Positions 1 to 64,000 of a stretch of 64,000 nucleotides of DNA are shown piece after piece. Position 1 is the stretch's first letter, and each line of letters opens with the position of its first letter. A program made the translations under genes and the position numbers. The notes beneath the pieces were generated by a model. That model was not told the origin of the DNA. It saw nothing but the letters and a program-made list of their open reading frames with translations, and did not search any database. Source of the stretch: Saccoglossus kowalevskii (taxonomy: Eukaryota; Hemichordata; Enteropneusta; Harrimaniidae); contig NW_003158134.1 of the NCBI RefSeq assembly GCF_000003605.2, positions 36,743-100,742 on the forward strand. Reading direction: 5' to 3'.

Positions 1-29
1 GTGCATGTTGTGTTACTCTCTTGATATAG

Positions 30-58
30 GTGCATGTTGTGTCACTCACATGAGATAG
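30..58 (+). repeat. Type A monomer, reference copy (29 bp)
   Basis: This is a clean copy of the commonest monomer, numbered 1-29 from GTGCATGTTG. Its second half holds TCACTCAC followed by ATGAGATAG. The main variable positions are 14 (C or T, giving TGTCAC or TGTTAC), 21 (A or T, giving CACATG or CACTTG), and 25 (G or T, giving GAGATAG or GATATAG). Less frequent variants are position 1 G to A (GATAGATGCATG), position 4 C to A (GTGAATG) or G (GTGGATG), position 12 G to T (TGTTTCAC) and position 17 T to C (TCACCCAC). CTCA and TGAG form a short inverted repeat around two central bases. CACATG or CACTTG fits the loose E-box pattern CANNTG; binding is not implied. Confidence 0.95.
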
Positions 59-377
59 GTGCATGTTGTGTCACTCACATGAGATAGGTGCATGTTGTGT
101 CACTCACATGAGATAGGTGCATGTTGTGTCACTCACTTGAGATAGGTGCATGTTGTGTCACTCACATGAGATAGGTGCATGTTGTGTCACTCACATGAGA
201 TAGGTGCATGTTGTGTCACTCACATGAGATAGGTGCATGTTGTGTCACTCAAATGAGATAGGTGCATGTTGTGTCACTCACTTGAGATAGATGCATGTTG
301 TGTCACTCACTTGAGATAGGTGCATGTTGTGTCACTCACATGAGATAGGTGCATGTTGTGTCACTCACTTGAGATAG

Positions 378-406
378 GTGCATGTTGTGTTACTCACTTG
401 ATATAG
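378..406 (+). repeat. Type A monomer, T14-T21-T25 haplotype (29 bp)
   Basis: This is a reference copy of the second common form of the 29 bp monomer, with TGTTACTCAC and CTTGATATAG. T at position 25 occurs almost only with T at position 21; the recombinant CATGATATAG is rare (for example near 5040, 5470, 6785, 37450 and 39300). TGTTAC is likewise strongly associated with the CTTG forms. Runs of this haplotype alternate with CTTGAGATAG copies, for example at 5860-5990 and 12040-12220. Confidence 0.9.
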
Positions 407-563
407 GTGCATGTTGTGTTACTCGCTTGATATAGGTGCATGTTGTGTCACTCACTTGATATAGGTGCATGTTGTGTTACTCACTTGAGATAGGTGCATG
501 TTGTGTTACTCACTTGATATAGGTGCATGTTGTGTTACTCACTTGAGATAGGTGCATGTTGTG

Positions 564-590
564 TCACTCACTTGAGTACTTACCATTGTG
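564..590 (+). repeat. Type B monomer, first copy in window (27 bp)
   Basis: This is the first of the 27 bp monomers, read in the phase TCACTCAC to ATTGTG. After CTTGAG it carries TACTTACCATTGTG where a type A monomer has ATAGGTGCATGTTGTG, so it is two bases shorter and differs in a compact block. Two subtypes exist: CACTTGAGTAC (as here) and CACTAGAGTAC (first near 2530). The second usually follows a CTTGATATAG monomer. B creates AGTACT, a ScaI recognition sequence absent from type A. On the minus strand 584-577 reads GGTAAGTA, the consensus of a 5' splice site. I counted about 42 B units in 1-10000, and density varies strongly along the array. Confidence 0.93.
577..584 (-). other. 5' splice-site-like motif GGTAAGTA in type B monomer
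   Basis: The reverse complement of TACTTACC is GGTAAGTA, which matches the metazoan and plant donor consensus from the last exon base onward. It overlaps a minus-strand ATG (586-584) with A at -3 and G at +4. The same motif recurs in nearly every type B unit. Use as a splice site is not shown; it would matter only if the minus strand is transcribed. Confidence 0.5.
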
Positions 591-894
591 TCACTCACAT
601 GAGATAGGTGCATGTTGTGTCACTCACATGAGATAGGTGCATGTTGTGTCACTCACATGAGATAGGTGCATGTTGTGTCACTCACTTGATATAGGTGCAT
701 GTTGTGTTACTCACTTGAGTACTTACCATTGTGTCACTCACATGAGATAGGTGCATGTTGTGTCACTCACATGAGATAGGTGCATGTTGTATTACTCACT
801 TGATATAGGTGCATGTTGTGTCACCCACTTGATATAGGTGCATGTTGTGTCACTCACATGAGATAGATGCATCATGTGTCACTCACTTGATATA

Positions 895-1570
895 GGTGCA
901 TGTTGTGTCACTCACATGAGATAGGTGCATGTTGTGTCACTCACATGAGATAGGTGCATGTTGTGTCACTCACTGGAGATAGATGCATGTTGTGTCACTC
1001 ACTTGATATAGGTGCATGTTGTGTCACTCACTTGAAATAGGTGCATGTTGTGTCACTCACATGAGATAGGTGCATGTTGTGTCACTCACATGAGATAGGT
1101 GCATGTTGTGTTACTCTCTTGATATAGGTGCATGTTGTGTCACTCACATGAGATAGGTGCATGTTGTGTCACTCACATGAGATAGGTGCATGTTGTGTCA
1201 CTCACATGAGATAGGTGCATGTTGTGTTACTCACTTGATATAGGTGCATGTTGTGTCACTCACTTGAGATAGGTGCATGTTGTGTCACTCACATGAGATA
1301 GGTGCATGTTGTGTCACTCATATGAGATAGGTGCATGTTGTGTCACTCACTTGATATAGGTGCATGTTGTGTCACTCACTTGAGATAGGTGCATGTTGTG
1401 TCACTCACATGAGATAGGTGCATATTGTGTCACTCACTTGAGATAGGTGCATGTTGTGTCACTCACATGAGATAGGTGCATGTTGTGTCACTCACATGAG
1501 ATAGGTGCATGTTGTGTCACTCACTTGATATAGGTGCATGTTGTGTCACTCACTTGAGATAGGTGCATGT
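895..1570. repeat. Segmental copy shared with 33.7-34.4 kb and 58.1-58.6 kb
   Basis: Diagnostic variants align at one offset of 32840: CACTGGAGAT at 971 and 33811, TTACTCTC at 1111 and 33951, and CATATTG at 1421 and 34261. A third partial copy lies 24258 bp beyond the 34 kb one (TTACTCTC at 58209, CATATTG at 58519). A shorter copy lies near 3.19-3.5 kb (CACTGGAG at 3194, TTACTCTC at 3334, with the same 140 bp spacing). The 34 kb copy has one extra T near 34394. Confidence 0.8.
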
Positions 1571-4500
1571 TGTGTCACCCACTTGAGATAGGTGCATGTT
1601 GTGTCACCCACTTGAGATAGGTGCGTGTTGTGTCACTCACTTGACATAGGTGCATGTTGTGTCACCCACTTGAGATAGGTGCATGTTGTGTCACCCACTT
1701 GAGATAGGTGCATGTTGTGTTACTCACTTGATATTGGTGCATGTTGTGTCACTCACTTGATATAGGTGCATGTTGTGTTACTCACTTGATATAGGTGAAT
1801 GTTGTGTCACTCACTTGATATAGGTGCATGTTGTGTCACTCACTTGAGTACTTACCATTGTGTCACTCACTTGAGATAGATGCATGTTGTGTCACTCACT
1901 TGATATAGGTGCATGTTGTGTCACTCACTTGAGATAGGTGCATGTTGTGTCACTCACATGAGATAGGTGCATGTTGTGTCACTCACATGAGATAGGTGCA
2001 TGTTGTGTCACTCACATGAGATAGGTGCATGTTGTGTCACTCACTTGAGATAGATTCATGTTGTGTCACACACTTGATATAGGTGCATGTTGTGTCACTC
2101 ACTTGAGTACTTACCATTGTGTCACTCACATGAGATAGGTGCATGTTGTGTCACTCACTTGAGTACTTACCATTGTGTCACTCACATGAGATAGGTGCAT
2201 GTTGTGTCACTCACATGAGATAGGTGCATGTTGTGTTACTCTCTTGATATAGGTGCATGTTGTGTCACTCACTTGAGATAGGTGCATGTTGTGTCACTCA
2301 CATGAGATAGGTGCATGTTGTGTCACTCACATGAGATAGGTGCATGTTGTGTTACTCACTTGATATAGATGCATGTTGTGTCACTCACTTGAGATAGGTG
2401 CATGTTGTGTCACTCACATGTGATAGGTGCATGTTGTGTCACTCACATGAGATAGGTGCATGTTGTGTCACTCACATGAGATAGGTGCATGTTGTGTCAC
2501 TCACTTGATATAGGTGCATGTTGTGTCACTCACTAGAGTACTTACCATTGTGTCACTCACATGAGATAGGTGCATGTTGTGTCACTCACTTGATATAGGT
2601 GCATGTTGTGTCACTCACTTGAGTACTTACCATTGTGTCACTCACATGAGATAGGTGCATGTTGTGTCACTCACATGAGATAGGTGCATGTTGTGTCACT
2701 CACTTGATATAGGTGCATGTTGTGTCACTCACTTGAGATAGGTGCATGTTATGTCACTCACATGAGATAGGTGCATGTTGTGTCACTCACATGAGATAGG
2801 TGCATGTTGTGTCACTCACATGAGATAGGTGCATGTTGTGTCACTCACATGAGATAGGTGCATGTTGTGTCACTCACTTGATATAGGTGCATGTTGTGTC
2901 ACTCACTTGAGATAGGTGCATGTTGTGTCACTCACATGAGATAGGTGCATATTGTGTCACTCACTTGAGATAGGTGCATGTTGTGTCACTCACATGAGAT
3001 AGGTGCATGTTGTGTCACTCACATGAGATAGGTGCATGTTGTGTCACTCACTTGATATAGGTGCATGTTGTGTCACTCACTTGAGATAGGTGCATGTTGT
3101 GTCACTCACATGAGATATGTGCATGTTGTGTCACTCACATGAGATAGGTGCATCTTGTGTCACTCACATGAGATAGGTGCATGTTGTGTCACTCACTGGA
3201 GATAGATACATGTTGTGTCACTCACTTGATATAGGTGCATGTTGTGTCACTCACTTGAAATAGGTGCATGTTGTGTCACTCACATGAGATAGGTGCATGT
3301 TGTGTCACTCACATGAGATAGGTGCATGTTGTGTTACTCTCTTGATATAGGTGCATGTTGTGTCACTCACTTGAGATAGGTGCATGTTGTGTCACTCACA
3401 TGAGATAGGTGCATGTTGTGTCACTCACATGAGATAAGTGCATGTTGTGTTACTCACTTGATATAGGTGCATGTTGTGTCACTCACTTGAGATAGGTGCA
3501 TGTTGTGTCACTCACATGAGATAGGTGCATGTTGTGTCACTCACATGAGATAGGTGCATGTTTGTGTCACTCACATGAGATAGGTGCATGTTGTGTCACT
3601 CACATGAGATAGGTGCATGTTGTGTCACTCACTGAGATAGATGCATGTTGTGTCACTCACTTGATATAGGTGCATGTTGTGTCACTCACTAGAGTACTTA
3701 CCATTGTGTCACTCACATGAGATAGGTGCATGTTGTGTCACTCACATGAGATAGGTGCATGTTGTGTCACTCACATGAGATAGGTGCATGTTGTATTACT
3801 CACTTGATATAGGTGCATGTTGTGTCACCCACTTGATATAGGTGCATGTTGTGTCACTCACATGAGATAGATGCATGATGTGTCACTCACTTGATATAGG
3901 TGCATGTTGTGTCACTCACATGAGATAGGTGCATGTTGTGTCACTCACATGAGATAGGTGCATGTTGTGTCACTCACATGAGATAGGTGCATGTTGTGTT
4001 ATTCACTTGATATAGGTGCATGTTGTGTCACCCACTTGATATAGGTGCATGTTGTGTCACTCACATGAGATAGGTGCATGTTGTGTCACTCACATGAGAT
4101 AGGTGCATGTTGTGTTACTCACTTGATATAGGTGCATGTTGTGTCACTCACTTGAGATAGGTGCATGTTGTGTCACTCACATGAGATAGGTGCATGTTGT
4201 GTCACTCACATGAGATAGGGGCATGTTGTGTTACTCACTTGATATAGGTGCATGTTGTGTCACTCACTTGAGATAGGTGCATGTTGTGTCACTCACATGA
4301 GATAGGTGCATGTTGTGTCACTCACATGAGATAGGTGCATGTTGTGTCACTCACTTGATATAGGTGCATGTTGTGTCACTCACTTGATATAGGTGCATGT
4401 GTTACTCACTTGAGTACTTACCATTGTGTTACTCACTTGATATAGGTGCATGTTGTGTCACTCACTTGAGTACTTACCATTGTGTCACTCACATGAGATA

Positions 4501-5707
4501 GGTGCATGTTGTGTCACTCACATGAGATAGGTGGATGTTGTGTCACTCACTTGATACAGGTGCATGTTGTGTCACTCACTTGATATAGGTGCATGTTGTG
4601 TCACTCACCTGAGATAGGTGCATGTTGTGTCACTCACTTGAGTACTTACCATTGTGTCACTCACATGAGATAGGTGCATTTTGTGTCACTCACATGAGAT
4701 AGGTGCATGTTGTGTCACTCACTTGATATAGGTGCATGTTGTGTCACTCACTAGAGTACTTACCATTGTGTCACTCACATGAGATAGGTGCATGTTGTGT
4801 CACTCACATGAAAGAGGTGCATGTTGTGTCACTCACATGAGATAGGTGCATGTTGTGTCACTCACATGAGATAGGTGCATGTTGTGTCACTCACATGAGA
4901 TAGGTGCATGTTGTGTCACTCACTTGATATAGGTGCATGTTGTGTCACCCACTTGATATAGGTGCATGTTGTGTCACTCACATGAGATAGATGCATGTTG
5001 TGTCACTCACTTGATATAGGTGCATGTTGTGTCACTCACATGATATAGGTGCATGTTGTGTCACTCACATGAGATAGATGCATGTTGTGTCACTCACTTG
5101 ATATAGGTGCATGTTGTGTCACTCACATGAGATAGGTGCATTTTGTGTCACTCACTTGATATAGGTGCATGATGTGTTACTCACTTGAGTACTTACCATT
5201 GTGTCACTCACTTGATATAGGTGCATGTTGTGTCACTCACTTGAGTACTTACCATTGTGTCACTCACATGAGATAGATGCATGTTGTGTCACTCACATGA
5301 GATAGGTGGATGTTGTGTCACTCACTTGATATAGGTGCATGTTGTGTCACTCACTTGATATAGGTGCATGTTGTGTCACTCACATGAGATAGGTGCATGT
5401 TGTGTCACTCACTTGAGTACTTACCATTGTGTCACTCACATGAGATAGGTGCATTTTGTGTCACTCACATGATATAGGTGCATGTTGTGTTACTCACTTG
5501 ATATAGGTGCATGTTGTGTCACTCACTTGATACAGGTGCATGTTGTGTCACTCACTAGAGTACTTACCATTGTGTCACTCACATGAGATAGGTGCATGTT
5601 GTTTCACTCACTTGAGATAGGTGCATGTTGTTTCACTAACTTGAGATAGGTGCATGTTGTGTCACTCACTTGATATAGGTGCATGTTGTGTCACTCACTT
5701 GATATAT

Positions 5708-5732
5708 TTGCATGTTGTGTTACTTGAGATAG
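5708..5732 (+). repeat. Truncated 25 bp monomer
   Basis: This monomer reads TGTTACTTGAGATAG, lacking four bases of the normal TTACTCACTTGAG segment, and is preceded by an unusual ATATATTTGCATG junction. It recurs at 7453-7477 (1745 bp HOR) and, without the TTTG change, at 32187-32211 and 60632-60656. It is a good single-event marker for tracing which blocks share ancestry. Confidence 0.85.
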
Positions 5733-7452
5733 GTGCATGTTGTGTTACTCACTTGATATAGGTGCATGTTGTGTCACTCACTTGAGTACTTACCATTGTG
5801 TCACTCACATGAGATAGGTGCATGTTGTGTTACTCACTTGAGATAGGTGCATGTTGTGTTACTCACTTGATATAGGTGCATGTTGTGTTACTCACTTGAT
5901 ATAGGTGCATGTTGTGTTACTCACTTGAGATAGGTGCATGTTGTGTTACTCACTTGATATAGGTGCATGTTGTGTTACGCACTTGAGATAGGTGCATGTT
6001 GTGTCACTCACTTGAGTACTTACCATTGTGTCACTCACATGAGATAGGTGCATGTTGTGTCACTCACATGAGATAGGTGCATGTTGTGTCACTCACATGA
6101 GATAGGTGCATTTTGTGTCACTCACTTGATATAGGTGCATGATGTGTTACTCACTTGAGTACTTACCATTGTGTCACTCACTTGATATAGGTGCATGTTG
6201 TGTCACTCACTTGAGTACTTACCATTGTGTCACTCACATGAGATAGGTGCATGTTGTGTCACTCACATGAGATAGGTGGATGTTGTGTCACTCACTTGAT
6301 ACAGGTGCATGTTGTGTCACTCACTTGATATAGGTGCATGTTGTGTCACTCACCTGAGATAGGTGCATGTTGTGTCACTCACTTGAGTACTTACCATTGT
6401 GTCACTCACATGAGATAGGTGCATTTTGTGTCACTCACATGAGATAGGTGCATGTTGTGTCACTCACTTGATATAGGTGCATGTTGTGTCACTCACTAGA
6501 GTACTTACCATTGTGTCACTCACATGAGATAGGTGCATGTTGTGTCACTCACATGAAAGAGGTGCATGTTGTGTCACTCACATGAGATAGGTGCATGTTG
6601 TGTCACTCACATGAGATAGGTGCATGTTGTGTCACTCACATGAGATAGGTGCATGTTGTGTCACTCACTTGATATAGGTGCATGTTGTGTCACCCACTTG
6701 ATATAGGTGCATGTTGTGTCACTCACATGAGATAGATGCATGTTGTGTCACTCACTTGATATAGGTGCATGTTGTGTCACTCACATGATATAGGTGCATG
6801 TTGTGTCACTCACATGAGATAGATGCATGTTGTGTCACTCACTTGATATAGGTGCATGTTGTGTCACTCACATGAGATAGGTGCATTTTGTGTCACTCAC
6901 TTGATATAGGTGCATGATGTGTTACTCACTTGAGTACTTACCATTGTGTCACTCACTTGATATAGGTGCATGTTGTGTCACTCACTTGAGTACTTACCAT
7001 TGTGTCACTCACATGAGATAGATGCATGTTGTGTCACTCACATGAGATAGGTGGATGTTGTGTCACTCACTTGATATAGGTGCATGTTGTGTCACTCACT
7101 TGATATAGGTGCATGTTGTGTCACTCACATGAGATAGGTGCATGTTGTGTCACTCACTTGAGTACTTACCATTGTGTCACTCACATGAGATAGGTGCATT
7201 TTGTGTCACTCACATGATATAGGTGCATGTTGTGTTACTCACTTGATATAGGTGCATGTTGTGTCACTCACTTGATACAGGTGCATGTTGTGTCACTCAC
7301 TAGAGTACTTACCATTGTGTCACTCACATGAGATAGGTGCATGTTGTTTCACTCACTTGAGATAGGTGCATGTTGTTTCACTAACTTGAGATAGGTGCAT
7401 GTTGTGTCACTCACTTGATATAGGTGCATGTTGTGTCACTCACTTGATATAT

Positions 7453-7477
7453 TTGCATGTTGTGTTACTTGAGATAG
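7453..7477 (+). repeat. Truncated 25 bp monomer, second copy
   Basis: This is the same four-base-short monomer as at 5708-5732, exactly 1745 bp downstream, with the same ATATATTTG junction before it. Confidence 0.85.
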
Positions 7478-7604
7478 GTGCATGTTGTGTTACTCACTTG
7501 ATATAGGTGCATGTTGTGTCACTCACTTGAGTACTTACCATTGTGTCACTCACATGAGATAGGTGCATGTTGTGTTACTCACTTGAGATAGGTGCATGTT
7601 GTGT

Positions 7605-10000
7605 CACTCACATGAGATAGGTGCATGTTGTGTCACTCACATGAGATAGGTGCATGTTGTGTCACTCACTTGATATAGGTGCATGTTGTGTCACTCACTT
7701 GAGATAGGTGCATGTTGTGTCACCCACTTGAGATAGGTGCATGTTGTGTCACCCACTTGAGATAGGTGCGTGTTGTGTCACTCACTTGACATAGGTGCAT
7801 GTTGTGTCACCCACTTGAGATAGGTGCATGTTGTGTCACCCACTTGAGATAGATGCATGTTGTGTTACTCACTTGATATTGGTGCATGTTGTGTCACTCA
7901 CTTGATATAGGTGCATGTTGTGTTACTCACTTGATATAGGTGAATGTTGTGTCACTCACTTGATATAGGTGCATGTTGTGTCACTCACTTGAGTACTTAC
8001 CATTGTGTCACTCACTTGAGATAGATGCATGTTGTGTCACTCACTTGATATAGGTGCATGTTGTGTCACTCACTTAATATAGGTGAATGTTGTGTCACTC
8101 ACTAGAGTACTTACCATTGTGTCACTCACATGATATAGATGCATGTTGTTTCACTCACTTGAGATAGGTGCATGTTGTGTCACTCACTTGATATAGGTGA
8201 ATGTTGTGTTACTCACATGAGATAGGTGCATGTTGTGTCACTCACTTGAGTACTTACCATTGTGTCACTCACTTGAGATAGATGCATGTTGTGTCACTCA
8301 CTTGATATTGGTGCATGTTGTGTCACTCATTTGATATAGGTGCATGTTGTGTCACTCACTTGAGTACTTACCATTGTGTCACTCACTTGAGATAGATGCA
8401 TGTTGTGTTACTCACTTGATATAGGTGCATGTTTTGTCACTCACTTGATATAGGTGCATGTTGTTTCACTCACTTGAGATAGGTGCGTGTTGTGTCACTC
8501 ACTTGATATAGGTGCATGTTGTGTCACTCACTTGAAATAGGTGCATGTTGTGTCACTCACATGAGATAGGTGCATGTTGTGTCACTCACATGAGATAGGT
8601 GCATGTTGTGTTACTCTCTTGATATAGGTGCATGTTGTGTCACTCACATGAGATAGGTGCATGTTGTGTCACTCACATGAGATAGGTGCATGTTGTGTCA
8701 CTCACATGAGATAGGTGCATGTTGTGTTACTCACTTGATATAGGTGCATGTTGTGTCACTCACTTGAGATAGGTGCATGTTGTGTCACTCACTTGATATA
8801 GGTGAATGTTGTGTTACTCACATGAGATAGGTGCATGTTGTGTCACTCACTTGAGTACTTACCATTGTGTCACTCACTTGAGATAGATGCATGTTGTGTC
8901 ACTCACTTGATATTGGTGCATGTTGTGTCACTCACTTGATATAGGTGCATGTTGTGTTACTCACTTGATATAGGTGCATGTTGTGTCACTCACTAGAGTA
9001 CTTACCATTGTGTCACTCACATGAGATAGATGCATGTTGTTTCACTCACTTGAGATAGGTGCATGTTGTGTCACTCACTTGATATAGGTGAATGTTGTGT
9101 TACTCACATGAGATAGGTGCATGTTGTGTCACTCACTTGAGTACTTACCATTGTGTCACTCACTTGAGATAGATGCATGTTGTGTCACTCACTTGATATT
9201 GGTGCATGTTGTGTCACTCACTTGATATAGGTGCATGTTGTGTTACTCACTTGATATAGGTGCATGTTGTGTCACTCACTAGAGTACTTACCATTGTGTC
9301 ACTCACATGAGATAGGTGCATGTTGTTTCACTCACTTGAGATAGGTGCGTGTTGTGTCACTCACTTGATATAGGTGCATGTTATGTCACTCACTTGATAT
9401 AGGTGAATGTTGTGTCACTCACTTGAGTACTTACCATTGTGTCACTCACTAGAGATAGATGCATGTTGTGTTACTCACTTGATATAGGTGCATGTTGTGT
9501 CACTCACTTGAGTACTTACCATTGTGTCACTCACTTGAGATAGATGCATGTTGTGTTACTCACTTGAGATAGGTGCATGTTGTGTCACTCACTTGATATA
9601 GGTGCATGTTGTGTCACTCACTTGAGTACATACCATTGTGTCACTCACTTGAGATAGATGCATGTTGTGTCACTCACTTGATATAGGTGCATGTTGTGTC
9701 ACTCACTAGAGTACTTACCATTGTGTCACTCACATGAGATAGGTGCATGTTGTTTCACTCACTTGATATAGATGAATGTTGTGTCACTCACTTGAGTACT
9801 TACCATTGTGTCACTCACTTGAGATAGATGCATGTTGTGTCACTCACTTGATATAGGTGCATGTTGTGTCACTCACTAGAGTACTTACCATTGTGTAACT
9901 CACATGAGATAGGTGCATGTTGTTTCACTCACTTGATATAGGTGAATGTTGTGTCACTCACTTGAGTACTTACCATTGTGTCACTCACATGAGATAGGTG
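7605..10000. repeat. B-rich domain 1 (TGTTTCAC / GTGAATG subfamily)
   Basis: From about 8.06 kb the array changes character. Type B units come every 100-200 bp, and TGTTTCAC, GTGAATG, GATATTGG and GATAGATGCATG variants become common. The entry part (about 7.69-8.33 kb) is a copy of about 19.71-20.35 kb at offset 12019 (GTGCGTG at 7768 and 19787; GATATTGG at 7877 and 19896). Part of it (about 8.3-8.79 kb) matches about 57.9-58.39 kb at offset 49598 (GTTTTGTC at 8431 and 58029; TTACTCTC at 8611 and 58209). The same subfamily fills 18.1-24.6 kb and 56.4-60 kb. Confidence 0.8.
8745..9380. repeat. 286 bp higher-order repeat, about 2.2 copies
   Basis: Sequence at x matches x+286 across this span: GATATTGG at 8911 and 9197, GTGAATGTTGTGTTAC before it, and a CACTAGAGTAC B unit after it. 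The unit is ten monomers (eight of 29 bp and two of 27 bp). The same dimer appears at about 20.16-20.79 kb at offset 11414. Confidence 0.83.
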
Positions 10001-13000
10001 CATGTTGTGTCACTCACATGAGATAGGTGCATGTTGTGTCACTCACTTGATATAGGTGCATGTTGTGTTACTCACTTGAGTACTTACCATTGTGTCACTC
10101 ACATGAGATAGGTGCATGTTGTGTCACTCACTTGAGATAGGTGCATGTTGTGTCACTCACTTGAGTACTTACCATTGTGCCACTCACATGAGATAGGTGC
10201 ATGTTGTGTCACTCACATGAGATAGGTGCATGTTGTGTCACTCACATGAGATAGGTGCATGTTGTGTCACTCACTTGATATAGGTGCATGTTGTGTCACT
10301 CACTAGAGTACTTACCATTGTGTCACTCACATGAGATAGGTGCATGTTGTGTCACTCACTTGAGATAGGTGCATGTTGTGTCACTCACTTGAGATAGGTG
10401 CATGTTGTGTCACTCACTTGAGTACTTACCATTGTGTCACTCACATGAGATAGGTGCATGTTGTGTCACTCACATGAGATAGGTGCATGTTGTGTCACTC
10501 ACATGAGATAGGTGCATGTTGTGTCACTCACATGAGATAGGTGCATGTTGTGTCACTCACTTGATATAGGTGCATGTTGTGTCACTCACTAGAGTACTTA
10601 CCATTGTGTCACTCACATGAGATAGGTGCATGTTGTGTCACTCACTTGAGATAGGTGCATGTTGTGTCACTCACTTGAGATAGGTGCATGTTGTGTCACT
10701 CACTTGAGTACTTACCATTGTGTCACTCACATGAGATAGGTGCATGTTGTGTCACTCACATGAGATAGGTGCATGTTGTGTCACTCACATGAGATAGGTG
10801 CATGTTGTGTCACTCACATGAGATAGGTACATGTTGTGTCACTCACTTGAGATAGATGCATGTTGTGTCACTCACTTGATATAGGTGCATGTTGTGTTAC
10901 TCACTTGAGTACTTACCATTGTGTCACTCACATGAGATAGGTGCATGTTGTGTCACTCACTTGAGATAGGTGCATGTTGTGTCACTCACTTGAGTACTTA
11001 CCATTGTGCCACTCACATGAGATAGGTGCATGTTGTGTCACTCACATGAGATAGGTGCATGTTGTGTCACTCACATGAGATAGGTGCATGTTGTGTCACT
11101 CACTTGATATAGGTGCATGTTGTGTCACTCACTTGAGATAGGTGCATGTTGTGTCACTCACATGAGATAGGTGCATGTTGTGTCACTCACTTGAGATAGG
11201 TGCATGTTGTGTCACTCACATGAGATAGGTGCATGTTGTGTCACTCACATGAGATAGGTAAATGTTGTGTCACTCACTTGATATAGGTGCATGTTGTGTC
11301 ACTCACTTGAGATAGGTGCATGTTGTGTCACTCACATGAGATAGGTGCATGTTGTGTCACTCACATGAGATAGGTGCATGTTGTGTCACTCACATGAGAT
11401 AGGTGCATGTTGTGTCACTCACTTGAGATAGATGCATGTTGTGTCACACACTTGATATAGGTGCATGTTGTGTCACTCACTTGAGATAGGTGCATGTTGT
11501 GTCACTCACTAGAGTACTTACCATTGTGTCACTCACATGAGATAGGTGCATGTTGTGTCACTCACATGAGATAGGTGCATGTTGTGTCACTCACATGAGA
11601 TAGGTGCATGTTGTATTACTCACTTGATATAGGTGCATGTTGTGTCACCCACTTGATATAGGTGCATGTTGTGTCACTCACATGAGATAGATGCATGATG
11701 TGTCACTCACTTGATATAGGTGCATGTTGTGTCACTCACATGAGATAGGTGCATGTTGTGTCACTCATATGAGATAGGTGCATGTTGTGTCACTCACATG
11801 AGATAGGTGCATGTTGTGTGTTACTCACTTGATATAGGTGCATGTTGTGTCACTCACTTGAGATAGGTGCATGTTGTGTCACTCACATGAGATAGGTGCA
11901 TGTTGTGTCACTCACATGAGATAGGTGCATGTTGTGTTACTCACTTGATATAGGTGCATGTTGTGTCACTCACTTGAGATAGGTGCATGTTGTGTCACTC
12001 ACATGAGATAGGTGCATGTTGTGTCACTCACTTGAGATAGGTGCATGTTGTGTTACTCACTTGATATAGGTGCATGTTGTGTTACTCACTTGATATAGGT
12101 GCATGTTGTGTTACTCACTTGATATAGGTGCATGTTGTGTTACTCAATTGAGATAGGTGCATGTTGTGTTACTCACTTGATATAGGTGCATGTTGTGTTA
12201 CTCACTTGAGATAGGTGCATGTTGTGTCACTCACTTGAGTACTTACCATTGTGTCACTCACATGAGATAGGTGCATGTTGTGTCACTCACATGAGATAGG
12301 TGCATGTTGTGCCACTCACATGAGATAGGTGCATGTTGTGTCACTCACTTGATATAGGTGCATGTTGTGTTACTCACTTGAGTACTTACCATTGTGTCAC
12401 TCACATGAGATAGGTGCATGTTGTGTCACCCACTTGAGATAGGTGCATGTTGTGTCACTCACTTGAGTACTTACCATTGTGCCACTCACATGAGATAGGT
12501 GCATGTTGTGTCACTCACATGAGATAGGTGCATGTTGTGTCACTCACATGAGATAGGTGCATGTTGTGTCACTCACTTGATATAGGTGCATGTTGTGTCA
12601 CTCACTAGAGTACTTACCATTGTGTCACTCACATGAGATAGGTGCATGTTGTGTCACTCACTTGATATAGGTGCATGTTGTGTCACTCACTTGAGATAGG
12701 TGCATGTTGTGTCACTCACATGAGATAGGTGCATGTTGTGTCACTCACATGAGATAGGTGCATGTTGTGTTACTCACTTGATATAGGTGCATGTTGTGTC
12801 ACTCACTTGAGATAGGTGCATGTTGTGTCACTCACATGAGATAGGTGCATGTCGTGTCATTCACATGAGATAGGTGCATGTTGTGTCACTCACATGAGAT
12901 CGGTGCATGTTGTGTCACTCACTTGATATAGGTGCATGTTGTGTCACTCACTTGAGATAGGTGCATGTTGTGTCACTCACATGAGATAGGTGCATGTTGT

Positions 13001-13169
13001 GTCACTCACTTGAGATAGGTGCATGTTGTGTCACTCACATGAGATAGGTGCATGTTGTGTCACTCACATGAGATAGGTGCATGTTGTGTCACTCACTTGA
13101 GATTGATGCATGTTGTGTCACACACTTGATATAGGTGCATGTTGTGTCACTCACTTGAGATAGGTGCAT

Positions 13170-14355
13170 GTTGTGTCACTCACATGAGATAGGTGCATGT
13201 TGTGTCACTCACATGAGATAGGTGCATGTTGTGTCACTCACATGAGATAGGTGCATGTTGTGTCACTCAAATGAGATAGGTGCATGTTGTGTCACTCACT
13301 TGAGATAGATGCATGTTGTGTCACTCACTTGATATAGGTGCATGTTGTGTCACTCACTAGAGTACTTACCATTGTGTCACTCACATGAGATAGGTGCATG
13401 TTGTGTCACTCACATGAGATAGTTGCATGTTGTGTCACTCACATGAGATAGGTGCATGTAGTATTACTCACTTGATATAGGTGCATGTTGTGTCACCCAC
13501 TTGATATAGGTGCATGTTGTGTCACTCACATGAGATAGATGCATGATGTGTCACTCACTTGATATAGGTGCATGTTGTGTCACTCACATGAGATAGGTGC
13601 ATGTTGTGCCACTCACATGAGATAGGTGCATGTTGTGTCACTCACATGAGATAGGTGCACGTTGTGTCACTCACATGAGATAGGTGCATGTTGTGTCACT
13701 CACTTGATATAGATGCATGTTGTGTCACTCACTAGAGTACTTACCATTGTGTCACTCACATGAGATAGGTGCATGTTGTGTCACTCACTTGAGATAGGTG
13801 CATGTTGTGTCACTCACTTGAGATAGGTGCATGTTGTGTCACTCACTTGAGTACTTACCATTGTGTCACTCACATGAGATAGGTGCATGTTGTGTCACTC
13901 ACATGAGATAGGTGCATGTTGTGTCACTCACATGAGATAGGTGCATGTTGTGTCACTCACATGAGATAGGTGCATGTTGTGTCACTCACTTGAGATAGAT
14001 GCATGTTGTGTCACTCACTTGATATAGGTGCATGTTGTGTCACTCACTAGAGTACTTACCATTGTGTCACTCACATGAGATAGGTGCATGTTGTGTCACT
14101 CACATGAGATAGTTGCATGTTGTGTCACTCACATGAGATAGGTGCATGTAGTATTACTCACTTGATATAGGTGCATGTTGTGTCACCCACTTGATATAGG
14201 TGCATGTTGTGTCACTCACATGAGATAGATGCATGATGTGTCACTCACTTGATATAGGTGCATGTTGTGTCACTCACATGAGATAGGTGCATGTTGTGTC
14301 ACTCACATGAGATAGGTGCATGTTGTGTCACTCACATGAGATAGGTGCATGTTGT
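13170..14355. repeat. 690 bp offset duplication
   Basis: 13170-13665 is repeated at 13860-14355. Shared rare variants are GATAGTTGCATG (13422 and 14112) and ATGTAGTATTACTC (13458 and 14148). 690 bp equals 21 monomers of 29 bp and three of 27 bp. The same pair of variants occurs again near 28065 and 31318. Confidence 0.82.
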
Positions 14356-15879
14356 GTTACTCACTTGATATAGGTGCATGTTGTGTCACTCACTTGAGAT
14401 AGGTGCATGTTGTGTCACTCACATGAGATAGGTGCATGTTGTGTCACTCACATGAGATAGGTGCATGTTGTGTTACTCACTTGATATAGGTGCATGTTGT
14501 GTCACTCACTTGAGATAGGTGCATGTTGTGTCACTCACATGAGATAGGTGCATGTTGTGTCACTCACTTGAGATAGGTGCATGTTGTGTTACTCACTTGA
14601 TATAGGTGCATGTTGTGTTACTCACTTGATATAGGTGCATGTTGTGTTACTCACTTGATATAGGTGCATGTTGTGTTACTCACTTGAGATAGGTGCATGT
14701 TGTGTCACTCACTTGAGTACTTACCATTGTGTCACTCACATGAGATAGGTGCATGTTGTGTCACTCACATGAGATAGGTGCATGTTGTGTCACTCACATG
14801 AGATAGGTGCATGTTGTGTCACTCACTTGATATAGGTGCATGTTGTGTTACTCACTTGAGTACTTACCATTGTGTCACTCACATGAGATAGGTGCATGTT
14901 GTGTCACTCACATGAGATAGGTGCATGTTGTGTCACTCACTTGATATAGGTGCATGTTGTGTCACTCACTTGATATAGGTGCATGTTGTGTCGCTCACTT
15001 GATATAGGTGCATGTTGTGTTACTCACTTGAGATAGGTGCATGTTGTGTTACTCACTTGATATAGGTGCATGTTGTGTCACTTACTTGAGTACTTACCAT
15101 TGTGTCACTCACATGAGATAGGTGCATGTTGTGTTACTCACTTGAGCTAGGTGCATGTTGTGTTACTCACTTGATATAGGTGCATGTTGTGTTACTCACT
15201 TGATATAGGTGCATGTTGTGTTACTCACTTGAGATAGGTGCATGTTGTGTTACTCACTTGATATAGGTGCATGTTGTGTTACTCACTTGAGATAGGTGCA
15301 TGTTGTGTCACTCACTTGAGTACTTACCATTGTGTCACTCACATGAGATAGGTGCATGTTGTGTCACTCACATGAGATATGTGCATGTTGTGTCACTCAC
15401 TTGATATAGGTGCATGTTGTGTTACTCACATGAGATAGGTGCATGTTGTGTTACTCACATGAGATAGGTGCATGTTGTGTCACTCACATGAGATAGGTGC
15501 ATGTTGTGTCACTCACATGAGATAGGTGCATGTTGTGTTACTCACTTGATATAGGTGCATGTTGTGTCACCCACTTGATATAGGTGCATGTTGTGTCACT
15601 CACATGAGATAGATGCATGTTGTGTCACTCACTTGATATAGGTGCATGTTGTGTCACTCACATGAGATAGGTGCATGTTGTGTTACTCACTTGATATAGG
15701 TGCATGTTGTGTCACTCACTTGAGATAGGTGCATGTTGTGTCACTCACATGAGATAGGTGCATGTTGTGTCACTCACATGAGATAGGTGCATGTTGTGTC
15801 ACTCACATGAGATAGGTGCATGTTGTGTCACTCACATGAGATAGGTGCATGTTGTGTCACTCACTTGAGATAGATGCAT

Positions 15880-16726
15880 GTTGTGTCACTCACTTGATAT
15901 AGGTGCATGTTGTGTCACTCACTTGAGTACTTACCATTGTGTCACTCACATGAGATAGGTGCATGTTGTGTCACTTACATGAGATAGGTGCATGTTGTGT
16001 CACTCACATGAGATAGGTGCATGTTGTGTCACTCACATGAGATCGGTGCATGTTGTGTCACTCACTTGATATAGGTACATGTTGTGTCACTCACTTGAGA
16101 TAGGTGCATGTTGTGTCACTCACATGAGATAGGTGCATGTTGTGTCACTCACTTCAGATAGGTGCATGTTGTGTCACTCACATGAGATAGGTGAATGTTG
16201 TGTCACTCACATGAGATAGGTGCATGTTGTGTCACTCACTTGATATAGGTGCATGTTGTGTCACTCACTTGAGATAGATGCATGTTGTGTCACACACTTG
16301 ATATAGGTGCATGTTGTGTCACTCACTTGAGTACTTACCATTGTGTCACTCACATGAGATAGGTGCATGTTGTGTTACTCACTTGAGTACTTACCATTGT
16401 GTCACTCACATGAGATAGGTGCATGTTGTGTCACTCACATGAGATAGGTGCATGTTGTGTCACTCACTTGATATAGGTGCATGTTGTGTCACTCACTTGA
16501 TATAGGTGCATGTTGTGTCACTCACTAGAGTACTTACCATTGTGTCACTCACATGAGATAGGTGCCCTGTTGTGTCACCCACTTGAGTACTTACCATTGT
16601 GTCACTCACATGAGATAGGTGCATGTTGTGTCACTCACTTGAGTACTTACCATTGTGTCACTCACATGAGATAGGTGCATGTTGTGTCACTCACATGAGA
16701 TAGGTGCATGTTGTGTCACTCACTTG
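15880..16726. repeat. Segmental copy of 38966-39812
   Basis: The offset is a constant 23086: TCACTTACATG at 15971 and 39057, CTTCAG at 16152 and 39238, and the odd monomer GTGCCCTGTTG at 16564 and 39650. The block just upstream here (about 14.94-15.47 kb) lies just downstream of the 39 kb copy (39.81-40.34 kb, offset 24869), so the order of the two pieces is swapped between the two loci. Confidence 0.82.
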
Positions 16727-17339
16727 AGTACTTACCATTGTGTCACTCACATGAGATAGGTGCATGTTGTGTCACTCACATGAGATAGGTGCATGTTGTG
16801 TCACTCACTTGATATAGGTGCATGTTGTGTCACTCACTTGATATAGGTGCATGTTGTGTTACTCACTTGAGTACTTACCATTGTGTCACTCACATGAGAT
16901 AGGTGCGTGTTGTGTCACTCACTTGAGATAGGTGCATGTTGTGTCACTCACTTGAGTACTTACCATTGTGCCACTCACATGAGATAGGTGCATGTTGTGT
17001 CACTCACATGAGATAGGTGCATGTTGTGTCACTCACATGAGATAGGTGCATGTTGTGTCACTCACTTGATATAGGTGCATGTTGTGTCACTCACTAGAGT
17101 ACTTACCATTGTGTCACTCACATGAGATAGGTGCATGTTGTGTCACTCACTTGAGATAGGTGCATGTTGTGTCACTCACTTGAGATAGGTGCATGTTGTG
17201 TCACTCACTTGAGTACTTACCATTGTGTCACTCACATGAGATAGGTGCATGTTGTGTCACTCACATACGATAGGTGCATGTTGTGTCACTCACATGAGAT
17301 AGGTGCATGTTGTGTCACTCACATGAGATAGGTGCATGT

Positions 17340-18085
17340 TGTGTCACTCACTTGAGATAGATGCATGTTGTGTCACTCACTTGATATAGGTGCATGTTGT
17401 GTCACTCACTAGAGTACTTACCATTCTGTCACTCACATGAGATAGGTGCATGTTGTGTCACTCACATGAGATAGGTGCATGTTGTGTCACTCACATGAGA
17501 TAGGTGCATGTTGTATTACTCACTTGATATAGGTGCATGTTGTGTCACCCACTTGATATAGGTGCATGTTGTGTCACTCACATGAGATAGATGCATGATG
17601 TGTCACTCACTTGATATAGGTGCATGTTGTGTCACTCACATGAGATAGGTGCATGTTGTGTCACTCACATGAGATAGGTGCATGTTGTGTCACTCACATG
17701 AGATAGGTGCATGTTGTGTTACTCACTTGATATAGGTGCATGTTGTGTTACTCACTTGATATAGGTGCATGTTGTGTTACTCACTTGAGATAGGTGCATG
17801 TTGTGTTACTCACTTGATATAGGTGCATGTTGTGTTACTCACTTGAGATAGGTGCATGTTGTGTCACTCACTTGAGTACTTAACATTGTGTCACTCACAT
17901 GAGATAGGTGCATGTTGTGTCACTCACATGAGATAGGTGCATGTTGTGTCACTCACATGAGATAGGTGCATGTTGTGTCACTCACTTGATATAGGTGCAT
18001 GTTGTGTTACTCACTTGAGTACTTACCATTGTGTCACTCACATGAGATAGGTGCGTGTTGTGTCACTCACTTGAGATAGGTGCAT
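17340..18085. repeat. Segmental copy of 49889-50634
   Basis: Rare variants ACCATTCTGTC (17420 and 49969) and ACTTAACATTG (17881 and 50430) share one offset of 32549. The match ends abruptly: here it runs into a GTGAATG monomer of the B-rich domain, while at 50.6 kb it runs into a B unit with GTGCCACTC. Confidence 0.82.
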
Positions 18086-21000
18086 GTTGTGTCACTCACT
18101 TGATATAGGTGAATGTGTGTTACTCACATGAGATAGGTGCATGTTGTGTCACTCACTTGAGTACTTACCATTGTGTCACTCACTTGAGAGAGATGCATGT
18201 TGTGTCACTCACTTGATATTGGTGCATGTTGTGTCACTCACTTGATATAGGTGCATGTTGTGTTACTCACTTGATATAGGTGCATGTTGTGTCACTCACT
18301 AGAGTACTTACCATTGTGTCACTCACATGAGATAGGTGCATGTTGTTTCACTCACTTGAGATAGGTGCGTGTTGTGTCACTCACTTGATATAGGTGCATG
18401 TTGTGTCACTCACTTGATATAGGTGAATGTTGTGTCACTCACTTGAGTACTTACCATTGTGTCACTCACTAGAGATAGATGCATGTTGTGTTACTCACTT
18501 GATATAGGTGCATGTTGTGTCACTCACTTGAGTACTTACCATTGTGTCACTCACTTGAGATAGATGCATGTTGTGTTACTCACTTGAGATAGGTGCATGT
18601 TGTGTCACTCACTTGATATAGGTGCATGTTGTGTCACTCACTTGAGTACTTACCATTGTGTCACTCACTTGAGATAGATGCATGTTGTGTCACTCACTTG
18701 ATATAGGTGCATGTTGTGTCACTCACTAGAGTACTTACCATTGTGTCACTCACATGAGATAGGTGCATGTTGTTTCACTCACTTGATATAGATGAATGTT
18801 GTGTCACTCACTTGAGTACTTACCATTGTGTCACTCACTTGAGATAGATGCATGTTGTGTCACTCACTTGATATAGGTGCATGTTGTGTCACTCACTAGA
18901 GTACTTACCATTGTGTAACTCACATGAGATAGGTGCATGTTGTTTCACTCACTTGATATAGGTGAATGTTGTGTCACTCACTTGAGTACTTACCATTGTG
19001 TCACTCACACGAGATAGGTGCATGTTGTGTCACTCACATGAGATAGGTGCATGTTGTGTTACTCACTTGATATAGATGCATGTTGTGTCACTCACTAGAG
19101 TACTTACCATTGTGTCACTCACATGAGATAGGTGCATGTTGTGTCACTCACTTGATATAGGTGCACGTTGTGTCGCTCACTTGAGATAGATGCATGTTGT
19201 GTCACTCACTTGATATAGGTGCATGTTGTGTCACTCACTAGAGTACTTACCATTGTGTCACTCACATGAGATAGGTGCATGTTGTTTCACTCACTTGATA
19301 TAGGTGCATGTTGTGTCACTCACTTGAGTACTTACCATTGTGTCACTCACATGAGATAGATGCATGTAGTTTCACTCACTTGATATAGGTGAATGTTGTG
19401 TCACTCACTTGAGTACTTACCATTGTGTCACTCACATGAGATAGGTGCATGTTGTTTCACTCACTTGATATAGGTGCATGTTGTGTCACTCACTTGAGTA
19501 CTAACCATTGTGTCACTCACATGAGATAGGTGCATGTTGTTTCACTCACTTGATATAGGTGAATGTTGTGTCACTCACTTGAGTACTTACCATTGTGTCA
19601 CTCACTTGAGATAGATGCATGTAGTTTCACTCACTTGATATAGGTGAATGTTGTGTCACTCACTTGAGTACTTACCATTGTGTCACTCACATGAGATAGG
19701 TGCATGTTGTTTCACTCACTTGATATAGGTGCATGTTGTGTCACTCACTTGAGTACTAACCATTGTGTCACCCACTTGAGATAGGTGCGTGTTGTGTCAC
19801 TCACTTGACATAGGTGCATGTTGTGTCACCCACTTGAGATAGGTGCATGTTGTGTCACCCACTTGAGATAGGTGCATGTTGTGTTACTCACTTGATATTG
19901 GTGCATGTTGTGTCACTCACTTGATATAGGTGCATGTTGTGTTACTCACTTGATATAGGTGAATGTTGTGTCACTCACTTGATATAGGTGCATGTTGTGT
20001 CACTCACTTGAGTACTTACCATTGTGTCACTCACTTGAGATAGATGCATGTTGTGTCACTCACTTGATATAGGTGCATGTTGTGTCACTCACTTAATATA
20101 GGTGAATGTTGTGTCACTCACTAGAGTACTTACCATTGTGTCACTCACATGATATAGATGCATGTTGTTTCACTCACTTGAGATAGGTGCATGTTGTGTC
20201 ACTCACTTGATATAGGTGAATGTTGTGTTACTCACATGAGATAGGTGCATGTTGTGTCACTCACTTGAGTACTTACCATTGTGTCACTCACTTGAGATAG
20301 ATGCATGTTGTGTCACTCACTTGATATTGGTGCATGTTGTGTCACTCACTTGATATAGGTGCATGTTGTGTTACTCACTTGATATAGGTGCATGTTGTGT
20401 CACTCACTAGAGTACTTACCATTGTGTCACTCACATGAGATAGATGCATGTTGTTTCACTCACTTGAGATAGGTGCATGTTGTGTCACTCACTTGATATA
20501 GGTGAATGTTGTGTTACTCACATGAGATAGGTGCATGTTGTGTCACTCACTTGAGTACTTACCATTGTGTCACTCACTTGAGATAGATGCATGTTGTGTC
20601 ACTCACTTGATATTGGTGCATGTTGTGTCACTCACTTGATATAGGTGCATGTTGTGTTACTCACTTGATATAGGTGCATGTTGTGTCACTCACTAGAGTA
20701 CTTACCATTGTGTCACTCACATGAGATAGGTGCATGTTGTTTCACTCACTTGAGATAGGTGCGTGTTGTGTCACTCACTTGATATAGGTGCATGTTGTGT
20801 CACTCACTTGATATAGGTGAATGTTGTGTCACTCACTTGAGTACTTACCATTGTGTCACTCACTAGAGATAGATGCATGTTGTGTTACTCACTTGATATA
20901 GGTGCATGTTGTGTCACTCACTTGAGTACTTACCATTGTGTCACTCACTTGAGATAGATGCATGTTGTGTTACTCACTTGAGATAGGTGCATGTTGTGTC

Positions 21001-24000
21001 ACTCACTTGATATAGGTGCATGTTGTGTCACTCACTAGAGTACTTACCATTGTGTCACTCACATGAGATAGGTGCATGTTGTTTCACTCACTTGATATAG
21101 ATGAATGTTGTGTCACTCACTTGAGTACTTACCATTGTGTCACTCACTTGAGATAGATGCATGTTGTGTCACTCACTTGATATAGGTGCATGTTGTGTCA
21201 CTCACTAGAGTACTTACCATTGTGTAACTCACATGAGATAGGTGCATGTTGTTTCACTCACTTGATATAGGTGAATGTTGTGTCACTCACTTGAGTACTT
21301 ACCATTGTGTCACTCACACGAGATAGGTGCATGTTGTGTCACTCACATGAGATAGGTGCATGTTGTGTTACTCACTTGATATAGATGCATGTTGTGTCAC
21401 TCACTAGAGTACTTACCATTGTGTCACTCACATGAGATAGGTGCATGTTGTGTCACTCACTTGATATAGGTGCACGTTGTGTCGCTCACTTGAGATAGAT
21501 GCATGTTGTGTCACTCACTTGATATAGGTGCATGTTGTGTCACTCACTAGAGTACTTACCATTGTGTCACTCACATGAGATAGGTGCATGTTGTTTCACT
21601 CACTTGATATAGGTGCATGTTGTGTCACTCACTTGAGTACTTACCATTGTGTCACTCACATGAGATAGATGCATGTAGTTTCACTCACTTGATATAGGTG
21701 AATGTTGTGTCACTCACTTGAGTACTTACCATTGTGTCACTCACATGAGATAGGTGCATGTTGTTTCACTCACTTGATATAGGTGAATGTTGTGTCACTC
21801 ACTTGAGTACTTACCATTGTGTCACTCACTTGAAATAGATGCATGTTGCGTTACTCACTTGATATAGGTGCATGTTGTGTCACTCACTTGAGTACTTACC
21901 ATTGTGTCACTCACTTGAGATAGGTGCATGTTGTTTCACTCACTTGATATAGGTGAATGTTGTGTCACTCACTTGAGTACTTACCATTGTGTCACTCACT
22001 TGAGATAGATGCATGTTTTGTCACTCACTTGATATAGGTGCATGTTGTGTCACTCACTAGAGTACTTACCATTATGTCACTCACATGAGATAGGTGCATG
22101 TTGTGTCACTCACTTGAGATCGGCGCATGTTGTGTTACTCACTTGATATAGGTGCATGTTGTGTCACTCACTTGATATAGTGCATGTTGTGTCACTCACT
22201 AGAGTACTTACCATTGTGTCACTCACATGAGATATGTGCATGTTGTGTCACTCACTTGAGATAGGTGCATGTTGTGTCACTCACTTGATATAGGTGCATG
22301 TTGTGTCACTATCATGAGATAGGTGCATGTTGTGTCACTCACATGAGATAGGTGCATGTTGTGTCACTCACTTGATATAGGTGCATGTTGTGTCACTCAC
22401 TAGAGTACTTACCATTGTGTCACTCACATGAGATAGGTGCATGTTGTGTCACTCACTTGATATAGGTGCATGTTGTGTCACTCACTTGAGTACTTACCAT
22501 TGTGTCACTCACATGAGATAGATGCATGTTGTTTCACTCACTTGATATAGGTGAATGTTGTGTCACTCACTTGAGTACTTACCATTGTGTCACTCACATG
22601 AGATAGGTGCATGTTGTTTCACTCACTTGATATAGGTGCATGTTGTGTCACTCACTTGAGTACTTACCATTGTGTCACTCACATGAGATAGGTGCATGTT
22701 GTTTCACTCACATGAGATAGGTGCATGTTGTGTCACTCACTTGATATAGGTGCATGTTGTGTCACTCACTTGAGATAGGTGCATGTTATGTCACTCACAT
22801 GAGATAGGTGCATATTGTGTCACTCACTTGAGATAGGTGCATGTTGTGTCACTCACATGAGATAGGTGCATGTTGTGTCACTCACATGAGATAGGTGCAT
22901 GTTGTGTCACTCACTTGATATAGGTGCATGTTGTGTTACTCACTTGATATAGGTGCATGTTGTGTCACTCACTAGAGTACTTACCATTGTGTCACTCACA
23001 TGAGATAGGTGCATGTTGTGTCACTCACTTGATATAGGTGCACGTTGTGTCACTCACTTGAGTACTTACCATTGTGTCACTCACATGAGATAGATGCATG
23101 TAGTTTCACTCACTTGATATAGGTGAATGTTGTGTCACTCACTTGAGTACTTACCATTGTGTCACTCACATGAGATAGGTGCATGTTGTTTCACTCACTT
23201 GATATAGTGCATGTTGTGTCACTCACTTGAGTACTAACCATTGTGTCACTCACATGAAATATGGTGCATGTTGTTTCACTCACTTGATATAGGTGAATGT
23301 TGTGTCACTCACTTGAGTACTTACCATTGTGTCACTCACTTGAAATAGATGCATGTTGCGTTACTCACTTGATATAGGTGCATGTTGTGTCACTCACTTG
23401 AGTACTTACCATTGTGTCACTCACTTGAGATAGATGCATGTTGTGTTACTCATTTGATATAGGTGCATGTTGTGTCACTCACTTGAGTACTTACCATTGT
23501 GTCACTCACTTGAGATAGATGCATGTTGTGTTACTCACTTGATATAGGTGCATGTTTTGTCACTCACTTGATATAGGTGCATGTTGTGTCACTCACTAGA
23601 GTACTTACCATTGTGTCACTCACATGAGATAGGTGCATGTTGTTTCACTCACTTGAGATAGGTGCGTGTTGTGTCACTCACTTGATATAGGTGCATGTTG
23701 TGTCACTCACTTGATATAGGTGAATGTTGTGTCACTCACTTGAGTACTTACCATTGTGTCACTCATTAGAGATAGATGCATGTTGTGTTACTCACTTGAT
23801 ATAGGTGCATGTTGTGTCACTCACTTGAGTACTTACCATTGTGTCACTCACTTGAGATAGATGCATGTTGTGTTACTCACTTGAGATAGGTGCATGTTGT
23901 GTCACTCACTTGATATAGGTGCATGTTGTGTCACTCACTTGAGTACTTACCATTGTGTCACTCACTTGAGATAGATGCATGTTGTGTCACTCACTTGATA

Positions 24001-24632
24001 TAGGTGCATGTTGTGTCACTCACTAGAGTACTTACCATTGTGTCACTCACATGAGATAGGTGCATGTTGTTTCACTCACTTGATATAGATGAATGTTGTG
24101 TCACTCACTTGAGTACTTACCATTGTGTCACTCACTTGAGATAGATGCATGTTGTGTCACTCACTTGATATAGGTGCATGTTGTGTCACTCACTAGAGTA
24201 CTTACCATTGTGTAACTCACATGAGATAGGTGCATGTTGTTTCACTCACTTGATATAGGTGAATGTTGTGTCACTCACTTGAGTACTTACCATTGTGTCA
24301 CTCACACGAGATAGGTGCATGTTGTGTCACTCACATGAGATAGGTGCATGTTGTGTTACTCACTTGATATAGATGCATGTTGTGTCACTCACTAGAGTAC
24401 TTACCATTGTGTCACTCACATGAGATAGGTGCATGTTGTGTCACTCACTTGATATAGGTGCACGTTGTGTCGCTCACTTGAGATAGATGCATGTTGTGTC
24501 ATTCACTTGATATAGGTGCATGTTGTGTCACTCACTAGAGTACTTACCATTGTGTCACTCACATGAGATAGGTGCATGTTGTTTCACTCACTTGATATAG
24601 GTGCATGTTGTGTCACTCACTTGAGTACTTAC
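18086..24632. repeat. B-rich domain 2, about three long diverged copies
   Basis: This is the largest B-rich block in the window, dense in TGTTTCAC, GTGAATG and GATAGATGCATG variants. The marker TCACTCACACGAG recurs at 19011, 21320 and 24308 (spacings 2309 and 2988). GTGCGTG recurs at 18367, 20761 and 23664. The spacing changes from 2394 to 2309 between markers because one copy lacks 85 bp, exactly two 29 bp monomers and one 27 bp monomer. A fourth copy of the set lies at 58.7-60.0 kb. A dropped G (GATATAGTGCATG) occurs near 22180 and 23205. Confidence 0.82.
20159..20794. repeat. 286 bp higher-order repeat, second locus
   Basis: This is the same ten-monomer unit as at 8745-9380, displaced by 11414 bp. 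GATATTGG variants lie at 20325 and 20611, 286 bp apart. Confidence 0.8.
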
Positions 24633-25313
24633 CATTGTGTCACTCACTTGAGATAGGTGCATGTTGTGTCACTCACATGAGATAGGTGCATGTTGTGTCA
24701 CTCACATGAGATAGGTGCATGTTGTGTTACTCACTTGATATAGGTGCATGTTGTGTCACTCACTTGAGATAGGTGCATGTTGTGTCACTCACATGAGATA
24801 GGTGCATGTTGTGTCATTCACATGAGATAGGTGCATGTTGTGTCACTCACATGAGATCGGTGCATGTTGTGTCACTCACTTGATATAGGTGCATGTTGTG
24901 TCACTCACTTGAGATAGGTGCATGTTGTGTCACTCTTATGAGATAGGTGCATGTTGTGTCACTCACTTGAGATAGGTGCATGTTGTGTCACTCACATGAG
25001 ATAGGTGCATGTTGTGTTACTCACTTGATATAGGTGCATGTTGTGTCACCCACTTGATATAGGTGCATGTTGTGTCACTCACATGAGATAGATGCATCAT
25101 GTGTCACTCACTTGATATAGGTGCATGTTGTGTCACTCACATGAGATAGGTGCATGTTGTGTCACTCACATGAGATAGGTGCATGTTGTGTCACTCACAT
25201 GAGATAGGTGCATGTTGTGTTACTCACTTGATATAGGTGCATGTTGTGTCACTCACTTAGATAGGTGCATGTTGTGTCACTCACATGAGATAGGTGCATG
25301 TTGTGTCACTCAC
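24633..25313. repeat. Segmental copy of 40717-41397
   Basis: Several private variants keep an offset of 16084: CACTCTTATGAG (24931 and 41015), GATGCATCATGTG (25091 and 41175), and a 28 bp monomer with CACTTAGATAG (25256 and 41340). The block has no B units, in sharp contrast with the domain just upstream. Confidence 0.85.
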
Positions 25314-28300
25314 ATGAGATAGGTGCATGTTGTGTCACTCACATGGGATAGGTGCATGTTGTGTTACTCACTTGATATAGGTGCATGTTGTGTCACCCAC
25401 TTGATATAGGTGCATGTTGTGTCACTCACATGAGATAGGTGCATGTTGTGTCACTCACATGAGATAGGTGCATGTTGTGTTACTCACTTGATATAGGTGC
25501 ATGTTGTGTCACTCACTTGAGATAGGTGCATGTTGTGTCACTCACATGAGATAGGTGCATGTTGTGTCACTCACATGAGATAGGTGCATGTTGTGTTACT
25601 CACTTGATATAGGTGCATGTTGTGTCACTCACTTGAGATAGGTGCATGTTGTGTCACTCACATGAGATAGGTGCATGTTGTGTCATTCACATGAGATAGG
25701 TGCATGTTGTGTCACTCACATGAGATAGGTAAATGTTGTGTCACTCACTTGATATAGGTGCATGTTGTGTCACTCACTTGAGATAGGTGCATGTTGTGTC
25801 ACTCACATGAGATAGGTGCATGTTGTGTCACTCACATGAGATAGGTGCATGTTGTGTCACTCACATGAGATAGGTGCATGTTGTGTCACTCACTTGAGAT
25901 AGATGCATGTTGTGTCACACACTTGATATAGGTGCATGTTGTGTCACTCACTTGAGATAGGTGCATGTTGTGTCACTCACTAGAGTACTTACCATTGTGT
26001 CACTCACATGAGATAGGTGCATGTTGTGTCACTCACATGAGATAGGTGCATGTTGTGTCACTCACATGAGATAGGTGCATGTTGTATTACTCACTTGATA
26101 TAGGTGCATGTTGTGTCACCCACTTGATATAGGTGCATGTTGTGTCACTCACATGAGATAGATGCATGATGTGTCACTCACTTGATATAGGTGCATGTTG
26201 TGTCACTCACATGAGATAGGTGCATGTTGTGTCACTCACATGAGATAGGTGCATGTTGTGTCACTCACATGAGATAGGTGCATGTTGTGTTACTCACTTG
26301 ATATAGGTGCATGTTGTGTCACTCACTTGAGATAGGTGCATGTTGTGTCACTCACATGAGATAGGTGCATGTTGTGTCACTCACATGAGATAGGTGCATG
26401 TTGTGTTACTCACTTGATATAGGTGCATGTTGTGTCACTCACTTGAGATAGGTGCATGTTGTGTCACTCACATGAGATAGGTGCATGTTGTGTCACTCAC
26501 TTGAGATAGGTGCATGTTGTGTTACTCACTTGATATAGATGCATGATGTGTCACTCACTTGATATAGGTGCATGTTGTGTCACTCACATGAGATAGGTGC
26601 ATGTTGTGTCACTCACATGAGATAGGTGCATGTTGTGTCACTCACATGAGATAGGTGCATGTTGTGTTACTCACTTGATATAGGTGCATGTTGTGTCACT
26701 CACTTGAGATAGGTGCATGTTGTGTCACTCACATGAGATAGGTGCATGTTGTGTCACTCACATGAGATAGGTGCATGTTGTGTTACTCACTTGATATAGG
26801 TGCATGTTGTGTCACTCACTTGAGATAGGTGCATGTTGTGTCACTCACATGAGATAGGTGCATGTTGTGTCACTCACTTGAGAAAGGTGCATGTTGTGTT
26901 ACTCACTTGATATAGGTGCATGTTGTGTTACTCACTTGATATAGGTGCATGTTGTGTTACTCACTTGATATAGGTGCATGTTGTGTTACTCACTTGAGAT
27001 AGGTGCATGTTGTGTTACTCACTTGATATAGGTGCATGTTGTGTTACTCACTTGAGATAGGTGCATGTTGTGTCACTCACTTGAGTACTTACCATTGTGT
27101 CACTCACATGAGATAGGTGCATGTTGTGTCACTCACATGAGATAGGTGCATGTTGTGTCACTCACATGAGATAGGTGCATTTTGTGTCACTCACTTCATA
27201 TAGGTGCATGATGTGTTACTCACTTGAGTACTTACCATTGTGTCACTCACTTGATATAGGTGCATGTTGTGTCACTCACTTGAGTACTTACCATTGTGTC
27301 ACTCACATGAGATAGGTGCATGTTGTGTCACTCACATGAGATAGGTGGATGTTGTGTCACTCACTTGATACAGGTGCATGTTGTGTCACTCACTTGATAT
27401 AGGTGCATGTTGTGTCACTCACCTGAGATAGGTGCATGTTGTGTCACTCACTTGAGTACTTACCATTGTGTCACTCACATGAGATAGGTGCATTTTGTGT
27501 CACTCACATGAGATAGGTGCATGTTGTGTCACTCACTTGATATAGGTGCATGTTGTGTCACTCACTAGAGTACTTACCATTGTGTCACTCACATGAGATA
27601 GGTGCATGTTGTGTCACTCACATGAAATAGGTGCATGTTGTGTCACTCACATGAGATAGGTGCATGTTGTGTCACTCACATGAGATAGGTGCATGTTGTG
27701 TCACTCACATGAGATAGGTGCATGTTGTGTCACTCACTTGATATAGGTGCATGTTGTGTCACCCACTTGATATAGGTGCATGTTGTGTCACTCACATGAG
27801 ATAGATGCATGTTGTGTCACTCACTTGATATAGGTGCATGTTGTGTCACTCACATGATATAGGTGCATCTTGTGTTACTCACTTGATATAGGTGCATGTT
27901 GTGTCACCCACTTGATATAGGTGCATGTTGTGTTACTCACATGAGACAGATGCATGTTGTGTCACTCACTTGATATAGGTGCATGTTGTGTCACTCACAT
28001 GAGATAGGTGCATGTTGTGTCACTCACATGAGATAGGTGCATGTTGTGTCACTCACATGAGATAGTTGCATGTTGTGTCACTCACATGAGATAGGTGCAT
28101 GTAGTATTACTCACTTGATATAGGTGCATGTTGTGTCACCCACTTGATATAGGTGCATGTTGTGTCACTCACATGAGATAGATGCATGATGTGTCACTCA
28201 CTTGATATAGGTGCATGTTGTGTCACTCACATGAGATAGGTGCATGTTATGTCACTCACATGAGATAGGTGCATGTTGTGTCACTCACATGAGATAGGTG

Positions 28301-30133
28301 CATGTTGTGTTACTCACTTGATATAGGTGCATGTTGTGTCACTCACTTGAGATAGGTGCATGTTGTGTCACTCACATGAGATAGGTGCATGTTGTGTTAC
28401 TCACTTGATATAGGTGCATGTTGTGTCACCCACTTGATATAGGTGCATGTTGTGTCACTCACATGAGATAGATGCATGTTGTGTCACTCATTTGATATAG
28501 GTGCATGTTGTGTCACTCACATGAGATAGGTGCATGTTGTGTTACTCACTTGATATAGGTGCATGTTGTGTCACTCACTTGAGATAGGTGCATGTTGTGT
28601 CACTCACATGAGATAGGTGCATGTTGTGTCACTCACATGAGATAGGTGCATGTTGTGTCACTCACATGAGATAGGTGCATGTTGTGTCACTCACTTGATA
28701 TAGGTGCATGTTGTGTCACTCACTTGAGATAGGTGCATGTTGTGTCACTCACATGAGATAGGTGCATGTTGTGTCACTCACATGAGATAGGTGCATGTTG
28801 TGTCACTCACATGAGATAGGTGCATGCTGTGTCACTCACTTGATATAGGTGCATGTTGTGTCACTCACTTGAGATAGGTGCATGTTGTGTCACTCACATG
28901 AGATAGGTGCATGTTGTGTCACTCACATGAGATAGGTGCATGTTGTGTCACTCACATAAGATAGGTGCATGTTGTGTCACTCACTTGATATAGGTGCATG
29001 TTGTGTCACTCACTTGATATAGGTGCATGTTGTGTCACTCACTAGAGTACTTACCATTGTGTCACTCACATGAGATAGGTGCCCTGTTGTGTCACCCACT
29101 TGAGTACTTACCATTGTGTCACTCACATGAGATAGGTGCATGTTGTGTCACTCACTTGAGTACTTACCATTGTGTCACTCACATGAGATAGGTGCATGTT
29201 GTGTCACTCACATGAGATAGGTGCATGTTGTGTCACTCACTTGATATAGGTGCATGTTGTGTCACTCACTTGATATAGGTGCATGTTGTGTCGCTCACTT
29301 GATATAGGTGCATGTTGTGTTACTCACTTGAGATAGGTGCATGTTGTGTTACTCACTTGATATAGGTGCATGTTGTGTCACTCACTTGAGTACTTACCAT
29401 TGTGTCACTCACATGAGATAGGTGCATGTTGTGTTACTCACTTGATATAGGTGCATGTTGTGTTACTCACTTGATATAGGTGCATGTTGTGTTACTCACT
29501 TGAGATAGGTGCATGTTGTGTTACTCACTTGATATAGGTGCATGTTGTGTTACTCACTTGAGATAGGTGCATGTTGTGTCACTCACTTGAGTACTTACCA
29601 TTGTGTCACTCACATGAGATAGGTGCATGTTGTGTCACTCACATGAGATATGTGCATGTTGTGTCACTCACTTGATATAGGTGCATGTTGTGTTACTCAC
29701 TTGATATAGGTGCATGTTGTGTCACTCACATGAGATAGGTGCATGTTGTGTCACTCACTTCAGATAGGTGCATGTTGTGTCACTCACATGAGATAGGTGA
29801 ATGTTGTGTCACTCACATGAGATAGGTGCATGTTGTGTCACTCACTTGATATAGGTGCATGTTGTGTCACTCACTTGAGATAGATGCATGTTGTGTCACA
29901 CACTTGATATAGGTGCATGTTGTGTCACTCAATTGAGTACTTACCATTGTGTCACTCACATGAGATAGGTGCATGTTGTGTTACTCACTTGAGTACTTAC
30001 CATTGTGTCACTCACATGAGATAGGTGCATGTTGTGTCACTCACATGAGATAGGTGCATGTTGTGTCACTCACTTGATATAGGTGCATGTTGTGTCACTC
30101 ACTAGAGTACTTACCATTGTGTCACTCACATGA

Positions 30134-30760
30134 GATAGGTGCCCTGTTGTGTCACCCACTTGAGTACTTACCATTGTGTCACTCACATGAGATAGGTGCA
30201 TGTTGTGTCACTCACTTGAGTACTTACCATTGTGTCACTCACATGAGATAGGTGCATGTTGTGTCACTCACATGAGATAGGTGCATGTTGTGTCACTCAC
30301 TTGATATAGGTGCATGTTGTGTCACTCACTTGATATAGGTGCATGTTGTGTCACTCACTTGATATAGGTGCATGTTGTGTTACTCACTTGAGATAGGTGC
30401 ATGTTGTGTTACTCACTTGATATAGGTGCATGTTGTGTCACTCACTTGAGTTCTTACCATTGTGTCACTCACATGAGATAGGTGCATGTTGTGTTACTCA
30501 CTTGAGCTAGGTGCATGTTGTGTTACTCACTTGATATAGGTGCATGTTGTGTTACTCACTTGATATAGGTGCATGTTGTGTTACTCACTTGAGATAGGTG
30601 CATGTTGTGTTACTCACTTGATATAGGTGCATGTTGTGTTACTCACTTGAGATAGGTGCATGTTGTGTCACTCACTTGAGTACTTACCATTGTGTCACTC
30701 ACATGAGATAGGTGCATGTTGTGTCACTCACATGAGATATGTGCATGTTGCGTCACTCAC
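30134..30760. repeat. Segmental copy of 39643-40269
   Basis: GTGCCCTGTTG (30141 and 39650) and CTTGAGCTAG (30507 and 40016) share an offset of 9509. A second GTGCCCTG copy at 29081 lies 1060 bp upstream, so this region is itself locally duplicated. Between 29758 and 39238 (CTTCAG) the offset is 9480, one 29 bp monomer less. Confidence 0.8.
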
Positions 30761-31649
30761 ATGATATAGGTGCATGTTGTGTTACTCACATGAGATAGGT
30801 GCATGTTGTGTCACTCACATGAGATAGGTGCATGTTGTGTCACTCACTTGATATAGGTGCATGTTGTGTCACTCACTAGAGTACTTACCATTGTGTCACT
30901 CACATGAGATAGGTGCATGTTGTGTCACTCACATGAGATAGGTGCATGTTGTGTCACTCACATGAGATAGGTGCATGTTGTGTTACTCACTTGATATAGG
31001 TGCATGTTGTGTCACCCACTTGATATAGGTGCATGTTGTGTCACTCACATGAGATAGATGCATGTTGTGTCACTCACTTGATATAGGTGCATGTTGTGTC
31101 ACTCACATGAGATAGGTGCATGTTGTGTTACTCACTTGATATAGGTGCATGTTGTGTCACTCACTTGAGATAGGTGCATGTTGTGTTACTCACATGAGAT
31201 AGATGCATGTTGTGTCACTCACTTGATATAGGTGCATGTTGTGTCACTCACATGAGATAGGTGCATGTTGTGTCACTCACATGAGATAGGTGCATGTTGT
31301 GTCACTCACATGAGATAGTTGCATGTTGTGTCACTCACATGAGATAGGTGCATGTAGTATTACTCACTTGATATAGGTGCATGTTGTGTCACCCACTTGA
31401 TATAGGTGCATGTTGTGTCACTCACATGAGATAGATGCATGATGTGTCACTCACTTGATATAGGTGCATGTTGTGTCACTCACATGAGATAGGTGCATGT
31501 TATGTCACTCACATGAGATAGGTGCATGTTGTGTCACTCACATGAGATAGGTGCATGTTGTGTTACTCACTTGATATAGGTGCATGTTGTGTCACTCACT
31601 TGAGATAGGTGCATGTTGTGTCACTCACATGAGATAGGTGCATGTTGTG

Positions 31650-32650
31650 TTACTCACTTGATATAGGTGCATGTTGTGTCACTCACATGAGATAGGTACA
31701 TGTTGTGTCACTCACTTGATATAGGTGCATGTTGTGTCACTCACTTGATATAGGTCCATGATGTGTCACTCACTTGAGATAGGTGCATGTTGTGTCACCC
31801 ACTTGAGATAGGTGCTTGTTGTGTCACTCACTTGACATAGGTGCATGTTGTGTCACTCACTTGAGATAGGTGCATGTTGTGTCACCCACTTGAGATAGGT
31901 GAATGTTGTGTCACTCACTTGAGATAGGTGCATGTTGTGTCACCCACTTGAGATAGGTGCATGTTGTGTTACTCACTTGATATAGGTGCATGTTGTGTCA
32001 CTCACTTGATACAGGTGCATGTTGTGTCACTCACTAGAGTACTTACCATTGTGTCACTCACATGAGATAGGTGCATGTAGTTTCACTCACTTGAGATAGG
32101 TGCATGTTGTTTCACTAACTTGAGATAGGTGCATGTTGTGTCACTCACTTGATATAGGTGCATGTTGTGTCACTCACTTGATATAGGTGCATGTTGTGTT
32201 ACTTGAGATAGGTGCATGTTGTGTTACTCACTTGATATAGGTGCATGTTGTGTCACTCACTTGAGTACTTACCATTGTGTCACTCACATGAGATAGGTGC
32301 ATGTTGTGTTACTCACTTGAGATAGGTGCATGTTGTGTTACTCACTTGATATAGGTGCATGTTGTGTTACTCACTTGATATAGGTGCATGTTGTGTTACT
32401 CACTTGAGATAGGTGCATGTTGTGTTACTCACTTGATATTGGTGCATGTTGTGTTACTCACTTGAGATAGGTGCATGTTGTGTCACTCACTTGAGTACTT
32501 ACCATTGTGTCACTCACATGAGATAGGTGCATGTTGTGTCACTCACATGAGATAGGTGCATGTTGTGTCACTCACATGAGATAGGTGCATTTTGTGTCAC
32601 TCACTTGATATAGGTGCATGATGTGTTACTCACTTGAGTACTTACATTGT
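31650..32650. repeat. Segmental copy of 60095-61095
   Basis: Markers keep an offset of 28445: GTACATG (31696 and 60141), GTCCATGATG (31756 and 60201), CACTAACTTG (32115 and 60560), the 25 bp monomer (32187 and 60632) and GCATTTTG (32590 and 61035). Both copies end at the same B unit, then diverge. Confidence 0.85.
32187..32211 (+). repeat. Truncated 25 bp monomer, third copy
   Basis: This monomer has the TGTTACTTGAGATAG truncation, with the normal ATATAGGTGCATG junction rather than the ATATATTTG seen at 5.7 and 7.4 kb. It is therefore either the ancestral form or a corrected one. Confidence 0.82.
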
Positions 32651-35349
32651 GTCACTCACTTGATATAGGTGCATGTTGTGTCACTCACTTGAGTACTTAC
32701 CATTGTGTCACTCACATGAGATAGATGCATGTTGTGTCACTCACATGAGATAGGTGGATGTTGTGTCACTCACTTGATATAGGTGCATGTTGTGTCACTC
32801 ACTTGATATAGGTGCATGTTGTGTCACTCACATGAGATAGGTGCATGTTGTGTCACTCACTTGAGTACTTACCATTGTGTCACTCACATGAGATAGGTGC
32901 ATTTTGTGTCACTCACATGAGATAGGTGTATGTTGTGTCACTCACTTGATATAGGTGCATGTTGTGTCACTCACTAGAGTACTTACCATTGTGTCACTCA
33001 CATGAGATAGGTGCATGTTGTGTCACTCACATGAAATAGGTGCATGTTGTGTCACTCACATGAGATAGGTGCATGTTGTGTCACTCACATGAGATAGGTG
33101 CATGTTGTGTCACTCACATGAGATAGGTGCATGTTGTGTCACTCACTTGATATAGGTGCATGTTGTGTCACCCACTTGATATAGGTGCATGTTGTGTCAC
33201 TCACATGAGATAGATGCATGTTGTGTCACTCACTTGATATAGGTGCATGTTGTGTCACTCACATAATATAGGTGCATGTTGTGTTACTCACTTGATATAG
33301 GTGCATGTTGTGTCACCCACTTGATATAGGTGCATGTTGTGTCACTCACATGAGATAGATGCATGTTGTGTCACTCACTTGATATAGGTGCATGTTGTGT
33401 CACTCACATGAGATAGGTGCATGTTGTGTGACTCACATGAGATAGGTGCATGTTGTGTGACTCACATGAGATAGGTGCATGTTGTGTTACTCACTTGATA
33501 TAGGTGCATGTTGTGTCACTCACTTGAGATAGGTGCATGTTGTGTCACTCACATGAGATATGTGCATGTTGTGTCACTCACATGAGATAGGTGCATGTTG
33601 TGTCACTCACATGAGATAGGTGCATGTTGTGTCACTCAATTGATATAGGTGCATGTTGTGTCACTCACTTGAGATAGGTGCATGTTGTGTCACTCACTTG
33701 AGATAGGTGCATGTTGTGTCACTCACATGAGATAGGTGCATGTTGTGTCACTCACATGAGATAGGTGCATGTTGTGTCACTCACATGAGATAGGTGCATG
33801 TTGTGTCACTCACTGGAGATAGATGCATGTTGTGTCACTCACTTGATATAGGTGCATGTTGTGTCACTCACTTGAAATAGGTGCATGTTGTGTCACTCAC
33901 ATGAGATAGGTGCATGTTGTGTCACTCACATGAGATAGGTGCATGTTGTGTTACTCTCTTGATATAGGTGCATGTTGTGTCACTCACATGAGATAGGTGC
34001 ATGTTGTGTCACTCACATGAGATAGGTGCATGTTGTGTCACTCACATGAGATAGGTGCATGTTGTGTTACTCACTTGATATAGGTGCATGTTGTGTCACT
34101 CACTTGAGATAGGTGCATGTTGTGTCACTCACATGAGATAGGTGCATGTTGTGTCACTCACATGAGATAGGTGCATGTTGTGTCACTCACTTGATATAGG
34201 TGCATGTTGTGTCACTCACTTGAGATAGGTGCATGTTGTGTCACTCACATGAGATAGGTGCATATTGTGTCACTCACTTGAGATAGGTGCATGTTGTGTC
34301 ACTCACATGAGATAGGTGCATGTTGTGTCACTCACATGAGATAGGTGCATGTTGTGTCACTCACTTGATATAGGTGCATGTTGTGTCACTCACTTTGAGA
34401 TAGGTGCATGTTGTGTCACTCACATGAGATAGGTGCATGTTGTGTCACTCACTTGAGTACTTACCATTGTGTCACTCACATGAGATAGGTGCATGTTGTG
34501 TCACTCACTTGATATAGGTGCATGTTGTGTCACTCACTAGAGTACTTACCGTTGCGTCACTCACATGAGATAGGTGCATGTTGTGTCACTCACATGAGAT
34601 AAGTGCATGTTGTGTCACTCACATGAGATAGGTGCATGTTGTGTTACTCACTTGATATAGGTGCATGTTGTGTCACCCACTTGATATAGGTGCATGTTGT
34701 GTCACTCACATGAGATAGATGCATGTTGTGTCACTCACTTGATATAGGTGCATGTTGTGTCACTCACATGAGATAGGTGCATGTTGTGTCACTCACATGA
34801 GATAGGTGCATGTTGAGTCACTCACATGAGATAGGTGCATGTTGTGTTACTCACTTGATATAGGTGCATGTTGTGTCACTCACTTGAAATAGGTGCATGT
34901 TGTGTCACTCACATGAGATAGGTGCATGTTGTGTCACTCACATGAGATAGGTGCATGTTGTGCTACTCACTTGATATAGGTGCATGTTGTGTCACTCACT
35001 TGAGGTAGGTGCATGTTGTGTCACTAACATGAGATAGGTGCATGTTGTGTCACTCACATGAGATAGGTGCATGTTGTGTTACTCACTTGATATAGGTGCA
35101 TGTTGTGTCACTCACTTGAGATAGGTGCATGTTGTGTCACTCACATGAGATAGGTGCATGTTGTGTCACTCACATGAGATAGGTGCATGTTGTGTCACTC
35201 ACATGAGATAGGTGCATGTTGTGTCACTCACTTGATATAGGTGCATGTTGTGTCACTCACTTGAGATAGGTGCATGTTATGTCACTCACATGAGATAGGT
35301 GCATATTGTGTCACTCACATGAGATAGGTGCATGTTGTGTCACTCACAT

Positions 35350-37088
35350 GAGATAGGTGCATGTTGTGTCACTCACATGAGATAGGTGCATGTTGTGTCA
35401 CTCACTTGATATAGGTGCATGTTGTGTCACTCACTTGAGATAGGTGCATGTTGTGTCACTGACATGAGATAGGTGCATGTTGTGTCACTCACATGAGATA
35501 GGTGCATGTTGTGTCACTCACATGAGATAGGTGCATGTTGTGTCACTCACTTCAGATAGGTGCATGTTGTGTCACTCACATGAGATAGGTGCATGTTGTG
35601 TCACTCACATGAGATAGGTGCATGTTGTGTCACTCACTTGATATAGGTGCATGTTGTGTCATTCACTTGAGATAGGTGCATGTTGTGTCACTCACATGAG
35701 ATAGGTGCATGTTGTGTCACTCACATGAGATAGGTGCATGTTGTGTCACTCACATGAGATAGGTGCATGTTGTGTCACTCACTTGAGATAGATTCATGTT
35801 GTGTCACACACTTGATATAGGTGCATGTTGTGTCACTCACTTGAGTACTTACCATTGTGTCACTCACATGAGATAGGTGCATGTTGTGTCACTCACTTGA
35901 GTACTTACCATTGTGTCACTCACATGAGATAGGTGCATGTTGTGTCACTCACATGAGATAGGTGCATGTTGTGTTACTCTCTTGATATAGGTGCATGTTG
36001 TGTCACTCACTTGAGATAGGTGCATGTTGTGTCACTCACATGAGATAGGTGCATGTTGTGTCACTCACATGAGATAGGTGCATGTTGTGTTACTCACTTG
36101 ATATAGGTGCATGTTGTGTCACTCACTTGAGATAGGTGCATGTTGTGTCACTCACATGTGATAGGTGCATGTTGTGTCACTCACATGAGATAGGTGCATG
36201 TTGTGTCACTCACATGAGATAGGTGCATGTTGTGTCACTCACTTGATATAGGTGCATGTTGTGTCACTCACTAGAGTACTTACCATTGTGTCACTCACAT
36301 GAGATAGGTGCATGTTGTGTCACTCACTTGATATAGGTGCATGTTGTGTCACTCACTTGAGTACTTACCATTGTGTCACTCACATGAGATAGGTGCATGT
36401 TGTGTCACTCACATGAGATAGGTGCATGTTGTGTCACTCACTTGATATAGGTGCATGTTGTGTCACTCACTTGATATAGGTGCATGTTGTGTCACTCACT
36501 TGATATAGGTGCATGTTGTGTTACTCACTTGAGATAGGTGCATGTTGTGTTACTCACTTGATATAGGTGCATGTTGTGTCACTCACTTGAGTACTTACCA
36601 GTGTGTCACTCACATGAGATAGGTGCATGTTGTGTTACTCACTTGAGCTAGGTGCATGTTGTGTTACTCACTTGATATAGGTGCATGTTGTGTTACTCAC
36701 TTGATATAGGTGCATGTTGTGTTACTCACTTGAGATAGGTGCATGTTGTGTTACTCACTTGATATAGGTGCATGTTGTGTTACTCACTTGAGATAGGTGC
36801 ATGTTGTGTCACTCACTTGAGTACGTACCATTGTGTCACTCACATGAGATAGGTGCATGTTGTGTCACTCACATGAGATAGGTGCATGTTGTGTCACTCA
36901 CTTGATATAGGTGCATGTTGTGTTACTCACATGAGATAGGTGCATGTTGTGTCACTCACATGAGATAGGTGCATGTTGTGTCACTCACTTGATATAGGTG
37001 CATGTTGTGTCACTCACTAGTGTACTTACCATTGTGTCACTCACATGAGATAGGTGCATGTTGTGTCACTCACATGAGATAGGTGCAT
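35350..37088. repeat. Segmental copy of 41342-43080, offset 5992
   Basis: Seven or more private variants keep an exact 5992 bp offset: CACTGACATG (35461 and 41453), TAGATTCATG (35789 and 41781), TTACTCTC (35974 and 41966), ACCAGTGTG (36601 and 42593), GTACGTACC (36821 and 42813) and ACTAGTGTAC (37019 and 43011). The first part also recurs at 43.2-43.83 kb (offset 8008) and 62.5-63.0 kb (offset 27164). The constant offset over about 1.7 kb means no net indel since duplication. Confidence 0.87.
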
Positions 37089-37442
37089 GTTGTGTCACTC
37101 ACATGAGATAGGTGCATGTTGTGTTACTCACTTGATATAGGTGCATGTTGTGTCACCCACTTGATATAGGTGCATGTTGTGTCACTCAAATGAGATAGAT
37201 GCATGTTGTGTCACTCACTTGATATAGGTGCATGTTGTGTCACTCACATGAGATAGGTGCATGTTGTGTCACTCACATGAGATAGGTGCATGTTGTGTCA
37301 CTCACATGAGATAGGTGCATGTTGTGTTACTCACTTGATATAGGTGCATGTTGTGTCACTCACTTGAAATAGCAGCATGTTGTGTCACTCACATGAGATA
37401 GGTGCATGTTGTGTCACTCACATGAGATAGGTGCATGTTGTG
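36330..37442. repeat. Segmental copy of 39698-40810, offset 3368
   Basis: Shared markers are CTTGAGCTAG (36648 and 40016), GTACGTACC (36821 and 40189), ACTAGTGTAC (37019 and 40387) and CACTCAAATGAG (37187 and 40555). With the 5992 bp offset block this gives three related copies at 36.3, 39.7 and 42.3 kb. The 37.36 kb monomer has an odd AATAGCAGCATG. Confidence 0.85.
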
Positions 37443-38965
37443 TCACTCACATGATATAGGTGCATGTTGTGTCACTCACTTGATATAGGTGCATGTTGTG
37501 TCACTCACATGAGATAGGTGCATGTTGTGTCACTCACTTGAGATAGATGCATGTTGTGTCACACACTTGATATAGATGCATGTTGTGTCACTCACTTGAT
37601 ATAGGTGCATGTTTTGTCACTCACTTGAGATAGGTGCATGTTGTGTTACTCACTTGATATAGGTGCATGTTGTGTTACTCACTTGAGATAGGTGCATGTT
37701 GTGTCACTCACTTGAGTACTTACCATTGTGTCACTCACATGAGATAGGTGCATGTTGTGTCACTCACATGAGATAGGTACATGTTGTGTCACTCACATGA
37801 GATAGGTGCATGTTGTGTCACTCACTTGATATAGGTGCATGTTGTGTTACTCACTTGAGTACTTACCATTGTGTCACTCACATGAGATAGGTGCATGTTG
37901 TGTCACTCACTTGAGATAGGTGCATGTTGTGTCACTCACTTGAGTACTTACCATTGTGCCACTCACATGAGATAGGTGCATGTTGTGTCACTCACATGAG
38001 ATAGGTGCATGTTGTGTCACTCACATGAGATAGGTGCATGTTGTGTCACTCACTTGATATAGGTGCATGTTGTGTCACTCACTTGAGATAGGTGCATGTT
38101 GTGTCACTCACATGAGATAGGTGCATGTTGTGTCACTCACTTGAGATAGGTGCATGTTGTGTCACTCACATGAGATAGGTGCATGTTGTGTCACTCACAT
38201 GAGATAGGTAAATGTTGTGTCACTCACTTGATATAGGTGCATGTTGTGTCACTCACTTGAGATAGGTGCATGTTGTGTCACTCACATGAGATAGGTGCAT
38301 GTTGTGTCACTCACATGAGATAGGTGCATGTTGTGTCACTCACATGAGATAGGTGCATGTTGTGTCACTCACATGAGATAGATGCATGTTGTGTCACACA
38401 CTTGATATAGGTGCATGTTGTGTCACTCACTTGAGATAGGTGCATGTTGTGTCACTCACATGAGATAGGTGCATGTTGTGTCACTCACATGAGATAGGTG
38501 CATGTTGTGTCACTCACATGAGATAGGTGCATGTTGTGTCACTCACATGAGATAGGTGCATGTTGTGTCACTCACTTGAGATAGATGCATGTTGTGTCAC
38601 TCACTTGATATAGGTGTATGATGTGTCACTCACTTGAGTACTTACCATTGTGTCACTCACATGAGATAGGTGCATGTTGTGTCACTTACATGAGATAGGT
38701 GCATGTTGTGTCACTCACATGAGATAGGTGCATGTTGTGTCACTCACATGAGATCGGTGCATGTTGTGTCACTCACTTGATATAGGTGCATGTTGTGTCA
38801 CTCACTTGAGATAGGTGCATGTTATGTCACTCACATGAGATAGGTGCATGCTGTGTCACTCACTTCAGATAGGTGCATGTTGTGTCACTCACATGAGATA
38901 GGTGAATGTTGTGTCACTCACATGAGATAGGTGCATGTTGTGTCACTCACTTGATATAGAGGCAT

Positions 38966-41900
38966 GTTGTGTCACTCACTTGATATAGGTGCATGTTGTG
39001 TCACTCACTTGAGTACTTACCATTGTGTCACTCACATGAGATAGGTGCATTTTGTGTCACTTACATGAGATAGGTGCATGTTGTGTCACTCACATGAGAT
39101 AGGTGCATGTTGTGTCACTCACATGAGATCGGTGCATGTTGTGTCACTCACTTGATATAGGTACATGTTGTGTCACTCACTTGAGATAGGTGCATGTTGT
39201 GTCACTCACATGAGATAGGTGCATGTTGTGTCACTCACTTCAGATAGGTGCATGTTGTGTCACTCACATGAGATAGGTGAATGTTGTGTCACTCACATGA
39301 TATAGGTGCATGTTGTGTCACTCACTTGATATAGGTGCATGTTGTGTCACTCACTTGAGATAGATGCATGTTGTGTCACACACTTGATATAGGTGCATGT
39401 TGTGTCACTCACTTGAGTACTTACCATTGTGTCACTCACATGAGATAGGTGCATGTTGTGTTACTCACTTGAGTACTTACCATTGTGTCACTCACATGAG
39501 ATAGGTGCATGTTGTGTCACTCACATGAGATAGGTGCATGTTGTGTCACTCACTTGATATAGGTGCATGTTGTGTCACTCACTTGATATAGGTGCATGTT
39601 GTGTCACTCACTAGAGTACTTACCATTGTGTCACTCACATGAGATAGGTGCCCTGTTGTGTCACCCACTTGAGTACTTACCATTGTGTCACTCACATGAG
39701 ATAGGTGCATGTTGTGTCACTCACTTGAGTACTTACCATTGTGTCACTCACATGAGATAGGTGCATGTTGTGTCACTCACATGAGATAGGTGTATGTTGT
39801 GTCACTCACTTGATATAGGTGCATGTTGTGTCACTCACTTGATATAGGTGCATGTTGTGTCGCTCACTTGATATAGGTGCATGTTGTGTTACTCACTTGA
39901 GATAGGTGCATGTTGTGTTACTCACTTGATATAGGTGCATGTTGTGTCACTCACTTGAGTACTTACCATTGTGTCACTCACATGAGATAGGTGCATGTTG
40001 TGTTACTCACTTGAGCTAGGTGCATGTTGTGTTACTCACTAGATATAGGTGCATGTTGTGTTACTCACTTGATATAGGTGCATGTTGTGTTACTCACTTG
40101 AGATAGGTGCATGTTGTGTTACTCACTTGATATAGGTGCATGTTGTGTTACTCACTTGAGATAGGTGCATGTTGTGTCACTCACTTGAGTACGTACCATT
40201 GTGTCACTCACATGAGATAGGTGCATGTTGTGTCACTCACATGAGATAGGTGCATGTTGTGTCACTCACTTGATATAGGTGCATGTTGTGTTACTCACAT
40301 GAGATAGGTGCATGTTGTGTCACTCACATGAGATAGGTGCATGTTGTGTCACTCACTTGATATAGGTGCATGTTGTGTCACTCACTAGTGTACTTACCAT
40401 TGTGTCACTCACATGAGATAGGTGCATGTTGTGTCACTCACATTAGATAGGTGCATGTTGTGTCACTCACATGAGATAGGTGCATGTTGTGTTACTCACT
40501 TGATATAGGTGCATGTTGTGTCACCCACTTGATATAGGTGCATGTTGTGTCACTCAAATGAGATAGATGCATGTTGTATCACTCACTTGATATAGGTGCA
40601 TGTTGTGTCACTCACATGAGATAGGTGCATGTTGTGTCACTCACATGAGATAGGTGCATGTTGTGTCACTCACATGAGATAGGTGCATGTTGTGTTACTC
40701 ACTTGATATAGGTGCATGTTGTGTCACTCACTTGAAATAGGTGCATGTTGTGTCACTCACATGAGATAGGTGCATGTTGTGTCACTCACATGAGATAGGT
40801 GCATGTTGTGTTACTCACTTGATATAGGTGCATGTTGTGTCACTCACTTGAGATAGGTGCATGTTGTGTCACTCACATGAGATAGGTGCATGTTGTGTCA
40901 TTCACATGAGATAGGTGCATGTTGTGTCACTCACATGAGATCGGTGCATGTTGTGTCACTCACTTGATATAGGTGCATGTTGTGTCACTCACTTGAGATA
41001 GGTGCATGTTGTGTCACTCTTATGAGATAGGTGCATGTTGTGTCACTCACTTGAGATAGGTGCATGTTGTGTCACTCACATGAGATAGGTGCATGTTGTG
41101 TTACTCACTTGATATAGGTGCATGTTGTGTCACCCACTTGATATAGGTGCATGTTGTGTCACTCACATGAGATAGATGCATCATGTGTCACTCACTTGAT
41201 ATAGGTGCATGTTGTGTCACTCACATGAGATAGGTGCATGTTGTGTCACTCACATGAGATAGGTGCATGTTGTGTCACTCACATGAGATAGGTGCATGTT
41301 GTGTTACTCACTTGATATAGGTGCATGTTGTGTCACTCACTTAGATAGGTGCATGTTGTGTCACTCACATGAGATAGGTGCATGTTGTGTCACTCACTTG
41401 ATATAGGTGCATGTTGTGTCACTCACTTGAGATAGGTGCATGTTGTGTCACTGACATGAGATAGGTGCATGTTGTGTCACTCACATGAGATAGGTGCATG
41501 TTGTGTCACTCACATGAGATAGGTGCATGTTGTGTCACTCACTTCAGATAGGTGCATGTTGTGTCACTCACATGAGATAGGTGCATGTTGTGTCACTCAC
41601 ATGAGATAGGTGCATGTTGTGTCACTCACTTGATATAGGTGCATGTTGTGTCATTCACTTGAGATAGGTGCATGTTGTGTCACTCACATGAGATAGGTGC
41701 ATGTTGTGTCACTCACATGAGATAGGTGCATGTTGTGTCACTCACATGAGATAGCTGCATGTTGTGTCACTCACTTGAGATAGATTCATGTTGTGTCACA
41801 CACTTGATATAGGTGCATGTTGTGTCACTCACTTGAGTACTTACCATTGTGTCACTCACATGAGATAGGTGCATGTTGTGTCACTCACTTGAGTACTTAC

Positions 41901-44900
41901 CATTGTGTCACTCACATGAGATAGGTGCATGTTGTGTCACTCACATGAGATAGGTGCATGTTGTGTTACTCTCTTGATATAGGTGCATGTTGTGTCACTC
42001 ACTTGAGATAGGTGCATGTTGTGTCACTCACATGAGATAGGTGCATGTTGTGTCACTCACATGAGATAGGTGCATGTTGTGTTACTCACTTGATATAGGT
42101 GCATGTTGTGTCACTCACTTGAGATAGGTGCATGTTGTGTCACTCACATGTGATAGGTGCATGTTGTGTCACTCACATGAGATAGGTGCATGTTGTGTCA
42201 CTCACATGAGATAGGTGCATGTTGTGTCACTCACTTGATATAGGTGCATGTTGTGTCACTCACTAGAGTACTTACCATTGTGTCACTCACATGAGATAGG
42301 TGCATGTTGTGTCACTCACTTGATATAGGTGCATGTTGTGTCACTCACTTGAGTACTTACCATTGTGTCACTCACATGAGATAGGTGCATGTTGTGTCAC
42401 TCACATGAGATAGGTGCATGTTGTGTCACTCACTTGATATAGGTGCATGTTGTGTCACTCACTTGATATAGGTGCATGTTGTGTCACTCACTTGATATAG
42501 GTGCATGTTGTGTTACTCACTTGAGATAGGTGCATGTTGTGTTACTCACTTGATATAGGTGCATGTTGTGTCACTCACTTGAGTACTTACCAGTGTGTCA
42601 CTCACATGAGATAGGTGCATGTTGTGTTACTCACTTGAGCTAGGTGCATGTTGTGTTACTCACTTGATATAGGTGCATGTTGTGTTACTCACTTGATATA
42701 GGTGCATGTTGTGTTACTCACTTGAGATAGGTGCATGTTGTGTTACTCACTTGATATAGGTGCATGTTGTGTTACTCACTTGAGATAGGTGCATGTTGTG
42801 TCACTCACTTGAGTACGTACCATTGTGTCACTCACATGAGATAGGTGCATGTTGTGTCACTCACATGAGATAGGTGCATGTTGTGTCACTCACTTGATAT
42901 AGGTGCATGTTGTGTTACTCACATGAGATAGGTGCATGTTGTGTCACTCACATGAGATAGGTGCATGTTGTGTCACTCACTTGATATAGGTGCATGTTGT
43001 GTCACTCACTAGTGTACTTACCATTGTGTCACTCACATGAGATAGGTGCATGTTGTGTCACTCACATGAGATAGGTGCATGTTGTGTTACTCACTTGATA
43101 TAGGTGCATGTTGTGTCACTCACTTGAGATAGGTGCATGTTGTGTCACTCACATGAGATAGGTGCATGTTGTGTCACTCACATGAGATAGGTGCATGTTG
43201 TGTCACTCACATGAGATAGGTGCATGTTGTGTCACTCACTTGATATAGGTGCATGTTGTGTCACTCACTTGAGATAGGTGCATGTTATGTCACTCACATG
43301 AGATAGGTGCATATTGTGTCACTCACATGAGATAGGTGCATGTTGTGTCACTCACATGAGATAGGTGCATGTTGTGTCACTCACATGAGATAGGTGCATG
43401 TTGTGTCACTCACTTGATATAGGTGCATGTTGTGTCACTCACTTGAGATAGGTGCATGTTGTGTCACTGACATGAGATAGGTGCATGTTGTGTCACTCAC
43501 ATGAGATAGGTGCATGTTGTGTCACTCACATGAGATAGGTGCATGTTGTGTCACTCACTTCAGATAGGTGCATGTTGTGTCACTCACATGAGATAGGTGC
43601 ATGTTGTGTCACTCACATGAGATAGGTGCATGTTGTGTCACTCACTTGATATAGGTGCATGTTGTGTCATTCACTTGAGATAGGTGCATGTTGTGTCACT
43701 CACATGAGATAGGTGCATGTTGTGTCACTCACATGAGATAGGTGCATGTTGTGTCACTCACATGAGATAGGTGCATGTTGTGTCACTCACTTGAGATAGA
43801 TTCATGTTGTGTCACACACTTGATATAGGTGCATGTTGTGTCACTCACTTGAGATAGGTGCATGTTGTGTCACTCACATGAGATAGGTGCATGTTGTGTC
43901 ACTCACATGAGATAGGTGCATGTTGTGTCACTCACATGAGATAGGTGCATGTTGTGTCACTCACTTGAGATAGATGCATGTTGTGTCACACACTTGATAT
44001 AGATGCATGTTGTGTCACTCACTTGATATAGGTGCATGTTGTGTCACTCACTTGAGATAGGTGCATGTTGTATTACTCACTTGATATAGGTGCATGTTGT
44101 GTCACCCACTTGATATAGGTGCATGTTGTGTCACTCACATGAGATAGGTGCATGTTGTATTACTCACTTGATATAGGTGCATGTTGTGTCACCCACTTGA
44201 TATAGGTGCATGTTGTGTCACTCACATGAGATAGATGCATGATGTGTCACTCACTTGATATAGGTGCATGTTGTGTCACTCACATGAGATAGGTGCATGT
44301 TGTGTCACTCACATGAGATAGGTGCATGTTGTGTCACTCACATGAGATAGGTGCATGTTGTGTTACTCACTTGATATAGGTGCATGTTGTGTCACTCACT
44401 TGAGATAGGTGCATGTTGTGTCACTCACATGAGATAGGTGCATGTTGTGTCACTCACATGAGATAGGTGCATGTTGTGTTACTCACTTGATATAGGTGTA
44501 TGTTGTGTCACTCACTTGAGATAGGTGCATGCTGTGTCACTCACATGAGATAGGTGCATGTTGTGTCACTCACTTGAGATAGGTGCATGTTGTGTTACTC
44601 ACTAGATATAGGTGCATGTTGTGTTACTCGCTTGATATAGGTGCATGTTGTGTTACTCACTTGATATAGGTGCATGTTGTGTTACTCACTTGAGATAGGT
44701 GCATGTTGTGTTACTCACTTGATATAGGTGCATGTTTGTGTTACTTCACATGAGATAGGTGCATGTGTGTCACTCACTTGAGTACTTACCATTGTGTCAC
44801 TCACTTGAGATAGATGCATGTTGTGTCACTCACTTGATATAGGTGCATGTTTTGTCACTCACTAGAGTACTTACCATTCTGTCACTCACATGAGATAGGT

Positions 44901-45850
44901 GCATGTTGTGTCACTCACATGAGATAGGTGCATGTTGTGTCACTCACATGAGATAGGTGCATGTTGTATTACTCACTTGATATAGGTGCATGTTGTGTCA
45001 CCCACTTGATATATGTGCATGTTGTGTCACTCACATGAGATAGATGTATGATGTGTCACTCACTTGATATAGGTGCATGTTGTGTCACTCACATGAGATA
45101 GGTGCATGTTGTGTCACTCACATGAGATAGGTGCATGTTGTGTCACTCACATGAGATAGGTGCATGTTGTGTTACTCACTTGATATAGGTGCATGTTGTG
45201 TCACTCACTTGAGATAGGTGCATGTTGTGTCACTCACATGAGATAGGTGCATGTTGTGTCACTCACATGAGATAGGTGCATGTTGTGTTACTCACTTGAT
45301 ATAGGTGCATGTTGTGTCACTCACTTGAGATAGGTGCATGTTGTGTCACTCACATGAGATAGGTGCATGTTGTGTCACTCACTTGAGATAGGTGCATGTT
45401 GTGTTACTCACTTGATATAGATGCATGATGTGTCACTCACTTGATATAGGTGCATGTTGTGTCACTCACATGAGATAGGTGCATGTTGTGTCACTCACAT
45501 GAGATAGGTGCATGTTGTGTCACTCACATGAGATAGGTGCATGTTGTGTTACTCACTTGATATAGGTGCATGTTGTGTCACTCACTTGAGATAGGTGCAT
45601 GTTGTGTCACTCACATGAGATAGGTGCATGTTGTGTCACTCACATGAGATAGGTGCATGTTGTGTTACTCACTTGATATAGGTGCATGTTGTGTCACTCA
45701 CTTGAGATAGGTGCATGTTGTGTCACTCACATGAGATAGGTGCATGTTGTATTACTCACTTGATATAGGTGCATGTTGTGTCACTCACTTGAGATAGGTG
45801 CATGTTGTGTTACTCACTTGAGATAGGTGCATGTTGTGTCACTCACTTGA
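38966..45850. repeat. Mosaic of segmental copies, B-poor in its second half
   Basis: 38.97-43.09 kb is a patchwork of the blocks described at 15.9, 24.6, 30.1, 35.4 and 36.3 kb. From about 43.02 to 44.78 kb there is no B unit, the longest such run I noticed. The 43.2-43.83 kb part repeats the CACTGACATG and TAGATTCATG block. ACCATTCTGTC at 44874 links to 17.42 and 49.97 kb. Nothing other than satellite is present. Confidence 0.8.
44728..44790. repeat. Cluster of irregular-length monomers
   Basis: Consecutive monomers carry small indels: CATGTTTGTGTTAC (extra T), TTACTTCACATG (extra T) and GCATGTGTGTCACTC (missing T). Such clusters are rare elsewhere, and may be mutations near a rearrangement junction or consensus errors in the assembly. 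Confidence 0.7.
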
Positions 45851-48800
45851 GTACTTACCATTGTGTCACTCACATGAGATAGGTGCATGTTGTGTTACTC
45901 ACTTGAGATAGGTGCATGTTGTGTTACTCACTTGATATAGGTGCATGTTGTGTTACTCACTTGATATAGGTGCATGTTGTGTTACTCACTTGATATAGGT
46001 GCATGTTGTGTTACTCACTTGAGATAGGTGCATGTTGTGTTACTCACTTGATATAGGTGCATGTTGTGTTACTCACTTGAGATAGGTTCATGTTGTGTCA
46101 CTCACTTGAGTACTTACCATTGTGTCACTCACATGAGATAGGTGCATGTTGTGTCACTCACATGAGATAGGTGCATGTTGTGTCACTCACTTGATATAGG
46201 TGCATGTTGTGTTACTCACTTGAGTACTTACCATTGTGTCACTCACATGAGATAGGTGCATGTTGTGTCACTCACTTGAGATAGGTGCATGTTGTGTCAC
46301 TCACTTGAGTACTTACCATTGTGCCACTCACATGAGATAGGTGCATGTTGTGTCACTCACATGAGATAGGTGCATGTTGTGTCACTCACATGAGATAGGT
46401 GCATGTTGTGTCACTCACTTGATATAGGTGCATGTTGTGTCACTCACTAGAGTACTTACCATTGTGTCACTCACATGAGATAGGTGCATGTTGTGTCACT
46501 CACTTGAGATAGGTGCATGTTGTGTCACTCACTTGAGATAGGTGCATGTTGTGTCACTCACTTGAGTACTTACCATTGTGTCACTCACATGAGATAGGTG
46601 CATGTTGTGTCACTCACATGAGATAGGTGCATGTTGTGTCACTCACATGAGATAGGTGCATGTTGTGTCACTCACATGAGATAGGTACATGTTGTGTCAC
46701 TCACTTGAGATAGATGCATGTTGTGTCACTCACTTGATATAGGTGCATGTTGTGTCACTCACTAGAGTACTTACCATTGTGTCACTCACATGAGATAGGT
46801 GCATGTTGTGTCACTCACATGAGATAGGTGCATGTTGTGTCACTCACATGAGATAGGTGCATGTTGTATTACTCACTTGATATAGGTGCATGTTGTGTCA
46901 CCCACTTGATATAGGTGCATGTTGTGTCACTCACATGAGATAGATGCATGATGTGTCACTCACTTGATATAGGTGCATGTTGTGTCACTCACATGAGATA
47001 GGTGCATGTTGTGTCACTCACATGAGATAGGTGCATGTTGTGTTACTCACTTGATATAGCTGCGTGTTGTGTCACTCACTTGAGATAGGTGCATGTTGTG
47101 TCACTCACATGAGATAGGTGCATGTTGTGTCACTCACATGAGATAGGTGCATGTTGTGTTACTCACTTGATATAGGTGCATGTTGTGTCACTCACTTGAG
47201 ATAGGTGCATGTTGTGTCACTCACATGAGATAGGTGCATGTTGTGTCACTCACTTGAGATAGGTGCATGTTGTGTTACTCACTTGATATAGGTGCATGTT
47301 GTGTTACTCACTTGATATAGGTGCATGTTGTGTTACTCACTTGATATAGGTGCATGTTGTGTTACTCACTTGAGATAGGTGCATGTTGTGTTACTCACTT
47401 GATATAGGTGCATGTTGTGTTACTCACTTGAGATAGGTGCATGTTGTGTCACTCACTTGAGTACTTACCATTGTGTCACTCACATGAGATAGGTGCATGT
47501 TGTGTTACTCACTTGAGATAGGTGCATGTTGTGTTACTCACTTGATATAGGTGCATGTTGTGTTACTCACTTGATATAGGTGCATGTTGTGTTACTCACT
47601 TGATATAGGTGCATGTTGTGTTACTCACTTGAGATAGGTGCATGTTGTGTTACTCACTTGATATAGGTGCATGTTGTGTTACTCACTTGAGATAGGTTCA
47701 TGTTGTGTCACTCACTTGAGTACTTACCATTGTGTCACTCACATGAGATAGGTGCATGTTGTGTCACTCACATGAGATAGGTGCATGTTGTGTCACTCAC
47801 TTGATATAGGTGCATGTTGTGTTACTCACTTGAGTACTTACCATTGTGTCACTCACATGAGATAGGTGCATGTTGTGTCACTCACTTGAGATAGGTGCAT
47901 GTTGTGTCACTCACTTGAGTACTTACCATTGTGCCACTCACATGAGATAGGTGCATGTTGTGTCACTCACATGAGATAGGTGCATGTTGTGTCACTCACA
48001 TGAGATAGGTGCATGTTGTGTCACTCACTTGATATAGGTGCATGTTGTGTCACTCACTAGAGTACTTACCATTGTGTCACTCACATGAGATAGGTGCATG
48101 TTGTGTCACTCACTTGAGATAGGTGCATGTTGTGTCACTCACTTGAGTACTTACCATTGTGTCACTCACATGAGATAGGTGCATGTTGTGTCACTCACAT
48201 GAGATAGGTGCATGTTGTGTCACTCACATGAGATAGGTGCATGTTGTGTCACTCACATGAGATAGGTACATGTTGTGTCACTCACTTGAGATAGATGCAT
48301 GTTGTGTCACTCACTTGATATAGGTGCATGTTGTGTCACTCACTAGAGTACTTACCATTGTGTCACTCACATGAGATAGGTGCATGTTGTGTCACTCACA
48401 TGAGATAGGTGCATGTTGTGTCACTCACATGAGATAGGTGCATGTTGTATTACTCACTTGATATAGGTGCATGTTGTGTCACCCACTTGATATAGGTGCA
48501 TGTTGTGTCACTCACATGAGATAGATGCATGATGTGTCACTCACTTGATATAGGTGCATGTTGTGTCACTCACATGAGATAGGTGCATGTTGTGTCACTC
48601 ACATGAGATAGGTGCATGTTGTGTTACTCACTTGATATAGCTGCGTGTTGTGTCACTCACTGAGATAGGTGCATGTTGTGTCACTCACATGAGATAGGTG
48701 CATGTTGTGTCACTCACATGAGATAGGTGCATGTTGTGTTACTCACTTGATATAGGTGCATGTTGTGTCACTCACTTGAGATAGGTGCATGTTGTGTCAC

Positions 48801-49040
48801 TCACATGAGATAGGTGCATGTTGTGTCACTCACTTGAGATAGGTGCATGTTGTGTTACTCACTTGATATAGGTGCATGTTGTGTTACTCACTTGATATAG
48901 GTGCATGTTGTGTTACTCACTTGATATAGGTGCATGTTGTGTTACTCACTTGAGATAGGTGCATGTTGTGTTACTCACTTGATATAGGTGCATGTTGTGT
49001 TACTCACTTGAGATAGGTGCATGTTGTGTCACTCACTTGA
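45851..49040. repeat. Two tandem copies of a 1610 bp higher-order repeat
   Basis: Copy 1 is 45851-47460 and copy 2 is 47461-49040. Markers separated by 1610 bp are GATAGGTTCATG (46081 and 47691) and ATTGTGCCACTC (46321 and 47931). Later markers, GTACATG (46685 and 48266) and GATATAGCTGCGTG (47060 and 48641), are 1581 bp apart because copy 2 lacks one 29 bp monomer; it also lacks one T near 48660. Copy 1 resolves as 49 monomers of 29 bp and seven of 27 bp, matching the seven B units I see. Part recurs at 54.4-55.15 kb, offset 8072 from copy 1. This is the clearest directly adjacent HOR pair in the window. Confidence 0.88.
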
Positions 49041-52000
49041 GTACTTACCATTGTGTCACTCACATGAGATAGGTGCATGTTGTGTCACTCACATGAGATA
49101 GGTGCATGTTGTGTCACTCACATGAGATAGGTGCATGTTGTGTCACTCACTTGATATAGGTGCATGTTGTGTTACTCACTTGAGTACTTACCATTGTGTC
49201 ACTCACATGAGATAGGTGCATGTTGTGTCACTCACATGAGATAGGTGCATGTTGTATTACTCACTTGATATAGGTGCATGTTGTGTCACCCACTTGATAT
49301 AGGTGCATGTTGTGTCACTCACATGAGATAGATGCATGATGTGTCACTCACTTGATATAGGTGCATGTTGTGTCACTCACATGAGATAGGTGCATGTTGT
49401 GTCACTCACATGAGATAGGTGCATGTTGTGTCACTCACATGAGATAGGTGCATGTTGTGTTACTCACTTGATATAGGTGCATGTTGTGTCACTCACTTGA
49501 GATAGGTGCATGTTGTGTCACTCACATGAGATAGGTGCATGTTGTGTCACTCACATGAGATAGGTGCATGTTGTGTTACTCACTTGATATAGGTGCATGT
49601 TGTGTCACTCACTTGAGATAGGTGCATGTTGTGTCACTCACATGAGATAGGTGCATGTTGTGTCACTCACTTGGGATAGGTGCATGTTGTGTTACTCACT
49701 TGATATAGGTGCATGTTGTGTTACTCACTTGATATAGGTGCATGTTGTGTTACTCACTTGATATAGGTGCATGTTGTGTTACTCACTTGAGATAGGTGCA
49801 TGTTGTGTTACTCACTTGATATAGGTGCATGTTGTGTTACTCACTTGAGATAGGTGCATGTTGTGTCACTCACTTGAGTACTTACCATTGTGTCACTCAC
49901 TTGAGATAGATGCATGTTGTGTCACTCACTTGATATAGGTGCATGTTGTGTCACTCACTAGAGTACTTACCATTCTGTCACTCACATGAGATAGGTGCAT
50001 GTTGTGTCACTCACATGAGATAGGTGCATGTTGTGTCACTCACATGAGATAGGTGCATGTTGTATTACTCACTTGATATAGGTGCATGTTGTGTCACCCA
50101 CTTGATATAGGTGCATGTTGTGTCACTCACATGAGATAGATGCATGATGTGTCACTCACTTGATATAGGTGCATGTTGTGTCACTCACATGAGATAGGTG
50201 CATGTTGTGTCACTCACATGAGATAGGTGCATGTTGTGTCACTCACATGAGATAGGTGCATGTTGTGTTACTCACTTGATATAGGTGCATGTTGTGTTAC
50301 TCACTTGATATAGGTGCATGTTGTGTTACTCACTTGAGATAGGTGCATGTTGTGTTACTCACTTGATATAGGTGCATGTTGTGTTACTCACTTGAGATAG
50401 GTGCATGTTGTGTCACTCACTTGAGTACTTAACATTGTGTCACTCACATGAGATAGGTGCATGTTGTGTCACTCACATGAGATAGGTGCATGTTGTGTCA
50501 CTCACATGAGATAGGTGCATGTTGTGTCACTCACTTGATATAGGTGCATGTTGTGTTACTCACTTGAGTACTTACCATTGTGTCACTCACATGAGATAGG
50601 TGCGTGTTGTGTCACTCACTTGAGATAGGTGCATGTTGTGTCACTCACTTGAGTACTTACCATTGTGCCACTCACATGAGATAGGTGCATGTTGTGTCAC
50701 TCACATGAGATAGGTGCATGTTGTGTCACTCACATGAGATAGGTGCATGTTGTGTCACTCACTTGATATAGTGCATGTTGTGTCACTCACTAGAGTACTT
50801 ACCATTGTGTCACTCACATGAGATAGTGCATGTTGTGTCACTCACTTGAGATAGGTGCATGTTGTGTCACTCACTTGAGATAGGTGCATGTTGTGTCACT
50901 CACTTGAGTACTTACCATTGTGTCACTCACATGAGATAGGTGCATGTTGTGTTACTCACTTGAGATAGGTGCATGTTGTGTTACTCACTTGATATAGGTG
51001 CATGTTGTGTTACTCACTTGATATAGGTGCATGTTGTGTTACTCACTTGATATAGGTGCATGTTGTGTTACTCACTTGAGATAGGTGCATGTTGTGATAC
51101 TCACTTGATATAGGTGCATGTTGTGTTACTCACTTGAGATAGGTTCATGTTGTGTCACTCACTTGAGTACTTACCATTGTGTCACTCACATGAGATAGGT
51201 GCATGTTGTGTCACTCACATGAGATAGGTGCATGTTGTGTCACTCACTTGATATAGGTGCATGTTGTGTTACTCACTTGAGTACTTACCATTGTGTCACT
51301 CACATGAGATAGGTGCATGTTGTGTCACTCACTTGAGATAGGTGCATGTTGTGTCACTCACTTGAGTACTTACCATTGTGCCACTCACATGAGATAGGTG
51401 CATGTTGTGTCACTCACATGAGATAGGTGCATGTTGTGTCACTCACATGAGATAGGTGCATGTTGTGTCACTCACTTGATATAGGTGCATGTTGTGTCAC
51501 TCACTAGAGTACTTACCATTGTGTCACTCACATGAGATAGGTGCATGTTGTGTCACTCACTTGAGATAGGTGCATGTTGTGTCACTCACTTGAGATAGGT
51601 GCATGTTGTGTCACTCACTTGAGTACTTACCATTGTGTCACTCACATGAGATAGGTGCATGTTGTGTCACTCACATGAGATAGGTGCATGTTGTGTCACT
51701 CACATGAGATAGGTGCATGTTGTGTCACTCACTTGATATAGGTGCATGTTGTGTTACTCACTTGAGTACTTACCATTGTGTCACTCACATGAGATAGGTG
51801 CATGTTGTGTCACTCACATGAGATAGGTGCATGTTGTATTACTCACTTGATATAGGTGCATGTTGTGTCACTCACTTGAGATAGGTGCATGTTGTGTTAC
51901 TCACTTGAGATAGGTGCATGTTGTGTCACTCACTTGAGTACTTACCATTGTGTCACTCACATGAGATAGGTGCATGTTGTGTTACTCACTTGAGATAGGT

Positions 52001-55000
52001 GCATGTTGTGTTACTCACTTGATATAGGTGCATGTTGTGTTACTCACTTGATATAGGTGCATGTTGTGTTACTCACTTGATATAGGTGCATGTTGTGTTA
52101 CTCACTTGAGATAGGTGCATGTTGTGTTACTCACTTGATATAGGTGCATGTTGTGTTACTCACTTGAGATAGGTGCATGTTGTGTCACTCACTTGAGTAC
52201 TTACCATTGTGTCACTCACATGAGATAGGTGCATGTTGTGTTACTCACTTGAGATAGGTGCATGTTGTGTTACTCACTTGATATAGGTGCATGTTGTGTT
52301 ACTCACTTGATATAGGTGCATGTTGTGTTACTCACTTGATATAGGTGCATGTTGTGTTACTCACTTGAGATAGGTGCATGTTGTGTTACTCACTTGATAT
52401 AGGTGCATGTTGTGTTACTCACTTGAGATAGGTTCATGTTGTGTCACTCACTTGAGTACTTACCATTGTGTCACTCACATGAGATAGGTGCATGTTGTGT
52501 CACTCACATGAGATAGGTGCATGTTGTGTCACTCACTTGATATAGGTGCATGTTGTGTTACTCACTTGAGTACTTACCATTGTGTCACTCACATGAGATA
52601 GGTGCATGTTGTGTCACTCACTTGAGATAGGTGCATGTTGTGTCACTCACTTGAGTACTTACCATTGTGCCACTCACATGAGATAGGTGCATGTTGTGTC
52701 ACTCACATGAGATAGGTGCATGTTGTGTCACTCACATGAGATAGGTGCATGTTGTGTCACTCACTTGATATAGGTGCATGTTGTGTCACTCACTAAGTAC
52801 TTACCATTGGTGTCACTCACTTGAGATAGGTGCATGTTGTGTCACTCACATGAGATAGGTGCATGTTGTGTTACTCACTTGATATAGGTGCATGTTGTGT
52901 CACTCACTTGAGATAGGTGCATGTTGTGTCACTCACATGAGATAGGTGCATGTTGTGTCACTCACATGAGACAGGTGCATGTTGTGTCACTCACATGAGA
53001 TAGGTGCATGTTGTATTACTCACTTGATATAGGTGCATGTTGTGTCACCCACTTGATATAGGTGCATGTTGTGTCACTCACATGAGATAGATGCATGATG
53101 TGTCACTCACTTGATATAGGTGCATGTTGTGTCACTCACATGAGATAGGTGCATGTTGTGTCACTCACATGAGATAGGTGCATGTTGTGTCACTCACATG
53201 AGATAGGTGCATGTTGTGTTACTCACTTGATATAGGTGCATGTTGTGTCACTCACTTGAGATAGGTGCATGTTGTGTCACTCACATGAGATAGGTGCATG
53301 TTGTGTCACTCACATGAGATAGGTGCATGTTGTGTTACTCACTTGATATAGGTGCATGTTGTGTCACTCACTTGAGATAGGTGCATGTTGTGTCACTCAC
53401 ATGAGATAGGTGCATGTTGTGTCACTCACTTGAGATAGGTGCATGTTGTGTTACTCACTTGATATAGGTGCATGTTGTGTTACTCACTTGATATAGGTGC
53501 ATGTTGTGTTACTCACTTGATATAGGTGCATGTTGTGTTACTCACTTGAGATAGGTGCATGTTGTGTTACTCACTTGATATAGGTGCATGTTGTGTTACT
53601 CACTTGAGATAGGTGCATGTTGTGTCACTCACTTGAGTACTTACCATTGTGTCACTCACATGAGATAGGTGCATGTTGTGTTACTCACATGAGATAGGTG
53701 CATGTTGTGTCACTCACATGAGATAGGTGCATGTTGTGTCACTCACTTGATATAGGTGCATGTTGTGTTACTCACTTGAGTACTTACCATTGTGTCACTC
53801 ACATGAGATAGGTGCATGTTGTGTCACTCACATGAGATAGGTGCATGTTGTATTACTCACTTGATATAGGTGCATGTTGTGTCACTCACTTGAGATAGGT
53901 GCATGTTGTGTTACTCACTTGAGATAGGTGCATGTTGTGTCACTCACTTGAGTACTTACCATTGTGTCACTCACATGAGATAGGTGCATGTTGTGTTACT
54001 CACTTGATATAGGTGCATGTTGTGTTACTCACTTGATATAGGTGCATGTTGTGTTACTCACTTGATATAGGTGCATGTTGTGTTACTCACTTGAGATAGG
54101 TGCATGTTGTGTTACTCACTTGATATAGGTGCATGTTGTGTTACTCACTTGAGATAGGTTCATGTTGTGTCACTCACTTGAGTACTTACCATTGTGTCAC
54201 TCACATGAGATAGGTGCATGTTGTGTCACTCACATGAGATAGGTGCATGTTGTGTCACTCACTTGATATAGGTGCATGTTGTGTTACTCACTTGAGTACT
54301 TACCATTGTGTCACTCACATGAGATAGGTGCATGTTGTGTCACTCACTTGAGATAGGTGCATGTTGTGTCACTCACTTGAGTACTTACCATTGTGCCACT
54401 CACATGAGATAGGTGCATGTTGTGTCACTCACATGAGATAGGTGCATGTTGTGTCACTCACATGAGATAGGTGCATGTTGTGTCACTCACTTGATATAGG
54501 TGCATGTTGTGTCACTCACTAGAGTACTTACCATTGTGTCACTCACATGAGATAGGTGCATGTTGTGTCACTCACTTGAGATAGGTGCATGTTGTGTCAC
54601 TCACTTGAGATAGGTGCATGTTGTGTCACTCACTTGAGTACTTACCATTGTGTCACTCACATGAGATAGGTGCATGTTGTGTCACTCACATGAGATAGGT
54701 GCATGTTGTGTCACTCACATGAGATAGGTGCATGTTGTGTCACTCACATGAGATAGGTACATGTTGTGTCACTCACTTGAGATAGATGCATGTTGTGTCA
54801 CTCACTTGATATAGGTGCATGTTGTGTCACTCACTAGAGTACTTACCATTGTGTCACTCACATGAGATAGGTGCATGTTGTGTCACTCACATGAGATAGG
54901 TGCATGTTGTGTCACTCACATGAGATAGGTGCATGTTGTATTACTCACTTGATATAGGTGCATGTTGTGTCACCCACTTGATATAGGTGCATGTTGTGTC

Positions 55001-55850
55001 ACTCACATGAGATAGATGCATGATGTGTCACTCACTTGATATAGGTGCATGTTGTGTCACTCACATGAGATAGGTGCATGTTGTGTCACTCACATGAGAT
55101 AGGTGCATGTTGTGTTACTCACTTGATATAGCTGCGTGTTGTGTCACTCACTTGAGATAGGTGCATGTTGTGTCACTCACATGAGATAGGTGCATGTTGT
55201 GTTATTCACTTGATATAGGTGCATGTTGTGTCACCCACTTGATATAGGTGCATGTTGTGTCACTCACATGAGATAGGTGCATGTTGTGTCACTCACATGA
55301 GATAGGTGCATGTTGTGTTACTCACTTGATATAGGTGCATGTTGTGTCACTCACTTGAGATAGGTGCATGTTGTGTCACTCACATGAGATAGGTGCATGT
55401 TGTGTCACTCACATGAGATAGGTGCATGTTGTGCTACTCACTTGATATAGGTGCATGTTGTGTCACTCACTTGAGATAGGTGCATGTTGTGTCACTCACA
55501 TGAGATAGGTGCATGTTGTGTCATTCACATGAGATAGGTGCATGTTGTGTCACTCACATGAGATCGGTGCATGTTGTGTCACTCACTTGATATAGGTGCA
55601 TGTTGTGTCACTCACTTGAGATAGGTGCATGTTGTGTCACTCACATGAGATAGGTGCATGTTGTGTCACTCACTTGAGATAGGTGCATGTTGTGTCACTC
55701 ACATGAGATAGGTGCATGTTGTGTCACTCACATGAGATAGGTAAATGTTGTGTCACTCACTTGATATAGGTGCATGTTGTGTCACTCACTTGAGATAGGT
55801 GCATGTTGTGTCACTCACATGAGATAGGTGCATGTTGTGTCACTCACATG
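49041..55850. repeat. A-dominated domain with 1.3-1.7 kb repeated blocks
   Basis: The GATAGGTTCATG and ATTGTGCCACTC marker pair recurs at 51138/51378, 52427/52667 and 54153/54393, giving successive spacings of 1289 (37 monomers of 29 bp plus eight of 27 bp) and 1726 (53 plus seven). 50850-51516 matches 52139-52805. 54.4-55.15 kb repeats the 46.3-47.1 kb HOR part. Missing-base monomers (ATATAGTGCATG, GAGATAGTGCATG) lie near 50770 and 50825. No non-satellite sequence is seen. Confidence 0.8.
52785..52815. repeat. Irregular monomer junction
   Basis: A B unit reads CACTAAGTACTTACC (one G missing) followed by CCATTGGTGTCAC (one G extra). The 1289 bp offset match ends within about 10 bases of it, so this looks like a recombination or assembly join. 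Confidence 0.65.
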
Positions 55851-55854
55851 AGAT

Positions 55855-55990
55855 AGGTGCATGTTTGTGTCACTCACATGAGATAGGTGCATGTTTGTGT
55901 CACTCACTTGAGATAGATGCATGTTGTGTCACACACTTGATATAGGTGCATGTTGTGTCACTCACTTGAAGATAGGTGCATGTTGTGTCA
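55855..55990. repeat. Indel-rich approach to the divergent island
   Basis: Monomers just before the island carry single-base insertions: CATGTTTGTGTC twice (about 55862 and 55892) and CTTGAAGATAG (about 55967). The first monomer of the island is two bases short (CTCACGAGATAG). The surrounding array is otherwise regular, so the change in quality or evolution is local. Confidence 0.75.
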
Positions 55991-56048
55991 CTCACGAGAT
56001 AGAGGCGCGTGTGTCTCTCTCACGAGAGAGGGACGCATGTGTGTCTCT

Positions 56049-56054
56049 CACGTG
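56049..56054. other. CACGTG palindrome (canonical E-box sequence)
   Basis: The island monomer reads CTCACGTGATAG where ordinary monomers have CTCACATGAGATAG. CACGTG is a perfect palindrome and, by sequence only, a canonical bHLH target; I did not find it elsewhere in the array. Function is unknown. Confidence 0.6.
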
Positions 56055-56116
56055 ATAGAGGCACATGGTGTCTCTCTCACTAGAGTGGTGCACATTGTGT
56101 CACTCACTTGAGTTAG

Positions 56117-56201
56117 GTGCATGGTGTCTCTCTCATGTGATAGAGGCACATGGTGTCTCTCTCATGAGATTGGTGCACATTGTGTCACTCACATGAGTTA
56201 G
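56117..56201 (+). repeat. 85 bp trimeric HOR, copy 1
   Basis: Three monomers: X 56117-56143 (27 bp, GTGCATGGTGTCTCTC, ends ATGTGATAG), Y 56144-56172 (29 bp, GGCACATGG to GAGATTG) and Z 56173-56201 (29 bp, GTGCACATTGTGTCAC to GAGTTAG). A partial earlier Y-Z pair lies at 56059-56116. Confidence 0.87.
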
Positions 56202-56286
56202 ATGCATGTAGTCTCTCTCATGAGATATAGGCGAATAGTGTCTCTCTCATGAGATTGGTGAACATTGTGTCACTCACATGAGTTAG
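56202..56286 (+). repeat. 85 bp trimeric HOR, copy 2
   Basis: X 56202-56228 (ATGCATGTAGTCTC, ends GAGATAT), Y 56229-56257 (GGCGAATAGTG, with a CpG) and Z 56258-56286 (GTGAACATTG to GAGTTAG). It has the same order and lengths as copy 1 with several substitutions, so the copies have diverged. Confidence 0.87.
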
Positions 56287-56371
56287 GTGCATGGTGTCTC
56301 TCTCATGAGATATAGGCACATGGTGTCTCTCTCATGAGATTGGTACACATTGTGTCACTCACATGAGATAG
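56287..56371 (+). repeat. 85 bp trimeric HOR, copy 3
   Basis: X 56287-56313, Y 56314-56342, and a last monomer, 56343-56371, that begins like Z (GTACACATTG) but ends GAGATAG like an ordinary type A monomer. The return to the main array therefore happens inside this monomer. Confidence 0.87.
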
Positions 56372-59300
56372 GTGCATGTTGTTTCACTCACTTGATATAG
56401 GTGCATGTGTGTCACTCTCACTTGAGTACTAACCATTGTGTCACTCACTTGAAATAGATGCATGTTGCGTTACTCACTTGATATAGGTGCATGTTGTGTC
56501 ACTCACTTGAGTACTTACCATTGTGTCACTCACTTGAGTACTTACCATTGTGTCACTCACTTGATATAGATGCATGTTGTGTTACTCATTTGATATAGGT
56601 GCATGTTGTGTCACTCACTTGAGATAGATGCATGTTGTGTCACTCACTTGAGATAGATGCATGTTGTGTTACTCACTTGATATAGGTGCATGTTGTGTCA
56701 CTCACTAGAGTACTTACCATTATGTCACTCACATGAGATAGGTGCATGTTGTGTCACTCACTTGAGATCGGCGCATGTTGTGTTACTCACTTGATATAGG
56801 TGCATGTTGTGTCACTCACTTGATATAGGTGCATGTTGTGTCACTCACTAGAGTACTTACCATTGTGTCACTCACATGAGATATGTGCATGTTGTGTCAC
56901 TCACTTGAGATAGGTGCATGTTGTGTCACTCACTTGATATAGGTGCATGTTGTGTCACTATCATGAGATAGGTGCATGTTGTGTCACTCACATGAGATAG
57001 GTGCATGTTGTGTCACTCACTTGATATAGGTGCATGTTGTGTCACTCACTAGAGTACTTACCATTGTGTCACTCACATGAGATAGGTGCATGTTGTGTCA
57101 CTCACTTGATATAGGTGCATGTTGTGTCACTCACTTGAGTACTTACCATTGTGTCACTCACATGAGATAGATGCATGTTGTTTCACTCACTTGATATAGG
57201 TGAATGTTGTGTCACTCACTTGAGTACTTACCATTGTGTCACTCACATGAGATAGGTGCATGTTGTTTCACTCACTTGATATAGGTGCATGTTGTGTCAC
57301 TCACTTGAGTACTTACCATTGTGTCACTCACATGAGATATGTGCATGTTGTTTCACTCACATGAGATAGGTGCATGTTGTGTCACTCACTTGATATAGGT
57401 GCATGTTGTGTTACTCACTTGATATAGGTGCATGTTGTGTCACTCACTAGAGTACTTACCATTGTGTCACTCACATGAGATAGGTGCATGTTGTGTCACT
57501 CACTTGATATAGGTGCACGTTGTGTCACTCACTTGAGTACTTACCATTGTGTCACTCACATGAGATAGATGCATGTAGTTTCACTCACTTGATATAGGTG
57601 AATGTTGTGTCACTCACTTGAGTACTTACCATTGTGTCACTCACATGAGATAGGTGCATGTTGTTTCACTCACTTGATATAGGTGCATGTTGTGTCACTC
57701 ACTTGAGTACTAACCATTGTGTCACTCACATGAGATAGGTGCATGTTGTTTCACTCACTTGATATAGGTGAATGTTGTGTCACTCACTTGAGTACTTACC
57801 ATTGTGTCACTCACTTGAAATAGATGCATGTTGCGTTACTCACTTGATATAGGTGCATGTTGTGTCACTCACTTGAGTACTTACCATTGTGTCACTCACT
57901 TGAGATAGATGCATGTTGTGTTACTCATTTGATATAGGTGCATGTTGTGTCACTCACTTGAGTACTTACCATTGTGTCACTCACTTGAGATAGATGCATG
58001 TTGTGTTACTCACTTGATATAGGTGCATGTTTTGTCACTCACTTGATATAGGTGCATGTTGTTTCACTCACTTGAGATAGGTGCGTGTTGTGTCACTCAC
58101 TTGATATAGGTGCATGTTGTGTCACTCACTTGAAATAGGTGCATGTTGTGTCACTCACATGAGATAGGTGCATGTTGTGTCACTCACATGAGATAGGTGC
58201 ATGTTGTGTTACTCTCTTGATATAGGTGCATGTTGTGTCACTCACATGAGATAGGTGCATGTTGTGTCACTCACATGAGATAGGTGCATGTTGTGTCACT
58301 CACATGAGATAGGTGCATGTTGTGTTACTCACTTGATATAGGTGCATGTTGTGTCACTCACTTGAGATAGGTGCATGTTGTGTCACTCACATGAGATAGG
58401 TGCATGTTGTGTCACTCACATGAGATAGGTGCATGTTGTGTCACTCACTTGATATAGGTGCATGTTGTGTCACTCACTTGAGATAGGTGCATGTTGTGTC
58501 ACTCACATGAGATAGGTGCATATTGTGTCACTCACTTGAGATAGGTGCATGTTGTGTCACTCACATGAGATAGGTGCATGTTGTGTCACTCACATGAGAT
58601 AGGTGCATGTTGTGTCACTCACTTGATATAGGTGCATGTTGTGTCACTCACTTGAGATAGGTGCATGTTGTTTCACTCACTTGAGATAGGTGCGTGTTGT
58701 GTCACTCACTTGATATAGGTGCATGTTATGTCACTCACTTGATATAGGTGAATGTTGTGTCACTCACTTGAGTACTTACCATTGTGTCACTCACTAGAGA
58801 TAGATGCATGTTGTGTTACTCACTTGATATAGGTGCATGTTGTGTCACTCACTTGAGTACTTACCATTGTGTCACACACTTGAGATAGATGCATGTTGTG
58901 TTACTCACTTGAGATAGGTGCATGTTGTGTCACTCACTTGATATAGGTGCATGTTGTGTCACTCACTTGAGTACTTACCATTGTGTCACTCACTTGAGAT
59001 AGATGCATGTTGTGTCACTCACTTGATATAGGTGCATGTTGTGTCACTCACTAGAGTACTTACCATTGTGTCACTCACATGAGATAGGTGCATGTTGTTT
59101 CACTCACTTGATATAGATGAATGTTGTGTCACTCACTTGAGTACTTACCATTGTGTCACTCACTTGAGATAGATGCATGTTGTGTCACTCACTTGATATA
59201 GGTGCATGTTGTGTCACTCACTAGAGTACTTACCATTGTGTAACTCACATGAGATAGGTGCATGTTGTTTCACTCACTTGATATAGGTGCATGTTGTGTC

Positions 59301-60066
59301 ACTCACTTGAGTACTTACCATTGTGTCACTCACATGAGATAGATGCATGTTGTTTCACTCACTTGATATAGGTGAATGTTGTGTCACTCACTTGAGTACT
59401 TACCATTGTGTCACTCACACGAGATAGGTGCATGTTGTGTCACTCACATGAGATAGGTGCATGTTGTGTTACTCACTTGATATAGATGCATGTTGTGTCA
59501 CTCACTAGAGTACTTACCATTGTGTCACTCACATGAGATAGGTGCATGTTGTGTCACTCACTTGATATAGGTGCACGTTGTGTCGCTCACTTGAGATAGA
59601 TGCATGTTGTGTCACTCACTTGATATAGGTGCATGTTGTGTCACTCACTAGAGTACTTACCATTGTGTCACTCACATGAGATAGGTGCATGTTGTTTCAC
59701 TCACTTGATATAGGTGCATGTTGTGTCACTCACTTGAGTACTTACCATTGTGTCACTCACATGAGATAGATGCATGTAGTTTCACTCACTTGATATAGGT
59801 GAATGTTGTGTCACTCACTTGAGTACTTACCATTGTGTCACTCACATGAGATAGGTGCATGTTGTTTCACTCACTTGATATAGGTGAATGTTGTGTCACT
59901 CACTTGAGTACTTACCATTGTGTCACTCACTTGAAATAGATGCATGTTGCGTTACTCACTTGATATAGGTGCATGTTGTGTCACTCACTTGAGTACTTAC
60001 CATTGTGTCACTCACTTGAGATAGGTGCATGTTGTTTCACTCACTTGATATATGTGAATGTTGTGT
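56372..60066. repeat. B-rich domain 3, long-range copy of 21.8-24.6 kb
   Basis: CGGCGCATG (22121 and 56769) and CACTATCATGAG (22311 and 56960) lie about 34648 bp apart. Downstream the offset drops to 34475 (CACGTTG at 23041 and 57516; GAAATAGATG at 23342 and 57817) because six monomers (174 bp, about 22.76-22.93 kb) are absent here. After a switch at about 58.05 kb to the 8.4 and 34 kb type block, the copy resumes near 58.67 kb at offsets 35028 and 35113 (GTGCGTG, CACACGAG). The domain is therefore a composite of at least two sources. Confidence 0.82.
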
Positions 60067-63000
60067 CACTCACTTGAGATAGGTGCATGTTGTGTCACTC
60101 ACTTGATATATGTGCATGTTGTGTCACTCACATGAGATAGGTACATGTTGTGTCACTCACTTGATATAGGTGCATGTTGTGTCACTCACTTGATATAGGT
60201 CCATGATGTGTCACTCACTTGAGATAGGTGCATGTTGTGTCACCCACTTGAGATAGGTGCTTGTTGTGTCACTCACTTGACATAGGTGCATGTTGTGTCA
60301 CTCACTTGAGATAGGTGCATGTTGTGTCACCCACTTGAGATAGGTGAATGTTGTGTCACTCACTTGAGATAGGTGCATGTTGTGTCACCCACTTGAGATA
60401 GGTGCATGTTGTGTTACTCACTTGATATAGGTGCATGTTGTGTCACTCACTTGATACAGGTGCATGTTGTGTCACTCACTAGAGTACTTACCATTGTGTC
60501 ACTCACATGAGATAGGTGCATGTAGTTTCACTCACTTGAGATAGGTGCATGTTGTTTCACTAACTTGAGATAGGTGCATGTTGTGTCACTCACTTGATAT
60601 AGGTGCATGTTGTGTCACTCACTTGATATAGGTGCATGTTGTGTTACTTGAGATAGGTGCATGTTGTGTTACTCACTTGATATAGGTGCATGTTGTGTCA
60701 CTCACTTGAGTACTTACCATTGTGTCACTCACATGAGATAGGTGCATGTTGTGTTACTCACTTGAGATAGGTGCATGTTGTGTTACTCACTTGATATAGG
60801 TGCATGTTGTGTTACTCACTTGATATAGGTGCATGTTGTGTTACTCACTTGAGATAGGTGCATGTTGTGTTACTCACTTGATATAGGTGCATGTTGTGTT
60901 ACTCACTTGAGATAGGTGCATGTTGTGTCACTCACTTGAGTACTTACCATTGTGTCACTCACATGAGATAGGTGCATGTTGTGTCACTCACATGAGATAG
61001 GTGCATGTTGTGTCACTCACATGAGATAGGTGCATTTTGTGTCACTCACTTGATATAGGTGCATGATGTGTTACTCACTTGAGTACTTACCATTGTGTCA
61101 CTCACATGAGATAGGTGCATGTTGTGTCACTCACTTGAGATAGGTGCATGTTGTGTCACTCACTTGAGTACTTACCATTGTGTCACTCACATGAGATAGG
61201 TGCATGTTGTGTCACTCACATGAGATAGGTGGATGTTGTGTCACTCACTTGATATAGGTGCATGTTGTGTCACTCACATGATAAAGGTGCATGTTGTGTC
61301 ACTCACTTGATATATGTGCATGTTGTGTCTCTCACTAGAGTACTTACCATTGTGTCACTCACATGAGATAGGTGCATGTTGTGTCACTCACATGAAAATA
61401 GGTGCATGTTGTGTCACTCACATGAAAATAGGTGCATGTTGTGTCACTCACATGAGATAGGTGCATGTGTGTCACTCACATGAGATAGGTGCATGTTGTG
61501 TCACTCACATGAGATAGGTGCATGTTGTGTCACTCACTTGAGATAGATGCATGTTGTGTCACACACTTGATATAGATGCATGTTGTGTCACTCACTTGAT
61601 ATAGGTGCATGTTGTGTCACTCACTTGAGATAGGTACATGTTGTGTTACTCACTTGATATAGGTGCATGTTGTGTTACTCACTTGAGATAGGTGCATGTT
61701 GTGTCACTCACTTGAGTACTTACCATTGTGTCACTCACATGAGATAGGTGCATGTTGTGTTACTCACTTGAGATAGGTGCATGTTGTGTTACTCACTTGA
61801 TATAGGTGCATGTTGTGTTACTCACTTGATATAGGTGCATGTTGTGTTACTCACTTGATATAGGTGCATGTTGTGTTACTCACTTGAGATAGGTGCATGT
61901 TGTGTTACTCACTTGATATAGGTGCATGTTGTGTTACTCACTTGAGATAGGTGCATGTTGTGTCACTCACTTGAGTACTTACCATTGTGTCACTCACATG
62001 AGATAGGTGCATGTTGTGTCACTCACATGAGATAGGTGCATGTTGTGTCACTCACATGAGATAGGTGCATGTTGTGTCACTCACTTGATATAGGTGCATG
62101 TTGTGTTACTCACTTGAGTACTTACCATTGTGTCACTCACATGAGATAGGTGCATGTTGTGTCACTCACTTGAGATAGGTGCATGTTGTGTCACTCACTT
62201 GAGTACTTACCATTGTGCCACTCACATGAGATAGGTGCATGTTGTGTCACTCACATGAGATAGGTGCATGTTGTGTCACTCACATGAGATAGGTGCATGT
62301 TGTGTCACTCACTTGATATAGGTGCATGTTGTGTCACTCACTAGAGTACTTACCATTGTGTCACTCACATGAGATAGGTGCATGTTGTGTCACTCACTTG
62401 AGATAGGTGCATGTTGTGTCACTCACTTGAGATAGGTGCATGTTGTGTCACTCACTTGAGTACTTACCATTGTGTCACTCACATGAGATAGGTGCATGTT
62501 GTGTCACTCACATGAGATAGGTGCATGTTGTGTCACTCACATGAGATAGGTGCATGTTGTGTCACTCACTTGATATAGGTGCATCTTGTGTCACTCACTT
62601 GAGATAGGTGCATGTTGTGTCACTGACATGAGATAGGTGCATGTTGTGTCACTCACATGAGATAGGTGCATGTTGTGTCACTCACATGAGATAGGTGCAT
62701 GTTGTGTCACTCACTTCAGATAGGTGCATGTTGTGTCACTCACATGAGATAGGTGCATGTTGTGTCACTCACATGAGATAGGTGCATGTTGTGTCACTCA
62801 CTTGATATAGGTGCATGTTGTGTCATTCACTTGAGATAGGTGCATGTTGTGTCACTCACATGAGATAGGTGCATGTTGTGTCACTCACATGAGATAGGTG
62901 CATGTTGTGTCACTCACATGAGATAGGTGCATGTTGTGTCACTCACTTGAGATAGATTCATGTTGTGTCACACACTTGATATAGGTGCATGTTGTGTCAC

Positions 63001-64000
63001 TCACTTGAGTACTTACCATTGTGTCACTCACATGAGATAGGTGCATGTTGTGTCACTCACTTGAGTACTTACCATTGTGTCACTCACATGAGATAGGTGC
63101 ATGTTGTGTCACTCACATGAGATAGGTGCATGTTGTGTCACTCACATGAGATAGGTGCATGTTTGTGTCACTCACTGGAGATAGGTGCATGTGTGTCACT
63201 CACATGAGATAGGTGCATGTTGTGTCACTCACATGAGATAGGTGCATGTTGTGTTACTCACTTGATATAGGTGCATGTTGTGTCACTCACTTGAGATAGG
63301 TGCATGTTGTGTCACTCACATGAGATAGGTGCATGTTGTGTCACTCACTTGAGATAGGTGCATGTTGTGTTACTCACTTGATATAGGTGCATGTTGTGTT
63401 ACTCGCTTGATATAGGTGCATGTTGTGTTACTCGCTTGATATAGGTGCATGTTGTGTTACTCACTTGATATAGGTGCATGTTGTGTTACTCACTTGAGAT
63501 AGGTGCATGTTGTGTTACTCACTTGATATAGGTGCATGTTGTGTTACTCACTTGAGATAGGTGCATGTTGTGTCACTCACTTGAGTACTTACCATTGCGT
63601 CACTCACATGAGATAGGTGCATGTTGTGTCACTCACATGAGATAGGTGCATGTTGTGTCACTCACATGAGATAGGTGCATGTTGTGTCACTCACTTGATA
63701 TAGGTGCATGTTGTGTTACTCACTTGAGTACTTACCATTGTGTCACTCACATGAGATAGGTGCATGTTGTGTCACTCACATGAGATAGGTGCATGTTGTA
63801 TTACTCACTTGATATAGGTGCATGTTGTGTCACCCACTTGATATAGGTGCATGTTGTGTCACTCACATGAGATAGATGCATCATGTGTCACTCACTTGAT
63901 ATAGGTGCATGTTGTGTCACTCACATGAGATAGGTGCATGTTGTGTCACTCACATGAGATAGGTGCATGTTGTGTCACTCACATGAGATAGGTGCATGTT
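60067..64000. repeat. A-dominated terminal mosaic, truncated by window end
   Basis: 60.1-61.1 kb copies 31.65-32.65 kb. About 62.5-63.0 kb copies the 35.4 kb block (CACTGACATG at 62625, TAGATTCATG at 62953). The last 250 bases (ATGTTGTATTAC, then TCACCC, then GATGCATCATG) resemble the blocks at 0.78-0.9 kb and 25.0-25.1 kb. Odd-length monomers lie at about 61391 and 61425 (CATGAAAATAGG), 61468, 63161 (GTTTGTG) and 63191 (GCATGTGTG). The array continues past the end. Confidence 0.8.
60632..60656 (+). repeat. Truncated 25 bp monomer, fourth copy
   Basis: This is the same truncation as at 32187-32211, exactly 28445 bp downstream, with the same normal junction before it. Confidence 0.82.

What the first reader, a model, noticed from the sequence alone, without database searches (positions are those of the whole stretch)
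55976..56371. Divergent CpG-bearing island with its own 85 bp trimer inside the array
About 400 bp has seven CpGs, TCTCTCTC-type monomers and a three-monomer 27+29+29 bp repeat in just over three diverged copies, flanked by nearly CpG-free satellite. Divergence between its copies is higher than between ordinary neighbours, so it appears to have escaped homogenisation. It could be a relic of an ancestral array, a boundary element, or the edge of another array type.
Basis: partly seen in the sequence, partly recalled or inferred. Interest (0 to 1): 0.8.

Follow-up and report, generated by a model that had tools for sequence, protein, structure and literature searches.

The report
Unhomogenised relic inside a satellite array
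Inside a long, nearly uniform stretch of 29-base repeats lies a roughly 360-base patch of strongly different repeats that was found nowhere else in this genome assembly, most likely an old or divergent stretch that the copying which keeps the rest of the array uniform has left behind.

Summary
The island is real. The 64 kb window is one tandem array of a 29-bp satellite (2227 monomers). All ten monomers that are 6 or more edits from any common type lie at 55984-56350. It is the longest stretch without an exact copy of 60 bases elsewhere in the window (378 bp; next 59 bp), and 20-28 edits per 116 bp from all satellite outside it. Its 18-mer occurs four times in the 572 Mb assembly as searched, all here.

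Corrections: six of the seven CpGs sit in the first 57 bp, in a hairpin-forming core; the later 284 bp are nearly as CpG-poor as the array. An 85-bp trimer length also occurs in ordinary a-b-D units. Private changes extend right to about 56.67 kb. The right-hand block recurs on contig C1643, preceded there by ordinary monomers.

Best explanation: a divergent subfamily segment left behind by homogenisation at a junction of two blocks. That it is ancestral is not shown: X groups weakly with ordinary monomers and there is no outgroup. "Another array type" finds no support in the assembly. No function is shown.

The parts
1..64000 (+). Host array: 29-bp satellite, monomer classes a, b/B, c/C (29 bp) and D (27 bp); 2227 monomers, a mosaic of duplicated blocks
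   Evidence: Wraparound decomposition, class string, exact repeats up to 1429 bp; no ORF of 300 aa and no tRNA in the window, no Rfam match in 55000-57500
55995..56350 (+). The divergent island proper
   Evidence: 10 of 10 monomers with 6+ edits lie at 55984-56350; stretch without a 60-base exact copy 55970-56347; left flank has an exact 26-nt match elsewhere ending at 55994, right flank a 59-nt match starting at 56350; 20-28 edits per 116 bp from all satellite outside
55985..56066 (+). CpG-rich, dyad-symmetric core (monomers V, W0, Y0): 6 CpGs, CpG observed/expected about 1
   Evidence: strongest 58-nt DNA fold of the window (sampled every 3 bases), -17.6 kcal/mol at 56008-56065 versus -10.6 best outside; all seven Watson-Crick dyads of 11/14 in the window
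56011..56096 (+). [not shown]
   Evidence: 76-82% identical to c1-c3; Y0 pairs with V rather than with Y1-Y3 in the tree
56097..56181 (+). [not shown]
56182..56266 (+). [not shown]
56267..56351 (+). [not shown]
   Evidence: 95.3% identical to c1
56352..56670 (+). Right zone: ordinary-type monomers with private changes, 1-11 edits per 116 bp from the best other copy in windows starting 56352-56642, 0 from 56671 on
56409..56437 (+). 29-bp variant of the 27-bp D monomer that keeps CTCTCAC (D*)
   Evidence: 3 edits from the nearest common monomer; CACTCTCAC occurs once in the window and once more on this contig outside it
55865..55994 (+). Left edge: ordinary monomers with single-base insertions; windows starting 55787-55874 have 1-2 edits, then the island is reached
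56351..60050 (+). D-rich block on the right; 56351-57000 is 95% identical to C1643 (reversed) at 15336-15984 and 18925-19573, and 92.5% at 17329-17948; end at 60050 set by eye from the class string

Best explanation
The island is a remnant of an older or divergent subfamily of the same satellite that no longer takes part in the homogenisation of the array. Shown: the array is a mosaic of blocks copied exactly over hundreds of bases; the island, and in lesser degree a zone of about 320 bp to its right, are outside this copying; monomer spacing runs on through both edges; the island amplified its own three-monomer unit locally; it was found nowhere else in the assembly. Inferred: block duplication, unequal exchange or conversion replaced other members of this subfamily with a few modern monomers, and the island survived at a junction between two amplified blocks, being now too diverged to pair with its neighbours. 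No active function is needed.
For: The longest repeated string covering a base has median 480 bp, versus a 378-bp stretch at the island not covered by any repeat of 60 bases, next such stretch 59 bp. Nine 116-bp windows inside the island are 20-28 edits from the rest of C4718, from C1643 and from C4820, while 1435 of 1735 windows of C4718 have an exact copy. Same family: nearest ordinary stretch 79% identical over the full island. Monomer lengths 26-30 bp continue through both edges. Own trimer amplification. Found once: 4 of 4 exact copies of GTGTCTCTCTCATGAGAT in the assembly are in the island; 1917 of 1925 genome sites within 2 mismatches lie in contigs C4718, C4820 and C1643, and C4820 and C1643 hold none at 0 or 1 mismatch. 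At two dinucleotide sites ordinary monomers mostly have TG while island Y or Z monomers have CA, never seen outside at these sites in the window; CG and TA, each one step from both, are rare. So at least two changes per site separate the lineages.
Against: Age is not shown. The midpoint root does not place the island at the base, X monomers group with ordinary ones, supports are low, and Y0 does not group with Y1-Y3. CpG decay is weak evidence: genome CpG observed/expected is about 0.71 (pooled over 7 of 12 sampled stretches), and CpGs elsewhere in the array look mostly like single changes of TG or CA. The change of monomer type is sharp at both edges, which also fits an insertion. No species for rooting was available, and 5 of 12 sampled stretches of the assembly held N, so absence elsewhere covers only the letters searched.
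Confidence: 0.57

Rival explanations
1. Immigrant segment: a piece of a sister satellite array elsewhere was copied into this array by conversion or recombination at a block junction.
For: Monomer type changes sharply at both edges (identity to modern a-b-D is 0.75-0.78 for c0-c3 and 0.94 for the next unit); the right-hand block recurs on C1643 without the island; own trimer structure.
Against: No sister array found in the assembly as searched; monomer spacing continues through both edges; private changes continue for about 320 bp beyond the right edge. A source array could be unassembled or in a stretch that reads N.
Confidence: 0.23
2. A functional element: the 82-bp CpG-rich dyad core forms a hairpin or binds a protein (it holds CACGTG) and locally hinders exchange, so that the repeats around it drift.
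For: Strongest fold of the window; fold of 56010-56095 z -3.6, 0 of 200 shuffles as stable, against z +1.1 and +1.5 for two ordinary controls; W0 and Y0 fold better than almost all random mutants of the nearest ordinary monomer with as many edits (fractions 0.0003 and 0.004); CpG-rich.
Against: Only 2 of 13 island monomers show it clearly and one more marginally (Y1, 0.056); the other ten do not. Trimers c1-c3 fold little better than shuffles (z -1.4, -0.5, -1.3). Chosen after looking. CACGTG as a binding motif is recalled, and the word also occurs in both LTR copies on C1643.
Confidence: 0.1
3. Assembly artefact: a misjoin or an error-rich consensus patch.
For: Read support could not be examined; contig C4718 is satellite in all parts fetched and ends at the window's end.
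Against: Clustered errors would not make four trimer copies 76-95% alike that share the CTCTCTC changes; monomer spacing continues through both edges; nothing else found in the assembly could have been misjoined there.
Confidence: 0.1

Closest known systems
Relic and divergent alpha-satellite layers of human centromeres (expanding-centromere model; PMC9549924, passages seen)
   Same: Divergent, no longer homogenised repeats beside a homogeneous array, with a steep rise of divergence between compartments
   Different: Human relics flank the live array over a few to hundreds of kilobases; here about 0.36 kb (0.7 kb with the right zone) inside the array, and no evidence that the array is a centromere
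Relic ancestral HORs interdigitated with new HORs in human centromeres (PMC11062924, passages seen)
   Same: Other repeat forms left among newer amplified ones
   Different: There phylogenetic and comparative analysis supports ancestry; here no rooting species is available and the island is a single patch
Satellites with short dyad symmetries and diverged subunits at inversion points (Tribolium madens TmSat1 and TmSat2, PMC13081366, passages seen)
   Same: Diverged units with hairpin potential within a homogeneous array
   Different: All island monomers lie in the same orientation as the flanks; the dyad is confined to one 82-bp core and does not recur

Membership tests
29-bp satellite of this array | Monomers of 26-30 bp alignable to GTGTCACTCAC... 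| tested here: met
   All 13 island monomers align; whole island 79% to ordinary stretches
29-bp satellite of this array | Shares exact blocks with the rest of the array | tested here: not met
   No 60-base exact copy over 378 bp; 20-28 edits per 116 bp from about 148 kb of satellite
Higher-order repeat | Multi-monomer unit repeated in tandem with higher identity between units than between monomers within a unit | tested here: met
   Lag 85 identity 0.898 versus 0.702 and 0.706 at one and two monomers, 56040-56350
Older form of the array's own a-b-D 85-bp trimer | X, Y, Z match a, b, D in that order better than other ordered triples | tested here: not met
   [not shown]
Relic (ancestral) satellite layer | Monomers branch basally to the modern monomers | tested here: inconclusive
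   Short monomers, no outgroup; W/Y/Z clade 81, X with ordinary at 27-37, midpoint root beside the D types at support 24
CpG island | Sustained high CpG observed/expected over at least 200 bp (definition recalled) | tested here: not met
   0.327 over 396 bp; near 1 only over 82 bp
Centromeric satellite | Occupied by centromeric histone | not testable with these tools
   No chromatin data

The most novel reading that the evidence does not exclude
The island is the surviving seed of the satellite: a CpG-bearing, near-palindromic monomer from which a three-monomer unit arose, of which only the X-type monomer was later amplified into the modern array, so that the array still carries its founder in place (V/W0/Y0, then the X-Y-Z trimers, then modern monomers such as D*). 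Against it: similarity to the modern a-b-D unit does not rise step by step but jumps at 56352 (0.75-0.78 to 0.94), and the tree does not root on the island.
Probability: 0.1. Interest if true: 0.65.

Novelty: new member of a known kind. Interest (0 to 1): 0.36.

Why it matters
How satellite arrays stay uniform, and where other repeat forms survive, is hard to see because most of an array is uniform. A patch of a few hundred bases with measurable edges, a zone of private changes on one side, and copies of its right-hand neighbour without it, gives a concrete place to test how diverged or how placed a stretch must be to drop out of homogenisation. As a single case of a known phenomenon it is of moderate interest.

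Tried and rejected
Rejected: (1) X-Y-Z as the older homologue of the a-b-D trimer. It looked attractive (both 85 bp, GATATAGG shared by b and by Y2 and Y3, CATT ends in Z and D) but ordered-triple scoring did not support it. (2) Dyad symmetry as a property of the whole island: only W0, Y0 and marginally Y1 exceed random mutants. (3) CpG decay as proof of an ancestral state: CpG observed/expected is about 0.71 pooled over 7 of 12 sampled stretches (the 5 with N, three of them wholly N, were dropped before pooling; one of the 7, L055, is itself a satellite), and the 64 CpGs elsewhere look mostly like single changes. (4) The ends of C1643 as edges of the array: they are retrotransposon sequence. 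(5) Adjacent-monomer identity as the key statistic: lowest run outside 0.746 versus 0.734. (6) A true empty site: only the right-hand block has counterparts on C1643; their left neighbours are another ordinary block than the window's left flank, and the query began at 56351, so it does not itself locate the breakpoint.

Led nowhere: viral contigs, prokaryote genome contigs (one exact pattern), phages, sequence words in papers (0 papers), papers on a 29-bp satellite (0 papers; only those terms, open-licence papers), papers on homogenisation and relics (listings only, except the three papers named below). PMC5889037 is not held. One search timed out; searches replaced it. One search stopped part-way on a stretch of N; one search completed it. 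No whole paper was read: PMC13081366, PMC9549924 and PMC11062924 were seen as found passages.

Full report
WHAT THE WINDOW IS. The 64 kb window is wholly one tandem array. A wraparound decomposition gives 2227 monomers, 1903 of 29 bp and 282 of 27 bp. A few classes make up almost everything: a (CACATGAGATAGG), b/B (CTTGATATAGG), c/C (CTTGAGATAGG) and the 27-bp D (GTACTTACCAT); by simple words there are 824 a, 398 b, 230 B, 276 c, 78 C, 277 D, 135 unclassed and 9 island-type monomers. There is no single higher-order period; exact copies of blocks up to 1429 bp are scattered through it. There is no ORF of 300 aa in six frames and no tRNA in the window, and no Rfam match in 55000-57500. The window is bases 36743-100742 of contig C4718, 100,742 bp long, in an unnamed 572 Mb assembly of 4830 contigs. 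The rest of that contig is the same satellite. The satellite also makes up C4820 (14,989 bp) and about 32 kb of C1643 (33,676 bp). Of 1925 genome sites within two mismatches of an 18-mer that takes in both island and a monomers, 1917 are in these three contigs.

THE OBSERVATION. All ten monomers that are 6 or more edits from any monomer type seen 10 or more times lie at 55984-56350; no other monomer exceeds 4. All eight TCTCTCTC words are there. Bases 55970-56347 are the longest stretch not covered by a repeated string of 60 bases or more: 378 bp, next 59 bp, median covering repeat 480 bp. In a gapped comparison of 116-bp windows with the rest of the window, 16 of 1102 are 5 or more edits from their best copy, 12 of them contiguous at 55913-56551. 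Against C4718, C4820 and C1643 together, 15 of 1735 reach 5 edits; 9 of these start at 55943-56465 with up to 25 edits, and the other 6 reach at most 7. In those two calls an island window may match a neighbouring trimer; with the whole island masked, nine windows inside it are 20-28 edits from everything else. The trimer is real: lag-85 identity 0.898 over 56040-56350; c1-c2, c2-c3 and c1-c3 are 88.2, 90.6 and 95.3% identical, and c0 is 76-82% to them.

CORRECTIONS. The CpGs are not spread over 400 bp: six are at 55995-56051 and one at 56232. CpG observed/expected is 0.996 in 55985-56066, 0.07 in 56067-56350 and 0.025 for the window. The low value of the window reflects consensus monomers without CpG; the genome background is about 0.71, pooled over 7 of 12 sampled stretches, the 5 with N dropped. 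An 85-bp length is not private: runs of three or more units of two monomers plus D occur at 12 places in the window. Adjacent-monomer identity is lowest in the island (0.734) but ordinary runs reach 0.746. On the right, ordinary-type monomers carry private changes, 1-11 edits per 116 bp in windows starting 56352-56642 and 0 from 56671.

SURROUNDINGS. The 500 bp to the left match another place in the window at 98.8%. To the right a D-rich block begins. Its start, 56351-57000, is 95% identical to C1643 (reversed) at 15336-15984 and 18925-19573, and 92.5% at 17329-17948. Left of the first two of these lie ordinary monomers, 73-75% like the island, close to the 75-79% at which the listed ordinary stretches match it. 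Those left neighbours are a different ordinary block from the window's left flank, so this is not a full empty site; it shows that copies of the right-hand block exist without the island. C1643 has no TCTCTC in the satellite orientation. Outside the island the window and C4820 each have one D-type monomer with TCTCTC.

UNIQUENESS. The exact 18-mer GTGTCTCTCTCATGAGAT occurs 4 times in the assembly, all in the island. A 113-bp query from the core finds its own place, three overlapping places in the following trimers at 81-85%, and then ordinary satellite at 82% or less in the rows listed. A further search with a core word and one with a Y-type word did not complete. Parts of the assembly read N, so absence holds for the letters searched.

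MECHANISM. Most likely the array evolves by copying blocks of hundreds of bases, as the exact repeats within and between contigs show. Such copying replaces variants; a patch that differs by about a fifth pairs poorly and survives at a junction where neither block extends over it. Its own trimer shows that it was once amplified itself. Shown: exclusion from copying, continued spacing, local amplification, position. Inferred: that it is old, and why it survives. An immigrant from an unassembled array, a core that hinders exchange, and an assembly error remain possible at lower weight.

COMPARISON. Unhomogenised relics are known, for example relic layers beside human centromeres (PMC9549924, passages) and relic HORs among new HORs (PMC11062924, passages). 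This case differs by being small, internal and single. Searches for a described 29-bp satellite found none, but tried only those words and phrases in open-licence papers.

Noticed in passing
L049 and L046 (C1643, both contig ends); reversed contig 645-845 and 33015-33215: Two identical 201-bp LTRs bound the 32-kb satellite stretch of C1643, each with the satellite 5-mer GTCAC at the junction; a gag-like ORF lies beyond one (Pfam Retrotrans_gag E 0.00028, 21.5 bits, below the curated cut-off of 24.1). Either two recent insertions at the same target word or two sides of one insertion (circle or assembly tangle)..
   Followed up: partly
window 18200-24600 and 56351-60050: D-rich blocks (limits set by eye) hold about twice the average share of D monomers (0.26 and 0.24 per 29 bp versus 0.12 of all monomers) and more CpGs (18 in 6.4 kb, 11 in 3.7 kb) than the rest of the ordinary array.
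   Followed up: partly
L039 1045-1275 (C4718, about 36 kb upstream of the window): A second, much milder diverged stretch (5-7 edits per 116 bp) with single-base deletions in several monomers, and the only other CACTCTCAC word on the contig.
   Followed up: partly
window 5716, 7461, 32195, 60640: Identical 25-bp monomers at four places, probably markers of block copying.
   Followed up: no
L055 (C1200:1001-4000): A different satellite with 35-bp spacing; of 78 overlapping 280-nt copies the 30 shown are 89-100% like the reference; CpG observed/expected 0.15.
   Followed up: no
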